Shown here piece after piece: positions 1 through 64,000 of a stretch of 64,000 nucleotides of DNA. Location: positions 1 through 64,000 of the forward strand of contig NZ_QREG01000024.1 in NCBI RefSeq assembly GCF_003386095.1, read 5' to 3'. The translations under genes and the position numbers were made by a program. Each line of letters starts with the position of its first letter. Position 1 is the first letter of the stretch. The notes beneath the pieces are model-generated. The model was not told where the DNA came from and searched no databases. It was given only the letters and a program-made list of their open reading frames with translations. This DNA is from Marinoscillum furvescens DSM 4134. Its GTDB lineage: Bacteria > Bacteroidota > Bacteroidia > Cytophagales > Cyclobacteriaceae.

Positions 1-36
1 CCTTCCTTTTTGCCCCCGTCCCTGCCGAACGGACGG

Positions 37-66
37 CAAAGATAGTAAAGAACTTCTTTCCGCAAA
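37..66 (-). promoter_or_regulatory. Bacteroidota-type promoter for a gene left of the window
   Basis: On the minus strand TTTG (63-66) is followed after 18 bp by TATCTTTG (37-44), matching the TTTG / TAnnTTTG consensus of this phylum. Just downstream, CCGTCC and GGACGG (16-21 and 31-36) can form a short hairpin at the expected 5' end of the transcript. The gene it would serve lies outside the window. Confidence 0.6.
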
Positions 67-265
67 TAGTATCAAGGAAAATTATTGAGAAATTTCAACA
101 CCAACCCATTAATACAACTGGCAATCAGAGCTTTAAGTGAATAAATAATTTTTAATCGTCTCAAAACAGGCCTTCAACGAGCAGAACTGGGCTTTGAATT
201 GAATTACATCTTTATATCAAACATTGCTTTTCAAATTTGTAATCCAAAAAACCATAATTGAATTA

Positions 266-874
266 ATGTTTACTCTTCTTACTTCAATTGATCAAGCCAT
301 CTTCTCACAGATGAGCTTTAAGGAATTCATCATCATTTTTGAGGTGCTGATCTCAGGGCTTGCTGTCGCACATCTACTGGACAGTCTTGCAAGTGTGGTG
401 ATTGCCAAACCTAAGCTGTACTGGAACCACTTGATGTATACTACCCTTGCCTTGATGCTCATCGTAAACCATTGGTGGATGTCTTTTCACCATTCGTACG
501 AACTGATAGTAACAAACGTGTTTCAATTCCTGATCATCTTAAGCAAGCCAGTGATCATTTACTTTCTGTCTATTTTTCTATTCCCTAAAGAAGTGAGCTT
601 AAAGGCTCGGAATTTGAAGGCGATATTTAAATTGAACCTAAGACCTCTAATGGTATGCTTTATAGGCTACCATTTTGTAAACATGATTCACGACTACTAC
701 ATCTATTCGGCTGGCATTGAAATAAATGAAAATTATGCTCTACAAAATGTTGTCAGAGGGTCATTCTTGATATTCGCATGTGTAGTTTGGATGAGCAAAC
801 GGGTGCTACTTGCCGAAATCCTGGGTGTATTGAGTTTTCTGCTAACAGTCAGTTATTGGATGGAGATATCCTAA
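266..874 (+). CDS. Hypothetical multi-pass membrane protein
   Basis: Family not recognised. About 202 residues and almost entirely hydrophobic, with roughly five to six membrane segments (examples: FIIIFEVLISGLAVAHLL, LALMLIVNHWW, FLIILSKPVIIYFLSIFLF, a C-terminal VLSFLLTVSYW), so an inner-membrane protein. The frame is open from a TTG at 224, but the ATG at 266 gives a more natural N-terminus and is preferred. It is alone on the plus strand and its stop overlaps the stop of the convergent DUF2480 gene by 4 bp. No catalytic motif was seen. A small sensor or transport-accessory role cannot be judged from sequence. Confidence 0.6.
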   Translation: MFTLLTSIDQAIFSQMSFKEFIIIFEVLISGLAVAHLLDSLASVVIAKPKLYWNHLMYTTLALMLIVNHWWMSFHHSYELIVTNVFQFLIILSKPVIIYFLSIFLFPKEVSLKARNLKAIFKLNLRPLMVCFIGYHFVNMIHDYYIYSAGIEINENYALQNVVRGSFLIFACVVWMSKRVLLAEILGVLSFLLTVSYWMEIS

Positions 875-1377
875 CGAGGGCGTTTGTATACAGGAACAGT
901 ACTACATGGCTCTCCATACATGATGCTGGCAACTCGTCCTAAAAGTCTCTTTGTGAGCTGAAAGTAGGCGTAATCTCGACTTTGAAGCTCACCACAGCCT
1001 TTAATCACCACTTTGGCATCATCGAGCTCCAGCGAAAGTATTTTTTCTATTGCTTCATCTATGAGGATTTTTTCCAATGCATCTCTTTCGCCAACAGCGC
1101 TGCATCTCGCGTATGGTGCCAGTTTGGTGGCGACCAGCATAAAGGCCCAAGATGGTATGATGGCATCAGATGAACAGAATACTCCCACGTTTTTCCCTGA
1201 ATATTGACTCCAGTCATGCTCTTTGATATAAGTTCTAAATTCTCGCTCGCGTAATATAAGTCCCTGAAAGAGCGCATCTTTCAAATCGAAGTATTCTCGC
1301 TCTGACTGATCAATGAATTCATCCAGATCTAATGAGACTAATGAACTATTGGCTACTCTGTTGACGATTTCTTCCAT
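871..1377 (-). CDS. DUF2480 family protein
   Basis: A 168-residue soluble protein matching the Bacteroidota-specific DUF2480 family, with the N-terminal MEEIVNRVANS, the central LREREFRTYIKEHDWSQY and VFCSSDAIIPSWA, and the C-terminal MYGEPCSTVPVYKR. The biochemical function of the family is unknown. It is the last gene of the rpmH-rnpA-protease-tsaB run: its ATG touches the tsaB stop (shared base 1377), so translation is probably coupled. The 3' end overlaps the convergent membrane-protein gene by 4 bp. Confidence 0.88.
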   Translation of the reverse strand: MEEIVNRVANSSLVSLDLDEFIDQSEREYFDLKDALFQGLILREREFRTYIKEHDWSQYSGKNVGVFCSSDAIIPSWAFMLVATKLAPYARCSAVGERDALEKILIDEAIEKILSLELDDAKVVIKGCGELQSRDYAYFQLTKRLLGRVASIMYGEPCSTVPVYKRPR

Positions 1378-2069
1378 TACACTTTGAACTTCTGCGATGG
1401 TGTATTAGTTCGGTATTCTTTTAAATAATCTGGCTCGAAATATGCCAGGTCTTCAAACTGCTCAGCTGAGAACTTTATCCAGGCAGCCTCCCCCATGTAC
1501 GCTGCCTGTGGGTGAATGCCCTCAATGATGCGAATGGTCTGGTCTGCATGGGCGAAAAGCTCTTTTAACTTTTCGGCACCATTTCCAAACATTACCAGTG
1601 GCTTACCACTGAATTCGTCGAAAGTGCTTTCGTCTACGATAATGGGGGCTGTAGGCCAAATGATGTTGCCGCTTATGTCTTCGACACGTCCGTACACCTC
1701 CATGCGTCTGGCATCGATCATTGGGCAAAGTAACTCTTCAGGAGCAGCAAACCTCCTCACCTGGGCAGACATACTCTCCAGGCTATCCAGGGCTATCATG
1801 GGGCACTCCAAGGCGAAACATAACCCTTTGACTGTGGCAGTACCTATCCTCAACCCTGTATATGAGCCAGGGCCTGCTGCTAAGGCTACTGCTGAGATAT
1901 CTTTGAGTTCCAACTCACAGTTTTTGACCAGCTCTTTAATAATCACTGGAAGTAGGTTGGAGTGAGATTTTTGCAGATGATAGGTCTGTGCCCCAATGAG
2001 CTCACCCTGATGGTGAACAGCCACAGAACACACTTTGGTGGATGTATCTAAACTTAATATGTAGGCCAA
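1377..2069 (-). CDS. tsaB: tRNA threonylcarbamoyladenosine biosynthesis protein TsaB
   Basis: TsaB partners TsaD and TsaE to place threonylcarbamoyl on A37 of ANN-decoding tRNAs. The 230-residue protein has the ASKHA-fold start LSLDTSTKVCSVAV and the GPGSYTGLRIGTATVKGL segment typical of TsaB, and its length is normal. The start codon appears to be TTG at 2069, 4 bp after the protease stop, and no better in-frame start was seen. It is cotranscribed with the upstream S41 protease and downstream DUF2480 gene. Confidence 0.93.
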   Translation of the reverse strand: MAYILSLDTSTKVCSVAVHHQGELIGAQTYHLQKSHSNLLPVIIKELVKNCELELKDISAVALAAGPGSYTGLRIGTATVKGLCFALECPMIALDSLESMSAQVRRFAAPEELLCPMIDARRMEVYGRVEDISGNIIWPTAPIIVDESTFDEFSGKPLVMFGNGAEKLKELFAHADQTIRIIEGIHPQAAYMGEAAWIKFSAEQFEDLAYFEPDYLKEYRTNTPSQKFKV

Positions 2070-2073
2070 TGCT

Positions 2074-3726
2074 TTACTCTCCTTTTAGAATTTGTTGGTA
2101 TCGCTCCGTATCATTGAGCACTTCTATGGCGGCCAGGACTTCCTTATCCTGATCAAACATCGCCTCGACCATGCCTGCCTGATAGTAGTACCGCCCAGCA
2201 ATCTCGCGTTCGAGCAGCTTTTTAATTTCAGGCTTGAAGGTGACAAGATCCTGATCTTTGTTATGGAGTGTTTCTTCCCGAAGGGCTTCTATTTGCTCAG
2301 CAATATCTTCATAGTACTGTTCTTTCTTGGACGAGGCAATTAACTTATCAATGTCTCGCTCCACCTGAGTGGTGTAATTGAGGTCTTTGTCCTGAAGCCA
2401 TTGTTTGAACTCCTGATATTCAGCATCTGTCAGCTTAAATTCTTTGGCATCTGGGATTTCCGGGTGTTCATAAAAGTACCTCGTAGCAAAATGAAAGATC
2501 AGGTCATTGGAGAGCAAGCTGATAGTAATGGGCGCTAGTTCTTGAGTCTCCACTTCGATATCGGGATTTACTCCTCCTCCATCGTAGACGGACCTGCCGT
2601 TTGCTGTTTTAAACTCGCTTTTAAGGGAATCGGGAATCTTACCAACACTACCGTCTGGGTTTCGATGGCTATAGTCTATGGCCTGAATACATCTCCCTGA
2701 AGGGATGTAGTACTTGCCCGTTGTGACTTTTAGTTGGGAATTGTATGCCAAGGGCCTGGTTTGCTGCACCAGCCCTTTTCCGTAGGTCCTTTGCCCTACC
2801 AGCACGCCGCGATCATAGTCCTGCATAACACCGGACACGATTTCAGATGCCGAAGCACTTCCATTGCTCACCAGCACCACAAGCGGGATATCTTCATCCG
2901 CAGCTTCGTTGAGCGTTTTATAGGTTTTGGTCCAGTTTTTAAGCTTCCCTCGAGTAGTAACGACCTCACGGCCTTTTCCCACAAATACATTTGAGACATT
3001 TACGGCCTCTTCAAGCAATCCTCCAGGATTTCCCCTCAGGTCTAAAATGATTTTTTCAGCCCCATCTTCTTTTAGCTCATTGACTGCATTTTTCACTTCT
3101 GCACCAGCTTCTGTGGTAAAGTCTGTAAGCTTTAAGTAGCCAATATTATCGGTGACCATGCCTGAGTAGGGCACATTGTTGATGGTGATGCGCTCTCGCG
3201 AAAGGGTAACATCGAAAGGGGCTTCTTTGCCATACCGTTCTATAGTGAGTACCAGTTCGGAGTTAGACTGGCCCTTGAGCAGCTTACTGATTTGATCAGA
3301 TGATTTTCCCTTTAGAGCTATTCCATTTATTTTGATGATTTTGTCTCCAGCAATCAAACCTGCCTTGTGTGCAGGATATCCTTCGTAAGGTAGCACGATG
3401 GTAGACACACCGTCTTTTTTATCCACCACTGCGCCAATGCCTCCATATTCACCTGTGGTAATGGTGCGATAGTCTTCTATATCGTCTTCTGGGATGTAGG
3501 TGGTATAAGGATCTAAGGAAGACAGCATGGAACCAATGCCTTTTCGCATGAGCTGCGAAGGGTTGATCTCATCTACATAGTAAGAATTGACCTCCTTATA
3601 CAGTGTGGCAAAAATGTCGAGGTTTTTTACAATCTCGAAGGTTCGGTCATTAAGTGGCTGATCAAAAGCCAGGAGTCCAAATCCAAGACTTCCTGCGATC
3701 AAAAATGCTTTCCACTTTCTTGTCAT
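2074..3726 (-). CDS. S41 family carboxy-terminal processing protease
   Basis: Tail-specific (CtpA/Prc-type) periplasmic serine protease that removes residues from the C-terminus of exported proteins. The 550 residues hold an N-terminal hydrophobic anchor (about 7-22), a PDZ domain (about 90-165, YGGIGAVV and GLIAGDKIIKINGI), then the S41 core with GSASASE (nucleophile probably Ser292) and TYGKGLVQ (Lys317). The Ser-Lys spacing of 25 fits the family dyad. The extra C-terminal region from about 400 is helical and charged, as in Bacteroidota members. It lies 11 bp after rnpA in the rpmH operon, so it is probably expressed constitutively with growth. Confidence 0.93.
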   Translation of the reverse strand: MTRKWKAFLIAGSLGFGLLAFDQPLNDRTFEIVKNLDIFATLYKEVNSYYVDEINPSQLMRKGIGSMLSSLDPYTTYIPEDDIEDYRTITTGEYGGIGAVVDKKDGVSTIVLPYEGYPAHKAGLIAGDKIIKINGIALKGKSSDQISKLLKGQSNSELVLTIERYGKEAPFDVTLSRERITINNVPYSGMVTDNIGYLKLTDFTTEAGAEVKNAVNELKEDGAEKIILDLRGNPGGLLEEAVNVSNVFVGKGREVVTTRGKLKNWTKTYKTLNEAADEDIPLVVLVSNGSASASEIVSGVMQDYDRGVLVGQRTYGKGLVQQTRPLAYNSQLKVTTGKYYIPSGRCIQAIDYSHRNPDGSVGKIPDSLKSEFKTANGRSVYDGGGVNPDIEVETQELAPITISLLSNDLIFHFATRYFYEHPEIPDAKEFKLTDAEYQEFKQWLQDKDLNYTTQVERDIDKLIASSKKEQYYEDIAEQIEALREETLHNKDQDLVTFKPEIKKLLEREIAGRYYYQAGMVEAMFDQDKEVLAAIEVLNDTERYQQILKGE

Positions 3727-3737
3727 ATCACTATTGG

Positions 3738-4157
3738 TTATGTCCCTTTAGGTGCGTTACTCTGATTCTTCAGTGCACGTTTTTGTAAACGTAGCATTAA
3801 AGACTTTAGTTTGGGCTCAATGATACTGAAAGGTAGTATGGTTTTGTCTAAATAGACAAATGCCAGTCTGTAACCTGGCGGGACTTCATCCTTTAACAGC
3901 AGCTGATTGATACGATAGGCCTCTCGCATTCTGCGCTTAATGAGGTTTCGATCTACTGCTCTTTTGAATTTTTTCCGGGATACAGAAAAGAGCACTGCTT
4001 GCCCAGTCTGTGCGGGAGCAACTTGCTGATACTTTAACAGCAGTGGATGCAAATAAAAAGAGGAACCGTTTTTGAACAGTTCCTCAATTTCTTTTTTGCT
4101 CGAAAGACGCTCCTTTTTTGGTAAGCGCAGAGCATTTGAATGGCCTGAATCGGTCAT
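3738..4157 (-). CDS. rnpA: Ribonuclease P protein component
   Basis: Basic protein subunit of RNase P, which with the RNA subunit matures the 5' ends of tRNAs. The 139-residue protein has the RNR signature region FKRAVDRNLIKRRMREAYR and the N-terminal LPKKERLSSKKEIEELF typical of the family. It lies 14 bp downstream of rpmH, the nearly universal arrangement. The RNA subunit gene is not in this window. Confidence 0.97.
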   Translation of the reverse strand: MTDSGHSNALRLPKKERLSSKKEIEELFKNGSSFYLHPLLLKYQQVAPAQTGQAVLFSVSRKKFKRAVDRNLIKRRMREAYRINQLLLKDEVPPGYRLAFVYLDKTILPFSIIEPKLKSLMLRLQKRALKNQSNAPKGT

Positions 4158-4171
4158 AGGCCTATATCAAC

Positions 4172-4327
4172 TTATTTCTTGTGAGTCTGATCAGAAACAG
4201 TAAGCTTCTTTCTTCCCTTTGCTCTACGTCTTGCCAATACTGCGCGTCCGTTAGCAGACTCCATTCTAGAGCGGAATCCGTGCTTGTTTTTTCTCTTTCT
4301 TACTGAAGGTTGAAATGTTCTCTTCAT
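4172..4327 (-). CDS. rpmH: 50S ribosomal protein L34
   Basis: Read directly from the sequence: a 51-codon frame beginning [20 protein letters not shown] and ending with a basic tail and SDQTHKK, the full L34 signature. ATG lies at 4325-4327 and the stop at 4172-4174. It is the first gene of the rpmH-rnpA-S41 protease-tsaB-DUF2480 run, with a leader of about 75-80 nt after the promoter at 4409-4439. Confidence 0.97.
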
Positions 4328-4408
4328 GGCTATGCCTTTTTCTAATTCATTTATATAAAGCTGACCGATTCGCGCACGAATAAATCAGCGATTTCTCGAA
4401 ACGGAGGG

Positions 4409-4439
4409 CAAAGATAATGAAAGATTTACTAGAAGCAAA
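4409..4439 (-). promoter_or_regulatory. Promoter of the rpmH-rnpA operon
   Basis: On the minus strand TTTG (4436-4439), a 19-bp spacer and TATCTTTG (4409-4416) match the Bacteroidota sigma-factor consensus exactly. It sits between the adenosine-kinase gene stop and rpmH, and predicts a transcript start near 4403-4405. It is the best promoter in the window. Confidence 0.8.
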
Positions 4440-4483
4440 TAAATTTAACTCCTGGCACATTATTTCAAACCTCCTCTAGTACG

Positions 4484-5488
4484 CTAAGCGTCAAAGACTT
4501 CCTTTTTGATCTCCTGAAGTTTGGCCGGCGAAAGTCTAGGGCCATATTTGGCTACCACTTCTGAAGCAGCCTTGCTGGCTAGTTTGCCAGAAGATGCCAT
4601 GGTATGACCATTGGTGATCCCATACATAAATGCACCCGAAAACATGTCCCCGGCACCATTGCTATCTATGGCTGTCACCTTGTACGGCTCTATATCGATG
4701 AATGTATCTCCATCAAAAATCATGGCGCCATTTTTCCCCTGAGTGATTACAAACTTCTTTGCGTCTTTTTTCAAAGCCTCTCTAGCGTCTTCTACAGATT
4801 CTGTACCCGTATAGAGCATTGCTTCTTCCTCATTGCAAAACAAAAGATCTACCGATGCGCCCACTACCTCGGCCATCTGGTCTTTGAAATACTTGACCAT
4901 ACTTGGATCTGAAAAGGTAAGGGCGACTTTCACTCCATTGGCCTCAGCGATGGCTTTGGCTTTTTTCATGGCGGCTAGCCCCGTTTCGCTGGTGACGAGA
5001 TACCCTTCTATAAAAAGGTACTCTGCGTTGATCAAGGCATTTTCATCGATTTCGTTTTCAGAAAAATCCGATGTGATCCCCAAGTAGGTATTCATGGTAC
5101 GTTCGGCATCTGGAGACACCATCACGAGGCATTTGCCCGTAATTCCCTCTGGAAGGTTTTCAATATTTAGATTGGTATCCAGCCCATTGTCGGTGAGATC
5201 TTTTAGGTAGACTTTACCATCTTCGTCATTGGCAACTTTACATGAGTAGTAGCCTTTGCCTCCCAGCTTACTGACGGCAACAATGGTATTGGCAGCTGAC
5301 CCTCCGCCCTGCTTTTCACGGATGTGACCTGCCACAGCGGCTATGAGCTCCTGTTGGCGCTGCTCATCTACTAGCGTCATAAGTGACTTCTCCACTTTAT
5401 GCTCACTGAGGAAAGCATCATCTACTTCTATCTCGTAATCTACCAGTGCATTGCCGATGGCGTACACGTCGTACTTCTTACTACTCAT
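4484..5488 (-). CDS. PfkB-family sugar kinase, adenosine kinase type
   Basis: A 334-residue ribokinase-fold (PfkB) enzyme, closest by pattern to the bacterial adenosine kinases, which make AMP from adenosine and ATP. It has the N-terminal YAIGNALVDYEIEV, the glycine motif KQGGGSAANTIVAVSKLGG, and the C-terminal anion-hole and catalytic-base motif DSNGAGDMFSGAFMYG. Its ATG lies inside the end of the upstream GDPD gene (8 bp overlap), so the two are probably co-translated. Another PfkB substrate such as a sugar or inosine cannot be excluded from motifs. Confidence 0.83.
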   Translation of the reverse strand: MSSKKYDVYAIGNALVDYEIEVDDAFLSEHKVEKSLMTLVDEQRQQELIAAVAGHIREKQGGGSAANTIVAVSKLGGKGYYSCKVANDEDGKVYLKDLTDNGLDTNLNIENLPEGITGKCLVMVSPDAERTMNTYLGITSDFSENEIDENALINAEYLFIEGYLVTSETGLAAMKKAKAIAEANGVKVALTFSDPSMVKYFKDQMAEVVGASVDLLFCNEEEAMLYTGTESVEDAREALKKDAKKFVITQGKNGAMIFDGDTFIDIEPYKVTAIDSNGAGDMFSGAFMYGITNGHTMASSGKLASKAASEVVAKYGPRLSPAKLQEIKKEVFDA

Positions 5489-6371
5489 TATTCAATTCGT
5501 TGTATCTATTTGGGTAATCTGTAATCAAACCATCTACTCCCCAGTCTATGAGCCGTGTCATATCCTCCGGGTCATTGACGGTCCAGGGGATAACTTGCAT
5601 TCCCTGCTCCTGAATGTCTGCGACAGTCTGCCGCGAAAGTAATGGAAAATGACAACTATATATCTGTGGCACAAAGCCTATTGAATCAATATTGTGCTGG
5701 AAAGGCAGCTTGTTTTCTATTAATAAAGCGAGGTTCACCTCAGGATACGTCTTATGAATATACTGAAGCACTCTGAAATCAAAAGACTGGATCGTGACAC
5801 GATTCCATGGCAGCAGACCTTCAACTGTTCGGTAAACTAGATCAGAAAAATCAGCTGGATTTGGGTGATAGCGTCCGTCTCCTTCAGGCTTGCTCTTAAT
5901 TTCAATATTGTAGAACGGGAGTGGCTGATTGGTGTTTTTCGCGAAAGTTTCGGCTGAATCTATTACCTGAGTCAGTAGAGGTTTTACTACGGAAAGCTTT
6001 TTCTGTTCTGGAAAACGAGGGTGATCAATGCTGCCGCAATCAAACTGTGCCACCTGCTGATAAGTCATCTGAAAAACATTGTATGCTTGTGCACTATCCG
6101 AAGGAATTGCTCCTCCAAGAGAGTCCAGGCAAATTACAGCTGACATGTAGGGCTCATGCGAAACTACTAGCTGACCGTCTTTGGTAACAGCCAGGTCCAT
6201 TTCCAAAGTGGTGACACCCAAATCCAGTGCATGAATAAAACCAGGGATGGAGTTTTCAGGATATAGTCCACGTGCTCCACGGTGCCCCTGGATGTCCAAT
6301 GGTTTTTGCTGCTTAGTAACGCATGAGAATAGCGTGCAGGTGAGGGCAATTAATAATGATAGTCTTTTCAT
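5481..6371 (-). CDS. Glycerophosphodiester phosphodiesterase lipoprotein
   Basis: Hydrolyses glycerophosphodiesters (deacylated phospholipids) to glycerol-3-phosphate and an alcohol. The 296-residue protein has a lipoprotein signal with Cys16 (LTCTLFSC), then the GDPD TIM-barrel start QGHRGARGLYPENSIPGF with catalytic His, the metal-binding TLEMDLAVTKDGQLVVSHEP, and the C-terminal WTVNDPEDMTRLIDWGVDGLITDYP. It is probably anchored in the outer or inner membrane facing the periplasm. It overlaps the kinase gene by 8 bp and follows the DUF5009 gene after 79 bp, so it may be read through from the PUL. Glycerol-3-phosphate could feed GlpD elsewhere in the window (inference). Confidence 0.9.
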   Translation of the reverse strand: MKRLSLLIALTCTLFSCVTKQQKPLDIQGHRGARGLYPENSIPGFIHALDLGVTTLEMDLAVTKDGQLVVSHEPYMSAVICLDSLGGAIPSDSAQAYNVFQMTYQQVAQFDCGSIDHPRFPEQKKLSVVKPLLTQVIDSAETFAKNTNQPLPFYNIEIKSKPEGDGRYHPNPADFSDLVYRTVEGLLPWNRVTIQSFDFRVLQYIHKTYPEVNLALLIENKLPFQHNIDSIGFVPQIYSCHFPLLSRQTVADIQEQGMQVIPWTVNDPEDMTRLIDWGVDGLITDYPNRYNELNNE

Positions 6372-6450
6372 TCGAAGAGGGCTATGATGTATACCATCAA
6401 AGTTGGAAATTTTTCTCCAAATTCAGATTTTCTCACCGCTACTGAAGTTA

Positions 6451-7797
6451 TTAAGTTTTCCAAAAGATTTTACGATTGGATAGCAGCTGAATAAGGTACG
6501 CTAACAGAAAAGTGTAGCTCAAACTCCTAATAAAACCCGTCCATGGACCGTCAGTAAGACTGTTTATGAATTGCTCTAAACCCGTCAATGCCAGAACCGG
6601 CCAGATGACATTGGCAAAAGCCACATAAGCGATCATCGGGTTTTGGCCATTGGCCTTGAGTAATCTACCAAACCTACCTAGATGTGAGCTAGCAAGGGTA
6701 AAGGCGAGAAGAACGCTCAGACTACAGCCGGCACCGATCAAATAAAAGCTCAACGTAGAAGGGTCTTTTTTGATCCCACCTTCGAGCGGTTCTGCCAATA
6801 GCCCTAAGAAAAGGAGCACTAGCAGGGTACCGATGGATGTTTGCTGATAGGGCCTGCATATCATAAGTATCAGCAGTGAGGCTCCAAGCATACCCGAAAG
6901 CCAATAGGTAAGTATCAATTCGCGTGTAAAGAGCCCCACAAGCAGAACAACAGGCAAACCAACTAGCCCCGGTAAGTAAAGCGCCTTACTTCCGGTGCTC
7001 AGTTTTTGCGACAACTGCAAATGGGGTGCCAGCCATACAGCAGGCAACACGACAAAAAGGTATTGGAGATAATAAAACTGATAGAGCCCTCTGACAGGTG
7101 TAAAATCCCATATGGCCTTCATCCAGCAAACGTCTTCATGAAACACCCTGAACATGAGCAGCACTGGCAATACTGTCAAGATGATCCAGGGTCTGGATCT
7201 AGTCAACCACCAAAGAAGGCCAGCGGCAAAATACACATTGGCCAGAACGACTAATATTATGTCAAAACGATCGAGTGAAGCACCTTGGGCATCTTTGAAA
7301 GGCTGAGTGAAGATTATCATCAATAATACACTCCAACCTACGGCCCTGAGGACCATTTTTCTCCAAAAGGAATAAGCCGAGGGAAGTCTGATAAAAACTA
7401 AAAACAATCCACAAAACCCAACCAGCGCCAGAATCCATTGGAGCGTATCGGGAGAACTGGCAAGCTGATGTGGGCGAATGTGATGAAGCACAATAGCAAA
7501 CACCAGAAGAAGTAAGGTGCGACTGAAAAGGTGCTTTAGATAGTGCCGGGTCTCTTCAAAACGCCTTCCGGCGATAGGAATAGCCACTCCGAGGCAAAAC
7601 AGAAACATAGGAAACACCAAATCCACCCAGGTGATACCGGGTAGATTTGGGTTGAAAACTCTATCGGGTGGAGGCAACTGCGCATGATACATCCATGCGG
7701 GCAGAGACCTGTAGGGCACGATACCAGATAAGACCATGCCCAGTATCGCCAACCCTCGCGTGGCATCCAATGCCTCAAATCTGGATGAGGCCGCCAC
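6451..7797 (-). CDS. DUF5009/HGSNAT-like (NagX-type) membrane protein
   Basis: A 448-residue polytopic protein of the heparan-alpha-glucosaminide N-acetyltransferase-like (COG4299, DUF5009) family. It shows FEALDATRGLAILGMVL at the start, PGITWVDLVFPMFLFCLGVA after the first membrane segment, about 11-12 membrane helices, and NGQNPMIAYVAFANVIWP near the C-terminus. Bacterial members called NagX sit in GlcNAc-utilisation loci and have been proposed to bring N-acetylglucosamine across the inner membrane or to acetylate it. The start is GTG at 7797, 2 bp after the GH92 stop, so it is part of the PUL operon. Transporter versus acyltransferase is not decidable here. Confidence 0.82.
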   Translation of the reverse strand: MAASSRFEALDATRGLAILGMVLSGIVPYRSLPAWMYHAQLPPPDRVFNPNLPGITWVDLVFPMFLFCLGVAIPIAGRRFEETRHYLKHLFSRTLLLLVFAIVLHHIRPHQLASSPDTLQWILALVGFCGLFLVFIRLPSAYSFWRKMVLRAVGWSVLLMIIFTQPFKDAQGASLDRFDIILVVLANVYFAAGLLWWLTRSRPWIILTVLPVLLMFRVFHEDVCWMKAIWDFTPVRGLYQFYYLQYLFVVLPAVWLAPHLQLSQKLSTGSKALYLPGLVGLPVVLLVGLFTRELILTYWLSGMLGASLLILMICRPYQQTSIGTLLVLLFLGLLAEPLEGGIKKDPSTLSFYLIGAGCSLSVLLAFTLASSHLGRFGRLLKANGQNPMIAYVAFANVIWPVLALTGLEQFINSLTDGPWTGFIRSLSYTFLLAYLIQLLSNRKIFWKT

Positions 7798-7799
7798 TG

Positions 7800-10043
7800 T
7801 TAATTGCTTTGTGAAGGGGGAAACGCGCTTGCCTGAATACCTCTGGCTGTATTGGGCCTGGCATCCATGACAAACTCCAATGTACCACCGCTCATAATTT
7901 CTTCATGTGTAATGAAGTTTCTATCGAGCAGCTTCCCGTTGAGCTTTACTTCTTTTACATAGACGTTTTCGTTGCTGTTGTTTCTGGCTATGATTTCAAA
8001 TGCCTTTTCATCCGGCAAGGATAAAACCGCACGATCTACCAGCGGACTACCTAAAACGTAGTTTCCATCAGCAGGATTTACAGGATAGAATCCGAGAGCG
8101 CTGAACACGTACCATGCGGACATTTGACCACAGTCTTCATTGCCCGGATATCCATCCACATCGTTGTGATACATGGTGCGCATGATATCACGCACACGCT
8201 CCTGCGTTTTCCATGGATAGCCAGCATAGCTATACAAATACGCAATGTGATGACTCGGCTCATTGCCATGAGCGTATTGCCCGATAAGTCCAGAAATATC
8301 CGCAGACACATTTTCTCCAGTCATCTCTGAGGTTACCTCAAACGTAGAGTCTAAGTGATTTACAAACTGATCAGGAGAATCGAAGAGACTGATAAAGCCA
8401 GCGACATCATGAGGTACAAACCAAGAGTGCTGCCATGCTGTACCTTCTATATATGCTCCTTCAAAACCATGCTCAGAGTAGAACGGATCAAACGGAGTAA
8501 GCCAACTGCCATCCGCTAGTTTCCCGCGCATAAACAGTGATTCTTCATCGAAAAGGGCGCGATAGCTTTGTGCGCGTGCCTCAAAAACATCTGCAATGGA
8601 ATCCTTGCCCAGAGTTTTGGCCACTTGAGCTATACACCAATCATCATAAGCATACTCCAACGTTTTGGTCACTGACCAGCCATCAAGATCGGCAGGCACA
8701 TAGCCATATTCGCGATACTCCTTCGTGCCTCTGATGTCTTGCTGTGCACTGGCAAGCATCGCTTCCAACACTTTTTCTTCCTGGCCTTTCAAATATCCTT
8801 TTTGTAAGGCATCCGCCAAAACAGGCACTGCATGATAGCCCGTCATGGTATTGGTCTCACTGCCGTGCAAAGCCCATACTGGTAATAAGCCATGCTCTTC
8901 ATAAAAGTCGAGCAACGACAACAGCATATCGTTTAATTGATCTGGCTGAGTCAATGTGTAAAGCGGGTGTGCCGCCCTGAAAGTGTCCCAAAGTGAAAAT
9001 ACGGTGTAGCGACTGTGAGGCTTATCGTAAATTTCTTTGTTTACGCCACGAAACTGACCATTAGTATCAGAGAAAAGCTGCGGGGCCATCATGGTATGAT
9101 AAAGCGCTGAGTAAAATATGGTGTCAAGGTTCGGATCTCCGAATTCCACATCCAGGGTCAGAAGCTCTGTTTGCCAGGATTGATCGGCAGCTTCTACCAC
9201 TGCATCAAAATCCCATTCAAACTTATCAGCTTTTAAATTGGCAAGTGCGTTTTCCTCACTTACGGACGAAATCGCTACTTTAACTAATAGTTCACCGCCT
9301 TTACCAAAATCTACAATAGCTCGCAACGAGTCAGTTTCTAAGGCTTCTATCTTTTCCCATTCCTCTCCGTCTGAAATTTCCATGGATTGGATATTCTCGG
9401 AAAATTCGGCAGCAAAGTATACCCGCTGGTTCCTAGACCAGCCGTGCGAGTAGCGATACCCCGTGACAAGATTTGCGTCGGACTTTTGAATGTTTGTTTT
9501 AGTGGCAATGTCCCAGTTGATCGAGAATCCCAGGTCTATAGACAAAGCTCTATCGGCACCAGCCGGAAAATTATAGCGATGATAGCCTACCCGCTCCGAA
9601 GCAGTGAGTTCGACTTCAATTCCGTTGGCAAGTTTTACTTGATAATTGCCAGGCTTTGCTGCTTCGTTGCTATGCGAAAAGGCTACACGCCCTCCTTTTT
9701 TGGCATCAGCTGAAAGGTAAGGCATCAGCGAAATGTCACACAAATCCCCGATACCTGTACCACTCAGGTGTGTATGGCTGAAGCCCGCAATGAGTGAATC
9801 GGAATAATGATACCCCGAGCACCAGTCCCAACCCTCCGTACCATTATCAGGGCTGAGCTGAATCATCCCAAAAGGTGTAGTGGCACCTGGGAAGGTGTGT
9901 CCATGGCCACCTGTACCAATAAACGGATTGACTTTCTGTTGATTCTGACTGCTGATATTCTCCTGAGGAGCAGAACATGCTACTATCAAAAATGCAAACG
10001 CACCCCAAGAGGTGCGTCTGACGGCCTGAAAAAAATTATTCAT
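7800..10043 (-). CDS. GH92 family alpha-mannosidase lipoprotein
   Basis: Calcium-dependent exo-acting alpha-mannosidase, usually alpha-1,2 and cleaving single mannose residues from glycans with inversion. From the ATG at 10043 (an upstream in-frame TTG at 10049 is less likely) it has 747 residues: a lipoprotein signal with Cys23 (AFLIVACSAPQ), the N-terminal GTGGHGHTFPGATTPFG (about 43-59), and the C-terminal catalytic block GNEDCGQMSAWYVFSALGFY (from about 634). No acidic surface-export stretch follows the Cys, so a periplasmic position is likely. It lies 18 bp downstream of the larger GHL10 gene and 2 bp before the NagX-like gene. GH92 implies a mannose-containing glycan among the substrates. 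Confidence 0.93.
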   Translation of the reverse strand: MNNFFQAVRRTSWGAFAFLIVACSAPQENISSQNQQKVNPFIGTGGHGHTFPGATTPFGMIQLSPDNGTEGWDWCSGYHYSDSLIAGFSHTHLSGTGIGDLCDISLMPYLSADAKKGGRVAFSHSNEAAKPGNYQVKLANGIEVELTASERVGYHRYNFPAGADRALSIDLGFSINWDIATKTNIQKSDANLVTGYRYSHGWSRNQRVYFAAEFSENIQSMEISDGEEWEKIEALETDSLRAIVDFGKGGELLVKVAISSVSEENALANLKADKFEWDFDAVVEAADQSWQTELLTLDVEFGDPNLDTIFYSALYHTMMAPQLFSDTNGQFRGVNKEIYDKPHSRYTVFSLWDTFRAAHPLYTLTQPDQLNDMLLSLLDFYEEHGLLPVWALHGSETNTMTGYHAVPVLADALQKGYLKGQEEKVLEAMLASAQQDIRGTKEYREYGYVPADLDGWSVTKTLEYAYDDWCIAQVAKTLGKDSIADVFEARAQSYRALFDEESLFMRGKLADGSWLTPFDPFYSEHGFEGAYIEGTAWQHSWFVPHDVAGFISLFDSPDQFVNHLDSTFEVTSEMTGENVSADISGLIGQYAHGNEPSHHIAYLYSYAGYPWKTQERVRDIMRTMYHNDVDGYPGNEDCGQMSAWYVFSALGFYPVNPADGNYVLGSPLVDRAVLSLPDEKAFEIIARNNSNENVYVKEVKLNGKLLDRNFITHEEIMSGGTLEFVMDARPNTARGIQASAFPPSQSN

Positions 10044-10061
10044 CTTCAATATTATATCAAA

Positions 10062-11783
10062 TTATAATTCTGGATAGATCGCTTTCGTCGGATACATGGC
10101 TTTCATGACCTCCTGCACATCAGGGTCCTGGAAGCCTGTGAAAAAGAAATAGACTTCTCCCTGCACGCCTATTTCGCGATTGGCCTGCACCATATCTGCA
10201 ATAAACTGCTGACTAGGCAAATAGCCACCAAGAAACAGGAGTAATCCAGGGTAAAAGATTTTTTGACCTGCCGGTTCCAGCATATTGTACTGATTGGAAA
10301 GTAATCCTTTATAGATGTTTAATCCTTGATTTTCTCTTCGGTACAGCTGAGGACTTACGATATCTGAGTAGCCTTCGGCTACCCAGGTAGTATAATCTTG
10401 CAGATACTCATCGTACCCGAAGCTCATGGGACTAGGTGAGTGCGCTACAACCATGTTTGGATCTATGGCCTTTACAGAATCATATAGAGCCTTCCCAAAC
10501 TTATTGAGAATATCAGCTCTCCAGCGCAACCATGCCGTGTTTTTGGCTGTAGCCGGTGGCTCCTGCCCGTCATGGTCTGCCTTGTATAGACTGACTGTGT
10601 AATCATCGTAACCGGCCTCTGAAGGTGTGGCTGGCAAGCGATCATCCCCTTGCACTCCGTCTATGTCCGGGTAGTTGGTAACCACTTCCGTGAAAAGATC
10701 TATCATGAATTGCTGAACGTCCGGGTGAAAAGCGTTCATCCAGTAAAACCCATTTTTCACAACCACATTGCCATTTACATCTCTGGCCTTCCAGTGGTCT
10801 GGCGTATTGTCCAAAATGGGACCAGGACTACCATTGTATGCCGCAAACCCGTACTCAAACCAGGCCATTACTTTGATGTCTTTGGCATGGGCTGCATCGA
10901 TGAGTTCTCTTAATGGGTCACGACCTTCATACAAAGGATCGATTTTTTTGCCTGTGATCTCAGCAGCCACATCGCTAGGATAGGTTGTAAGCGCTTTGTT
11001 CCAAGTTACTACAAATATGGTATTGATATTGAGTTCATCGCATAGTGCAACCGCCTCGTCAATTTTTTGCTTTGAAGTCAGGACGTTGCTGTCTACATTG
11101 GTGAGCCATACTCCTCGCACGCCTACATCCTGTGGTTGCTCAGTGACCGAAACATTGTAGGATTGTGTTTCGCCATTTTCGGCTGTGACAGTGTAAGTGA
11201 CAGGCGAGGTAAAGTCTTGAGGCTCCTCTACTGCAGGAGAAACGGATGCCTTTTCGTGTATATCAAGGCTTACTTTTAGGTTAGTAATATCGGTACCATA
11301 GGGCACTGATCCACTGATCTGCTGACCATCAATTTTGCCTCTGATAAATATCTCCGAGAAGAAAAACTCATTGATATCATTATCATCACTTTTCTCCACT
11401 ACGATCACTTCCTCTTTTACAGACAATGTGACTGTGTAAATCTTATTGGCTCCATTTTCTGCTGTAACCACATAAACTACCGGGCTGCTAAAGTCTTTGG
11501 CCTCCCCAGAAGCTGGTGAAATGGTTGCTTTCTCAGACACTTCGATAATAGGAACCAGACTTGTGAGGTCAGTCCCCACAGGCAAGCTGTCCTTCACTGT
11601 ACCCCCTTCGTGATCTATCTGAACTCCTGTGGTGACATCTATTCCTTCGATTTTAAAATCCAGAATCAGATTTTCGCCACTAGGCTCTTCTACAGGCTCC
11701 TCTTCGCTACAGGCAGTCACCAAAGCAAGCGATGCTATGCAAGCCAGTAGCCAAAATTTAGATTGCTTTAAATAGTTCTTCAT
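10062..11783 (-). CDS. GHL10 glycoside hydrolase lipoprotein with two DUF5018-like modules
   Basis: A 573-residue lipoprotein. The signal ends at Cys25 and is followed by SEEEP, an acidic stretch like the Bacteroidota lipoprotein export signal, so surface exposure is likely. Two beta-sandwich DUF5018-like modules follow (about 39-122 and 138-214; each has PxGTDxTxL and a YTVTAENG motif), then a GHL10 TIM barrel from about 221 (GVRGVWLTNVDSNVL, FVVTWNK, IKVMAWFEYGFAAY, DGVQGDDRLPA). GHL10 includes E. coli DigH, which acts on peptide-free peptidoglycan strands. It is a paralogue of the next upstream gene, with 1 bp between them. Confidence 0.87.
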   Translation of the reverse strand: MKNYLKQSKFWLLACIASLALVTACSEEEPVEEPSGENLILDFKIEGIDVTTGVQIDHEGGTVKDSLPVGTDLTSLVPIIEVSEKATISPASGEAKDFSSPVVYVVTAENGANKIYTVTLSVKEEVIVVEKSDDNDINEFFFSEIFIRGKIDGQQISGSVPYGTDITNLKVSLDIHEKASVSPAVEEPQDFTSPVTYTVTAENGETQSYNVSVTEQPQDVGVRGVWLTNVDSNVLTSKQKIDEAVALCDELNINTIFVVTWNKALTTYPSDVAAEITGKKIDPLYEGRDPLRELIDAAHAKDIKVMAWFEYGFAAYNGSPGPILDNTPDHWKARDVNGNVVVKNGFYWMNAFHPDVQQFMIDLFTEVVTNYPDIDGVQGDDRLPATPSEAGYDDYTVSLYKADHDGQEPPATAKNTAWLRWRADILNKFGKALYDSVKAIDPNMVVAHSPSPMSFGYDEYLQDYTTWVAEGYSDIVSPQLYRRENQGLNIYKGLLSNQYNMLEPAGQKIFYPGLLLFLGGYLPSQQFIADMVQANREIGVQGEVYFFFTGFQDPDVQEVMKAMYPTKAIYPEL

Positions 11784-11784
11784 G

Positions 11785-12951
11785 TTATTTCTTTTTCGTC
11801 AATTCTGGAAATGATACCGGTTCGGCATACATTTCTGAGAATAGCCCTTTGAATTTTTTTATCCCTTCATAAAAGAAGTACACCTCACCATTGATGCCAT
11901 AAGTACGATTACTTTCGATCATGGCGCGCAGCATTTCTTCCGAAGGGTTGTATTTATCTACTTGAAGAAGCACCCCTGGGTAAAAAATGGGCAAATCGGA
12001 ATCTGCCAGTTGCCAGGAGGTGATTTCTTCTAGTAATTGATTGTATGCGTCGATATTATATCTATATAGCTGCGGACACACCAGGTCTACATATCCTTGT
12101 CGAACCCATGTAGGCCAGTCCTGCAAGTAGTTTTCTTTGCTCCATGGGTATACACTTGGCGACATGCTCACCAGGCATTCCGGGTCTGCTTGTTTTACAC
12201 TTGTATAGAGCGCTTTAAGAAATTCATTGAGCTTCTGTGCGCGCCAGGACACCCATTCGAAATCGAGGTGATTTGCCGGAGGCTCCTTGCCACTATGCTC
12301 ACTTTTGTAAAGCTCCACGGTAAACTCATCGTACCCTCCATTGGAAGGCATTGCAGGCAAACGATCGTCTCCCTGAATTCCGTCTACATCGTATTTGTTT
12401 ACCACCTCTAAGACGAGTGAAGTGATGAAATCCTGCACCTCAGGGTGAAGTGCATTCATCCATTGAAATTTGTTTTTGGCAGTGATGTCACCATTAATGT
12501 CTTTGGACGCCCACTCTGGTTTTTGTTGGATGAGGGCTCCACCAGTATCGTCACCGTAGCTAGAGGCAAACCCAAACTCAAACCACGCAAATACCTTGAT
12601 GTCGCGCTTGTGGGCTTCTTCGATAACCTCTTCCAGGGGGTCTCTGTCACCGTATTTCGGATCGATACTTCGTCCGGTAAAATTTTTCATGATGTCACTC
12701 TGGTAGATCGTGTTGCCACGATTCCAGGTGACTAAAAAGATGGTATTGAAACCTAGGGAGTCGAGCAATTCTACAGACTCGATGATGTTTTCACGTGAGA
12801 GCAATACCTCACTGGCTACATTGGTCATCCATACACCTCGGACCGCTTCCTTTTTGGCAGGAAGCTCAGTTGGTTTTTGGTCCACCGAACCGCAGCTAAA
12901 TACAAGAAAAAATAAGCCGCATAGGGTAAAAGCTTGTAGTAGCTTTTGCAT
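11785..12951 (-). CDS. GHL10 glycoside hydrolase lipoprotein
   Basis: A 388-residue putative glycosidase. The signal ends at Cys20 (LFFLVFSCGSVDQ) with no acidic export stretch, suggesting a periplasmic lipoprotein. The GHL10 barrel shows AVRGVWMTNVASEVLLS, LVTWNRGNTIYQSD, IKVFAWFEFGFASSYG, DGIQGDDRLPAMPSNGGYDEF and FYPGVLLQV, closely paralleling its downstream neighbour without the DUF5018-like modules. ATG at 12951 is preferred over an in-frame GTG at 12975. A terminator hairpin at 12985-13030 lies just upstream, so this gene and those after it may depend on readthrough or on a separate promoter. Confidence 0.87.
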   Translation of the reverse strand: MQKLLQAFTLCGLFFLVFSCGSVDQKPTELPAKKEAVRGVWMTNVASEVLLSRENIIESVELLDSLGFNTIFLVTWNRGNTIYQSDIMKNFTGRSIDPKYGDRDPLEEVIEEAHKRDIKVFAWFEFGFASSYGDDTGGALIQQKPEWASKDINGDITAKNKFQWMNALHPEVQDFITSLVLEVVNKYDVDGIQGDDRLPAMPSNGGYDEFTVELYKSEHSGKEPPANHLDFEWVSWRAQKLNEFLKALYTSVKQADPECLVSMSPSVYPWSKENYLQDWPTWVRQGYVDLVCPQLYRYNIDAYNQLLEEITSWQLADSDLPIFYPGVLLQVDKYNPSEEMLRAMIESNRTYGINGEVYFFYEGIKKFKGLFSEMYAEPVSFPELTKKK

Positions 12952-12984
12952 GTTTTTGATTGAAGAAATGTTCACGCTATAATG

Positions 12985-13030
12985 AAAAAAGGCTGCCTTC
13001 AGTAGCTGGTAAGTACCCGAAGGCAGCCTT
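12985..13030 (-). terminator. Intrinsic terminator inside the PUL
   Basis: A perfect 12-bp stem (AAGGCTGCCTTC at 12989-13000 with GAAGGCAGCCTT at 13019-13030), followed on the minus strand by TTTTTTC. It lies 20 bp after the stop of the DUF5018/DUF4623-like gene and before the GHL10 pair. Confidence 0.85.
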
Positions 13031-13049
13031 AGATTGAGAATTGATTGTA

Positions 13050-14447
13050 TTAATCCTGAATTGCTAACGTAAGATCGAATTTGGCCAATGCCTGATTGGT
13101 GATTACGATGTAAAGCTCTGCTTTAGCTTCACTCACGATGTGGTGAGCTACGTTACCACTAGCATCATTGTTGGCTGTAGTATTACTACCTACAAAATCT
13201 GCAGAATACATCACATCGCTGCTGGTAACATTGTCGAGTCCGTCCGTTACATCGATTACTAAAAGTCGGCTTTCATTGGCGCTTCTAGGGAAAATTGCAG
13301 CCATTACTGTTTTATCACATAGCTGGAACAAAGTAAAATCGTTGTAGAAGAAGTCTACCAAATCACGATTTTCATTGGGAAGCTGCTGAAGTTTTGCGCC
13401 AGTAGCCAAATCAATTTCAGCAACATCTATGTCGTTACCATTTACCCATACAGTTTCGCTATCAGCTGTTAGTGAAGTAGCTGCAGCTCTTGAACCAAAA
13501 CCTGTCAAGCTATTGAAGCCTTGAGCTTTGATGATGGTAGGCGTTGGATTGAGCACGCCACCTTTTACTTCCCATCGATAGATATCTGATCCACGCTCTC
13601 CAGCGGTGAAATTTCTACCGTAGGCTGTATAAATGGCTGCATCACCAGAAATATCTCCAACCACAGAAAGGTTGTCACCCAGACGAACTGCCTCAGACAC
13701 TTCATACTCGATGTAAACTTCAGGCGCAGCTGATTCGTTGGCCCACTTATAGACTTTAAATACGGCCGTTCCTTGTCCATTAAAATCGAGGACATTGCAC
13801 GCCAGAATAGAACCATCGGCGCTTGTTTCCACGTCACCTAATTTCAGGCTCCCACCGGAGATATTGCTATTGTCCAGGTCTGCGAGCACTGCTCCGTCTG
13901 CTGGATCTAGCACTTTAATTTTGTCATGGTTGCTCATTACGTAAACATGTCCGTTTCCGTAGGCAATTCCATCTTCGCCATTGTTGGTAAACCAATCGGG
14001 GAGATTGCTACCAGCTATGGTGTATGACCATACCGCTTCGCTAAGAGTAAGTACAGGTTCTGTGCCCTGTGCAGCAATTTCTACAATTACGATCCATTCT
14101 TGAGTGGTCCCATCTTCTGCTGTAACCGTGTAAGTCACAGGCGTAGTAAAATCTTGTGGGGTTTCTGAAGCCGGGTTAACAGTTGCCTTTTCTGAAATCG
14201 TAAGAATTGGAGCAAGTGCTTTTACATCAGTACCAAATGGCACGGTGATTCTTACTGTGAAATTTTCGGCATTGACTGTACCCGTGATATCACCACCCAG
14301 ACAGCCACCAGCCAAATCTACTGCTACAATGTCTTTGCGCTTACTTAGCAAAGGTCCATCATCGCCTTCATCATCTTTACATCCTACAAACACTACCATG
14401 CTCAGTGCGAGGAGCAACACAGAAAATTTGCTCATTAAATTTTTCAT
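13050..14447 (-). CDS. Surface lipoprotein with DUF5018-like and DUF4623-like domains
   Basis: A 465-residue lipoprotein with Cys23 followed by KDDEGDD, a strong match to an acidic surface-export signal. One DUF5018-like beta module (about 40-125, VPFGTDVKALAPILTISEKA and VTYTVTAEDGTTQEW) precedes a beta-propeller-like DUF4623-type region (about 135-465) with repeated blade-like segments such as IAYGNGHVYVMSNHDKIKVLD. No catalytic motif was seen. Its place directly after the SusCD genes, where surface glycan-binding proteins usually lie, suggests it binds the PUL substrate (inference). It is paralogous to the adjacent upstream gene. Confidence 0.8.
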   Translation of the reverse strand: MKNLMSKFSVLLLALSMVVFVGCKDDEGDDGPLLSKRKDIVAVDLAGGCLGGDITGTVNAENFTVRITVPFGTDVKALAPILTISEKATVNPASETPQDFTTPVTYTVTAEDGTTQEWIVIVEIAAQGTEPVLTLSEAVWSYTIAGSNLPDWFTNNGEDGIAYGNGHVYVMSNHDKIKVLDPADGAVLADLDNSNISGGSLKLGDVETSADGSILACNVLDFNGQGTAVFKVYKWANESAAPEVYIEYEVSEAVRLGDNLSVVGDISGDAAIYTAYGRNFTAGERGSDIYRWEVKGGVLNPTPTIIKAQGFNSLTGFGSRAAATSLTADSETVWVNGNDIDVAEIDLATGAKLQQLPNENRDLVDFFYNDFTLFQLCDKTVMAAIFPRSANESRLLVIDVTDGLDNVTSSDVMYSADFVGSNTTANNDASGNVAHHIVSEAKAELYIVITNQALAKFDLTLAIQD

Positions 14448-14468
14448 ACAATCAATCTTAAAAGTTCA

Positions 14469-14501
14469 ATAAAAAGGAGTGCCCTACGAACACTCCTTTT
14501 G
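14469..14501 (-). terminator. Intrinsic terminator inside the PUL
   Basis: Stem AAAAGGAGTG (14472-14481) pairs with CACTCCTTTT (14491-14500) around a 9-nt loop, and on the minus strand it is followed by a T-run. It lies 6 bp after the stop of the SusD-adjacent lipoprotein gene. It probably limits readthrough so that susC, susD and the first surface lipoprotein are made in excess. Confidence 0.82.
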
Positions 14502-14506
14502 TGAAA

Positions 14507-16084
14507 TTAGTTGGCCAAATCTACAGTATATGCACCTACACCATTGTTGGTGATCAGTCCATAAACTGTAACAGTACCATCTGTATTTTTCTCGAAGCTC
14601 AGTCCGCCTGTAGCATTAAGGTTCTGAGATTCAGTAGTATCATCATCAAATGAAATTGTAGTAGCTTTTTCAGCTTTATCGAATCCTTCAGTTACATCGA
14701 AGAACACCAACTCTTGAGTTTCAGAATTTGGAGTATTGATTGAAACCAATACTTTGTTTGTTTTCAACTCAAAGTAGATGATATCTGAAGAGAAACCAGT
14801 CATCAGTTCAGTGGAGATAGAACCTTTAACTGTTCCGTCAGAACCGATCAATGTAGGGTTGATGCTGTTACCATTTACAATGATATCAGAATTTGCGTCG
14901 TTAGAAAGCACTGAGATACCTGGAGCTGAACCAAAAGAAGCGATATCAGCTACTACGATTTGCTCAGCCGTAGCATTTACTGTACCACCTGTTACTTTCC
15001 ACTTGTAAATGATATTGCCACCATTGCTTGCAGCGTAGATGTAAGCATCACCGTCAGTATCTCCAGTCACAGTGAAGTTGTCAATTCGTTTTTCTACTGT
15101 AGACTCTAGAATGATTTCCTGCTCAGCACTTTCATCATTCCAACGGAACACGTAGAATGTACCATTGTTCAAAGTACCCGTACAAGCAAGGATATTTCCA
15201 CCTTCATCCACATGCGCATCTACGATGTTTGCATAGATACCAGACAATCCAGTTTTGCTTTGCTTCAAGAATTTTTCTGAATCCTTCTCTACACCAGTAG
15301 CACGATCAAGAATTCTTAGTTTGTCTCTGTTGTTCACCGCATATACTGACTCAGCTCCGATTGCAATATCCGCATCATTGTTAGCTGTGAACCAGCTTGG
15401 ACGGCTGCTCGTACGGTTTACTAGTTCCCATTTAGCCTGTACATCAAGGCCTGGCTTAGCACCTTCAGTTACGGTAACTGTGTAGGCAGTAGTTGAGCCA
15501 TCCTGAGCAGTAACTGTGTAAGTCACATCACTAGAGAAGTCCTGAGCTACACCACTCTCTGGGCTTACAGAAGCCAAAGCAGAGATGGTCACTGTAGGTA
15601 TCAAAGCAGTTAGATCTGTACCATAAGGCACTTCTGCAGTGATCGCTGTACCTTCGATAGTAGCTGTTACAGAAGGATCAAGCTCAGCAAACACAAACTC
15701 AGTGATAACTTTCTCATCGCTTCCAGCTTCGGCAGAAACACTTACTGTATAATCTACTGTAGTGCCATCTTCAGCTGTCACTGTATAAGTAACGGCACTA
15801 GAAAAATCCTGAGCAGTACCGCTTTCAGGTGATACGGTAGCTTTAGAAGAAATGGTCACTGTAGGTGCCAATGCTGTAAGGTCTGTGCCAAAAGGAACAG
15901 TAGCAGTAATGTCTGTACCGCTGATCGATGCGGTCACTGCTGGGTCCAGGTCAGCAAATACAAAGGATAAAATTTCTTTTGCATCGCTTTGAGGTACGGT
16001 TGGCTCTTCGTCTTCACAAGATACGAAGGTGAAGCATACGATGGCAATCATTGCCAGCTTCATCAAATTCAAAAAATGTTTCAT
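14507..16084 (-). CDS. Surface lipoprotein with tandem DUF5018-like modules and a DUF4623-like region
   Basis: A 525-residue lipoprotein with Cys23 followed by EDEEP (acidic surface-export signal). Two tandem, strongly similar DUF5018-like modules occupy about 35-120 and 123-210; both carry the SFVFA/EFVFA start, GTDLTAL, PESG.AQDFSS and VTYTVTA motifs, indicating recent internal duplication. The C-terminal half (about 215-525) resembles that of the next gene (WFTANNDADIAIGAESVYAVNNRDKLRILD). Position right after susD suggests a glycan-binding surface protein; no enzyme motif was seen. A terminator follows the stop. Confidence 0.8.
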   Translation of the reverse strand: MKHFLNLMKLAMIAIVCFTFVSCEDEEPTVPQSDAKEILSFVFADLDPAVTASISGTDITATVPFGTDLTALAPTVTISSKATVSPESGTAQDFSSAVTYTVTAEDGTTVDYTVSVSAEAGSDEKVITEFVFAELDPSVTATIEGTAITAEVPYGTDLTALIPTVTISALASVSPESGVAQDFSSDVTYTVTAQDGSTTAYTVTVTEGAKPGLDVQAKWELVNRTSSRPSWFTANNDADIAIGAESVYAVNNRDKLRILDRATGVEKDSEKFLKQSKTGLSGIYANIVDAHVDEGGNILACTGTLNNGTFYVFRWNDESAEQEIILESTVEKRIDNFTVTGDTDGDAYIYAASNGGNIIYKWKVTGGTVNATAEQIVVADIASFGSAPGISVLSNDANSDIIVNGNSINPTLIGSDGTVKGSISTELMTGFSSDIIYFELKTNKVLVSINTPNSETQELVFFDVTEGFDKAEKATTISFDDDTTESQNLNATGGLSFEKNTDGTVTVYGLITNNGVGAYTVDLAN

Positions 16085-16114
16085 TTGTGTGTTAGTTTAA
16101 GTTTGCATTAAGAA

Positions 16115-17665
16115 TTAGTCGACATCCCACCAAACACGTGTAGTGGGTAAGTCCGCTCCCTGCTGCTTCACGGCTTCACTGTAGCTATCAGCGTTGAGGC
16201 TTTGCTCCTCAGCAGGATATTTTAATCGAACAGGCACATCTGAACCACCTGTTTCACTAAGGCCATCTGTATTTGGAATAGGGTTGAGCACTGGGAATCC
16301 AGTTCTTCTGTATTCAGCATATGATTCAAAACCCTGATTGATATTCATCAGCCATTTTTGGGTAATGATTTGCTCCAATGCATTTGCGGGATCATAAGCT
16401 ATGCCCGGCTCTGCCAGGTATGCATCTATGTCTGTGGCGTCAATAGTCACCTCTGGATATGTGGCAAGTTCTTCTGCCGAAGCTCGGTTTTTGATGTCTT
16501 CGTATACAGTTACCCAAAACTCAATGGCAGCACGCACGCCAGCCTCATAGTGACCTTGCGCATTACCATCTCCCCAGCCTTTAAGAGCAGCTTCTGCAAG
16601 GAGAAACTCCACTTCTGCATAGGAAAGCATTACACTCGGTGCGTAAGGATTAGATACTATTTCTGAATCCTTCGAATAGTCTTTCAGATCCAGATCACTC
16701 AGCTGTTTCGGGTTGAGTCCGTTTTGCAATCCAGTATAAGCACCATTGCTTTCGGCAGGAGCCACATACAAGGGTAGTCGCGGATCGTTGTGGTCTTCCA
16801 GATAATCAAGCAGGGTGTTGCTCACACGGTACTCGTTGAAAATCCGAATAATGCTCATTGGCTGAAGATTTTCCAGCGCATTGCCTTTGTCTTTACCATA
16901 AGGCACCAGGGCAGAATCGTCATTGGAAGACAGCAACCTTCCGTCTGCTATCACCGCACGTACATGCTGCTCTGCCAGTGCAGGTGCAGCATCGCTAATA
17001 CGCATCGCTAGTCTCAGACGAAGCGAATTGGCAAAGCGTGTCCAGCTATCGATATCACTACCAAACATCACATCAGCAGCACCAAACGTTAGGCTTTTTG
17101 AAGGGTCAAAAGCAGCTACCGCTTGCTCCAGTTCAGTGAGCATAGCTGTATAGATTTCCTCCTGCGTGTCATACTTGGGAACAAGCTTACCTTCGAAAGC
17201 TTCGCTGTAGGGAACATCTCCCCACAAGTCCGTGATGCGGTGCATCATAAAAACTTTCCAAATACGAGCTATGCTGTTTTTGTTGATCTTATCTGCGTTG
17301 CCATCTGTCAGCTTTATGACCTGATGTGCCTGCATAACGAAATCCGAGTAAGCCTCCGTCCAGTAAGCTGTCAACCAGTCATTTCGTGTGAGGTATCGGC
17401 CTGTTTCGAAATAAGGTACCGCAACTGAATAATACTGGATGTAGTGGTTGGCATAAAGCTGCTGTGCTCGCTGAAACTCGGTATAGCGCAGTGCTCCGTA
17501 AACGATAGATCTCGTGAAAAGCAAGTTTTCGTTTGCACGATCAGCCTGTACTGCCAAAGGGCTCGTGTTGATCTCTTCGAAATCTCCAGTACATGCACCC
17601 ACTGAAAACAGTAGGATTAAAGCTGCGAAAAGGGTCTTGATATATTTTTGGCTCACGTTTTTCAT
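16115..17665 (-). CDS. SusD/RagB-family outer-membrane lipoprotein
   Basis: Glycan-binding lid of the SusCD importer. The 516-residue protein has a lipoprotein signal with Cys25 (SVGACTGDFEEINTSP, typical of the SusD-like_2 group) and a helix-rich TPR-like body (for example RIWKVFMMHRITDLWGDVPYSEAF, SDIDSWTRFANSLRLRLAMRI). The C-terminal NINQGFESYAEYRRTGFPVLNP is characteristic of the family. Its ATG shares one base with the susC stop (TAATG), so translation is coupled. SusD caps the SusC barrel at the outer surface. Confidence 0.95.
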   Translation of the reverse strand: MKNVSQKYIKTLFAALILLFSVGACTGDFEEINTSPLAVQADRANENLLFTRSIVYGALRYTEFQRAQQLYANHYIQYYSVAVPYFETGRYLTRNDWLTAYWTEAYSDFVMQAHQVIKLTDGNADKINKNSIARIWKVFMMHRITDLWGDVPYSEAFEGKLVPKYDTQEEIYTAMLTELEQAVAAFDPSKSLTFGAADVMFGSDIDSWTRFANSLRLRLAMRISDAAPALAEQHVRAVIADGRLLSSNDDSALVPYGKDKGNALENLQPMSIIRIFNEYRVSNTLLDYLEDHNDPRLPLYVAPAESNGAYTGLQNGLNPKQLSDLDLKDYSKDSEIVSNPYAPSVMLSYAEVEFLLAEAALKGWGDGNAQGHYEAGVRAAIEFWVTVYEDIKNRASAEELATYPEVTIDATDIDAYLAEPGIAYDPANALEQIITQKWLMNINQGFESYAEYRRTGFPVLNPIPNTDGLSETGGSDVPVRLKYPAEEQSLNADSYSEAVKQQGADLPTTRVWWDVD

Positions 17666-20600
17666 TAGAGTGTAAGCTTTAAGTTGAAACCATAGCTACG
17701 GGTAGACGGGAAGGCGTATGCCTCGATTCCCTGGTCGTTTCCGGCATTGAAGGTGGCTTCAGGATCAAAGCCAGGAGTGTTTTTGTATAGGATGAAAAGG
17801 TTTCTTCCAACAAGCGAAATACTTGCTGCATGGAAGGGGCTCTTCATAAACATAGACTTTGGCAGGCTATAGCCGATCGTGACTTCACGCAGCTTCACGT
17901 AGCTTCCGTCGTAAAGAAACTCCTCTGCAAAGTTCGAGGCACGCCCACCTACAGTTTGCCAATAGGTCTGCGGGTCTACTTCGATCGTGTTTGGACTACC
18001 ATCTTGTCTTACGCCCTCTGCGATGTATCCGCCTGCTCCGGCATACCATTCTCTACGCTGATCCAGTGTATAGGCTGCATTGCCATTCCATGCGGAAGCC
18101 GAATTGGTAAACGAGTAGATATCACCACCTTTTCGAATGTCAAACAGTACACCCGCCGACACATCGCCAATTTGGAGGCTGTGGCCAAAACCAGCCAAGA
18201 AGTCTGGCAGGTAGTTACCTATTTTCTTGATCCCATCAGGGTCTGGTATAGGCAGGCCATTGTCACCTATGATTCTTTCCCCTGTAGATTCATCTCTTAA
18301 GTATGCCTTGTCGGCATAAATGTCACCAAAAGGATTGCCCACGGTCGCCTGGATGCGTACACCAAACTGATCATAGTTTCCTCCCAAAGGATATACCAGT
18401 ACGTCCGGCGCCAGCTCCTCAACTACAGAAACGTTTCTGGTAAAGTTGATATAGGTGTTGTAGCGGAATCTCGGCTTTTCTACTACCGTAGCATTTAGCG
18501 CAAGCTCTACACCGTAGTTTCTAATGAGACCAGAGTTGAACACGGCAGTTTCAAAACCTGATGGTTTAGACACGGGCACATTGATGATTTGATTTTTGGT
18601 GCCTGCATCATAGTACGTAGCGTCGAAGGTGATCCGGTTGTTGAGCAAGCTCAGCTCAAGACCCGCCTCTATGGAAGTGGTGCGCTCTGGCTTCAGGTCC
18701 AACGGAGGACGAGTAGTAGCCACCTGGCCAAACCCCTGACCACCATGTGAAAGCGAGTTGGAAGGGTAAAGCAAATCCAACTGATATGGGTTAGGATCAT
18801 TACCTACAGCAGCCCAGCTCGCTCGCACTTTACCAAAACTGATGAAAGTAGGCAAGTCTAGCAGTTCAGAAAGCACCAAACTCGTAGACGCTGATGGGTA
18901 AAAATAGGACCATGCGTCTGGAGGCAGTGCACTTGACCAGTCGTTTCTGGCTCCTACTTCCAGGAATATTTTGTCATTATAATCTACCTGTGCAGTACCG
19001 TAAAGTGAGTAAACCACTTTTTCTGAATACGACTCTCTCGCCTGCACACTGTTGGCATTTTGCAAGGCAAAAAGATTGGGAACATCGAGGCCCTGTGCTT
19101 CATTGTATACCCCACGTGCCCGGCTTTTCAATACATTTCCACCGGCCGTGAGTGTTCCATTCCAATTGTTGTTTAGTGGAAGGGATGCAGTCAGCAAAAA
19201 GTCAGAGTTAGATTCCTGCACGCGGTTGTACGCCTGACTGTAAAAACTCTTATCGGAAGTCACCCGGTAAATGGTGTTGGTAGCGTTGCGCACCTCTCGG
19301 TGGTCGTTGTAAAAATCTGTACCACTTCGCACGTGGGCCTTGAGCCAGTCGGTGAGACGATACTCCAGCATCATGAATCCAAGCATACGATCACGCTCGT
19401 CCTCATTGGTATTGAGGTTTACCGCCCAGTATGGGTTTTGCCATGTAGTAGCGGCTCCGTTGTTGTAAAGTCTAGGAGTGCCATCAGGATTTTGGAAGTT
19501 TTGCAGGTCCTGAAGGCGAATGGTGCGAGGCATTTCGATCAGCGCACTCATTGGGTTGTCCGGACTTAGTGTAAGATTGGGACGGTTAAATGCCGTCTGA
19601 TTGATGTAGTTGATCTTACCGCTAAACTTCAGCCGATCCGAAAGATCACTCGATACATTGAGGCTGGTAATGATTCGCTCTAGCTCACTGTTGGGCATGA
19701 TGTTGTCACGATGCATATGGGTAATGGACCCGCGTACCTGAATGTCCTCGTTACCCGTAGTGATCCCTACGCTATTGCTGTAGGCCACTCCTGTACGGAA
19801 AAAGTCTTTGATGTTGTCAGGCTGCGCATTGTAAGGCACCTGATCACCTGCCCAGTTAAGCAGTGGCTGTCCGTTTACATCGGTTTGTCCTTGTGAAGGT
19901 GCTCCCCAGCTGGTGCGCACATTGTCACGTATTTGGCCGTTGGCGTCCACCAGGATTTCACCATTGGAACCTCTGCCATAATCGTTTTGAAAATCTGGTA
20001 GCACCAGAGGAGTCTCAAAAGTGAGGTTGGAGTTGATTTCGATACCTACGCCTTTACGAGCTTTCCCTTTTTTAGTCGTAATCATCACTACTCCATTCTG
20101 CCCGCGTGAACCGTACAGGTTGGTAGCACCAGCACCTTTTAGCACGCTGATAGACTCAATGTCTTCGGGGTTGATGTTGGAGATGCCATCACCATAATCT
20201 ATACCGCCAAACTGGCCTCCACCACCTTGCGGGTTGGCCATGGGCACGCCATCCACCACGTAGAGTGGGCTGTTTCTACCTTGTAAGCTGGAAAATCCCC
20301 TGATCACCACTTTAGATGTACCACCAGGGCCTGTGCCTGACTGATTGATTTGCACGCCGGCTACTCTGCCTGAAAGCGAATTGATTACGTTGCTCTCACG
20401 TGCAGTAGTCAGCTCCTCACCATCTACTGACTGTGAAGCATATCCCAGCGAACGTTTATCACGCTCTACGCCCAATGCCGTAACTACTACGGCTTCCATT
20501 TCTTGTATATCCAGCTCTAGCACGACATTTACGACTGTACGCCCATTAAGCTGTATTTTTTGAGTTTCAAACCCCACAAAAGACACTACAACAGTGGCAT

Positions 20601-20802
20601 CCAGATTGGAAACCTTTAAGTTGAACTCACCATCCAGGTTGGAAACGGTACCATTGGTGGTACCCTGCTCCATCACTGTAGCTGCTGGAATAGGCTCTCC
20701 CTGATCATCTGTGATCACCCCGCTAATCACCGCAGATTGTGCGAATATCTGCTGTGAAAGCAGAAGCGTGATGACCCAATAAAATATTCCTTTGCTATTC
20801 AT
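17665..20802 (-). CDS. SusC/RagA-family TonB-linked outer-membrane transporter
   Basis: TonB-dependent channel that imports oligosaccharides captured by SusD. The 1045-residue protein has a signal peptide (cleavage after QQIFAQ, about 22), an N-terminal carboxypeptidase-regulatory-like domain (about 24-110, ISGVITDDQGEPIPAATV), a TonB-box-like segment MEAVVVTALGVERDKRSLGY, a plug (about 130-235, LSGRVAGVQINQSG, GSRGQNGVVMITTKKG) and the beta barrel ending in SYGFNLKLTL. The N-terminal extension is the classic SusC hallmark. The presumed operator at 20873-20896 lies about 70 bp upstream. Confidence 0.96.
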   Translation of the reverse strand: MNSKGIFYWVITLLLSQQIFAQSAVISGVITDDQGEPIPAATVMEQGTTNGTVSNLDGEFNLKVSNLDATVVVSFVGFETQKIQLNGRTVVNVVLELDIQEMEAVVVTALGVERDKRSLGYASQSVDGEELTTARESNVINSLSGRVAGVQINQSGTGPGGTSKVVIRGFSSLQGRNSPLYVVDGVPMANPQGGGGQFGGIDYGDGISNINPEDIESISVLKGAGATNLYGSRGQNGVVMITTKKGKARKGVGIEINSNLTFETPLVLPDFQNDYGRGSNGEILVDANGQIRDNVRTSWGAPSQGQTDVNGQPLLNWAGDQVPYNAQPDNIKDFFRTGVAYSNSVGITTGNEDIQVRGSITHMHRDNIMPNSELERIITSLNVSSDLSDRLKFSGKINYINQTAFNRPNLTLSPDNPMSALIEMPRTIRLQDLQNFQNPDGTPRLYNNGAATTWQNPYWAVNLNTNEDERDRMLGFMMLEYRLTDWLKAHVRSGTDFYNDHREVRNATNTIYRVTSDKSFYSQAYNRVQESNSDFLLTASLPLNNNWNGTLTAGGNVLKSRARGVYNEAQGLDVPNLFALQNANSVQARESYSEKVVYSLYGTAQVDYNDKIFLEVGARNDWSSALPPDAWSYFYPSASTSLVLSELLDLPTFISFGKVRASWAAVGNDPNPYQLDLLYPSNSLSHGGQGFGQVATTRPPLDLKPERTTSIEAGLELSLLNNRITFDATYYDAGTKNQIINVPVSKPSGFETAVFNSGLIRNYGVELALNATVVEKPRFRYNTYINFTRNVSVVEELAPDVLVYPLGGNYDQFGVRIQATVGNPFGDIYADKAYLRDESTGERIIGDNGLPIPDPDGIKKIGNYLPDFLAGFGHSLQIGDVSAGVLFDIRKGGDIYSFTNSASAWNGNAAYTLDQRREWYAGAGGYIAEGVRQDGSPNTIEVDPQTYWQTVGGRASNFAEEFLYDGSYVKLREVTIGYSLPKSMFMKSPFHAASISLVGRNLFILYKNTPGFDPEATFNAGNDQGIEAYAFPSTRSYGFNLKLTL

Positions 20803-20872
20803 TCGCTGTTAAGTTTTGAATGATCTTTTCAGATCGGATACAATTTAGAAATAATATGTTAAAAGAGAATTA

Positions 20873-20896
20873 ACTTATTTAATTTTTTTATTAAGT
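20873..20896 (-). promoter_or_regulatory. Candidate ROK-regulator operator upstream of susC
   Basis: A 24-bp AT-rich element with inverted ends ACTT...AAGT and a central run of seven T (plus strand). It is 21/24 identical, in the same orientation, to 26763-26786. It lies 71-94 bp upstream of the susC start and just beyond the AGE-gene stop. The role is inferred from the duplication and the divergent ROK gene. Confidence 0.6.
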
Positions 20897-20903
20897 AAGC
20901 CCG

Positions 20904-22103
20904 CTAATTATCTGCTGGGGCAACCTGACTATTTTTTGAAGCACGTTTTTCTGACTTTTCCAATGTCTTCCAAACCTGCATCAAACCCCTGGGCACATGG
21001 AAGCATCCCTTCCATTTTCCGCCTTTCAGCTCATTGAGTCGGCTACCATCACGATGTAGGTATCCAAACCACTCACCATGCGCTTCATCACGGAAATGCG
21101 TCCAGGCATAGTTATGAATTTTATCAAACCAGTCTTTCACTTCTTCGTTCGGCTGGTAGGCATAGGCTTTGGATAGACCCACCAAAGACTCTAAATGTAC
21201 CCACCAGAGTTTTTGATCCCACTCCAGCTGCTGCATCGGATGACCTTTGCGGTCCATAAAGTATAGAATACCTCCGTGCTCCTGATCCCATCCATAATCG
21301 AGCAAACGCATCATGATCGTTCGAGCTTTCTCGATGAGCGCAGCATTGTTTTGTCTCACACCCAAATCCATGATAAACCACATGGCTTCTATACCATGAC
21401 CTGGATTGATCAAACGTCCATCAAAGGAATCAGACAAGCTTCCATCCAGATGTACGTTTTCCAGGATCAGGTCTATGTCCTGGTTGTAAAACACGTCCAT
21501 TACTTCATGGATCACATCTTCGATCAGCTCATCTACCAACTGCTTGTCCAGCAAATGCTCCATCTCCAGCGAGAGGTTACAAAGGATCATGGGCAGCGCG
21601 AAGTTTTTAAGCTCTCGTGTACCCGGATACGCCTTATTGTACTTGCCTTTGGTATTGGCGCGGCGTTTCAAAATATTTCCGAAAGTCCGCTGTGCAAGCA
21701 ATGCATATTCTTCATTGGGTACAGCCTTGTAAAGGGCACCAAATGCCATAGCGGCAAAACAATCTGAAAAAATATTGTATGGCTGCACCAGGGGCTGTCC
21801 CTCCCTATTGAGTGAAAAATACCAATTTCCTTCACTATCCATCCCATGCTTCAATAGGAAGTCGGCCCCTTGCTTAGCTATATTCAACCACTCGGATTTT
21901 TGCTCTACAGTATTGTAGAGAGTGGCAAACATCCATACTTGTCTGGCCTGCAGCCAGATAAATTTATCCGTGTCGTACACCTTACCAGTACGATCCAGAC
22001 AGGTAAAAAATCCACCGTTTTCACGGTCTATCGAGTGCTTTTCCCAAAAGGGAATCACCCCTTTTAGCAATTCATCCCGATATATATTGATGTAGTCTGT
22101 CAT
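20904..22103 (-). CDS. AGE-family epimerase/isomerase (N-acylglucosamine 2-epimerase type)
   Basis: A 399-residue (alpha/alpha)6-barrel enzyme. Family members interconvert GlcNAc and ManNAc, mannose and fructose/glucose, or epimerise beta-1,4 disaccharides such as cellobiose or mannobiose. Visible family features are WLQARQVWMFATLYN near the N-terminus, LINPGHGIEAMWFIMD (catalytic His region), LWWVHLESLVGLSKAYAY and the C-terminal WFGYLHRDGSRLNELKGGKWKGCFHVPRGLM (conserved His). No signal peptide, so cytoplasmic. Its ATG overlaps the DUF4434 stop by 4 bp, so the two are co-translated. The substrate is undecided; with GH92 either ManNAc/GlcNAc or a mannoside fits. Confidence 0.88.
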   Translation of the reverse strand: MTDYINIYRDELLKGVIPFWEKHSIDRENGGFFTCLDRTGKVYDTDKFIWLQARQVWMFATLYNTVEQKSEWLNIAKQGADFLLKHGMDSEGNWYFSLNREGQPLVQPYNIFSDCFAAMAFGALYKAVPNEEYALLAQRTFGNILKRRANTKGKYNKAYPGTRELKNFALPMILCNLSLEMEHLLDKQLVDELIEDVIHEVMDVFYNQDIDLILENVHLDGSLSDSFDGRLINPGHGIEAMWFIMDLGVRQNNAALIEKARTIMMRLLDYGWDQEHGGILYFMDRKGHPMQQLEWDQKLWWVHLESLVGLSKAYAYQPNEEVKDWFDKIHNYAWTHFRDEAHGEWFGYLHRDGSRLNELKGGKWKGCFHVPRGLMQVWKTLEKSEKRASKNSQVAPADN

Positions 22104-23041
22104 CCTTTTTTTAGTCGGTTCATGTATTCATTATATCTATTGTACAGGTGGTGTGCCTGCACATAGCTGGACTGTGGACTCATAAAATGCGAAAACTCAA
22201 AAGTGATCGCCTTGTCCACTCCTGCCTTAGCAGCAGCTTCCAGTTTCAGTCTTAGTTTATCAAATTTGATAGGCAGAAACTTGATGGGCATGTCCCGATC
22301 AAAGCTCTCTGCATTGGTCCAGCTGGTCATGCCATATTTATCCGCAAGCTCCTTATTGACCTGTAGGAAATCTGCCAGCTCGTCATAGTCGAGGTGCCCA
22401 TCCTGAAAAGCCACGATATCCACTGCATCTTTGATCCCATCAAAGATCTCATCCCACTCACGCTGGTGGGTTTCTAGTGATACCGCATCTTCTTTGGAGA
22501 GGGAAGAACTGCTGGCCATAACTGCCTTTTTCCCATCTACCCAAGGGGAAATGAGCGTAGGAAGTCCGCCACTCATGTCTTTGCATTGCTTGCCCAGTGT
22601 GCTAAATGCCTCTATGGCACCTTTCGTCTTACGGCTGATTTCCGTACTGATATACCAGCCACCGAAGCTCTTTTTATGACCGTAGGTAGACCATACTTCA
22701 TCGATCACATATTTGTTGGATTCGATCTCGTGATGTAAATCCCCAGTTTGCCAGTAGTGTCCACTGTCATAAAGCCCGAAAAACAATTTCATATTGCGCT
22801 CTGCTGCCAGATCCAGGAATAACTCCACCAAATCTTCCGATGGTCGGTAGCATCCATAGTTTTCCTGAAGGTACTTGCTCGGGTAGGTGATGAATCGGCC
22901 ATAGCCACAACGAATAATGATCACCGTATCTATGCCAATGGCTTTCATATGATCAAAATCCTGCGCCCACTCCTTTCTACCCCAATTTTGATGTGGGATG
23001 TCGTGAGAGATTTCGTCTATAAATGTTCCTGTTATCTTCAT
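22100..23041 (-). CDS. DUF4434 family protein (putative TIM-barrel glycosidase-like)
   Basis: A 313-residue cytoplasmic protein (no signal) matching the DUF4434 pattern: MKITGTFIDEISHDIPHQNWG, DFDHMKAIGIDTVIIIRCGYG, FGLYDSGHYW, GGWYISTEIS, VDIVAFQDGHLDYDEL, ITFEFSHFMSPQSSY. The repeated beta-strand plus acidic-residue endings and the AFQDGH motif suggest a glycoside-hydrolase-like barrel, but activity is not established for the family. It sits between the symporter (4 bp gap) and the AGE epimerase (4 bp overlap), so it probably acts on the imported sugar inside the cell. Confidence 0.82.
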   Translation of the reverse strand: MKITGTFIDEISHDIPHQNWGRKEWAQDFDHMKAIGIDTVIIIRCGYGRFITYPSKYLQENYGCYRPSEDLVELFLDLAAERNMKLFFGLYDSGHYWQTGDLHHEIESNKYVIDEVWSTYGHKKSFGGWYISTEISRKTKGAIEAFSTLGKQCKDMSGGLPTLISPWVDGKKAVMASSSSLSKEDAVSLETHQREWDEIFDGIKDAVDIVAFQDGHLDYDELADFLQVNKELADKYGMTSWTNAESFDRDMPIKFLPIKFDKLRLKLEAAAKAGVDKAITFEFSHFMSPQSSYVQAHHLYNRYNEYMNRLKKG

Positions 23042-23045
23042 CCAA

Positions 23046-24884
23046 TTATTCGTTTGAAGCTTCGTCAGCCGTTTTTAAGTGATTCCACCAGAACTTCTTC
23101 AGCAATACCGTAGTGAGGATAAATACCCCTGACCAAATCACCATTTCTGTGTTTTGGCGAATCATAAAGTAGATCGGCAAGACCACCTGCGCCATTTGCC
23201 AGATGATACCCACCAGCACATTGAACGTATCACGACCCAGGTCCTGATTTGGCACGAAGGAAGGATCTTCTGCCATCACCTCGCGCTTGATAGGCCCCCA
23301 AAAGCCCCATGGCTTGGTCTGCTTATAAAATTTCTTGATGTCCTCCCGGTTTTCCAAAGGAGAGATAAATGTACCGATGATACTCCCCAGCAGAGCAAAC
23401 CCGAAAATGATCGGGAACACGTAGATGTCCACATACTGTGGGTAGAAAAAGAGCTTGGCTGTGGAAGCAATCAAACCAAACAACATGCCATAGAAGTAGC
23501 CGTATCCGCTAAACCTCCACCAAATCCATTTCAGCATGTTGGCAGCCACATAACCTCCATACAGTGCTGAAGTAAGCCACAGTGTTAGTTCATTGAGTGA
23601 GGCTGCATTAAATCCAAATATCACCCCAACCACTACCAAAACAATAGAGGACAATATACTCAAGGTAATGTAGCGCTTGTTACTGGCATTAGGATTGATG
23701 TATTTCTTATAAATATCGTTGACGAGATAGGCCGGAGCAGCATTGACAAAGGCCGAGAAGGTACCCATAAAGGCAGAAAGGAAACCTGCCAAAATCAATC
23801 CTTTGATTCCCACCGGCATAAACTTGGAGATGGCCAGCGGCAGTACTTTTTCAAAATCGATGGTATCACCTGCGAGTTCATCACCGAGGTATACCAACGC
23901 TAGTACGGAGAAGCCAGCGATCATGAGATAACGAGGAATATACATTACCCAAATCGTCGTAAAGCTCATTTTAGCAGCTTCGGAAGGCTTTCTGGCAGCA
24001 AGCAAGCGCTGCATGTCGTAGCTGGGTACAGGCCCGGCGATAGAAGCAAAAATTCCTTTAAAAAGCATCATCATGAAGAGGATACCAAAGAACCCAAAGC
24101 CGTCTCCGTCTATTTTGTCATTCACCCCCGGGAATGGCGTGTTGGTCCAGTCGAGGTTGAGCTCCCAGCCAAACCACAGGTCTTTCCAACCTGCCGGCAC
24201 TACTGCGCTGATCTGCTCGGCAGATACTGAAGTAAAAGCAATGTATCCTACGGCAAAACAGCTGATAGTCATAATGACAAACTGTAGCACTTCCGTAGCT
24301 ACCACACTATACATCCCTCCCTTTACAGTATAAAGCGTGGTGAGAAATATGATGAGCATGGCGTAGGATCGCTCCGAAGAAATCTCCCACCCCGCTAGCG
24401 CAAAAGACAAATCCCAGGGGAGAATAGAAGTACAATACTTGCCGATACCTTCGAAAAAATAAGCGATAAAGCCTACTACACTGATCACGGCAAAAGTCAC
24501 TACGATGATGTGTGAAAGCCTTGCTCCTTTACCATCTCCAAAACGGAAGGTAATCCACTCGGCACCAGTCATTACTTTGGATCGGCGCAACCAGATAGCC
24601 AGGTAAACAAAAATAAATACCTGATTCCAAACCGGCCAGAGCCACGGGATCCAGGCACTTTTAAGTCCATAGACAAATAAGATACTTACCGTCCACATGG
24701 TCCCGGAGATATCAAACATCCCCGAAGCATTACTAAGTCCGAGGTAGTACCATTTCATGGTATTGCCTCCGAGGAAATACGACTCCAGGTTGGATGATGC
24801 CTTTTTGGAGATATAAAACCCTAAAAAGAGAATCCCTGCTACGTAAGCAAAAATGATTGCGATATCGAGTGCTTCCAGCGACAT
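23046..24884 (-). CDS. Sodium:solute symporter (SSS family)
   Basis: Inner-membrane Na+-coupled importer, 612 residues, with about 14 membrane helices and a longer C-terminal tail than the glucose-type member elsewhere in the window. Family features include the first helix LDIAIIFAYVAGILFLGFYIS, YFLGGNTMKWYYLGLSNASGMFDISGTMW, FAYFFEGIGKY and AGFLSAFMGTFSAFVNAAPAYLVNDIY. The gene lies 3 bp after the FAD oxidoreductase and 4 bp before DUF4434, so it probably carries the product of the periplasmic enzymes, a mono- or disaccharide or amino sugar (inference). Confidence 0.92.
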   Translation of the reverse strand: MSLEALDIAIIFAYVAGILFLGFYISKKASSNLESYFLGGNTMKWYYLGLSNASGMFDISGTMWTVSILFVYGLKSAWIPWLWPVWNQVFIFVYLAIWLRRSKVMTGAEWITFRFGDGKGARLSHIIVVTFAVISVVGFIAYFFEGIGKYCTSILPWDLSFALAGWEISSERSYAMLIIFLTTLYTVKGGMYSVVATEVLQFVIMTISCFAVGYIAFTSVSAEQISAVVPAGWKDLWFGWELNLDWTNTPFPGVNDKIDGDGFGFFGILFMMMLFKGIFASIAGPVPSYDMQRLLAARKPSEAAKMSFTTIWVMYIPRYLMIAGFSVLALVYLGDELAGDTIDFEKVLPLAISKFMPVGIKGLILAGFLSAFMGTFSAFVNAAPAYLVNDIYKKYINPNASNKRYITLSILSSIVLVVVGVIFGFNAASLNELTLWLTSALYGGYVAANMLKWIWWRFSGYGYFYGMLFGLIASTAKLFFYPQYVDIYVFPIIFGFALLGSIIGTFISPLENREDIKKFYKQTKPWGFWGPIKREVMAEDPSFVPNQDLGRDTFNVLVGIIWQMAQVVLPIYFMIRQNTEMVIWSGVFILTTVLLKKFWWNHLKTADEASNE

Positions 24885-24887
24885 ATA

Positions 24888-26708
24888 TTACTTTTCTGAA
24901 ATTAAGTGACCGTCAAAGTTGACAGGTTGTGCAAATGGGTCAAGTGCGGCCTGTAGATAGACGGCTACCTCTGCTCTTGAGAGATATGACGCTTCGGTAG
25001 AAATGCCCGGGATTGTCTCCAAATCCCGGGGCATTGAAACACCTAACCAACTAAAAATTTCCTTTAAAAACTTTGTATCCACCCAGGCACCAGAAGCATG
25101 TACCTCTTTTAATTCCGGATAATAGGAAAGCAATCCTTCTTTGAGTTGGTACTGGCTGATGGGCTGACTGGGGTAAAACCATGTCTCATTGGCCCACTTG
25201 TAAGGCACTCCAGTACCTTTCATGATGCCTGTAGCCCCTATTTTTTGGATGGCTTCAAATGCCGGGTGCGTAGCTGCCACATCTTTGTAGGGCATCAGGT
25301 AAGCTCCCTGATCCAGCAGCGCCTGCTGTACTTCTCTAATGCTTACTTCTGCCGGGTTGACGTCCTGCTTTGCCGCTACTGCCGCCAAAGCACCCGCTGC
25401 CTGACCGATACCCATCACTACAGGTTGTAGGCGAGTAGCTCCGTTGACGATATTGGAAACACCAATACTTTTTTCTGCAAATACAAGGTTTGGCTGACTC
25501 TCAGGCACCAAAGACCCGAGTGGAATATTGTAAGATGGCACCTTAATGTTGATAAAATCAATGTCTGGAGCCTCCTCATTTTTGTCATGATGATGATCTA
25601 TAGGGTAGTCACCTACTGCTACTCCGGTGCGGTAATATTTTTCGGGCTGATCAAAAGGTGCAGCTAGATGACGCACGGCCAGCAAAGACTTTGCCACAGG
25701 TCGTCTGGCCTCTCTATGGTATGGTATGAGTGGAAATTCATCTTTAGTAGGAAACTCATCCTCGGCAAGCCCAAGGTGCTTATACCCCAGCTCGTGCTGA
25801 ATGAAATAAATAAACTTACGGGTATAGTCTTTGGCCTCTTCCAGCCTGTCTGCTCGCTCTTTCTTATTTAGCCCAATGAGATTTACATAAAAGTCATTCC
25901 CGCAGTTTGGCCAGTTGATCATGTACTTGCCGTTGGGTAATTTGCCATAGTCCAGCATCATGTCACAGGATACTCCGTCGCCCTTTTCACCCGCTGGCAC
26001 ACAGGCACAAGCAAATTCTTCAGGATCATATCCGGCTGGTTTTTTTATGGTCTTGTCAGCACCGGCACCATAGTCTTTCAAAATAGCTACATAGGTAAGG
26101 TCCTGAATGATATCATTGGCATCTTCTGGCGCAAAAGCATCGACTGACTGATCATCCATACCCACGGTATAAGGTACTCCGAGCATGGCCGAAACATCTC
26201 CCAGTTCTGTAGCATCGATTACTACTTTGGCGGTGATCGTTTTGGTTTTTCTACCTACCTGATAGCTGACCTCCCATTTGTCGGTATAGCTTAAAGACTT
26301 CAGGCTAGCTTTATGTATGACATTGAGATTTGGATAGCCCGATGCGAGCTCTGCCAGCTTGGCCGCCCCCACTGCAGGCTCAAACAAACAATGACTAACC
26401 CATCCAGTAGCCACCGCCTTGGGACCACCATAATGGTCATATAGCTTTTGCCTAAACTCTCCCCACAGACCAGATGGCAGTTCATGATTGCCATCTATAG
26501 CTGAAACTCCTGCAGAAGTAAGCATCCCCCCAAGCCACGGAGTTTCCTCAACCACCAGCACTTCGACATCCATTCTGGCTGCCTGAATAGCTGCCATGGT
26601 ACCTGAGGCACCTCCTCCGATGATTACTACATCCGCCGAAGACTGTGCAAATGCTGGCATCGAAAAAGCCAGGACTAGAAGTGTAAGTATGATTCGTAGT
26701 TTTGCCAT
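24888..26708 (-). CDS. Exported FAD-dependent oxidoreductase (PF12831 type)
   Basis: A 606-residue protein with a Sec-type signal peptide (LLVLAFSMPAFAQ, cleavage about 22) directly followed by an FAD-binding Rossmann motif VVIIGGGASGTMAAIQAARM, then VEETPWLGGMLTSAGVSAIDG typical of the PF12831 family. The C-terminal 130 residues look like S-layer-homology-type repeats (FEAIQKIGATGIMKGTG, YPSQPISQYQL, YLSRAEVAVYLQAALDP). Members occur in sugar-degradation loci and may oxidise a sugar or support redox-assisted glycoside cleavage; the substrate is unknown. It is the first gene of the unit that also encodes the symporter, DUF4434 and AGE proteins. Confidence 0.87.
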   Translation of the reverse strand: MAKLRIILTLLVLAFSMPAFAQSSADVVIIGGGASGTMAAIQAARMDVEVLVVEETPWLGGMLTSAGVSAIDGNHELPSGLWGEFRQKLYDHYGGPKAVATGWVSHCLFEPAVGAAKLAELASGYPNLNVIHKASLKSLSYTDKWEVSYQVGRKTKTITAKVVIDATELGDVSAMLGVPYTVGMDDQSVDAFAPEDANDIIQDLTYVAILKDYGAGADKTIKKPAGYDPEEFACACVPAGEKGDGVSCDMMLDYGKLPNGKYMINWPNCGNDFYVNLIGLNKKERADRLEEAKDYTRKFIYFIQHELGYKHLGLAEDEFPTKDEFPLIPYHREARRPVAKSLLAVRHLAAPFDQPEKYYRTGVAVGDYPIDHHHDKNEEAPDIDFINIKVPSYNIPLGSLVPESQPNLVFAEKSIGVSNIVNGATRLQPVVMGIGQAAGALAAVAAKQDVNPAEVSIREVQQALLDQGAYLMPYKDVAATHPAFEAIQKIGATGIMKGTGVPYKWANETWFYPSQPISQYQLKEGLLSYYPELKEVHASGAWVDTKFLKEIFSWLGVSMPRDLETIPGISTEASYLSRAEVAVYLQAALDPFAQPVNFDGHLISEK

Positions 26709-26762
26709 GTTAAAATAACTTTCGAAATCCGAAGATATATATTTTATGTTTTAAGTATTAAT

Positions 26763-26786
26763 ACTTTATTAATTTTTTTAATAAGT
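26763..26786 (-). promoter_or_regulatory. Candidate ROK-regulator operator upstream of the FAD oxidoreductase
   Basis: Second copy of the 24-bp element (inverted ends ACTT...AAGT; inner dyad TTATTAA-N5-TTAATAA is perfect). It is 21/24 identical to 20873-20896 and lies 55-78 bp upstream of the FAD gene. It is in the 274-bp divergent region shared with the ROK gene, about 200 bp from the ROK start. No clear TAnnTTTG promoter was found here. Confidence 0.62.
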
Positions 26787-26982
26787 TAATTCACGCCACA
26801 ACTTTTACCGACGGCAAAAAAGCTAAGTTTCTAATGGAGAAAGGATGTTTCTGAGCGTTTTTCAAGGGCATTGCTATGCTGCCAATTATTAAATAATTTT
26901 TAAATGACTGCATTGGATTGTTAAAAAGAGTTGATAATATAGCATATCACACGCATTCATCATTTTTAACCACGCCATAGGA

Positions 26983-28209
26983 ATGTCTAAGACTTTTTTC
27001 GAGCGCCTCAACCTCATGACCCCATCGGGGGTAGCGTACAAAAACGTAAACCTGAAGAAACAGATCCTGGCCTACTTTGCCAATTCGGGCAATGCCACTA
27101 TAGCAGATCTATGCAAAACACTTACACTGAGCGCCCCTAAAGTCACCAATCTCATAAACGAACTCATAGAAGAGGGCCTTGTCAATGACTATGGAAAGGA
27201 TAGTTCTACAGGAGGCCGTCGGCCCAATATCTACGGCCTGGCTCCAAATGCAGGCTTTTTCCTGGGCGTGGACGTCAAGCGCTACCATCTCAACATCAGC
27301 TTGATCGATTTTCGAAAGAATGTAATCGAGATCAAAGAAAATTATCCCTACCAGCTGGAAAACACTCAGGAATCACTTGACGAGCTATTGGGCATCATTA
27401 CTTCCTTTATCAATGGGCTCAAGATTCCGAAGAGCAAAATTCTGGGCATGGGTATCAACCTTTCCGGACGTGTAAACCACACCACTGGATACAGTTACAG
27501 CTTTTTCCACTTCCAGGAAGACCCGCTTAGCAAAATCATTGAATCGGCCATAGGCATACCTGTCACACTCGAAAACGATTCGCGTGCCATGGCATTTGGA
27601 GAATATAGTAAGGGTGTGGTGCGTGATGAAAAAAACGTCATCTTCCTCAACCTGGACTATGGTATCGGTATCGGCATTATCATCAACGGCCAGATATATT
27701 ATGGAAAATCTGGCTATTCGGGAGAATTTGGTCACATCCCTATATTTGATAACGAAATCATCTGCCACTGTGGCAAAAAGGGCTGTCTGGAAACAGAAGC
27801 CTCCGGATGGGCACTGCTCAACACTTTCAAAGAACATGTAAGAGCTGGATCTAGCACCTCTGCCATGCTAAACAAAAAAAGTGTGGACGAGCTGAAGCTC
27901 AAAGACATCATAGAAGCCGCCAACAGTGACGATGTGCTGGCGATAGATCTGATAGCACAAATAGGCAACAAGCTCGGAAGAGGCATTGCACTACTGATCA
28001 ACCTCTTTAACCCTGAACTTGTCATACTAGGTGGAAGCCTTGCAGCCACGGAAGACTACATACGGCTCCCTATGAAGAGTGCCATACACAAGTATTCGCT
28101 TAGCCTGATGAGCAATGACACCCAGCTCAAGATCACTGCACTCCCCAACCGGGCTGGCGTAATGGGTGCTTGCCTGCTTGTACGCAACCGCCTTTTAGAT
28201 CTGGCTTAA
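26983..28209 (+). CDS. ROK-family transcriptional regulator (NagC/XylR type)
   Basis: A 408-residue regulator: an N-terminal winged helix-turn-helix (about 23-75, ILAYFANSGNATIADLCKTLTLSAPKVTNLI), then a ROK sugar-binding domain with FLGVDVKRYHLNISL, SGEFGHIPIF and the zinc motif CHCGKKGCLE. It senses a sugar or sugar phosphate and represses or activates sugar genes. Divergent from the FAD-SSS-DUF4434-AGE unit, it is the only regulator in the PUL and is the likely binder of the paired 24-bp elements. Its stop overlaps the convergent metallophosphoesterase gene by 4 bp. Confidence 0.93.
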   Translation: MSKTFFERLNLMTPSGVAYKNVNLKKQILAYFANSGNATIADLCKTLTLSAPKVTNLINELIEEGLVNDYGKDSSTGGRRPNIYGLAPNAGFFLGVDVKRYHLNISLIDFRKNVIEIKENYPYQLENTQESLDELLGIITSFINGLKIPKSKILGMGINLSGRVNHTTGYSYSFFHFQEDPLSKIIESAIGIPVTLENDSRAMAFGEYSKGVVRDEKNVIFLNLDYGIGIGIIINGQIYYGKSGYSGEFGHIPIFDNEIICHCGKKGCLETEASGWALLNTFKEHVRAGSSTSAMLNKKSVDELKLKDIIEAANSDDVLAIDLIAQIGNKLGRGIALLINLFNPELVILGGSLAATEDYIRLPMKSAIHKYSLSLMSNDTQLKITALPNRAGVMGACLLVRNRLLDLA

Positions 28210-29273
28210 GCTAAGAATTTAATGCGCGTAAAGACATAGTCCAACGACTCTTCATTGATAACCATTCGGTAAAAATCGGTTCCAGGGAGATTTTCAGATT
28301 GATAGCCTGTCTTTTGCAGGTATTTGCTAGAAATGCTACCGTCGAACCAATGTACCAGGCGGATTTTTCCATCTTCTATCTCCAGACACGTCATTCCTCG
28401 TTTTCCAATCACACACCCTGAATTGAACAAACACGGGATATTGAAGATCGTGTTGTATACGTAGTTTTGATAATTGGTGTCTTTTACCTGCTTGTAGTAT
28501 TTCTTAAGGTCTTTCTTGTGGCCCTTTATGGCTTTTCGCACCTCATCAGTTCTACGCACCGGATCCGTAGCATATTCACGGCACAGCTGTTCTATTTTAA
28601 ACTTGAGGCGATCCACCTTATGCAAAGACTCAAACAATGGCCGATGCGTATGACCGATGATAGAAACCACTTTGCGGTAAGCAGAGTAGTGGTAAGCACG
28701 CTTCTCGATATTGTATTGTTTCTTGCTACTGTGTGCTACCGAGTAGTTTTTTATGCCCAAAGGGTTGGCAAAATACTTTAGTGTAAAGCCAATCAGCTCG
28801 TTGTGCTTTTGAAACTTCTTGGATGCCTGATGGCCATGAAAGAAAAACAGATGATTGTCATGGTAGCGAAGCCTGAAAGCTTCCAGGTGCTCATAATCAA
28901 ACGGGTGGTCCTTCATCAGGCTTAATTCCAAATCATGATTACCTATGGTCTTTAGCAGTCGCGTGGAGTCGCGGATTTCATCAAAAACCTCATAAACCTC
29001 TCGCCATCGATTGTAGATTTTTTTTAGCGAAAAGCGCTGCATTTCCTCCACGTCACCATTGAGGATGAGTGAAAACTTATCGCGCAGATAATACTTTTTG
29101 AGAGCTGCCTGAAATAAGCCCGAATTTCGTTTAAAATCATCGGTAGACCCTCCATCTCCCATATGGAGATCACTAAAAACAACCCACCGGTCTTTTTTGC
29201 TTAGCTCAAAAACCGGGGAGTTGTCATACAGGTCATCCAGATTTTGGTATACAACTTTGTTGGTGATTTTCAC
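28206..29273 (-). CDS. Metallophosphoesterase
   Basis: A 355-residue calcineurin-like phosphoesterase with all binuclear-metal motifs in order: VFSDLHMGDGG (DxH), LNGDVEEM (GD), IGNHDLEL (GNHD), FFHGHQ (GH) and IGHTHRPL (GHTH). There is no signal peptide. The motif pattern is close to the UDP-2,3-diacylglucosamine hydrolase-like and general phosphodiesterase branches, but length and sequence outside the motifs give no clear substrate. The start is GTG at 29273. It is a single gene, convergent with the ROK regulator (4 bp overlap). Confidence 0.9.
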   Translation of the reverse strand: MKITNKVVYQNLDDLYDNSPVFELSKKDRWVVFSDLHMGDGGSTDDFKRNSGLFQAALKKYYLRDKFSLILNGDVEEMQRFSLKKIYNRWREVYEVFDEIRDSTRLLKTIGNHDLELSLMKDHPFDYEHLEAFRLRYHDNHLFFFHGHQASKKFQKHNELIGFTLKYFANPLGIKNYSVAHSSKKQYNIEKRAYHYSAYRKVVSIIGHTHRPLFESLHKVDRLKFKIEQLCREYATDPVRRTDEVRKAIKGHKKDLKKYYKQVKDTNYQNYVYNTIFNIPCLFNSGCVIGKRGMTCLEIEDGKIRLVHWFDGSISSKYLQKTGYQSENLPGTDFYRMVINEESLDYVFTRIKFLA

Positions 29274-29354
29274 ATCAATAATTTATATGAAACCACCAAA
29301 TTAAAGACTTAAGCGCGGTATTTCTTTACTTAAAACTTAAAGAATTGTTAGGCA

Positions 29355-31037
29355 TTACAATTCAATATGCCGAACACGCGCCAACACCGCCTGCCACGGT
29401 TTTAGTTTCACTTTTCCACTTTGTGGCTCACCAAAGTCAAAGTCATTGGCCTCTACTATGCGAAGCTTACTACTATCAAATCGATCGTCCAGCCCAAATT
29501 CCTGAGTCTCCTCAGAAAAATTGAGTAAGACTAAATATGCAGCCTCTTCATCCCATCTCCAAAAAGCAAATACACTCGGATGATCTTCCTGAATGGGGGC
29601 AAAATCACCATAAACAAGTGTCGGGTGCTCCTTTCGCATCGCCACCATCCGGCGATAAAATGCCAGAATAGAGTTCTCATCTCCTTCCTGACTAGCCACA
29701 TTGATTGCCGTATAGTTAGGGTTGACTTTGAGCCATGGAGTGCCTGAGGTAAAACCAGCCTGCTCAGCATCATTCCATTGCAGCGGTGTACGGGCATTGT
29801 CACGGCCATTGATATGGACGTTCTTTAAAAACTGATCCAGGTCTTTTCCTTCAGCTTTCCACTCCTTGTAAGCATTTTTGATCTCCACATCGTCATATTC
29901 TTCTATGGTGTCAAAAGCCACATTGGTCATACCTATTTCATCACCCTGGTAAACGTAGACCGTGCCGCGCATGCTAAATAGCAACAAGCTCAGCAGTTTG
30001 GCGGACTCTTTCCAGTACGCTCCGTCATCCCCAAAGCGAGAAACGATTCGCTGAAAATCATGATTCCCTAGAAAGACGCTACCCCAGCCCTCTTCTTTAA
30101 GGTACTCATCCCACAGCCTGAAGACTTTTTTGAATTCCAGAAAATCGATGGGCTTGGGATCAAATCTACCTCCGGGTCCATGATCCATAAACATGTGCCC
30201 AAAATGAAAAATCATATTAAGAGCCTCCGCTGAGCTGGATACATATTGCAGGCCGCTTTCCAGATTGATACCTGGACCCTCACCTACTGTCATCACATCG
30301 TACTTACTCAGTACTTCACGGTTCATTTCCTGGAGAAACTCCTGCACACGCGGGCCATTGGCGTAGACGTTATCGATGGTCTTGTTGAAGTCCTTGTAAG
30401 GTGAATCTTCGAAGTTTCTTTTTGAAATCACGGAAATCACATCCATCCGGAACCCATCTACTCCTTTGTCCAGCCAATACTTCATCAGCTTGTGCACCTC
30501 CTCACGTACTTTCGGGTTTTCCCAATTGAGGTCTGGTTGCTTTTTGGTGAAAAGATGTAGGTAATACTCGTCAGTGGCCTCATCGTATTCCCAGGCATTA
30601 CCACTAAAAAAGGACTGCCAGTTGTTAGGTGGGCCTCCGTTTTTGCCAGGCTTCCAGATGAAGTAGTCCCGGTAAGGGTTGTCTTTACTCTTGCGGGACT
30701 CCTGAAACCATTTGTGCTCATCAGAGCAGTGGTTTACCACCAGGTCCATTAGCAGTTTCATCCCACGCTGATGTATTCCCTCGAGCAGCTGATCAAAATC
30801 AGCCATCGTGCCGAAATCAGCCATGATATCGTAGTAGTCACGAATATCGTAACCATTGTCATCATTGGGGGAATCGTACACCGGGCATAGCCAGATAACA
30901 TCCACCCCAAGGCTTTTGATGTAATCAAGCTTTTCAATAACCCCAGGCAGATCGCCTACACCATCTCCATTGCTGTCTTTGAAGCTCCGCGGGTAGACTT
31001 GATACACCACGGCTTCTTTCCACCACTTCTTGTTCAT
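29355..31037 (-). CDS. GH13 alpha-glucosidase (oligo-1,6-glucosidase-like)
   Basis: A 560-residue cytoplasmic retaining alpha-glucosidase. The regions of GH13 are in order: region I DLVVNH, region II GFRMDVISVI (nucleophile Asp), region III MTVGEGPG (acid/base Glu) and region IV FLGNHDFQR (transition-state Asp), with the N-terminal WWKEAVVYQVYPRSFKDSNGDG typical of the GH13_31/29 subgroups (oligo-1,6-glucosidase, trehalose-6-phosphate hydrolase, sucrose hydrolase). No signal peptide. It lies 35 bp after glpD at the end of the trehalase-SSS-glpK-glpD run. Its neighbours suggest an alpha-glucoside of glycerol as one possible substrate (inference). Confidence 0.92.
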   Translation of the reverse strand: MNKKWWKEAVVYQVYPRSFKDSNGDGVGDLPGVIEKLDYIKSLGVDVIWLCPVYDSPNDDNGYDIRDYYDIMADFGTMADFDQLLEGIHQRGMKLLMDLVVNHCSDEHKWFQESRKSKDNPYRDYFIWKPGKNGGPPNNWQSFFSGNAWEYDEATDEYYLHLFTKKQPDLNWENPKVREEVHKLMKYWLDKGVDGFRMDVISVISKRNFEDSPYKDFNKTIDNVYANGPRVQEFLQEMNREVLSKYDVMTVGEGPGINLESGLQYVSSSAEALNMIFHFGHMFMDHGPGGRFDPKPIDFLEFKKVFRLWDEYLKEEGWGSVFLGNHDFQRIVSRFGDDGAYWKESAKLLSLLLFSMRGTVYVYQGDEIGMTNVAFDTIEEYDDVEIKNAYKEWKAEGKDLDQFLKNVHINGRDNARTPLQWNDAEQAGFTSGTPWLKVNPNYTAINVASQEGDENSILAFYRRMVAMRKEHPTLVYGDFAPIQEDHPSVFAFWRWDEEAAYLVLLNFSEETQEFGLDDRFDSSKLRIVEANDFDFGEPQSGKVKLKPWQAVLARVRHIEL

Positions 31038-31072
31038 ACTATTCTATACTTCTTTATACTATTACTTTTCGT

Positions 31073-32719
31073 CTAATCAAACTTACTGGCTACTTCCAGA
31101 CCATGCTCCAGCCATCTCTGCTCTTGTCGCACTCTGTTTTCATCCCAGCCAAAAGCAGTTGTCATGTGTTCGGTCACCGGTTCTATTAGTTTGGGAATGG
31201 TATTGATATTGAAATAAAGCCTTCCTGTGCGCCGTTCAAAAAAGTCAAGTAATGAATGCACAGCTTCTTCGGCTATGGTATACTCCAGCTCTGCCAGTGC
31301 CAGACGGATCTCTGCATCCTGTTCGGCTCGTTTGTGAAACAACCGCAGAATATCACCTGTCTGCCGACCGTAATTCCCTACCAAATAAGCACCGTAGTAG
31401 CTATCCAGGCCAAGTGCTACCACCTGAGCTTCGATTTCCCGCTGGTAGGCTTCTACATCCTTTCCCCCTTTGAAAACCCCACCACTCAGCATGATTTTGT
31501 CTGTGAAGCATTCTTGCAGCGTTTTTGCCACTGATTCATCCATTTTATTAACCAGTCGGTCTACGATCCTTTCGGCCATTTTGCGATAGCCAGTGAGCTT
31601 ACCTCCCGCTATAGAAAGGAGCCCTGTTTCAGACTCAAAAATCTCATCCTTGCGTGAAAGCTGCGATGCTGACTTACCCTCCTCCTCTATCAGTGGTCGC
31701 AGACCTGCCCAGCTAGACTCTACATCAGCTATGTCCAGCGTAATTTCTGGAAAGATGTGCTGCACGCCATTGATCAGGTATTCCACATCCACCTTGTCAG
31801 TACGGACGTCATTGATATCTCCGTGGTAATCAGTGTCGGTGGTACCAATATATGTCACGCGATCTCTGGGAATGGCAAAAATCATCCGACCATCCGGCAC
31901 ATCAAAATATACCGATTGGCGTACGGGGAATTTTTCATGTGGCACTACAATGTGCACACCCTTAGTAGGATGCAGGTGCTTTCCTTCCAGAGATTTATTC
32001 TTTTTACGAATTTCATCTACCCATGGTCCGGCGGCACTGATCGTAAAGGTGTTTTTGATCAGGTGCTCCTCACCTGTCAAATGATCTTTCCAGTGAATTC
32101 CGGAGATTTTTCCGTCAGTATATTCAAAATCTGTGGCCTCCGCATAGTTGATCACATCTGCACCCATTCGTACAGCTGTCTTGAGGATCTCGATCGTTAA
32201 GCGGGCATCATCCGTACGATACTCGGCATAGATCCCTCCTCCTTCTATTTTGGATGCATCCAAAAGGGGCTCAATTTCGAGTGTTTCCTGCTGATCGAGC
32301 ATTTTTCGCTGATCTACCTTTTCCACACCGGCGAGCACGTCATATACCATCAGCCCTACGGAGGTCAATATTTTGCCATAGGTACCGTCCTTGATGAGTG
32401 GTAGCAACATTTTTTCTGATTTCACCAGATGGGGCGCCAGTTTATGCACCACGGCTCGCTCCTGTCCTACTTCACGCACGAGTGCCACCTCAAATTGCTT
32501 GAGATAGCGCAGCCCACCATGAATCAGCTTGGTAGACTTGCTACTGGTTCCTGAAGCAAAATCATTTTTCTCTACCAGGGCTGTTTTGAGCCCACGAGAG
32601 GCGGCATCCAGTGCGATGCCTGCGCCGGTGATTCCTCCTCCTATGATCACCAAATCATAGGCATCATTTTTCAACTTATGGACTAATTCGCTTCGCTTCG
32701 TTGCGTCAAATGTGCTCAT
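31073..32719 (-). CDS. glpD: Aerobic glycerol-3-phosphate dehydrogenase
   Basis: FAD-dependent, membrane-associated enzyme that oxidises glycerol-3-phosphate to dihydroxyacetone phosphate and feeds electrons to quinone. The 548-residue protein has the FAD motif [24 protein letters not shown], the family segment [37 protein letters not shown] and the C-terminal [15 protein letters not shown]. It overlaps the glpK stop by 4 bp (ATGA), so translation is coupled. Confidence 0.95.
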
Positions 32720-34203
32720 ACCTCATCCTCCCTAGCCCAGTCAAAAGTTCTTTTCACGGCCTTCTGCCATCCCTTATATTTTCGATTTCGTTGATCCTCT
32801 GCATACTCCGGCTCAAACTTCCTTTCGGTTTGCCGCAGCTTTTTGAGATCGTCAAGCTTCCATACACCTGCCTGAAGGCCCGCCAAATAAGCCGCCCCGA
32901 GTGCAGTGGATTCTGTAATAGCCGGCCGGTCTACTGCTACTCCCAAAATATCGGCTTGAAATTGCATGAGATAGTCATTTGCGGTAGCTCCCCCATCTAC
33001 CATGAGGCAGGAGAGACTAATGCCCGAATCCTGCTCCATGGCGTCTTTCACATCACGCGTTTGAAAAGCTATGGACTCAAGGGCTGCTTTTACGATTTCG
33101 TTTTTGCCTGTATCTCTGGTAAGTCCAAAAATGGCCCCTCGAGAGTATTGATCCCAATAAGGCGCCCCCAGTCCAGCAAATGCTGGCACCAGAAATACCT
33201 CGTCGGATTGTGCTTTCTCAGCGAAATATTGCGAATCTGAGGCATGATCAATAATGCGGAGCCCATCCCGGAGCCACTGAATGGCAGCCCCGGCAATAAA
33301 AATGCTCCCCTCCAGCGCATATGTCAGTTTATCAGAGGTGCTGCAGGCCATAGTAGTAAGCAAACCATGCTTCGATAGCTGACAATCGCTTCCCGTGTTC
33401 ATCAACATAAAACAACCCGTACCGTAGGTGTTCTTAGCCTGACCAGGCTCAAAGCACGCCTGACCAAACAAGGCTGCCTGCTGATCTCCGGCGATTCCCA
33501 TAATCGGAATTTTTCGGCCCTTGTATTCAAAGTCACCAAAATGATGAGACGAAGGATGTGCTTCAGGCAGCATCGATTTGGGCACTTGCAGCAACTCCAA
33601 CAATTCATCATCCCACTGATTGGTTACGATATTGTAAAGCAAGGTACGTGAGGCATTGGTGTAATCTGTGGCATGCACAGCACCTTTGGTGAGTTTCCAT
33701 ACCAGCCAGCTATCTATCGTACCAAAGCATAACTCCCCTCTTTCTGCCCGAGCTCTGGCTTCCGGCACATTTTCCAGCACCCAATTGACCTTGGTGCCTG
33801 AGAAATATGAGTCAATCACCAACCCAGTCTTCTGCTTCACCATTTCTTCTTTGCCCTGCTTTTTCAGCTCTTCGCACAAGCCCGAAGTGCGCTTGTCTTG
33901 CCATACGATAGCCCGACAAATGGGCTCGCCGGTCTCACGATCCCACACTACAGTAGTTTCCCGCTGATTGGTGATGCCAATGGCTGCAATATCCTCAGGA
34001 TTCACCTGATGTTCGCTCAGCAAATTTCGCAAGACTTCCGCCTGAGTGCTCCAAATTTCCTCTGCGTCATGTTCTACCCATCCAGGCTTTGGGAAAAACT
34101 GGGTAAACTCCTTTTGCTCCACGCCGACCATCCCTCCCTTTTCATTGAAGAGGATAGCTCGGGAGCTCGTGGTACCTTGATCTAGAGCGATGATGTAGCG
34201 CAT
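32716..34203 (-). CDS. glpK: Glycerol kinase
   Basis: FGGY-family kinase making sn-glycerol-3-phosphate from glycerol and ATP. Starting at the ATG at 34203, the 495-residue protein begins [19 protein letters not shown] and contains [45 protein letters not shown] and [13 protein letters not shown] longer frame to 34236 lacks family similarity at its N-terminus. No glpF was seen, so glycerol probably comes from diffusion, from the GDPD pathway or from intracellular hydrolysis of a glycerol glycoside (inference). It lies 16 bp after the symporter gene. Confidence 0.96.
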
Positions 34204-34219
34204 AGTGTTGTTTATTTGC

Positions 34220-35920
34220 TTACCAGAAAAATGCAACTACCACAGCCGTGATAATGAGCAGTATCACAGCCAATACTCGATAGTTCTTATACCAAGACAA
34301 TCCCTCTAGTTCTTTTGTTTCGGCTTTGTACAGCCCAACGTTCCAGGTGAGGGTGTCTACCACTTCCTGGCTTGGCGGTGGAGTGAGGCTACTTACGATC
34401 ACATGCACGATGATACAACCCAGCATGAGCAGTGGCGCTTTGTGCAGGTAATGGATCTCGGTAATAGCCGGAGCGAAATCGTACATACCAGCCACAATTA
34501 CAAATACTGAGAAGGCAAGGCCGGCCATAAGTGCAGCAAAAGCACCGTGTCCGTTAGCCCTTTTCCAAAATAAACCGACCAGGAATACGGCCACTACAGG
34601 AGGAGCGATGAATCCAAGCACTAATTGCAGGTATTCCCAAAGTGAATCGGATATTTGCTCAATGTACTGGGTCCAAAACGCAGCCAGAAGCACTAAAACC
34701 ACTGTAGCTACCTGCCCCACACGCACCAGTTGCTTACTGGTAAGTCCGGGTCTCAGTTTGGTCACAAAGTCCATGGTTATCAAAGTAGACGCAGAATTTA
34801 GCGTAGCTGAAATACTACTGGACATGGCTGCCAAAAGTCCTGCAATCACCAATCCCAAAATCCCTGTAGGAAGTAACTTGTAAAGCATCACTGGATAGGT
34901 CATGTTCGGGCAGTCTTCCAGGTTGTTACAAACTACCGATTGACCGGCCTCATTGGTGATGTAGTAGTTGAGTCCGGAAATATCCAGGTCTGAAAAGAGC
35001 ACAATGGCCATTACCCCTGGCAAAATCATGATAAAAATCACGGGGACCTTCATAAGTCCTGCAAACAAAGCACCCCAGCGTCCATGGTTAAGATCTTTTG
35101 CGCTAAGCACGCGCTGTACCATAAACTGGTTGTTGGCCCAGAAATAAAAACCCAATAGCGGCACTCCAAACAACAGCCCCGTCCAGGGCATGTAAGCGTC
35201 ATTATTGGCTGGCCCGGCCATATCAAATACGTCTTTAGCTGGCTTATCCAGGTATCCCGACCCATGGAGCATGTCGAGCCCAGACATCATTCCAGACCAG
35301 CCGCCTACTTCTACAAAACAGAAATAAGTAATGATCATGGAGCCTATAATCAGCAAAACGGCCTGAATTACTTCGGTATGTACTACCGAAGAAAGCCCCC
35401 CAGGAATCGTATAAGCCGCAGCTGCCAGCGCCAGCCCTATGATGATGTAGGTAGAGTCTATTTCAGGAAAAATGATTTTCAATATCAGGTTGCCAGCATA
35501 CAACCCGGAGCTGGTATCGATGATCACATTGCCCACGATGGTAATGAACGAAAAGTAGTATCTGGAACGACTATCATACCTGCGCTCTAGAAACTCTGGC
35601 ATGGTGTAAACCTTGGACCGCAGGTAGAATGGCAGGAAGAATATGGCAAAAAACACCAGCACCACTGCGGCCATCCATTCGTAGTTGTAAACCGCCGTAT
35701 TGGTTTGGTAAGCATCTGAAGAAAGGCCGATGAGCGTATTGCTACCGATGTTGGCAGCAAATAATGAGATCCCCACCACCGGCCAGGTCATGTCACGTCC
35801 AGCGAGGAAATATTCCTCCGAGGACTCCTGTTTTCCTTTGGAGATACCATACCAGATGATCCCCAGTATATACACCACGATGATGGCAATATCTATAAAG
35901 CTTAGTGATACACTTTCCAT
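34220..35920 (-). CDS. Sodium:sugar symporter (SSS family, SGLT-like)
   Basis: Inner-membrane Na+-driven sugar importer, 566 residues and 14 predicted helices. It shows the vSGLT-like start [78 protein letters not shown] and [25 protein letters not shown]. It is closer to glucose/galactose-type members than the PUL symporter. It lies between trehalase (192 bp upstream) and glpK (16 bp downstream). A 20-bp palindrome is in the upstream gap. Confidence 0.93.
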
Positions 35921-36029
35921 TCTTAGGGTTGATTTGAGATTGAATTCGCACCCTATGATAGTAAGAAAATGACACTAAAACCTACTTTTTCGTTGAGCCT
36001 TTTGCCATTATGAAAATGAAAACGATTGA

Positions 36030-36049
36030 AATTGAAAATATTTTCAATT
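36030..36049. promoter_or_regulatory. Perfect 20-bp palindrome upstream of the SGLT-like symporter
   Basis: AATTGAAAATATTTTCAATT reads the same on both strands. It lies 110-129 bp upstream of the symporter start, in the 191-bp gap between trehalase and the symporter. The length and symmetry fit a dimeric repressor site. There is no CG centre as in LacI-type operators and no adjacent regulator gene, so the factor is unknown. Confidence 0.5.
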
Positions 36050-36111
36050 CCCCCAAAAGACAAGCTGAAACATGAGCAGTTACAGCCAGTTTTTAGTCTC
36101 TGGCCGGATAG

Positions 36112-37716
36112 CTAGTAAGCGACATCCTCAGCTAAAAATCCCAACACCACACCGTTAGTCCAGCCAAAGCCATCCTGAGTAGGATACTCTCCCCCTCCGG
36201 CCAGCAGCGTAGTGTCCGCCACGTTGTATTTTTCCATCATTTTCCCTGTGTTTTCATACACCTTCTTGTTGATGGATAGCCAGCGATTTTTGATGCCATC
36301 GGCGAGCGCTTTATGTCCATAATGCTCCAGCCCTTTCACACCGATCCACTGCAGTGGAGCCCAGCCATTGGGAAAGTCCCACTGCTGGCCGGATTCCAGC
36401 ATTGTGGTAACGAGGCCTCCAGGCTGCAGCAAATGTTGCTCCTGCGCTGCAGCCTGCAAGCGGGCTTGCTCAGGTGTAGCTGTGAGGAAATACAAAGGGT
36501 ATGCTCCAGCCATGGTCACCTGGTCTTCGAGTTCTCCTGACGTCCACACATAGTCCGTAAAAGCATTAACCTGGCCATTCCAAAACACACGCTGTATAGC
36601 TTCTTTACGGTCTTCCGCTCTTACCTGATAACCGGTGGCTTTGATGTCATTTCCCGCCAGTTCGTACAGGTTAGCCAGGGTATTTTCCATGGCGAACATC
36701 AGGCAATTGAGATCTACTGGAAGGATATCTACCGTGCGAATAGACCCAAAATCATCCTTTTGCTCAAACCAACGCGTGCTGTAATCCCAGCCTGACTCTG
36801 CTCCTGCCCGTAGGTTGCGGTAAAGCACAGGCTTTTCGGCATCTTGGAGGTGTTCGGCGAGCTCTACGTCTTCCCGGTGCGATTCTGGTCTGGGGAAATC
36901 CAAAAAATCCCAGTAGCGATTGAGAACGGTGCCGTCCGTCAATCTTACCACACGATTGATGGCTGGTTGATCTTCCGAAAGCTTCTCGGCGCCTTCCATC
37001 CAAAAATCATATTCACGCTGCACAGCAGTAAGGTAATCCAGCCCCTTTTCTTCTTCTGTGAGCTGCATGAGCAAGTTGACCATGGAGGCAAAATAGGGCG
37101 GCTGGCTCCTCCCGAGGTAGTAGGTCCGGTTTCCATTTGGAATAAACCCTACAGAATCAATCAAAAAGGCGAAATTATCTACCATAGCTTCCACCAGATC
37201 TATACGACCAGAAGCACCCAGCCCGATCATGGTAAAGTAGCTATCCCAGTAATAAATCTCCCTAAAACGACCTCCGGGCACCACATAATCCTCTGGCAAA
37301 CCAATCAGTGTGGAAAACGCATCATTAGCCTCTGATGATCGTGTGAGGTAATCCCAATGCTCCTCCAGATGAAGGGCAAATTCACTTTCACTCTCGTAGG
37401 CTGTATTGGAGGGCACTTCTGGCGCATCAAAATTCGCCTTTACAAAGGCTTCCAGGTCGAAAACCTCCTCTTCTCGGAGCTCCAAATAATCAGAGAGAAT
37501 CTCTGCTGGTGGACGCTTAGGCACACAGTCTACAAACGTCTTGGAATCTGGGTATATCCCAGCCATCTGCACTTCATGAAAAAGTGGCCCTAGTGATTCC
37601 CAGGGTTTATAAAAGCCAGATGCACTGGAAGTGGCCTGCTCTTTTTCGGGAGTACAAGAAAAAAATAGCAGGGCCATGAGCCCTGCTATTAAAGGTTTTT
37701 TAGTAGATCTTATCAT
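36112..37716 (-). CDS. treA: Trehalase (GH37) lipoprotein
   Basis: Inverting enzyme splitting alpha,alpha-trehalose into two glucoses. The 534-residue protein has a lipoprotein signal with Cys21 (AGLMALLFFSC), trehalase signature 1 PGGRFREIYYWDSYF (about 147-161), signature 2 QWDFPNGWAPLQWIG (from about 445), and the glycine-rich GGGEYPTQDGFGWTNG. Being lipidated it should act in the periplasm, so the products would enter through the neighbouring Na+/glucose-type symporter. The codons of the signal peptide form a terminator-shaped hairpin (see 37657-37690). The gene is 13 bp after the PAP2/haloperoxidase-like gene. Confidence 0.94.
   Translation of the reverse strand: MIRSTKKPLIAGLMALLFFSCTPEKEQATSSASGFYKPWESLGPLFHEVQMAGIYPDSKTFVDCVPKRPPAEILSDYLELREEEVFDLEAFVKANFDAPEVPSNTAYESESEFALHLEEHWDYLTRSSEANDAFSTLIGLPEDYVVPGGRFREIYYWDSYFTMIGLGASGRIDLVEAMVDNFAFLIDSVGFIPNGNRTYYLGRSQPPYFASMVNLLMQLTEEEKGLDYLTAVQREYDFWMEGAEKLSEDQPAINRVVRLTDGTVLNRYWDFLDFPRPESHREDVELAEHLQDAEKPVLYRNLRAGAESGWDYSTRWFEQKDDFGSIRTVDILPVDLNCLMFAMENTLANLYELAGNDIKATGYQVRAEDRKEAIQRVFWNGQVNAFTDYVWTSGELEDQVTMAGAYPLYFLTATPEQARLQAAAQEQHLLQPGGLVTTMLESGQQWDFPNGWAPLQWIGVKGLEHYGHKALADGIKNRWLSINKKVYENTGKMMEKYNVADTTLLAGGGEYPTQDGFGWTNGVVLGFLAEDVAY
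37657..37690 (-). terminator. Terminator-shaped hairpin inside the trehalase start region
   Basis: On the minus strand, a perfect 11-bp stem AATAGCAGGGC/GCCCTGCTATT with loop TCATG is followed by TTTTTCTT; two further T belong to the stem. It covers codons about 9-20 of trehalase (LIAGLMALLFFS). The shape is that of a rho-independent terminator, but it is in coding sequence, so it may be an attenuator that depends on translation, or chance. Confidence 0.5.
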
Positions 37717-37729
37717 GATGGGGTTAAGG

Positions 37730-39070
37730 TTATTTGGTGGCTAAAGACTCATTTTTTCGGGTACGTATATTGGCCACCACATGCTCACCTACCTTCTCCC
37801 CTTGCGAAACACCATTTTCTATTGCCATCATGTAGTGGATACCGCCATACAATCTACTGATGGCTGCTTCTTCACTTGCCTCCAAAAAAGAATTGAAACT
37901 GCGCTCAGGCAAACCGTACTCCATTTCAGTGGTGTCATTAAAGGCAAAATTATCTCCATAGTAGTATGTCAGTGTGACTGCAGCAGCCCTGGAAATCACG
38001 CTATGACCACTTGTGTACTCAGGAAAGGGTGGTGTTTGCAGCAGAGGCGTCCATTCTTCGTCCATGTACTGGTTGATGAGTGTTTCCGGACGCACAACAA
38101 TGCTCCTCCACTTCTCATCCCAGCAGCTGATAAATCCATCAAACAAAGCAATAGAAGTCCGAGTGAAGGCTTCTACCGTTTCTGCAAAATCACTATTTGC
38201 TTTGCGACTAGCTATGGCAACTATCCCCATCCAGTGTCCTCCTGGGGTGATTTTTTTGGTCGCAAACATGGCATGCCCTCTATGGTGCGATACGTAGGGG
38301 TTGCAATCCCAAAACTTGGCAATGGCTTTGTGTTCTTCGGTCTTTCCAGACCCAAATTCATAAACTTCCAGGAGCTGATTGTGAAACTCGCTGCCTTCTT
38401 CCATGGTAAGCTCCAGAGGCGGTACTGGTGGATACTGATTAGCTGAGTCCAGCACCATTGGCCGGATTTTATTCCAATGGGGCTCTATCCCTTCCATGTA
38501 ATCCGGAGGTGTAGGCTTCCACGCAAAAGTCTCACTTCTTACCGTATACTTGGGGTAGGTGCGCGTTTGCTTGTACATATCTCCATCTGCCCAGTCCAAT
38601 ATGTGTTTTGCCACAAGCTCACCATAAGCCAGCGAACGGTTCTTAAGGCTAGATGAGAGGCCCTGATCTTCCAGTCGCTCGTACAGGTTTTCGCGAAAAG
38701 CATCTATTTTCTCTTCTGAGAAAATCAAGGTTTTACCCACTGTCAAAAATGCATGTAAACTAGCCAAATACGGGTCTATCTCCTCGGTAGGTGCCGGTGG
38801 TGTGATGAAATCGGTCAGCTGACCTCCGAGTGACAGCAACGTGTCTTTTTTGGCATGTGCCAGCACCTCATACGCGGCAATATTTGGGTATACATACACC
38901 CTACTGGCTACCGGAGGAGAAAAAATATCATAGACAATCACATCGGTAAGCTGCTTCATGGCTGTCTGATAAGTCTCCGGATCCTGCAACACCTTTCGGT
39001 AAGCAGTGTTCTCTGTGCATGCTCCCAGGGTGAGAGCTCCCAGCAGAGTTAATAATACATACTTCTTCAT
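37730..39070 (-). CDS. PAP2/vanadium-dependent haloperoxidase-like lipoprotein
   Basis: A 446-residue lipoprotein (signal with Cys18, LTLGACTENT; ATG at 39070 chosen over an upstream in-frame start at 39100) of the vanadium chloroperoxidase/PAP2 superfamily. The phosphate/vanadate pocket motifs are present: PEYTSGHSVISR (with His) and RLYGGIHYMMA (Arg and His). Family members are either haloperoxidases or lipid/other phosphatases. Related exported proteins are common in Bacteroidota without known substrate. It is the first gene ahead of trehalase (13 bp gap). A -7-like TAACTTTG lies at 39102-39109 on the minus strand without a clear -33 element. Confidence 0.85.
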   Translation of the reverse strand: MKKYVLLTLLGALTLGACTENTAYRKVLQDPETYQTAMKQLTDVIVYDIFSPPVASRVYVYPNIAAYEVLAHAKKDTLLSLGGQLTDFITPPAPTEEIDPYLASLHAFLTVGKTLIFSEEKIDAFRENLYERLEDQGLSSSLKNRSLAYGELVAKHILDWADGDMYKQTRTYPKYTVRSETFAWKPTPPDYMEGIEPHWNKIRPMVLDSANQYPPVPPLELTMEEGSEFHNQLLEVYEFGSGKTEEHKAIAKFWDCNPYVSHHRGHAMFATKKITPGGHWMGIVAIASRKANSDFAETVEAFTRTSIALFDGFISCWDEKWRSIVVRPETLINQYMDEEWTPLLQTPPFPEYTSGHSVISRAAAVTLTYYYGDNFAFNDTTEMEYGLPERSFNSFLEASEEAAISRLYGGIHYMMAIENGVSQGEKVGEHVVANIRTRKNESLATK

Positions 39071-39160
39071 TATTCTATACTTCTTAGTTGAGCTGTGCAA
39101 ACAAAGTTAATAAGTCATGCGAACACCGCATACTGAAGCGGTATTCCTACGAAAATTCTG

Positions 39161-39217
39161 CAAAATACCTTATTTATCCATTTTAAAATGGTCAAAATAC
39201 CCAATTTATGGTATTTC
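39161..39217. promoter_or_regulatory. Cluster of short palindromes and repeats between two divergent genes
   Basis: In this AT-rich stretch CAAAATACC occurs twice (39161-39169 and 39193-39201), flanking a 14-bp perfect palindrome CCATTTTAAAATGG (39178-39191); AAATACC...GGTATTT forms a further dyad (about 39196-39216). It lies between the haloperoxidase-like gene and the 27-residue ORF, and looks like a regulatory region. The binding factor is unknown. Confidence 0.4.
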
Positions 39218-39244
39218 ATTGGGGAGATTCAGTTGGTAACTTTA
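39214..39244 (+). promoter_or_regulatory. Possible promoter of the 27-residue ORF
   Basis: TTTC (39214-39217), a 19-bp spacer and TAACTTTA (39237-39244) match the TTTG / TAnnTTTG consensus with one mismatch in each element. The predicted transcript start near 39250 leaves a leader of about 30 nt before the ATG at 39279. Confidence 0.45.
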
Positions 39245-39278
39245 ACCTAACAAACAGATTCACAAAAACCTCATCACC

Positions 39279-39362
39279 ATGATAACCACTATAGTAGGAC
39301 TGGTTTTAGTCATCACCTTTATACTCCTGGAGAAAAACTGGGAAGCTTCGAATCATCACTAG
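39279..39362 (+). CDS. Putative 27-residue single-span membrane peptide
   Basis: The ATG frame MITTIVGLVLVITFILLEKN then WEASNHH ends at TAG 39360-39362. The first 16 residues form one strongly hydrophobic helix, followed by a charged, hydrophilic tail, like small membrane subunits or regulators (KdpF/CydX/AcrZ size class), but no homology is recognised. It has a promoter-like site upstream and a strong terminator 27 bp downstream, so the 200-bp unit looks like a dedicated transcript. A non-coding RNA reading is also possible. It has no Shine-Dalgarno, which is normal in this phylum. Confidence 0.4.
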   Translation: MITTIVGLVLVITFILLEKNWEASNHH

Positions 39363-39388
39363 CCTAACTTGAGGAAGTCAAACAGGAC

Positions 39389-39421
39389 AAAAAAAGCCAC
39401 CCGATTTGGGTGGCTTTTTTT
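39389..39421 (+). terminator. Bidirectional intrinsic terminator
   Basis: A14-bp stem AAAAAAAGCCACCC/GGGTGGCTTTTTTT with loop gattt (39403-39407). The T-run is seen on both strands, so it can end both the short plus-strand unit and the convergent pruA transcript (stop at 39445). Confidence 0.88.
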
Positions 39422-39444
39422 ATTTGACATAAATCTCTGTTATG

Positions 39445-41076
39445 CTATTCTTCACCTAAAAACGGATAGCGATAGCTTTTTGGTGGCACCAGTGTCTCTT
39501 TGATGGTACGTGCGCTCACCCATCTGAGGAGGTTGATGCCAGCTCCAGCCTTGTCATTGGTACCTGAGCCTCTGGCTCCTCCAAAAGGCTGCTGCCCTAC
39601 TACGGCGCCTGTTGGCTTGTCATTGATATAGAAGTTACCCGCAGCGTTTCGCAGCTTACGTGTAGCCAGCTCCACCGCATAGCGATCTTTTGAAAACACA
39701 GCACCTGTAAGTGCATAAGGCGAAGTGCTGTCTACCAACTCAAGTGTTTCTTCGAATTTGTCTTCATCATAGACATATACCGTAAGCACCGGACCGAAAA
39801 TCTCTTCTTCCATGGTGGTATAGTGAGGGTCTTTTGCCAGGAGAACTGTAGGCTCAATGAAATACCCTACCGAATCATCATAGTTGCCTCCGAAGAGCAC
39901 TTCCACATCTGCATCTTGCTTTGCCTGATCGATGTAGCCGGCGATTTTCTTAAATGCATTTTGATCAATTACTGCATTTACGAAGTTGGAAAAGTCTTCC
40001 GGACTACCCATGCTGATGTCTTTCAGGTCTTTGCCGATCAGCTCTTTTACTTCCTCCCACAGATTGGAAGGGATGTACGCACGTGATGCCGCACTACATT
40101 TTTGTCCCTGAAACTCAAACGCGCCTCGGACCAACCCTGTAGCCACTTCCTGAGCATTAGCAGATTTGTGAGCAATCACAAAATCTTTACCACCAGTTTC
40201 GCCCACGATGCGCGGGTAAGACTTGTACAGGTCTATGTTTTCACCAATGGTTTTCCACAGGTGCTTGAATACTTTAGTACTGCCTGTAAAGTGCAGGCCG
40301 GCAAAGTCCGGGTGCTTGAAGATCACATCCCCTGCCACAGGTCCATCCACATAGATCAGGTTGATGACACCATCAGGAAGGCCTGCTTCTTTAAACACCT
40401 CCATGATCACCTGCGCAGAGTATACCTGGCTATAGTTTGGCTTCCACACCACCGTGTTGCCCATTAGTGCCGGCGCGGCTGGCAGGTTGCCACTGATCGC
40501 TGTGAAGTTGAACGGAGTGATGGCAAAAACAAACCCTTCAAGTGGGCGGTACTCCATGCGGTTCCATACGCCTGGCGAAGATTCGGGCTGATCCATATAG
40601 ATCTCCTGCATAAAGGCAGCGTTGAATCGCAAGAAGTCTATCAACTCACAAGCCGCATCAATCTCTGCCTGAAACGCATTTTTAGACTGAGCCAGCATCG
40701 TTGCCGCATTGATTTTTGCACGGTATGGACCAGCGATCAGGTCTGCAGCTTTCAGAAAAATACTCGCTCTGTGTTCCCAGCTCAGGTCTTCCCACTGCTG
40801 CTTGGCAGCCAGCGCTGCATCTATCGCCTGCTGCACATGGCTGGCATCGCCTTCATGAAAGTAGCCCAACGTATGCTGATGATCGTATGGAGGGCTCATT
40901 TTGATTTTGTTGCCCGTGCGCACTTCTTCACTGCCGATGTACATCGGTATGTCTGCTTCGTGCTTGCGAGCTTCTTTCACGGCTTGCTGGAGCGCTTCAC
41001 GCTCGTCTGTACCAGGTGCATAGGAGAGTACCGGTTCGTTGCTTGGCTCCGGTATGTAGTAGTTTCCCTTTGGCAT
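39445..41076 (-). CDS. pruA: L-glutamate gamma-semialdehyde dehydrogenase
   Basis: NAD-dependent ALDH that converts glutamate-gamma-semialdehyde (P5C) to glutamate in proline catabolism. The 543-residue protein matches the stand-alone (non-PutA-fused) P5CDH family: QVYSAQVIMEVFKEAGLPDGVINLI, TGSTKVFKHLWKTIG, GETGGKDFVIAHKSAN (catalytic Glu region), EFQGQKCSAASRAYIP (catalytic Cys) and EEEIFGPVLTVYVY. No proline dehydrogenase is adjacent. It lies 145 bp downstream of yjjG; the gap is unexplained and could hold a promoter. Confidence 0.95.
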   Translation of the reverse strand: MPKGNYYIPEPSNEPVLSYAPGTDEREALQQAVKEARKHEADIPMYIGSEEVRTGNKIKMSPPYDHQHTLGYFHEGDASHVQQAIDAALAAKQQWEDLSWEHRASIFLKAADLIAGPYRAKINAATMLAQSKNAFQAEIDAACELIDFLRFNAAFMQEIYMDQPESSPGVWNRMEYRPLEGFVFAITPFNFTAISGNLPAAPALMGNTVVWKPNYSQVYSAQVIMEVFKEAGLPDGVINLIYVDGPVAGDVIFKHPDFAGLHFTGSTKVFKHLWKTIGENIDLYKSYPRIVGETGGKDFVIAHKSANAQEVATGLVRGAFEFQGQKCSAASRAYIPSNLWEEVKELIGKDLKDISMGSPEDFSNFVNAVIDQNAFKKIAGYIDQAKQDADVEVLFGGNYDDSVGYFIEPTVLLAKDPHYTTMEEEIFGPVLTVYVYDEDKFEETLELVDSTSPYALTGAVFSKDRYAVELATRKLRNAAGNFYINDKPTGAVVGQQPFGGARGSGTNDKAGAGINLLRWVSARTIKETLVPPKSYRYPFLGEE

Positions 41077-41221
41077 AATTGTGTTGTTTATTTTTTCGTT
41101 TTTAAAGCCGAATCGAGCATTTCCACTCCTGGGTATGAAAAATCAGGATGACCAATAGCAACCGGGGAGTTAGTATCCTGCTCTTTTCGGGGTACAAAAG
41201 TATAAAATCCGCTTTCGTCTA

Positions 41222-41914
41222 TTAGAGTAATCTCATTAATTCCCCAAGATGTTTGATCTGGTACTGACATTCGCTCTTTATTTTTCCTGTCGGATTAAAA
41301 AGCAGTGGGGTGATCCCGGCATTTTGCGCACCCAGAATATCCGTTTTCGGATTGTCTCCAATCATGAGTGCCTGCCCACAGGTGGTACCTACCGTATCCA
41401 TGGCATGCTCAAAAATCTCTGCGGAGGGCTTGCGAGCACCTATGGTATCAGAGGTAAAAACATGCTCAAAAAACTTATCCAGTCCACAGGCTGATAATTT
41501 GACACCCTGCACGTCGTTAAAGCCATTGGTGATGATGCTCAGCTGATATTTTTTAGTGAGATACTCCAATATCATAGCGGCATCTTCCATCACGCCGGGC
41601 TGACGCGGGCAATTGAACCCAAAATACCTGGTCATCTCATCCGCCAGAGAATGATCCTCTGCACCGCAAGCCAGCAGCACCTGCCGAAACCTGCGCTCTC
41701 GAATTTCTTCTTTGTCCACTTCACCCCGATCGAAAGCCTTCCACAGGGCTCCATTGGCTTGAAAAAAGTGTGTGATAAAACCATCTACATCCAGCGTAGT
41801 AAGCCGGCTTACCTCATAGCGGGTATAAATGTCTTGAAGCACAGCACGGGCATTGGTATCATAATCCCAGAGCGTATGGTCCAGATCAAAAAATATGTGT
41901 GTTACATGTTTCAA
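41222..41914 (-). CDS. YjjG-family HAD hydrolase (noncanonical pyrimidine nucleotidase)
   Basis: A 230-residue HAD phosphatase: motif I FFDLDHTLWDYDTN (nucleophile Asp), motif II SIITNGF, motif III GARKPSAEIFEHAM (Lys) and motif IV MIGDNPKTDILGAQNAG. WDYDTNA and the overall pattern match YjjG/YfnB, which hydrolyse UMP/dUMP/dTMP and damaged pyrimidine nucleotides. The start is TTG at 41914, which overlaps the ArsR-family stop by 4 bp, so translation is coupled to the regulator gene. Confidence 0.88.
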   Translation of the reverse strand: MKHVTHIFFDLDHTLWDYDTNARAVLQDIYTRYEVSRLTTLDVDGFITHFFQANGALWKAFDRGEVDKEEIRERRFRQVLLACGAEDHSLADEMTRYFGFNCPRQPGVMEDAAMILEYLTKKYQLSIITNGFNDVQGVKLSACGLDKFFEHVFTSDTIGARKPSAEIFEHAMDTVGTTCGQALMIGDNPKTDILGAQNAGITPLLFNPTGKIKSECQYQIKHLGELMRLL

Positions 41915-42294
41915 CTTCGATATCCTTTTGCTGCCAGCTTATTGATGGCGAGTTCTCTATTGGAGTTCATTACATTGTAAACCTCCTGATCGTTCTGAAG
42001 TTGTACGTCTTTGTTTAAAAACTCAAAAATCTGCGCTACCATGTCGTAGGCTTCTTCCTTGATGCTATAAAAGACCCATTGATCTTTCTTGGTAGCATTC
42101 ACGAGGCCCGAGTTTTTCAGGTATCCGATATGACGTGAGGTTTTGGTTTGCGTAAAATCCAAAATAGCCTCCAGATCAGATACTGCAAGCTCGTCGTTTT
42201 TAAATAATAAGTGAATAATGCGCACCCTTGACTCATCTCCAAACGCTTTGAAGATTTGGGTACCGTACGTAAGGCTAAAGTTCTTTAAACGCAT
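41911..42294 (-). CDS. ArsR-family winged-helix regulator without the metal-site cysteines
   Basis: A 127-residue ArsR/SmtB-type repressor: FKAFGDESRVRIIHLLF, recognition helix QTKTSRHIGYLKNSGLV and wing KKDQWVFYSI. Where metal-sensing ArsR proteins have ELCVCDL, this protein has ELAVSDL, so both canonical cysteines are missing. It lies directly upstream of yjjG (4 bp overlap) and probably regulates the yjjG-pruA run or itself. A -7 element TATCTTTG is on the minus strand at 42316-42323. Confidence 0.88.
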   Translation of the reverse strand: MRLKNFSLTYGTQIFKAFGDESRVRIIHLLFKNDELAVSDLEAILDFTQTKTSRHIGYLKNSGLVNATKKDQWVFYSIKEEAYDMVAQIFEFLNKDVQLQNDQEVYNVMNSNRELAINKLAAKGYRS

Positions 42295-42315
42295 GTCCTA
42301 AGGCTGGTAAAAACC

Positions 42316-42342
42316 CAAAGATAATTTTCATCACTACCTTTG
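42316..42342. promoter_or_regulatory. Back-to-back -7 elements of two divergent genes
   Basis: TATCTTTG on the minus strand (42316-42323) points to the ArsR gene and TACCTTTG on the plus strand (42335-42342) to the 42437 gene. Both match TAnnTTTG. Neither has a convincing TTTG at the -33 position, so confidence is moderate. Confidence 0.45.
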
Positions 42343-42436
42343 AGGGAGAATGATGTTAAAAAACGTTTAGGAATTTGACATTTGGCAAACTTTTCGCTCA
42401 AATTCCGTCTTAGTAAAAGTAAAAAGGTTCATAGAC

Positions 42437-43057
42437 TTGCGCATTACCCTCACACTCATTGTATTTTTCACGCTCTGCACATCGGCCTGGTGCCAAGACA
42501 CCCCAAAAGAGCCCAAGGTTATCCAGTTTACTGGCGTGGTGATGGCACCAGACAGCAACTCCGTAATCCCCGGCGTACACGTATATGCACCTCTCGGTGG
42601 GCGTGGGACCACTACGAATCCCTATGGCTTTTTCTCACTACCCGTACTGGAGGGGGACAGCATCGTCTTCAGCGCTATTGGGTTTCAAAAGCGCTCCTAC
42701 ATCATACCGGAACACGACGAGCCAAATAGCCTGCGACTAATTGTGACTTTGGAAGAGGACGTCACTTTGCTCAATGAAGTGGAGATTTTCCCATACCCCA
42801 CAGAAGAGATGTTTAAAAAAGCTGTACTCTCTCTGGAAATGCCCTATCAGCGAGAATACAACAACATGAACGCCTGGCTACAGAGCGAGTACATGAACAC
42901 TGCCTATGCAGAGCTATCCAACAGCGCCAATGCCAATCAGCGCTACTATCAGCAGCTCCAGATGCAGGCCATCCAAAACCGCTACCAAACGCCTAAAAAC
43001 AACCTGCTTAACCCCTGGGCATGGGCCAAAGCAATCAACGACCTCAAGAAAAAATAA
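42437..43057 (+). CDS. Exported protein with carboxypeptidase-regulatory-like domain
   Basis: A 206-residue protein with a Sec signal peptide (LIVFFTLCTSAWCQ) and one CarboxypepD_reg-like beta-sandwich (about 30-110: QFTGVVMAPDSNSVIPGVHVYA, TTTNPYGFFSLPVLEGDSIVFSAIGF), then a polar helical tail rich in Asn and Gln. It is a common stand-alone secreted protein in Bacteroidota; its role is unknown. The start seems to be TTG at 42437, as no in-frame ATG precedes the signal peptide. A bidirectional terminator follows. Confidence 0.8.
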   Translation: MRITLTLIVFFTLCTSAWCQDTPKEPKVIQFTGVVMAPDSNSVIPGVHVYAPLGGRGTTTNPYGFFSLPVLEGDSIVFSAIGFQKRSYIIPEHDEPNSLRLIVTLEEDVTLLNEVEIFPYPTEEMFKKAVLSLEMPYQREYNNMNAWLQSEYMNTAYAELSNSANANQRYYQQLQMQAIQNRYQTPKNNLLNPWAWAKAINDLKKK

Positions 43058-43072
43058 GCACAAAAAAAGCTT

Positions 43073-43112
43073 GCTAACCCCAGTGAATGTCACAGATATT
43101 AGCAAGCTTTTT
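43073..43112 (+). terminator. Bidirectional intrinsic terminator
   Basis: Stem AAAGCTTGCTAA pairs with TTAGCAAGCTTT across a loop of about 18 nt, with A- and T-runs on either side. It serves the plus-strand gene ending at 43057 and the convergent dipeptidase gene ending at 43163. Confidence 0.85.
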
Positions 43113-43162
43113 CATGTATTAAACTGCCTGGCATTGCTGCCTAAAGAGGTTTTGCCAGCAGG

Positions 43163-44407
43163 CTAAGACTCAGCAGCCACCCGAATTACTTCATTCCACA
43201 CCCGGAAAGTGTTTTTGTAGCAAATCTTCTCTATGTCTTCTTTAGTATAGCCTCTTTTGAGAAGCTCAGCGATTACGTTTGGAAACATCGATACGTCTTT
43301 TAGGCCTTTGGGCAGGCTATCACCCACACCATCAAAGTCAGAGCCAAATGCCACCGCATCGATACCGGCGATGTTAACCACATTATCTATGTGATCTGCC
43401 ACAATCTGCACATCGGCGTACACATCGTTTTCAAGGGCATATTTTTTGGCGAATGCCTGATAGGCAGAATCGCTACGCTTGAGGCCTGTCTCTGCACGGT
43501 AGTTCATCATTACCGAGTCCATGGCCTCAAACTTCTCACGAGATTCTTTCGATAGGAAGGTAGAACCAAAGTTGATGTGGATCACACCTCCTTTAGCCGC
43601 CAGGTCTTTGATCATCTGGTCTGACATGTTTCTATGAAAGCCAGGAGTAAACTTCCGACAAGACGAATGAGAAGCTATTAGCGGTGCCTTGCTCAGACGT
43701 AGCGCATCGTAAAACGCACTATCGGTAACGTGCGAAATATCTACCATAATGCCCAGGCGGTTCATTTCGGCAATTACCTGCTCCCCAAAGGGGCTCACAC
43801 CATTCCACGTGTAAGTGGTATCATATGAAGAGTCCGAAATCTGGTTGTCTTTAGAGTGAGTCAGCGTGATGTAGCGGATACCACGATTGAAAAAATATTC
43901 CACATTGCTGAGGTCATCTTCTATAGGCGCACCGTTTTCCATACCCATAGGCAGGGAAATAAGTCCTTTTTTGAAGTTTTTTTCGATTTCCGCAGGGGTA
44001 TTAGCAGGCGCAAACTTATCCGGAAAAGTGGTGGTCACATCCATGGTCATGGTAATTAGTGAATCTGCAAACTCCTTAGCCCCACCTTCAAAATAGTACG
44101 AGGATGGTATGTAGATGGACATAAACGGCGCATCCAGGCCTCCTTCTTTGGCTTTCGGGTAATCAAAGTTTCCTTCGGTTTCTACCGAAACATCTTCTAC
44201 CTGCTTTTTGAGCATAAAGCCTTTTACCTCCATGCGATAGGGCAAGTCTACATGACCATCCACCATGATGGTCTCCTGGGCAAGTTTTTTGGCATAGGCC
44301 TGTAGCTCTTCTTCTGTCATCTCACTGACTTCTGGAGCTTTTTGCTCAGGCTGTGGCGAACAAGCGATCATGGCCGCCAGAAAAAATAGTAGTAGTAGGT
44401 TTTTCAT
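43163..44407 (-). CDS. M19 membrane dipeptidase lipoprotein
   Basis: Zinc dipeptidase (renal-dipeptidase family) that hydrolyses dipeptides, including those with a C-terminal D-residue. The 414-residue protein has a lipoprotein signal with Cys16 (FLAAMIACSPQ), the metal-binding MVDGHVDLPYRM (HxD), MENGAPIEDDLSN (bridging Glu), MVDISHVTDSAFYDAL and ASHSSCRKF (His ligands), and AVAFGSDFDGVGDSLPKGL. Being lipidated it acts in the periplasm or on the surface. It is a single gene with its own shared terminator. Confidence 0.93.
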   Translation of the reverse strand: MKNLLLLFFLAAMIACSPQPEQKAPEVSEMTEEELQAYAKKLAQETIMVDGHVDLPYRMEVKGFMLKKQVEDVSVETEGNFDYPKAKEGGLDAPFMSIYIPSSYYFEGGAKEFADSLITMTMDVTTTFPDKFAPANTPAEIEKNFKKGLISLPMGMENGAPIEDDLSNVEYFFNRGIRYITLTHSKDNQISDSSYDTTYTWNGVSPFGEQVIAEMNRLGIMVDISHVTDSAFYDALRLSKAPLIASHSSCRKFTPGFHRNMSDQMIKDLAAKGGVIHINFGSTFLSKESREKFEAMDSVMMNYRAETGLKRSDSAYQAFAKKYALENDVYADVQIVADHIDNVVNIAGIDAVAFGSDFDGVGDSLPKGLKDVSMFPNVIAELLKRGYTKEDIEKICYKNTFRVWNEVIRVAAES

Positions 44408-44550
44408 AAAATAGTATGTGTTGTTTTTAGCTTGGCGCTAAAAGTACACACTACGCAGTGGAAATAAAACACGTGAGGGATGAGCGGTAGCTAGCTGGGT
44501 GCAAATGCCACTAGTAGAAAAAAAGTAAGCCCTGAAGAAATACTGGAGAC

Positions 44551-44586
44551 AAAAAAAACCTCACCGCCAAAGCAGTGAGGTTTTTT
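44551..44586 (-). terminator. Intrinsic terminator of the 44606-45565 gene
   Basis: A 12-bp stem AAAAAACCTCAC/GTGAGGTTTTTT (44553-44564 and 44575-44586) with a 10-nt loop. On the minus strand it follows the stop at 44606 by about 20 bp and ends in a T-run. Confidence 0.88.
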
Positions 44587-44605
44587 GAAAAGTTATTCAG
44601 GCCAA

Positions 44606-45565
44606 TTAGTCAGCAGAAGCTTCTAGCTGAGCAAGAACGTTAATTTCCACATAATCATCAGAATTGAATCCAGGCTCAATTTTAGCAATGTGGATCAAGC
44701 CTTTCACTCCATTCACAGTCTCGAATGCAAGCACAGTACCTTCAGCAATGTTGTTTACAATTCCATTGTCATCTTCAGTACCTGCTTCGTAAGCTGCATC
44801 TATATCTGCATAAGTTTTTGTTTCAACGAACTCAGAAGCAGTCATTGTGGTCGTCTTAATCGTTGTACTGTTTTTGGTGCCCCAGCCTTCTACTTGAGAA
44901 GAGAAAGTAGTTGACTCAAACCCTTTCGGAGAAGCAATAGATGCTTCTTCAGTATTTCCGTAGTAGTAACCAAAATCAATGGTAGGAGAAATCGATTCAG
45001 CAGTAGATGTTACATCATCACCAGAGTAAGTTTCACCAGCACTCACACTAAAAAAGTTTTTGTTTTTAGTATCAGCAGTTGGTGCCGCAAGCAATACTGC
45101 AGAATAACTTCTAGCCTCAGGAGAGTTAACTTCTACTTCAACTGTAGTAGTTGCAGTTTGATCATTGTCATCAACAACCTCAAACTCAAATGTCAGAGTA
45201 GATCCAACATCAGAACTTTGAACTTCATAAGTTCTAGAATCAGAAGTAGAAGTGACTCCAGCGGTAAGATCAAGATCAAGACGAGTAAACTCATCAATTT
45301 TAGTTGATGCTGCTCCATCAACTGAAACATAAATTCGATACACGTTGAACCCACCTTCAGACTGAATGTCTACATTAAATTTCACCTCATCCTCAGGTTC
45401 AGCCTGAATTGGACTTTCTGTGGTTGCAGATCCATTTAGCTCCGTACTAACCGCGATTGTTGGCCCGGCAGGAGCAGGCTCTTCGCCATCATCACTACAA
45501 CTTGTAAATAATACCATAGATGCTGCTACAGCCATCATGGAAATGTTTCTAATTAGACTTTTCAT
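44606..45565 (-). CDS. Surface-exposed lipoprotein of unknown function
   Basis: A 319-residue lipoprotein (ATG at 45565 chosen; the frame runs to 45625). The signal ends in Cys (MVLFTSCSDDGEEPAP) followed by acidic residues, as in the surface-export signal. The first 130 residues form an immunoglobulin/cadherin-like beta region (VYRIYVSVDGA, TLTFEFEVVDDNDQTATTTVEV), the rest is a second beta-rich region (KNKNFFSVSAGETYSGDDV, TIDFGYYYGN). No enzyme motif was seen. It is a single gene with its own terminator; the family is not recognised. Confidence 0.75.
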   Translation of the reverse strand: MKSLIRNISMMAVAASMVLFTSCSDDGEEPAPAGPTIAVSTELNGSATTESPIQAEPEDEVKFNVDIQSEGGFNVYRIYVSVDGAASTKIDEFTRLDLDLTAGVTSTSDSRTYEVQSSDVGSTLTFEFEVVDDNDQTATTTVEVEVNSPEARSYSAVLLAAPTADTKNKNFFSVSAGETYSGDDVTSTAESISPTIDFGYYYGNTEEASIASPKGFESTTFSSQVEGWGTKNSTTIKTTTMTASEFVETKTYADIDAAYEAGTEDDNGIVNNIAEGTVLAFETVNGVKGLIHIAKIEPGFNSDDYVEINVLAQLEASAD

Positions 45566-45928
45566 TTTTCTGGTTTTTAATTTAATATTCAAAATTTTAG
45601 GACGTTTCACCAGTCTTAATGACAATCAAAACCGGTTTTTGTTTGCCAAATTTCTAAAAAGCGACCGATATTACCCAGTATTGTGTGCGATATAATTGTC
45701 GTTTTCAGAATTCTTTGATTCAAACTCGCAGCCAAGACACTTATTGTGAATTATTGGTTGGATTCAGGATGAATATTCCTAAATTAAAGTTAGAATTGAC
45801 CGGAAAGAGAATATTTCCTATTTTTCGGGAGGCAAAAGAATTTCGCAGCTATCCCAATGGGATATTGTGAATTGAAAAAAATATGACATTTTTGTAAGAT
45901 TACTGCTTTATCCTAATCTAATAAGACT
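45566..45928. other. Intergenic region with one short palindrome
   Basis: About 363 bp between divergent genes. A 15-bp palindrome TATCCCAATGGGATA lies at 45850-45864, 65-79 bp upstream of the zinc-ribbon membrane-protein gene, and could be an operator. A 61-codon frame inside (45685-45870) has no protein-like character. Base composition is AT-rich. Nothing else was seen. Confidence 0.45.
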
Positions 45929-46669
45929 ATGACGGATCCGATATCACCAAGTTTGCTCGAAGCATGGAACACCTACGGACGATACTTGGCCTATGCAATT
46001 GCCGGTGTTGGAGTGTTGATTTTGCTGGGTCACTTCATCAAACTGATGACCACCCGCGATTACAAGACCCGATACGACTACATCAACATGCACGAAATCA
46101 ACCTGCTGTGGTACGGTTTCTTGCTGATAATGGTGGGCGCAGCCCTCTTTGTCAATACCCTAAGACCTGAAACTACGTGGTTGTGGTTTTTTGTTTGGGT
46201 GTTTGTGAGCTTGATGGTAGCCATGATCATCGGTGTGATTGTTCAAAACGTATTGAAGTTCTACTACCCGTTTTTCATCGAGAAAAGGTTGAAGAAACTT
46301 CGCTACACACCGCGTATTTCACCTGATGGACGTAAAATGAAACTCCTCTCTGAGGAAGAAGAAGATGTTTACCTCGACGAAGGTATGCAGGCGGAAGAGG
46401 ATGCATTCTCCGTAGACTATGATGTATGGATCGATGAAGTTTCAGGATTTACCAAAATCGAAAAATACAATGGTAGACTCCACGCCCTACAATGTAGCGA
46501 GTGTAACTACCAAACACTCAAAGTAGAGCGCGAAGAAGTAGTTCAGGAAGCTTCTGAAACCGAAGAAGGAGAATTGATGAAGTACTTTACCTGTGGCTAC
46601 TGCGGACATAAAGAACGCAAATCATTCAATATTGCACGAATCAAACCAGGAGAAGGAGCAGAGGTATAA
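45929..46669 (+). CDS. Membrane protein with C-terminal zinc ribbon
   Basis: A 246-residue protein. Three membrane helices occupy the N-terminal half (YLAYAIAGVGVLILLGHFI, LLWYGFLLIMVGAALFVN, FFVWVFVSLMVAMIIGVIV), then an acidic linker and a C-terminal region with paired CSEC and CGYC motifs, a likely zinc ribbon. The family is not recognised; a membrane-tethered zinc-ribbon protein of this plan may be a regulator or assembly factor. It has its own terminator, and a palindrome upstream. Confidence 0.72.
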   Translation: MTDPISPSLLEAWNTYGRYLAYAIAGVGVLILLGHFIKLMTTRDYKTRYDYINMHEINLLWYGFLLIMVGAALFVNTLRPETTWLWFFVWVFVSLMVAMIIGVIVQNVLKFYYPFFIEKRLKKLRYTPRISPDGRKMKLLSEEEEDVYLDEGMQAEEDAFSVDYDVWIDEVSGFTKIEKYNGRLHALQCSECNYQTLKVEREEVVQEASETEEGELMKYFTCGYCGHKERKSFNIARIKPGEGAEV

Positions 46670-46693
46670 ATCTTTCCTAACCTGTAAAGTATC

Positions 46694-46726
46694 CAGCCCT
46701 TCCGAAGCATCGGAAGGGTTTTTTTA
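46694..46726 (+). terminator. Intrinsic terminator
   Basis: CCCTTCCGA, loop AGCA, TCGGAAGGG, then seven T. It lies 28 bp after the stop of the zinc-ribbon membrane-protein gene and has a T-run on the plus strand only. Confidence 0.9.
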
Positions 46727-46792
46727 TGTCTTCAGAGCTCCGCATCAGCCTTACCATACGACACTATTCTAGTGTCACTCGCAGACTATATT

Positions 46793-48217
46793 CTACCTGC
46801 GAATACAAATATTTTGAGCTTCCGTAAAAAACCTCAAGGCTTCTACTCCACCCTCACGCCCAACACCAGACAATTTTACGCCACCGAAAGGCGTCCGCAG
46901 GTCTCGCTCCATCCAGCAGTTGACCCACACGATCCCTGATTCCATCCGGGCAGCCACCCTATGCGCACGCTTCAGGTTTTCTGTCCACACCACTGCAGCC
47001 AGTCCATAATTGGTACCATTAGCCATCTGAATGGCCTCCTCCTCTGCATCAAAAGGGATCAGCGTAACCACCGGACCAAACACTTCTTGCTGGTTGATCT
47101 CACAGCCAGCATCTAGTCCTTCCAGTACTGTAGGAGCATAGAAAAATCCATTTCCGATCTGAAGTGGCATGCCACCCGCTAAAACCGTGGCACCCTGCCC
47201 CACCGCACGTGATACATACGCACTTACTTTTTCTAAGTGCGCTCGACTCACTAGGGCTCCGAGATCCACGTCTGCTGAAGGCAAGCCGACTTCTAGATGC
47301 GCTACCTTTTGCAGAAACTCCTGCTTAAACTCCTCGTAAATGCCACTCTCCACAAAGATTCGAGAACCGCAAAGGCAGATCTCCCCCTGATTCGTAAAGG
47401 CACTTCGCATGCTTGTACGGACAGCCTGCTCCAGATCACAATCTGCAAATACCAACACCGGATTTTTTCCTCCTAGCTCCAGCGAGACTTTTTTCAGTTG
47501 CTCCCCCGCCAGCCGGCCAATACGCCTACCTGTATGCGTGCCTCCGGTGAATGAAATGGCCTTTATTTTGGGGTGAGTAACAAGCCGCTCGCCAATTTCC
47601 GCGCCAGCACCATGGAGTATGTTGAGCACTCCAGCGGGAAGCCCTGCCTGATTGGCCAGGTCTCCAAGCATCCAGGCGGTATAGGGTGTAACCTCTGAGG
47701 GCTTGGCAATGACACAATTGCCTGTAGCCAATGCCGGAGCAATTTTCCAGCTCAGCAAGTACAGCGGGAGGTTCCATGGAGAGATGCACCCCACCACACC
47801 TAAAGGCTTGTGCAAAGTGTAGTTGAGGGTACGCTCGTTGGCATGCATCTGTGAAGCGTCATTCACGATGGCACTTGCAAAGAACCGAAAATTGGCTGCT
47901 GCACGAGGTATATCCACCGTACTTGCCAAAGACAAAGGCTTACCTGTGTCCAGACTCTCAGCTTCAGCCAGAGCCGTGAGGTTTTCCTCTATCAGATCTG
48001 CCAGCTTCATCAGCACTCTGGACCGCTCTTCTATAGAGTGTCCAGACCAATCTGCGAACGCAGTTTCCGCTTTTGCAAGTGCTGTCTCCAGGTCTTCTGA
48101 AGTAGCATTGGCTACCTGCGCGTAGGTGTCGCCTGTCGCCGGGTCAACTACAGGTAGATACTCATCTTGTGAAGGTGGCAGAAATTCACCTCCAATAAAA
48201 TTGTCAAACGTTTTCAT
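46793..48217 (-). CDS. Aldehyde dehydrogenase, 2-aminomuconic semialdehyde dehydrogenase type
   Basis: A 474-residue NAD-dependent ALDH. The pattern matches the ALDH8A1/2-aminomuconate semialdehyde and 2-hydroxymuconic semialdehyde branch: GCISPWNLPLYLLSWKIAPAL, SFTGGTHTGRRIG, SLELGGKNPVLVFADCD (Glu) and the family-typical NQGEICLCGSRIFVE (Cys). It lies 10 bp after the SDR gene and divergent from 3-HAO-kynU-kmo, so a role in oxidising 2-aminomuconate semialdehyde during tryptophan catabolism is likely. Substrate assignment is by context. Confidence 0.87.
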   Translation of the reverse strand: MKTFDNFIGGEFLPPSQDEYLPVVDPATGDTYAQVANATSEDLETALAKAETAFADWSGHSIEERSRVLMKLADLIEENLTALAEAESLDTGKPLSLASTVDIPRAAANFRFFASAIVNDASQMHANERTLNYTLHKPLGVVGCISPWNLPLYLLSWKIAPALATGNCVIAKPSEVTPYTAWMLGDLANQAGLPAGVLNILHGAGAEIGERLVTHPKIKAISFTGGTHTGRRIGRLAGEQLKKVSLELGGKNPVLVFADCDLEQAVRTSMRSAFTNQGEICLCGSRIFVESGIYEEFKQEFLQKVAHLEVGLPSADVDLGALVSRAHLEKVSAYVSRAVGQGATVLAGGMPLQIGNGFFYAPTVLEGLDAGCEINQQEVFGPVVTLIPFDAEEEAIQMANGTNYGLAAVVWTENLKRAHRVAARMESGIVWVNCWMERDLRTPFGGVKLSGVGREGGVEALRFFTEAQNICIRR

Positions 48218-48227
48218 AGGCTATTGC

Positions 48228-49001
48228 TTAAAGACAACCCGTGCGCCCACCATCTACCGGTATGCTCACCCCAGTGATATATGCCGCTTTATCAGAGGCT
48301 AAAAATACCGCCAAGTCACCCAACTCCGCAGGCACTCCAAATCTCCCTGCGGGAATTCCCGCCTCCATATTTTTGGCAGCCTGCTCCTCACTGATCCCTT
48401 GCTTTTCTGCAGTATTGGCGATGATGGATCGCAGCCTCCCGGTATCTACAGCCCCCGGCAGAATGTTATTCACGGTAATTCCGTATTGGGCCACTTCCAT
48501 GGAGAGCGTTTTAGACCATGACGCCATGGCACCACGCGTGGTGTTGCTTACACCCAGACCCGCAATTGGCATTTTCACACTGGTGGAAATCACCTGAATA
48601 AATCGACCAAACTTGTGGTCTTTCATGGCAGGAAGTGCCGCCTGCAACAGCCGATGACTGGCGTGTAGATGCCTGCTGATAGCTAGTTCAAACTCCTCAA
48701 TAGTAGCAGAAGCCACAGGTCCCGGCGCAGGCCCGCCAGCATTGTTAACGATAATGTCAGGCTGGTATTCTTTCACAAAGGTCTCCAGTTTTGAGACATC
48801 TTCCGGCTGATCAAGATCACATATCTGATAGTGATGTCCTTCACCAGCTAGTCGCTGAAGCTGACGCTCCAGATCAGCCGCTGTACGACTAACGATCACC
48901 ACTTGTGCGCCTTCAGCAGCCAAAGCTTCAGCAATAGCCGCCCCTATTCCTTGTGATGCACCACATACCAGTGCTTTTTTACTCTTTAGGTTTAAATCCA
49001 T
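48228..49001 (-). CDS. Short-chain dehydrogenase/reductase in the kynurenine locus
   Basis: A 257-residue classical SDR: cofactor motif VCGASQGIGAAIAEALAAEG, IVNNAGGPAPGP, the active-site region ISTSVKMPIAGLGVSNTTRGA and NNILPGAVDTGR, and C-terminal YITGVSIPVDGG. At the usual YxxxK site no Tyr is visible: SVKMPIAGLGVSNTTRGAMA has Ser but no obvious Tyr/Lys pair, so the catalytic tetrad may be altered. Such SDRs recur in Bacteroidota kynurenine loci without a firm role. It is upstream of, and probably cotranscribed with, the ALDH gene. Confidence 0.85.
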   Translation of the reverse strand: MDLNLKSKKALVCGASQGIGAAIAEALAAEGAQVVIVSRTAADLERQLQRLAGEGHHYQICDLDQPEDVSKLETFVKEYQPDIIVNNAGGPAPGPVASATIEEFELAISRHLHASHRLLQAALPAMKDHKFGRFIQVISTSVKMPIAGLGVSNTTRGAMASWSKTLSMEVAQYGITVNNILPGAVDTGRLRSIIANTAEKQGISEEQAAKNMEAGIPAGRFGVPAELGDLAVFLASDKAAYITGVSIPVDGGRTGCL

Positions 49002-49120
49002 TTCTCTCGTTGATTTCGGTTAAAATCCTGCAAACTAATGCGCCATTTATCGTGTTTTCACGAAATTTGATAAAAGAACCTCTACTCACCTAAATTTAGA
49101 AATTTAATACGACCACTACC

Positions 49121-49651
49121 ATGGCTATCAAAAGACCTTTCAACCTGTTTCAATGGATCGAAGAAAACCGCGATTTGCTAAAGCCTCCCGTAGGCAATAA
49201 AAACCTCTATGCTGATGCAGGCGATTACATTGTGATGATCGTAGGTGGTCCCAACGCCAGGAAGGATTACCACTACAACGAAACGGAGGAATTGTTTTTT
49301 CAGCTTGAAGGCGACATTCTGGTAAAAATCCAGGAAGACGGCAAAGCCGTGGATGTACCGATCAAAGCCGGTGAAATGTTTCTACTGCCCGCTAAAGTTC
49401 CGCACTCGCCTATCCGCTCTGAGGGGTCTGTAGGACTGGTAGTAGAGCGCAAGCGCACCAAGGCACACACAGATGGCCTACTGTGGTATTGTGACAACTG
49501 CAACCACAAACTGCACGAAACTTATTTTCATTTAACGAACATCGAGAAGGACTTTTTACCAAGATTTAAAGAGTTTTACGGTTCCGACAAACTGCGCTCC
49601 TGCGATCAGTGTGGCACAGTGATGGAAACAGACCCAAGATTTGTAGACTAA
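49121..49651 (+). CDS. nbaC: 3-Hydroxyanthranilate 3,4-dioxygenase
   Basis: Cupin Fe(II) enzyme that opens the ring of 3-hydroxyanthranilate to 2-amino-3-carboxymuconate semialdehyde. The 176-residue protein carries the iron ligands His51, Glu57 and His95 (KDYHYNETEE, KVPHSP), the substrate Arg47 and Arg99, and the second bacterial-type metal site, CDNC (124-127) and CDQC (161-164). The length fits the bacterial form. The kynU ATG directly follows its TAA. Confidence 0.96.
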   Translation: MAIKRPFNLFQWIEENRDLLKPPVGNKNLYADAGDYIVMIVGGPNARKDYHYNETEELFFQLEGDILVKIQEDGKAVDVPIKAGEMFLLPAKVPHSPIRSEGSVGLVVERKRTKAHTDGLLWYCDNCNHKLHETYFHLTNIEKDFLPRFKEFYGSDKLRSCDQCGTVMETDPRFVD

Positions 49652-50929
49652 ATGAACTTCGAAAACACCCCGGATTTTGCGAAAGCGCAAGATCAAAACG
49701 ACAACCTCAAACACTTTAGAGAGCAGTTTCATATCCCACAAAAAAATGGCAAACCCACCATTTATTTTTGTGGAAACTCCCTGGGCGTACAGCCAAAAAT
49801 CACAGAGGAGTATGTGCAAGGCGAGCTTTCACGCTGGCGCGAAAAAGGTGTGGAAGGCCACTTTGATGGTGATGATGCGTGGGCAGATTACCACTTAAAA
49901 TCTAAAAACTCGCTAGCGAAGCTTACAGGAGCCAAGCCACTAGAAGTAGTGGCCATGAACAACCTCACCACCAACTTGCACTTGCTACTGGCCTCTTTTT
50001 ATCAGCCAAAAGGCAAGCGTGTAAAACTGATGATAGAGGGGGGAGCATTCCCTTCGGATCACTACGCCGCAGAATCGCACATGAAGCGAATGGGCATAGC
50101 TCCAGAGGAGCACCTGATCACGCTCACTCCCAAGTCCGGAGAGTGTTTTACTACCGAAGAGATTGTGGAAGCAATCCATGCCACAGGTGATGAGTTGGCA
50201 CTGGTCATGTTTCCCGGAGTGCAATACTACACGGGGCAGTTTTTTGACATGAAAGCGATCACTGCCGCGGCCCATGAAGTAGGCGCTTTTGCAGGCTTTG
50301 ATTTGGCGCATGCCATGGGCAACCTCCCGATGTCACTGCATGCAGACGGTGTAGACTTTGCCGCATGGTGTACTTACAAATACCTCAATTCGGGCCCAGG
50401 AGCCGTTTCGGGAATCTTTATACATGAAAAGCACTGCACAGATGCCAATTTTCCTAAGCTGACCGGGTGGTGGGGGCACGACCGAAAAACACGTTTTAAA
50501 ATGGACAACCAGTTTGTGCCCAACCCGGGAGCTGATGGCTGGATGCTGAGCAATAGCAACATCATCACTCAGGCGGCTCACCTGGCGAGTCTTTCGGTAT
50601 TTGACCAAACGGACATCACAGCCCTGAGAGCTAAGAGCCTCAGGCTCACAGGCTACCTGGAGTACCTGCTCACCCATGACGAAATCATCAGCCAACACAT
50701 ACGGCTCATCACGCCCACTGACCCGGAGCAGCGAGGCTGCCAACTATCCATGTACATAGACCAAAACGGCAAATCCATTTTTGATGGGCTAATTGCAAAT
50801 GGGGTGATCCTGGACTGGCGCGAACCAAATGTTATTCGCGTAGCACCTACGCCTCTTTACAATACTTTCGAGGAAGTTTGGCATTTTTGCCAGCTACTTA
50901 GAAAGCTGATAGAAACAAATGCAGGATAA
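49652..50929 (+). CDS. kynU: Kynureninase
   Basis: PLP enzyme cleaving 3-hydroxykynurenine to 3-hydroxyanthranilate and alanine (and kynurenine to anthranilate). The 425-residue protein shows YFCGNSLGVQP, WADYHLKSKNSLAKLTGAK, NNLTTNLHLLLASFY, GFDLAHAMGNLPMSLH and the PLP-lysine motif WCTYKYLNSGPGAVSGIFIHE. It starts at the base after the 3-HAO stop and overlaps kmo by 11 bp, so the three genes form one coupled unit. Confidence 0.97.
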   Translation: MNFENTPDFAKAQDQNDNLKHFREQFHIPQKNGKPTIYFCGNSLGVQPKITEEYVQGELSRWREKGVEGHFDGDDAWADYHLKSKNSLAKLTGAKPLEVVAMNNLTTNLHLLLASFYQPKGKRVKLMIEGGAFPSDHYAAESHMKRMGIAPEEHLITLTPKSGECFTTEEIVEAIHATGDELALVMFPGVQYYTGQFFDMKAITAAAHEVGAFAGFDLAHAMGNLPMSLHADGVDFAAWCTYKYLNSGPGAVSGIFIHEKHCTDANFPKLTGWWGHDRKTRFKMDNQFVPNPGADGWMLSNSNIITQAAHLASLSVFDQTDITALRAKSLRLTGYLEYLLTHDEIISQHIRLITPTDPEQRGCQLSMYIDQNGKSIFDGLIANGVILDWREPNVIRVAPTPLYNTFEEVWHFCQLLRKLIETNAG

Positions 50930-52241
50930 TGATGTCACCATACTGGGTGCCGGGCTGGTAGGATCGCTACTCGCCACGCTCCTTGCTGAGCGCGGAATCA
51001 CAGTGGATGTATATGAGAAGCGTAAAGACCCAGAGTCACGTCCTGTGGAGCAGGGAAGGTCTATCAACCTGGCATTGAGTCACCGGGGAATCCGGTCGTT
51101 GCAGCTTGCAGGTGTCTACGATCAGGTACAAAAACACCTCATCCCCATGAAGGGACGCATGATGCACGATGTAAAGGGCAACCTCAGCTTTCAATCTTAC
51201 GGCAGAGAAGATCAGCACATCAACTCAGTATCTCGGGCAGGGCTCAACTACACCCTAATTGAACATGCACGAGCTCAAGGAGTAAATTTTCACTTTGACT
51301 CCTTTTGCCAGGGCGTAAACCTGGAAAAAACCACCTGCTACTTTGAGGGTGAGACCGTACGCTCCAATGTACTCATAGGCTCAGATGGTGCATTTTCGGT
51401 ACTCAGACAGGCCATGCAGCGTACTGAGCGCTTTAATCTGGAGCAGTACTACATCCCTCATGGCTACAAAGAGCTCACTCTGCATCCTCAGGATGGTGAT
51501 TTTGCCCTGGAACCCAACTACCTACACATCTGGCCCAGAGGTAACTTTATGCTGATAGCACTGCCTAACCCGGACAAGTCATTTACCTGCACCCTGTTTT
51601 TCCCTTTTGAGGGCGACCTTTCCTTTCAATCGATCCAAACAGAAGAAGGTGTGCTTCGGTTTTTCGAGCAGTATTTCCCCGATGTGCTGCCACTGATGCC
51701 CAACGTAGCCAAAGAATTTATTGCTAACCCTACCTCTTCGCTAGTCACCATCAAAACCAGCCCCTGGCACCGAAACAATAGCCTGCTTATAGGCGATGCC
51801 AGCCACGCGATTGTGCCGTTTTACGGGCAAGGGATGAACGCAGGCTTTGAAGACTGCCGGCTTCTGATCGAATGGGGCGAAAAATTCAACTTTGATTGGA
51901 AGAAATTACTCCCGCATTTCTCCACCCATCGTAAGCGTGACGCTGATGCCATCTCCGATCTGGCCATGAAAAACTTTGTGGAAATGCGAGATAAAGTAGC
52001 CGATGAGCGTTTCTTGAAAATCAAAAAATTTGAAGCCAGACTCCAACAACACTATCCAGACACCTGGCTTCCACTCTACACCATGGTCACCTTTAGTGAC
52101 ATTCCTTATGCTGAAGCTAAAAGTTTGGGGGAATTGCAAGCGAAGCTAATGGCTGAGCTACCCGATGACTTTGACCCAGAGACACACCCCATGGAAGGTG
52201 TCATCGCTCGATTTAATGCTCTAAAGCAAGGCGCTCAGTAA
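50919..52241 (+). CDS. kmo: Kynurenine 3-monooxygenase
   Basis: FAD- and NADPH-dependent hydroxylase converting kynurenine to 3-hydroxykynurenine. The 440-residue protein has the FAD motif VTILGAGLVGSLLATLLAERG, the family region EQGRSINLALSHRGIRSL, GSDGAFSVLRQAM and the second FAD motif LLIGDASHAIVPFYGQGMNAGFEDC, with a C-terminal region of normal length. The 3' end overlaps the convergent TerB-like gene by 29 bp. Confidence 0.97.
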   Translation: MQDNDVTILGAGLVGSLLATLLAERGITVDVYEKRKDPESRPVEQGRSINLALSHRGIRSLQLAGVYDQVQKHLIPMKGRMMHDVKGNLSFQSYGREDQHINSVSRAGLNYTLIEHARAQGVNFHFDSFCQGVNLEKTTCYFEGETVRSNVLIGSDGAFSVLRQAMQRTERFNLEQYYIPHGYKELTLHPQDGDFALEPNYLHIWPRGNFMLIALPNPDKSFTCTLFFPFEGDLSFQSIQTEEGVLRFFEQYFPDVLPLMPNVAKEFIANPTSSLVTIKTSPWHRNNSLLIGDASHAIVPFYGQGMNAGFEDCRLLIEWGEKFNFDWKKLLPHFSTHRKRDADAISDLAMKNFVEMRDKVADERFLKIKKFEARLQQHYPDTWLPLYTMVTFSDIPYAEAKSLGELQAKLMAELPDDFDPETHPMEGVIARFNALKQGAQ

Positions 52242-52659
52242 GCATCTGGATCGTCTCCTGTTCTACTTCGGAAATTCCGTCAGCGGCATTGGCAAACAGA
52301 TACATAGACTCCATCACAAACTCCTTGTCTGACCTGCTGTCCTGAATATTGTTTCTCAGCGTATTTAGAAACTTCTTCTGCCACTTTTCTATGTTGTCCA
52401 GCAGGTAGCGAAATTCTGTGCGAAAAGATTGTTCCAGGCGTTCCATTTCCTCATCGTTGAGACCATCTCCATATTCGAGGGCCAGCCCCTTGGCTAGCCG
52501 TAAGACACCATCCCACTCTTCCTTATCTAATACACCATCGCACATACACACAATAAGTGATGGGTATAAGTTTAGAATGTACGTAAATTGGTCAAGTGAC
52601 AGGTCGATGTTACGAACCTTTTTGTACTCTTCCAGCAACAGTTCAGCTTGAGTCTTCAT
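52213..52659 (-). CDS. TerB-like helical protein
   Basis: A 148-residue helical protein starting MKTQAELLLEEYKKVRN (ATG at 52659; an in-frame TTG start at 52731 is less likely). It has the TerB/TerB-like pattern of acidic EF-hand-like segments: CMCDGVLDKEEWDGVLRLA and FANAADGISEVEQETIQML, a pair of D-G-x-hydrophobic-x-x-x-E loops. Stand-alone TerB-fold proteins occur in stress loci; the function here is not known. It is convergent with kmo (29 bp overlap) and divergent from the CrtI-family gene. Confidence 0.7.
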   Translation of the reverse strand: MKTQAELLLEEYKKVRNIDLSLDQFTYILNLYPSLIVCMCDGVLDKEEWDGVLRLAKGLALEYGDGLNDEEMERLEQSFRTEFRYLLDNIEKWQKKFLNTLRNNIQDSRSDKEFVMESMYLFANAADGISEVEQETIQMLTERLALEH

Positions 52660-52837
52660 TAAATCGGCGAGTAATTCAGAGTGATGATTAAAGGTAATGA
52701 ACGATTTATTAATTTCATGCGCTATGAGCAAATGAAATACATGATTTTTTGCACTTAATTTATAGATAATTTAATATTTCCATGCTCTCCTTAAATTATT
52801 CGATAAACCTTTACCACTCTACCCGGGTTTGGAGCTT

Positions 52838-54301
52838 ATGGCTAAACGAGTAGCAGTAATCGGGTCTGGTGTAGCAGGGTTGGCAGCCGCCATCAGGTTA
52901 AAGTGTGCAGGACATGAGGTCACGGTGTTTGAAGCGAATGACTACCCTGGCGGCAAACTCTCCGAGGTTAGACTCGGCCCATACAGGTTTGATGCTGGTC
53001 CATCTCTATTCACATTACCAGAGCTTGTAGACGAACTTTTTGACCTGGCCGGGGAGCCAAAAGGAAAGTATTTTTCCTATGAAAAAGTGGACCCTACTTG
53101 TCGTTATTTTTACCCGGATGGGACAAAAGTTTCTGCATTTGCAGCTCATGACCGGTTTGCCGAAGAAATGGAAAAACAAACTGGTGAGCCTGCCCACAAC
53201 GTATTAAAAGCCATCAAAAAGAGTGCATACCTGTATTCCCGACTGAGCGCTCTGTTTATGTTTAGCTCACTTCAAGACTGGCGCACCTTCTTTTCCAAAC
53301 AAGCCCTAAAAGCCTACCTAAGCATCCACCAGCTCGGCTTTTTTCGCACTATGGATGCAGCAAATCGAAAGCGTTTCCGATCCGAAAAGGCAGTTCAGCT
53401 TTTTGATCGTTATGCAACTTACAATGGGTCTTCGCCCTTTAAAACTCCTGCCACGATGAACATCATTCCGCATCTGGAGATGTCAATAGGAGCATATTTT
53501 CCTACTGGTGGCATGCACACAATCACACTCGCGCTGTATGGTTTAGCGAAGCGATTGGGTGTCTCCTTTCACTTTCAAACTTCCGTAGAGCGTATTTTAC
53601 ACAAAAAGGGAAAAGTCACCGGCATACAGCTAAAAGACACCTCTATTCCATTCGACCGGGTAGTTTCCAATATGGATATTGTCAATAGCTACCGCAAACT
53701 CTTACCAGACCTCAAAGCACCTAACTTTTTGCTAAATCAGCCTAAGTCCAGTTCAGCACTGATTTTTTATTGGGGCATCAAAGGGTCTTTTGAGCAGCTA
53801 GACCTTCACAATATTTTTTTTAGCCAATCGTATGAAGAAGAATTTGATCACATCTTTGAAAAAGGCACCATCTACACCGACCCTACCATCTACATAAACA
53901 TTACTGCGAAGAAAAATCCGGCCGATGCACCTAAAGACTGTGAAAACTGGTTTACCATGATCAATGTCCCTAACAACACTGGACAAGACTGGGAGAACCT
54001 GATTCAATCAGCACGGGCAAGCATCATTCAAAAGCTCAGCGAGTCGCTCAACTGCGATTTGGAAGCGCTCATAGAGGTAGAAGAAGTTTTGGACCCCATA
54101 AAAATAGAGTCTAAAACAAGCAGTGCTCTGGGTGCGCTCTATGGCAACAGCAGCAACAACCTCTTTGCGGCGTTTCTACGCCACGCTAATGTAAGCCAAA
54201 GGGTAAAAGGATTGTATTTCTGTGGAGGCAGCGTCCATCCTGGAGGTGGTATCCCGATGAGTTTGTCATCCGCTAAACTGGTGGCAAAGTATTTTCAATA
54301 G
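52838..54301 (+). CDS. Phytoene desaturase-family (CrtI/CrtD-like) oxidoreductase
   Basis: A 487-residue FAD enzyme of the carotenoid desaturase family (ATG at 52838 chosen over a TTG at 52829). Visible are the dinucleotide motif [70 protein letters not shown] and the C-terminal [26 protein letters not shown]. The closest activity class is CrtI or 1-hydroxycarotenoid 3,4-desaturase (CrtD), deciding between them needs alignment. dxs, which makes isoprenoid precursor, lies 1.5 kb downstream on the other strand. No other carotenoid gene is in the window. Confidence 0.87.
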
Positions 54302-55757
54302 CCTCATCTGGAAACAATGCCTGGTAGTTTTCAAATATGCTCAAAACGGTAGATACATAAGTCACGGGCTCCACGCCTCTGCAATAGCCATAGCTCACTA
54401 CCGGATCATTAAAGAATGCACTATTAGACTTCTTTATGAGGTATTCCTTTACATCATCCCATGCGGCAGGGTTGGCTCCATATTTTTCAGTTAGCCTGAT
54501 AGCATCTACTACATGTCCATGACCTACGTTGTAGGCGGCGAGCACAAACCGCATGCGCTGAGTAGAATCCGGCACATATTCAGCAAAATAATCCTGCAGC
54601 CACTTGAGGTGAGCAGTACCTCCTCTTATGCTTTCGCGCGGGTTTGTCCTACTGATCACGCGATGCTCTTCGGCTGTACTGGGCATGAGCTGCATAAGGC
54701 CAACAGCACCTACCCATGACTCTGCAGCAGGATCAAATCCCGACTCCCTAAAAATCTGTGCGGCGAGTAATCGCCAGTCCCAATTCAGCTCTTTTGCAGC
54801 ATGCTGGATCAGAGAATCATACGGGGATAACTTGCCCCCGCCCAGGGAAAAGTACTCACTCCGGGTACGCCTCAGGGCTGCTTTTCTACTTTTAAAATAT
54901 TTATCATAAATGACATAATAATCGGCTTCCTTTCGCATGTCCAAAATCCACTCATTCAATGCTTCAAGAAGTCCATCCGCGTTTTTGCGCACCCCCCACG
55001 CGATGCGCGTAGGAAAACTAATGGCCGTCTCCACATCAAGGTTTGGATAGTAGGTAGCATTGACCATGGCGATATCCTTTTCTGCTACTGTAAAATCTAC
55101 AAACCCATCAGCCACCTGCCGAATGACCGCTTCGGTTTCCACCTCCGGGCTGGCCTGTATGATAAAAATATCTCCCCCAATTTCTTCTGAAAGGTTTTGC
55201 AGTCGATCTATATATGAACTATGATGTCTTACATAAACCTCTTTTCCTATCAGGTCTACTGGGTTTCTAATGAGGCTAGCCTCTATTTCGTGAAGCTTCA
55301 TTTGGCGCCAATTGTCTGGCTTTCGCTGCACCAGCACCATTTCCACCAGATTGTGGTAGTGGGTGAAGGCTATGCGCTTTTTCCGTTCTTTGGTGATGGT
55401 CAGATTGTAAGCCAGAATATCTCCCTCTCCAGCGTTGAGTTTTGCGAAGCCTTCCTCTAGACTAGGGGTAATATTGATGCGCAGCTCCAATCCTAAGCTA
55501 TCCGTAAAAGCTTTTAGCAGCTCATATTCATAGCCCATAGTTCGGCCTTTGTAGATGAAAAAACCCGTGGAGCTATTGTCCATGATTGCCGTGAGGTAGC
55601 CACGTGCTTTGATTTGATCCAAATCTAAATCTACGATCTCCTCTTTGGGCTGGCGCTGTTGCTCCTGATCCCGTTTGCTGCTCGTCCATTGAGTGCACGA
55701 AAGGCAAAACAGCATACAGCCCCCTAGTAATAGGTATGTAAATATTCGTTGTTGCAT
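54273..55757 (-). CDS. MltF-like lytic transglycosylase lipoprotein
   Basis: A 494-residue lipoprotein (signal [13 protein letters not shown]) with a periplasmic solute-binding-like domain (about 45-285, [28 protein letters not shown]) followed by a lytic transglycosylase SLT domain (about 320-460, [18 protein letters not shown] with the catalytic Glu, [33 protein letters not shown]). This two-domain order matches MltF, which cuts peptidoglycan and responds to muropeptides. It overlaps the convergent CrtI-family gene by 29 bp. Confidence 0.93.
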
Positions 55758-55823
55758 GTCCCCTCTTCTAACTCAGAAGATAACGAATATCCCTTACAAT
55801 AAATAAAAACAAGGCTTTCAGCG

Positions 55824-57737
55824 TCAAACGGCAGCTTTTTCGGACATGAGTTTAAGTGCAGCAGCCAAGATTGCTTCTGCGTCATAGCCACACTCATGAT
55901 AGAGTTCATCTTGCTCGCCATGCTCCACAATGCGATCTGGTATACCCAAACGAGTCACCTGAGCACTGTAGCCGTGATCGGCCATAAACTCTACGATGGC
56001 ACTACCGAATCCTCCAGGCAGGCAACCATCCTCTACTGTAATCACGCGCTGATGTTTCTCAAACACTTCGTGCAGCAGTTGTTCGTCCAGGGGTTTGGCA
56101 AAACGCATGTCATAATGTGCGGCACTCACTCCTTCGAGCTGCAATTGTTCCTGGGCTTTGGTGGCATAGTTGCCTATATGACCAATCGATAAAATGGCCA
56201 GGTCGTCTCCATCCTGAAGTTTTCTACCCTGCCCGGTAATGATTTTTTCCAATGGAGTACGCCAGTCTGGCATTACACCTTTACCACGAGGGTAGCGAAT
56301 AGAATAAGGTGCTCCTGCTTCACTCGCACTGTACATCATATTGCGCAGCTCCTGCTCATTCATAGGAGCTGCCACTATCATGTTGGGAATGCACCGCATA
56401 TAAGCCAGGTCATATGCTCCATGATGGGTAGGTCCGTCGGCTCCAGCTACACCGGCACGATCGAGACAGAAGACCACCGGTAGCTTTTGGATAGCCACGT
56501 CGTGAATCACCTGATCAAAAGCACGCTGCATAAACGTGGAGTAGATATTGCAAAATGGCACCATCCCCTGTGTAGCCAGTCCTGCAGAGAACGTAACGGC
56601 ATGTTGTTCAGCAATGCCTACATCAAAAGCTCGCTCTGGCATGGCTTTCATCATGATGTTCATCGATGAGCCTGAAGGCATCGCTGGAGTTACCCCCATG
56701 ATTTTCTCATTTTGCTCTGCCAGCTCCACTATAGTATGGCCAAACACTTCCTGATATTTAGGAGCCTGTGGTTCTACAGGCACAGATTTTCGTATTTCGC
56801 CAGTGATCTTGTCAAACTTCCCGGGTGCATGCCACTTGGTCTGATCTTTTTCGGCTAGTTCATAGCCCTTGCCTTTCACCGTCACGCAATGCAGGATTTT
56901 AGGCCCGGGAATGTCCTTCAAATCTTTGAGCACATGCACCAGATGATTGACATCATGACCGTCTACCGGACCAAAATAGCGTAGGTTGAGCGACTCAAAC
57001 AAGTTGCTTTGCTTGAGGACCAGTGATTTGATGCTGTTTTCGATACTACTGACAATCTCTCGTGCATTCGGGCCAAACTTGCTAATCTTCCCAAGCACCT
57101 TCCAAACGTCATCACGAATCTTATTGTACGTATGTGAAGTAGTGATATCGGTGAGGTAATCTTTAAGTGCACCCACGTTCGGGTCGATCGACATACAGTT
57201 ATCATTGAGAATGATGAGCAGGTTTTTATTGGAATCTCCTGCATGGTTCATCGCCTCAAACGCCATACCACCTGTCATCGCCCCATCGCCGATCACTGCA
57301 ATGTGATGTTTGTCCTTTTCTCCTTTGTGATCCGAAGCAAACGCCATCCCCAGCGCTGCAGAAATAGAAGTGGACGAGTGGCCTACGCCAAATGTATCGT
57401 ACTCGCTTTCGGACCTTTTGGGAAACCCTGATATACCTCCGTAAAGTCTATTAGTATGAAAGCGGCTTTTTCGGCCAGTAAGAATTTTATGCCCATAAGC
57501 CTGGTGCCCCACATCCCACACCAGTTGATCTACGGGAGTATTGAAGACATAATGCAAGGCCACGGTAAGTTCCACCACGCCAAGACTTGCTCCAAAATGC
57601 CCACCGTATATTGACACATGGTCTACAATGTATTCACGGAGATCTTCACATATCTGAGCCAATTGCTTTTCATCAAATTGCTTCAGATCTGCCGGACTAT
57701 TGATTTGGGCTAAAAATTTACCTTGCTTGATCTCCAT
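55824..57737 (-). CDS. dxs: 1-Deoxy-D-xylulose-5-phosphate synthase
   Basis: First enzyme of the MEP isoprenoid pathway; joins pyruvate and glyceraldehyde-3-phosphate with thiamine diphosphate. The 637-residue protein has the N-terminal EDLREYIVDHVSIYGGHFGASLGVVELTVALHYVF, the ThDP motif GDGAMTGGMAFEA, YFGPVDGHD, GIAEQHAVTFSAGLA, DRAGVAGADGPTHHGAYDLAYM and the C-terminal TVEDGCLPGGFGSAIVE. It lies 66 bp upstream of mltF on the same strand. A -7 element TAGATTTG lies at 57821-57828 on the minus strand. Confidence 0.97.
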   Translation of the reverse strand: MEIKQGKFLAQINSPADLKQFDEKQLAQICEDLREYIVDHVSIYGGHFGASLGVVELTVALHYVFNTPVDQLVWDVGHQAYGHKILTGRKSRFHTNRLYGGISGFPKRSESEYDTFGVGHSSTSISAALGMAFASDHKGEKDKHHIAVIGDGAMTGGMAFEAMNHAGDSNKNLLIILNDNCMSIDPNVGALKDYLTDITTSHTYNKIRDDVWKVLGKISKFGPNAREIVSSIENSIKSLVLKQSNLFESLNLRYFGPVDGHDVNHLVHVLKDLKDIPGPKILHCVTVKGKGYELAEKDQTKWHAPGKFDKITGEIRKSVPVEPQAPKYQEVFGHTIVELAEQNEKIMGVTPAMPSGSSMNIMMKAMPERAFDVGIAEQHAVTFSAGLATQGMVPFCNIYSTFMQRAFDQVIHDVAIQKLPVVFCLDRAGVAGADGPTHHGAYDLAYMRCIPNMIVAAPMNEQELRNMMYSASEAGAPYSIRYPRGKGVMPDWRTPLEKIITGQGRKLQDGDDLAILSIGHIGNYATKAQEQLQLEGVSAAHYDMRFAKPLDEQLLHEVFEKHQRVITVEDGCLPGGFGSAIVEFMADHGYSAQVTRLGIPDRIVEHGEQDELYHECGYDAEAILAAALKLMSEKAAV

Positions 57738-57840
57738 GCTCTCTTTTTTGGGGATGTTTCATGAACAGGTTATTAATGCAAATGTTTCTCAACTTCAACA
57801 TTTCTACATCAGGTATTCGGCAAATCTAAGCTTTTTTAGG

Positions 57841-57871
57841 TTTAGCATTTCTCTGTTTTAGGCTAGCTTTG
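57841..57871 (+). promoter_or_regulatory. Promoter of scpA with the -7 element at the start codon
   Basis: TTTA (57841-57844), 19-bp spacer, TAGCTTTG (57864-57871). The last three bases TTG coincide with the longest possible start codon of scpA, so the GTG at 57878 may be the true start and the mRNA nearly leaderless. Confidence 0.55.
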
Positions 57872-58657
57872 AAGATTGTGAGTGAAAACCCTACATCCAA
57901 CACTTATGAGATCAAGCTTCCGTTATTCGAAGGGCCATTTGATCTGCTGCTCTTTTTCATTGAAAGAGACGAGTTGGATATTTATGACATTCCTATCGCA
58001 AAGGTCACCGCTGACTTTCTAGACTATCTGCACCAGCTGGAAACAATGAACGTAGAAGTGGCCAGCGAATTCATACTGGTGGCAGCCACACTCATGCGGA
58101 TCAAAGCCAAACTCCTACTCCCAAGACCTGTGCTGGATGAAGAAGGAAATGAGATTGATCCTCGTGAAGAGCTCGTCAAGCATCTACTGGAGTATAAAAA
58201 ATACAAGTCGGTCATCAGCCAGCTCAACGAACTGGAACGTCAGCGCCTGGACAGAGAGCGCAGGGGCAATCTGGTAAAAGAAATCAAGCAGCTGTCGGCA
58301 AGTATAGATGTGGAGTCTGAACTCCAGGATGTAGACCTCTACAAACTCATGAAGGTGTACCAGCGGGTGCTGAAGCGATACGAGTACGAAAAATCAAAGC
58401 CTACGCATGAGGTAGTACAATATCCGTACACCATCAGTGGACAAAAAGCCGAACTACTCACCCGCCTGCACATGACCGAAAACGGCCGACTTTCCTTTGC
58501 CAAACTTGTAGAGGAGCGGCCTGAAAAAATCCTCGTGATCTTCAATTTCCTCGCGATCCTGGAATTATTACAATTGGGTGAAATCACCTTACATATAGGT
58601 GAGGGTTTTAACAACTTCTGGGTAGAAAGCCTCGAAAAAGAAAAAATCCCGGAATGA
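57869..58657 (+). CDS. scpA: Segregation and condensation protein ScpA
   Basis: Kleisin subunit of the SMC condensin complex used for chromosome compaction and segregation. The 262-residue protein has the N-terminal YEIKLPLFEGPFDLLLFFIERDELDIYDIPIAKVT, the central helical EFILVAATLMRIKAKLLLP and a C-terminal winged-helix region RLSFAKLVEERPEKILVIFNFLAILELLQLGEI. The start is either TTG at 57869, inside the -7 element, or GTG at 57878; the latter would remove three residues. It is a single gene; the terminator overlaps its stop codon. Confidence 0.94.
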   Translation: MKIVSENPTSNTYEIKLPLFEGPFDLLLFFIERDELDIYDIPIAKVTADFLDYLHQLETMNVEVASEFILVAATLMRIKAKLLLPRPVLDEEGNEIDPREELVKHLLEYKKYKSVISQLNELERQRLDRERRGNLVKEIKQLSASIDVESELQDVDLYKLMKVYQRVLKRYEYEKSKPTHEVVQYPYTISGQKAELLTRLHMTENGRLSFAKLVEERPEKILVIFNFLAILELLQLGEITLHIGEGFNNFWVESLEKEKIPE

Positions 58658-58668
58658 CCCGGGATTTT
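58640..58668 (+). terminator. Bidirectional terminator overlapping the scpA stop
   Basis: AAAATCCCGG pairs with CCGGGATTTT around a loop of about 6 nt, with a T-run after it on the plus strand and A-run before. It serves scpA and perhaps the convergent ndk gene, whose stop is at 58697. The scpA TGA falls in the loop region. Confidence 0.7.
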
Positions 58669-58696
58669 AAATTTCTATAATCAGGCAACCTGCTAC

Positions 58697-59116
58697 TTAG
58701 ACTCTTTCTAACTGTGAAAAGAAGAAAGCTCCTTCGATTGCTGCGTTTTCATCAGAATCAGACCCGTGAATGGCGTTTGCTTCGATAGACTTGGCAAACA
58801 ATTTTCTTACAGTACCTTCTGCAGCTTCCGCAGGATTAGTTGCCCCGATGAACGTTCTAAAGTCTGCCACGGCATTTTCTTTAGACAAGATCATCGCGAT
58901 AATAGGCCCTGAAGACATATAAGCCACCAAATCGTTGTAAAAAGGACGCTCCTTATGCACCGCATAAAATGCCCCTGCACTTTCAGCAGAAAGACGAGTA
59001 AGTTTCATCGCCTCGATCTTAAATCCTGCTTCTTCAATCATTTTGATGATCGCCCCGCTATTGCCATCAGCAAATGCATCGGGTTTGATCATGGTGAAGG
59101 TTTTTGTTCCTGCCAT
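58697..59116 (-). CDS. ndk: Nucleoside diphosphate kinase
   Basis: Transfers the gamma-phosphate from ATP to nucleoside diphosphates through a phospho-histidine. From the ATG at 59116 the protein has 139 residues, starting [21 protein letters not shown] (family start TFxMIKPDA) with the active-site [12 protein letters not shown] (His) and [20 protein letters not shown] longer frame to 59173 lacks family similarity upstream. A -7 element TATTTTTG (59162-59169) is on the minus strand. Confidence 0.96.
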
Positions 59117-59272
59117 GTTGTTTTTGAATAATTTTTTATGTGGTTTCAGTAAAATTGGCTGCAAAAATAACATTTATATTCGTGAGTGGCATCCTGGTCG
59201 CATTTTGTATTTACTTGATTTATTGTGAGTTTTGCGATTCACTTACAGCCAAGGTGAGGCAGAAAACAGTAA

Positions 59273-60292
59273 ATGAAGGAACTTAACGCTTTAAAAGCTC
59301 TACTCGCTACTCCAAAAAAAATCGTCATTACCACTCATGCTAATCCAGACGCTGACGCACTGGGTTCTTCTTTAGGATTGTATCACTTTCTTAAAAATCG
59401 CGGACATGAGGTAAAGGTAGTTACACCCACAGCGTATCCGCAGTTTTTGCACTGGATGGAGGGCAACGAAGAAGTAGTCGTTTATTCCAAAGAAAAAAAG
59501 GACCAGGCCCAACAGCTTGTCGCGAATGCTGAGCTAATCTGTTGTCTTGATTTTTCTGGCTTAAAACGCATCAAAGACCTGGGACCAATGGTAGGGTCTG
59601 CAGCAGGTAAAAAACTGCTAGTGGATCACCACCTAAACCCGGAAGAATTTGCAGATTATGCACTTTGGGACAAAACAGCTGCTGCCACAGCAGAGCTTAT
59701 TTACGATCTGATACTACTCCTGGGTGATCAATCAGAAATCACTGTGGGCATGGCCGAAGCACTGTATGCTGGTATTATGACCGACACAGGTTCATTTCGC
59801 CACAACTCCACCTCCGCAAAAATCCACCGAACAGTGGCTGAGCTCATGGATATAGGAGTAGATGTAAATAAAGTAAGCCGCCTGATTTATGACACCAATT
59901 CCCTAAACCGCCTGCGGTTTATTGGCTATGCCTTGATGGAAAAATTGATGGTGGATCAGGAAAACCGTGTAGCTTACTTTGTGATCAATGCAGAAGAGCA
60001 CCAGCGCTTCCATCTCAAATCTGGAGATACCGAAGGGCTCGTCAATTATGCATTATCTATACAAGGTATTGAAATAGCTGCCATCATCATGGAGCGTGAT
60101 GAAGAAGTAAAAATGTCTTTCAGATCTGTAGGAGATCATGCTGTCAATGACTTTGCTGCCGAACACTTCAGCGGCGGAGGGCACAAAAATGCTGCAGGAG
60201 GAATCTCCGACCTTGGCCTGGAAGCAACAGTAGAAAAATTTAAATCGCTGATACCAGAACTTCAGCAAAACCATAAAGAAGCAATAAAATGA
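59273..60292 (+). CDS. nrnA: DHH-family oligoribonuclease/pAp-phosphatase NrnA
   Basis: Degrades short RNA oligomers (nanoRNA) and dephosphorylates 3'-phosphoadenosine 5'-phosphate. The 339-residue protein has the DHH motifs HANPDADALGSSLGLYHFL, CCLDFSGLKRI, LVDHHLNP and GIMTDTGSFRHNSTS, then a DHHA1 domain ending FSGGGHKNAAGG. It is the first gene of a coupled run; its stop overlaps the FKBP gene by 4 bp. Confidence 0.92.
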   Translation: MKELNALKALLATPKKIVITTHANPDADALGSSLGLYHFLKNRGHEVKVVTPTAYPQFLHWMEGNEEVVVYSKEKKDQAQQLVANAELICCLDFSGLKRIKDLGPMVGSAAGKKLLVDHHLNPEEFADYALWDKTAAATAELIYDLILLLGDQSEITVGMAEALYAGIMTDTGSFRHNSTSAKIHRTVAELMDIGVDVNKVSRLIYDTNSLNRLRFIGYALMEKLMVDQENRVAYFVINAEEHQRFHLKSGDTEGLVNYALSIQGIEIAAIIMERDEEVKMSFRSVGDHAVNDFAAEHFSGGGHKNAAGGISDLGLEATVEKFKSLIPELQQNHKEAIK

Positions 60293-61176
60293 GAAAACTC
60301 TGGATAGTAATCCTGGTAGCTGTAGCATTTGCCTGCACGCAACAACCCAAATCTTTTCAAACGGAATCTGGCGTAGAAGTGACCTACCTGGAAAAAGGTG
60401 ATGGCACCAAACCTACTAAAGACTCCATCATTGTGGTGCAGCTCAAAGTGGCCAATGACTCCACTGTGTTTACTGAAACTACCGAAGATCAGCCAATCGC
60501 ATTGGCTTTCGATCCAGAAATGGAAGCAGGTGATGTGCAGGAAGTACTGAGCGGTCTGCAGGTAGGAGATAGCGTAAGCTTTACCACTACAGCCAAAAAC
60601 CTGTTTGAAGAAACTTACCAATCACAAGTACCTCCGGGGATAGATCCTGAAAGTGCCGTGAACGTAAACATGAAAATGGCAGACCAAATGTCTAGCGATG
60701 CTTACCGAGCGTACGTGACTCAAAAGCGTGAAGAACAAATGGCCAAAGAAGCTGAAGAGCTTGAGGAGAAGCTAGCTACAGACGGAGAAGCAATTGACGC
60801 TTACCTTGCTGAGCAAGGCATAGAGCCCATAATTTCTGACTCAGGGCTGCGTTATGTCATCACCGAAGAAGGGTCAGGTGCAAACGTAGAGGCTGGTGAC
60901 AATGTAACGGTACATTATGATGGACGACTCCTGAGCGGTGAAGCATTTGACAGCTCTAGAGACCGAGGACAGCCGTTTTCGTTTGTAGTAGGACAAGGCC
61001 GAGTGATCAAAGCCTGGGATGAAGGCCTCACGTACCTGAAAAAAGGTGGTAAAGCTACGCTTTATGTACCTAGCCCACTAGGATATGGCTCACGAGCTGC
61101 CGGACCGGTAATCAAGCCATACAGCATCCTGGTATTCGACGTAGAAGTGTTGGATATTGAAAAATCAAATGACTAA
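60289..61176 (+). CDS. FKBP-type peptidyl-prolyl isomerase lipoprotein
   Basis: A 295-residue lipoprotein (signal with Cys16, AVAFACTQQPK). A degenerate FKBP-like N-terminal part (about 20-105) is followed by a charged helical linker (KREEQMAKEAEELEEKL) and an active-looking FKBP domain (about 190-290, VTVHYDGRLLSGEAFDSSRDRGQPFSFVVGQGRVIKAWDEGL, LGYGSRAAGPVIKPYSILVFDVEVL). It probably folds exported or surface proteins in the periplasm. It overlaps nrnA by 4 bp and the next FKBP gene by 8 bp. Confidence 0.9.
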   Translation: MRKLWIVILVAVAFACTQQPKSFQTESGVEVTYLEKGDGTKPTKDSIIVVQLKVANDSTVFTETTEDQPIALAFDPEMEAGDVQEVLSGLQVGDSVSFTTTAKNLFEETYQSQVPPGIDPESAVNVNMKMADQMSSDAYRAYVTQKREEQMAKEAEELEEKLATDGEAIDAYLAEQGIEPIISDSGLRYVITEEGSGANVEAGDNVTVHYDGRLLSGEAFDSSRDRGQPFSFVVGQGRVIKAWDEGLTYLKKGGKATLYVPSPLGYGSRAAGPVIKPYSILVFDVEVLDIEKSND

Positions 61177-61732
61177 AGGCAACAACCAATTATTAACGAT
61201 TTTGATGATCACCATAGGCTTCCTGGGAGCCTGTGGTGAAATCACCGTTGAAAATCCCCCTACACAAGACGAGCAACTTTCGCTCGACCTGGAGCTAATA
61301 GAGGCTTACCTTACAGAAAAAGGGTATGAATCTGTAGACACTCTGGACAGCAAAGTACATGTCGTGATTTTGGATGAGGGCACGGGAGCCCCAATCAGCG
61401 AAAGTGATCAGGTGACAATGGACTATGTAGGACATTTTCTGGACGGTGAAGTTTTTGACACCTCCATAGACTCTGTAGCTATCGAAAACGATATCTACGA
61501 TTCTACAAAGGTCTATCAACCCATACGGTTTACCTACAGCTCTAATGGATGGACCATGGGGAAATACATCAAAGGATTCCAGCAAGGCACTTCTTATGCG
61601 CTAGGAAAAATCAACGTGGGTGGAGGTGCTGAAATGGTTATACCCAGTTATTTAGGGTTCACCACCAACTATGCGTTGGCTGGAGAAGTAGTGGTCTTTA
61701 GAGTATATCCTACAAGCGTAAAATCCCAATGA
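61169..61732 (+). CDS. Second FKBP-like lipoprotein
   Basis: A 187-residue lipoprotein with ATG at 61169 (a TTG at 61157 is possible). The signal ends in Cys (ITIGFLGACGEITVE); it has one FKBP-like domain (QVTMDYVGHFLDGEVFDTSI, IRFTYSSNGWTMGKYIKGFQQG, GAEMVIPSYLGFTTNYALAGEVVVFRV). Several typical aromatic active-site residues differ, so isomerase activity is uncertain. It overlaps the preceding FKBP gene by 8 bp and the following rdgB gene by 4 bp. Confidence 0.85.
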   Translation: MTKGNNQLLTILMITIGFLGACGEITVENPPTQDEQLSLDLELIEAYLTEKGYESVDTLDSKVHVVILDEGTGAPISESDQVTMDYVGHFLDGEVFDTSIDSVAIENDIYDSTKVYQPIRFTYSSNGWTMGKYIKGFQQGTSYALGKINVGGGAEMVIPSYLGFTTNYALAGEVVVFRVYPTSVKSQ

Positions 61733-62310
61733 AGCTATACTTTGCTACACACAACAGCAATAAGCTAAAAGAAATCCAAAAGCTCCTGCCGCAAGGTATG
61801 GAGCTTTTAGGCTTAGATAGCCTGGGGCTAAATGAAGACATTCCTGAAACGGCAGACACGATAGAAGGCAACTCTCAAATGAAAACACGCTATGTCTACG
61901 AGCGTTATAGCGTAGCTTGCTTTGGAGATGATACAGGACTGGAAGTAGATGCCCTCAACGGTGAACCGGGAGTATTTTCCGCCAGATATGCAGGCCCACA
62001 AAAAGACAGTGAGGACAACATGAAACTCCTTTTAGAGCGCATGACTGGCCATACCAACCGATCGGCTCGCTTTAAAACAGTCATCACCTACATCGATAGT
62101 GATGGCAACGAAAAACAATTTACCGGCATAGCAGAAGGCACCATCACCGAGCAGCGTGCTGGAGCTGACGGATTTGGGTATGACCCCATCTTTCAACCTT
62201 TGGGATATGACCGTACCTTTGCAGAAATGAGCGCTGAAGAAAAAAACAGCATCAGTCACCGCGGCAAAGCGTTTGCTCAGCTGGTAGACTACCTCAAACA
62301 ACAACATTAA
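61729..62310 (+). CDS. rdgB: Non-canonical purine NTP pyrophosphatase (RdgB/HAM1)
   Basis: Hydrolyses dITP/ITP/XTP to the monophosphate to keep them out of DNA. The 193-residue protein has the family start FATHNSNKLKEIQKLLP, CFGDDTGLEVDALNGEPGVFSARYAG (metal-binding) and the C-terminal GADGFGYDPIFQPLGYDRTFAEMSAEEKNSISHRGKA. ATGA overlap with the preceding gene indicates coupled translation. Confidence 0.96.
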   Translation: MKLYFATHNSNKLKEIQKLLPQGMELLGLDSLGLNEDIPETADTIEGNSQMKTRYVYERYSVACFGDDTGLEVDALNGEPGVFSARYAGPQKDSEDNMKLLLERMTGHTNRSARFKTVITYIDSDGNEKQFTGIAEGTITEQRAGADGFGYDPIFQPLGYDRTFAEMSAEEKNSISHRGKAFAQLVDYLKQQH

Positions 62311-62317
62311 TATCCCC

Positions 62318-62944
62318 ATGACAAAACCAATGATTGTGGGAATCACCGGCGGCAGTGGTTCAGGTAAAACACTTTTTCTCAAGCAGCTTATGGACACTTT
62401 TAGTCCTGAACAAGTGAGCTTGCTTTCACTCGACAATTACTACAAAGAACGACAGCTGCAGCCAAAAGACGATCAGGGCATCGAAAACTTTGACCTGCCT
62501 GAGTCACTCGATCGAGAGCGTTTCTCCCGGGACCTCAAGAAACTCAAACAAGGTAAGGACCTAACCATTCAGGAATATACTTTCAATAACGACAGCAAAG
62601 TCCCTCAGACCATTCACATCAAGTCTACGCCCATCATTGTGGTGGAGGGGATTTTCACCTTTTACTACGAAGAGATCAAAAACCTGCTTGACTTCAAAAT
62701 CTTTATAGAGGCTCCGGATTACCTGATGCTCACTCGCCGCATCACCAGAGATGCCACTGAGCGTGGCTATGACCTCAAAGACGTACTCTACAGGTTCCAA
62801 CATCACGTCACACCCTCTTTCAAAAAGTATATTGAGCCTATGAAGTACGACGCAGACATCATTGTGCCAAACCACAATAATTTTGATGTGGCTCTGGATG
62901 TGGTCATTACCTACCTTAAAAATCGGCTCCAGCCAAACAGATAA
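62318..62944 (+). CDS. udk: Uridine kinase
   Basis: Phosphorylates uridine and cytidine in pyrimidine salvage. The 208-residue protein has the P-loop GITGGSGSGKTLFLKQL, SLDNYYKERQ, NFDLPESLDRERF, a Walker-B-like VVEGIFTFYYEE and the lid region RRITRDATERGYDLKDVLYRFQ. The length is normal. It lies 7 bp after rdgB and closes the coupled run. Confidence 0.95.
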   Translation: MTKPMIVGITGGSGSGKTLFLKQLMDTFSPEQVSLLSLDNYYKERQLQPKDDQGIENFDLPESLDRERFSRDLKKLKQGKDLTIQEYTFNNDSKVPQTIHIKSTPIIVVEGIFTFYYEEIKNLLDFKIFIEAPDYLMLTRRITRDATERGYDLKDVLYRFQHHVTPSFKKYIEPMKYDADIIVPNHNNFDVALDVVITYLKNRLQPNR

Positions 62945-62959
62945 TTCTGTGGCTTACGC

Positions 62960-62989
62960 TTTGCATTTTCAGGCAATTGACTAGCTTTG
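62960..62989 (+). promoter_or_regulatory. Promoter upstream of the 62997 gene
   Basis: TTTG (62960-62963), 18-bp spacer, TAGCTTTG (62982-62989), a full consensus match. The transcript start is expected near 62994-62996, immediately before the TTG at 62997, so the mRNA would be nearly leaderless. Confidence 0.65.
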
Positions 62990-62996
62990 TCAGGCT

Positions 62997-63368
62997 TTGA
63001 AAACTGTCATAAAAGACATATCGAAAAATAACTACCGACTCATCCTGATGATTGGTCTGGCTGTGAGTGTGCTTGCTCTTTCGGTGAGCACTCCTGTGCA
63101 GTGCGTACTGGAGGATGACCAGGTGGTGCAGCAGGACGTCCAGGATGAGGAGACACCTTCCGGGCGTGAAACTCCCTCGCTCAAAGCCATGGATGCCATC
63201 CCTGCAACTGCGCAGGTAAGCTTACAACACGAATACTGCCTGATAGACATCCTCCCAGAACTGGAAGAACCGCAAGCCGAACCTAAGCCCAAAAACCAGT
63301 TCATCAGCAAAGCCAACAAAGTATTTAAAATACTATTCTGCAGGATCATTTCCCCAAATGCCCCCTAG
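62997..63368 (+). CDS. Small membrane-anchored protein, unknown function
   Basis: A 123-residue protein with one N-terminal membrane helix (YRLILMIGLAVSVLALSVS) and an acidic, proline-rich exported or cytoplasmic part containing HEYCLIDILPELEEP and a lysine-rich C-terminal segment. The family is not recognised. The in-frame stop TAG at 62982-62984 leaves TTG at 62997 or ATG at 63048 as starts; the latter would cut into the helix, so TTG is favoured. The gene lies between udk (52 bp) and secDF (131 bp). Confidence 0.55.
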   Translation: MKTVIKDISKNNYRLILMIGLAVSVLALSVSTPVQCVLEDDQVVQQDVQDEETPSGRETPSLKAMDAIPATAQVSLQHEYCLIDILPELEEPQAEPKPKNQFISKANKVFKILFCRIISPNAP

Positions 63369-63460
63369 TAGATAGTGCCTTTTCTGGCAAACACCTTTCA
63401 ACTTCAACGCGGCCAATTACAGCCGTTTATCAAATTAATCTTTAATAAATACCAACAACA

Positions 63461-63483
63461 GCTGACGCATTCTGTGCATCAGC
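63461..63483 (+). repeat. Hairpin in the secDF leader
   Basis: GCTGACGCA and TGCATCAGC (8 of 9 pairs) form an inverted repeat around TTCTG, 17 bp before the secDF ATG. There is no T-run after it, so it is not a terminator. In an mRNA it could affect translation initiation of secDF. Confidence 0.4.
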
Positions 63484-63499
63484 GAAAACCTGTTACACA

Positions 63500-64000
63500 A
63501 TGAAAAACAAAGGATTTGTTGTTTTACTAACAATCGTGATTTCGCTACTGTGTGTGTACTACTTGTCGTTCACATTTGTAGCTCAGTCTATCCAAAAGGA
63601 GGCTACAGCAGCCAATACCGATGCGGATGGAAACGTGGACTTTGCTGAAAAGCAAAGATATCTGGACTCTGTATGGAATGAGCCCGTGTACAACCTGCTG
63701 GGTATCGAGTATACTTATCAGGATGTAAAAGAAACCGAACTCAACCTGGGACTTGACCTCCAGGGTGGTATGCACGTGACACTAGAAGTATCGCCTGTAG
63801 ACATCTTGAAAGGATTGAGCGGCAACAATCAGGATGCCGATTTTCTGGCAGCCCTTGGTGAAGCCAAAGAAAACATCCGTGGCACTCAGCTAGACTATGT
63901 GGATGAGTTTTACAGTGTATTCAAAGAAAAAGCACCAGACAAAACGCTGGCATACATCTTTTCGAATGCTGCCAACAGAGGCCGTATCAGCCTCAACTCT
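63500..64000 (+). CDS. secDF: Protein translocase subunit SecDF (5' part only)
   Basis: Membrane accessory of the Sec translocon that uses the proton gradient to pull proteins through. Only the first 167 codons are in the window: an N-terminal membrane helix (VVLLTIVISLLCVYYLSF), then the SecD signature ELNLGLDLQGGMHVTLEVSPVDILKGL, opening the P1 domain. In Bacteroidota SecD and SecF are usually fused in one chain of about 1000 residues, so this gene should run about 2.5 kb past the edge. The ATG at 63500 gives a normal start. Confidence 0.93.
   Translation, partial: MKNKGFVVLLTIVISLLCVYYLSFTFVAQSIQKEATAANTDADGNVDFAEKQRYLDSVWNEPVYNLLGIEYTYQDVKETELNLGLDLQGGMHVTLEVSPVDILKGLSGNNQDADFLAALGEAKENIRGTQLDYVDEFYSVFKEKAPDKTLAYIFSNAANRGRISLNS

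Follow-up and report, generated by a model that had tools for sequence, protein, structure and literature searches.

In Marinoscillum furvescens DSM 4134, two nearly identical 24-bp elements stand before two gene groups of a SusCD cluster, one of them next to a gene for a ROK-family regulator. Are they operators of that regulator, as a preliminary description proposed, and what would they control? We addressed this in a stretch of 64,000 nucleotides (NZ_QREG01000024.1, positions 1 to 64,000; hereafter, the window) and in the genomes of relatives. The features concerned are listed below, with bit values of the three sites from the matrix described further on.

4484–16084, minus strand: same-strand genes after susCD, possibly reached by a transcript from operator A, encoding two DUF5018 proteins, two GHL10 glycosidase-like proteins, a GH92 protein, a DUF5009 membrane protein, a GDPD protein and a PfkB kinase
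16115–17665, minus strand: SusD-like lipoprotein (profile match)
17665–20802, minus strand: SusC-like TonB-dependent receptor (profile match), first behind operator A
20873–20896, no strand assigned: predicted operator A, ACTTATTTAATTTTTTTATTAAGT, 71–94 bp upstream of susC, 21.2 bits
20904–22103, minus strand: N-acyl-D-glucosamine 2-epimerase (NF052547, 667 bits, over the cut-off of 600)
22100–23041, minus strand: DUF4434 protein with strong similarity to PDB 4h41
23046–24884, minus strand: sodium:solute symporter (SSF; profile match)
24888–26708, minus strand: FAD-dependent oxidoreductase (PF12831, 311 bits), first behind operator B
26763–26786, no strand assigned: predicted operator B, ACTTTATTAATTTTTTTAATAAGT, 55–78 bp upstream of the FAD gene, 21.0 bits
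26884–26907, no strand assigned: weaker candidate operator C, AATTATTAAATAATTTTTAAATGA, 76–99 bp upstream of the ROK gene, 13.4 bits
26983–28209, plus strand: ROK-family transcriptional regulator of 408 amino acids, with a winged helix and a ROK domain

Direct comparison bore out both the positions first given for A and B and their identity at 21 of 24 bases, and the spacing of 55–94 bp that had been claimed agrees with the distances above, susC starting with an ATG at 20802 and the FAD gene with one at 26708. Element B lies in the divergent region between the FAD and ROK genes, and no further 24-mer in the 64-kb window is more than 17/24 identical to either element. Both consist of A and T throughout except for an outer C and G, and both are imperfect inverted repeats (16/24 and 14/24 self-complementary positions); the shared orientation that had been pointed out therefore carries little meaning, and the central T7 is simply the AT-rich centre of the repeat.

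Given that nearly all positions are A or T and that the intergenic DNA has 25–29% GC, the two might be AT-rich promoter or UP-like DNA, alike through composition. We find this hardly credible, as shuffling the two intergenic regions (101 bp with 25% GC, 274 bp with 29% GC) 2,000 times with dinucleotides preserved never gave a 21/24 pair (maximum 20, median 17) or a matrix score as high as that of A or B, and the pattern ACTTWWTWAWWWWWWTWAWWAAGT occurs without mismatch at A and B only in the whole 5.96-Mb genome. Likewise, a search of 47 genomes, for which 48 of 80 loci were chosen with a leaning to loci with the FAD gene or a site and with L116 and most site-less Chitinophaga loci left out, gave 62 places for the pattern versus 10 for its reversed control. 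Three more places in the window's own genome have two mismatches and four have three; at up to three mismatches the reversed control is richer (22 places versus 9), so only strong matches are informative.

The neighbouring regulator has a clear C-terminal ROK domain (PF00480, 191.4 bits versus a cut-off of 22.9) and an N-terminal winged helix-turn-helix that exceeds the cut-off for HTH_24 (23.8 versus 21.9 bits), with MarR_2 (26.6 versus 27) and HTH_IclR (21.7 versus 22) slightly under theirs. It has five matches in the genome, and the four other than itself align only from residue 92, without the helix-turn-helix. Read by eye across six orthologues, the ND, GE.GH and C.C....C columns are invariant and GVDVK or similar replaces the kinase DxGxT; we take these to be, respectively, the sugar-pocket and zinc motifs of ROK proteins and the phosphate-binding motif of the kinases. 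The protein resembles Escherichia coli NagC and Mlc in family and domain layout, and Mlc is among its PDB relatives, but its scores are far under the equivalog cut-offs of the NagC model NF047937 (204 bits versus 650) and the Mlc model NF049930 (184.7 versus 530), and no PTS gene was found among the 19 window proteins scanned. NagC and Mlc are known for AT-rich dyad operators and looping. Another solved ROK relative, of similar length, is Listeria Lmo0178 (PDB 5f7p and 5f7q, E value 1.5e-41), a protein of the Firmicutes.

We trained a palindromic model on 86 regions upstream of ROK genes of relatives, excluding the window (L044, identical in sequence to L052, was omitted from the counts). The model learned wnTTwwTAAwwwwwwTTAwwAAnw, and its matrix ranks A first, B second and C third in the 64 kb; A and B are also the top two in each of three clade-held-out folds. 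In these folds, where expectation maximization was seeded with element B of the window, 39/86 held-out ROK upstream regions reached at least 15 bits, versus 4/1,720 shuffles and 18/702 other upstream regions. The folds are not entirely clean: in a quick tree of the ROK proteins, L116 of fold O and L113 of fold C cluster with the Pedobacter of fold S. In this analysis random seeds recovered the AT-rich palindrome in one of the three folds, and in one fold the likelihood of a GC-rich motif exceeded that of the palindrome (254 versus 235); when an earlier cross-validation relied on random seeds alone, two of its three folds settled on different motifs. On all 86 regions, the palindrome has the best likelihood of 61 seeds, and three of the eight best runs are the palindrome, two of these from random seeds.

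In many relatives this palindromic site is conserved together with the ROK gene and with genes of the cluster, which supports the reading of A and B as candidate ROK operators at two promoters; on sequence comparison, they are very probably landing sites of the neighbouring regulator. Seven genomes of the window's family with a close ROK protein hold nine places with at most one mismatch, in five genomes (reversed control: two), all nine on the same contig as the ROK gene and, in the single-contig genome G120, within 15 kb of it, whereas five same-genus genomes without the window's ROK give none (control: one). A site of at least 14 bits lies within 350 bp upstream of 30/41 FAD orthologues, most of whose upstream regions overlap the training regions of the matrix (the sites of L053, L059 and G120 lie outside them). 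Within the same distance, sites precede 6/40 susC-family genes and none of the genes for SSF (0/10), DUF4434 (0/17) or DUF5009 (0/18). The rearranged clusters of G120 and G139 each have one site before the FAD gene and another before the orthologous susC. The preliminary description had asked for the motif upstream of orthologous FAD and susC genes; it is there in most FAD cases and before susC in the two rearranged clusters, and absent from part of the loci.

The absences are real. No site of at least 12 bits was found in 29/86 ROK upstream regions, a Chitinophaga clade included, nor in G866 (65%) or in G307 (67%), where the FAD gene is divergent from the ROK gene; G729 (50%), with the same arrangement, has none of at least 8 bits, and neither G134 (65%) nor G111 (57%) matches the pattern anywhere in its genome with up to one mismatch. 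Among 20 further ROK relatives outside training (43–67% identical), five have a site of at least 12 bits and four one of at least 15 bits within 1,500 bp; for 24 distant ROK proteins (33–38%) the counts are six and three. Few sites in further relatives and some at distant ROK genes make the link to the ROK clade looser than the training set suggests. Strict confinement of the motif to the window's ROK clade did not hold, as sites at the distant loci L278, L280 and L282 score 15.5, 18.5 and 21.6 bits, respectively; distant ROK genes mostly lack it (no site at L020, L021, L023, L026 and L032). Several of the distant ROK genes adjoin an apparent mannose-6-phosphate isomerase gene, read by eye.

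Such gaps and strays, and the fact that Sphingobacteriaceae and Chitinophaga also have the motif at places remote from ROK genes, speak for the alternative that the sites serve another transcription factor encoded elsewhere and that the ROK adjacency is incidental. We hold this to be improbable in view of the same-genus genomes without the regulator, of the confinement of the strong family places to ROK contigs and of the FAD orthologues that lack a close ROK protein: those of G130 and G158 (only 34–35% ROK) and of G563 and G630 (no ROK match among those listed) have no site of at least 8 bits.

In some relatives the site recurs before amino-sugar genes. Among the matches listed, 16/42 distant sites precede nagB/anmK, GH20, NagX-like, NagP-like or putative amino-sugar kinase genes and 26/42 do not precede known amino-sugar genes. 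For nagB itself, in a count covering 30 of the 47 nagB places found, a site of at least 14 bits is present at 9/27 loci in ROK-bearing genomes and 0/3 in genomes without ROK. The window genome's own nagB has no site, and its only marked amino-sugar context is the cluster with the N-acylglucosamine 2-epimerase, by its profile match a true one (PDB relatives 6f04 and 2gz6); 4h41, the relative of the DUF4434 protein, was deposited as a putative alpha-L-fucosidase. In G077, FAD, SSF, DUF4434 and epimerase genes are followed by nagB on the same strand. The census comprises 120 sites of at least 16 bits, 97 of them with a classified gene; because some loci overlap (L045/L215 and L102/L189), its counts are of loci, not independent genomes. 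Chances seem to us evenly balanced that this is an undescribed amino-sugar regulator of Bacteroidota, whose range takes in Sphingobacteriaceae, Chitinophagaceae, Hymenobacteraceae and the window's own family, with one operator type joining SusCD uptake, nagB and anmK and with targets that shift between lineages. If so, GlcNAc catabolism through nagB and cell-wall sugar recovery through anmK would come under one operator type, and the regulon would add an unnamed, apparently secreted family of about 400 amino acids without a Pfam or NCBIfam match.

For the window, we consider it likely that the ROK protein is a repressor of amino-sugar or glycan use that binds A and B, shuts two operons and is released by an amino sugar. 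From these sequence patterns we infer that a ROK dimer would bind the 24-bp AT-rich palindrome, with a half-site of about ACTTWWTWA, at the -33 region or shortly before it; operator B would keep the FAD-SSF-DUF4434-epimerase operon off and operator A susC, susD and the downstream glycan genes. GlcNAc, ManNAc or one of their phosphorylated forms would be the amino sugar that enters the apparently retained sugar pocket; the sugar-bound protein would then leave the DNA, and uptake and catabolism would come on at the same time.

Promoter geometry weakly supports this operator model, with 23/177 flanks having a -7-like box at 47–51 bases, counted from the 5' end of the operator site (permuted mean 9.5, maximum 18), and it also bears on whether the protein, bound to A and B, might activate instead. 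At several loci the box is about 49–51 bases away; the operator then ends immediately ahead of where the -33 element is expected, a place in which activator sites can sit, and ROK regulators can be either activators or repressors according to PMC9599254. Activation is nonetheless unlikely in our judgement: elsewhere the best -7 box is nearer to the site by about 12 or 22 bp, which would lay the operator over the -33 element and fits occlusion, and the characterized Bifidobacterium NagR acts negatively in the account given there.

The repressor reading extends to the ROK gene itself, with site C as a possible autoregulatory site through which the protein perhaps damps its own expression. The score of C is reached by 7/2,000 shuffles of the FAD/ROK region and by 1/2,000 of the part beyond element B, and C is barely palindromic (10/24 self-complementary); two sites at least 60 bp apart occur upstream of ROK in 15/86 relatives versus 0/430 shuffles. 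With this weaker third site and the wider target genes in relatives, the 'simple two-operator design' first proposed is too narrow. We rejected a designed loop between B and C because their spacing varies (121 bp in the window, 69 to 354 bp in two-site relatives) and keeps no constant helical phase.

Control of PULs in Bacteroidota has mostly been described in terms of hybrid two-component, SusR-like and sigma/anti-sigma systems. The first two are also described by Ravcheev et al. (2013, PMC3878776). A and B with the ROK protein would be a fresh example of an already known type of switch. The same comparative approach yielded, in Bacteroides, the prediction that the ROK-family NanR (BT0433) regulates utilization of sialic acid and N-acetylglucosamine; some members of its regulon are periplasmic or extracellular (PMC3878776). 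NanR is predicted in Bacteroides only, and no FAD/DUF4434/GHL10 cluster is named for it in the portion cited (PMC3878776). Bifidobacterium NagR, as portrayed in PMC9599254, is a repressor of the ROK family that has operators at numerous promoters, 10/11 of them overlapping -10 or -35. In vitro its complex with DNA is broken up by GlcNAc and by the phosphates of GlcNAc, and its regulon, at first a local one for the catabolism of GlcNAc, grew to take in the use of host glycans. It shares with our model the family and the multi-promoter operators, and differs in belonging to the Actinobacteria and in its target genes and transporters (PMC9599254). What the window adds is a one-component ROK switch with a well-defined operator that is predicted to control an entire SusCD cluster and, among certain relatives, core amino-sugar genes too. 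The site model can be used to find targets, the orphan protein family included, and offers a cheap way to learn which sugar the cluster serves. Elsewhere in the window's own genome, on contig C4, a 16.7-bit site lies 17 bp before a predicted lipoprotein open reading frame.

The two elements lie where the preliminary description had placed them and are as alike as it reported: 21 of 24 positions are identical, a similarity never attained by dinucleotide-preserving shuffles (0 of 2,000), and each is an imperfect palindrome of approximately ACTTWWTWA-N6-TWAWWAAGT. The IUPAC pattern has two exact matches in the whole genome, elements A and B only. Looser searches find three places with two mismatches and four with three, a depth at which the reversed-pattern control is commoner than the pattern (22 places versus 9), so that the weak matches carry no signal. 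The elements, located from the window sequence, and the genes behind them as putative operators are:

20873–20896, element A, in the 101 bp that separate the epimerase gene from susC
Behind operator A: susC, susD, two DUF5018, two GHL10, GH92, DUF5009, GDPD, PfkB kinase
26763–26786, element B, in the 274 bp separating the divergently oriented FAD and ROK genes
Behind operator B, minus strand: FAD-dependent oxidoreductase (FAD), SSF symporter, DUF4434, N-acyl-D-glucosamine 2-epimerase

The gene at 26983–28209 encodes a ROK protein with a winged helix at its N-terminal end. Searching its own genome with this protein gave five matches, the other four of which align only from residue 92 and thus exclude the HTH, and a PF00480 search found eight places. 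The epimerase exceeds its NCBIfam cut-off. GHL10 includes an E. coli peptidoglycan glycosidase, and the substrate of the cluster may therefore be a cell-wall glycan. At 10062–12975 the GHL10 proteins form a tandem pair, one bearing DUF5018-type N-terminal domains.

For comparison we collected six same-family orthologues (57–70% identity) and 80 named-species loci, the best 80 of 482. Palindromic expectation-maximisation on the 86 ROK upstream regions, with the window excluded and 450 bp taken from each (two, of 149 and 220 bp, were ended by the contig), discovered blindly the motif wnTTwwTAAwwwwwwTTAwwAAnw. In three clade-held-out folds, 17 of 27, 12 of 32 and 10 of 27 regions reached at least 15 bits (39 of 86 in total). 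The comparison sets gave 4 of 1,720 for shuffles and 18 of 702 for sequences upstream of other genes, among which there may be real targets. These folds were seeded with element B and therefore test motif transfer, not blind discovery; blind cross-validation failed in two of the three. Scanned with the relatives' matrix, the window ranks element A first (21.2 bits) and B second (21.0), followed by the weaker site C at 26884–26907, upstream of the ROK gene (13.4), and a next match at 7.3. A fourth candidate in the same genome (locus L130, contig C4:200895–200918, 16.7 bits) lies 17 bp ahead of an ORF predicted to encode a lipoprotein.

The motif is common near the best-matching ROK orthologues and by no means general across the wider group, since at least 15 bits are reached within 1,500 bp in only 4 of 20 further relatives (L256, L264, L267 and L269; 43–67% identity, from order and phylum searches outside the training set) and in 3 of 24 distant ROK proteins (33–38%); at least 12 bits are reached in 5 and 6, respectively. 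No site of at least 12 bits was found in the ROK neighbourhoods of genomes G307 (67%) and G866 (65%), nor at L276, a 43% relative whose divergent neighbour looks nagB-like by eye. In a Chitinophaga clade of ROK relatives (L077, L082, L084–L087, L089, L095 and L096) the sequence upstream of ROK holds no site of at least 11 bits, and the 10-kb flanks contain no match to FAD, the epimerase or DUF4434; the clade may on these grounds have a different DNA specificity.

Of the FAD orthologues, 30 of 41 have at least 14 bits within 350 bp, most of these regions overlapping the training regions, with FAD sites outside them in L053, L059 and G120. Three susC relatives reach at least 43% identity: a site precedes those of G120 (62%) and G139 (61%), and none of at least 11 bits precedes that of L068 (43%). 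SusC-family genes at large have one in 6 of 40 cases, almost all of the 40 being different receptors with less than 40% identity. In G120, susC is divergent from ROK with a site between them and FAD lies 14 kb off with its own site; in G139, FAD adjoins ROK and susC has its own site. The pairing of sites with FAD and susC thus outlives rearrangement, as both genomes keep sites at both genes in altered order. In G139, where both cluster sites are present, the FAD-adjoining ROK gene (L049:8593–9815) appears to be broken up, with stops, into two overlapping pieces. Several loci of Rufibacter, Chitinophaga and Pedobacter have FAD next to a susC-like gene on the same strand, an arrangement that would need one operator only.

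Other cluster genes seldom have a site (epimerase 1 of 21, GH92 1 of 4; none for SSF, 0/10, DUF4434, 0/17, DUF5009, 0/18, GHL10, 0/5, and DUF5018, 0/7). The FAD orthologues of G130 and G158 (only 34–35% ROK) and of G563 and G630 (presumably covered by the ROK search) have no site of at least 8 bits in 600 bp; nor do the FAD loci of G1140, G1158 and G1168, three genomes outside the ROK comparison, and a site is also missing at FAD in five loci from genomes with a 49–59% ROK orthologue; in G611 it is the epimerase that has the site.

Genome-wide, at one mismatch or fewer, we scanned 16 genomes of the family. Seven with a close ROK gave nine places in five of them (G120 has three, the window and G139 two each, G081 and G077 one each, G134 and G111 none) against two for the control. 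All nine share a contig with ROK and, in G120, lie no more than 15 kb from it. Nine genomes without a ROK match at 1e-60 gave two places, both in G010, against three for the control (G010 two, G007 one); the pattern was unmatched in five same-genus genomes without ROK. A wider scan took in 47 genomes through 48 of the 80 loci, a selection leaning towards FAD- or site-bearing loci, and found 62 places, spread over 31 genomes, where the control found 10 (sum of rows).

We fetched 45 regions, three of which belong to the clusters of G120 and G139. The remaining 42 distant sites lead in 16 cases to amino-sugar genes: nagB (ten, often divergent from anmK), GH20 (three), one NagX-like, one NagP-like, and one protein without a Pfam match that by eye resembles a BadF-type kinase. 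The others precede an unnamed protein of about 400 residues (seven), susC-like genes (four) and other or no genes (fifteen). NagB exceeds the TIGR00502 and NF002557 cut-offs and AnmK that of NF007149; the NagX-like and NagP-like proteins do not reach equivalog cut-offs. The strongest site in G120 (25 bits) precedes a ROK-domain kinase-like gene. At least 14 bits in 600 bp occur at 9 of 27 nagB loci from ROK-bearing genomes (one, L227, is incomplete, its site visible only in L174) and at none of three from same-genus genomes without ROK. The nagB site looks repeatedly recruited, as its sequence differs between Pedobacter and Rufibacter. The nagB of Marinoscillum furvescens itself has no site, and the core pathway therefore need not be under ROK here.

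ROK regulators may be repressors or activators. Where a −7 box is recognisable, the operator covers the expected −33 position or stops just short of it, and 23 of 177 flanks have a box at 47–51 bases, where 200 permutations averaged 9.5 and never exceeded 18 of 177; we therefore lean towards the predicted operators acting by occlusion. As described in PMC9599254, Bifidobacterium NagR is a repressor whose operators mostly overlap promoter elements and which GlcNAc and its phosphates release in vitro. The analogy with this repression and GlcNAc release, together with the set of targets, makes an amino sugar the most likely effector of the window ROK. The one direct precedent found is the predicted NanR regulon of Bacteroides (PMC3878776); the consulted portions of PMC5507952, PMC5583593 and PMC11300592 add nothing on this regulator, and among the open-access papers listed by the searches none described this regulator or its site for the lineages studied here.

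The protein of about 400 residues has no Pfam or NCBIfam match and no counterpart in the window's genome at E ≤ 0.001, in a search without a positive control. By eye it has a signal-like N-terminus, and in 16 loci its gene is preceded by a site of this type:

L115:13867–15057, minus strand, protein of about 400 residues; relatives in L053, L059, L092, L106, L116, L118, L119, L126, L200 and L202–L207
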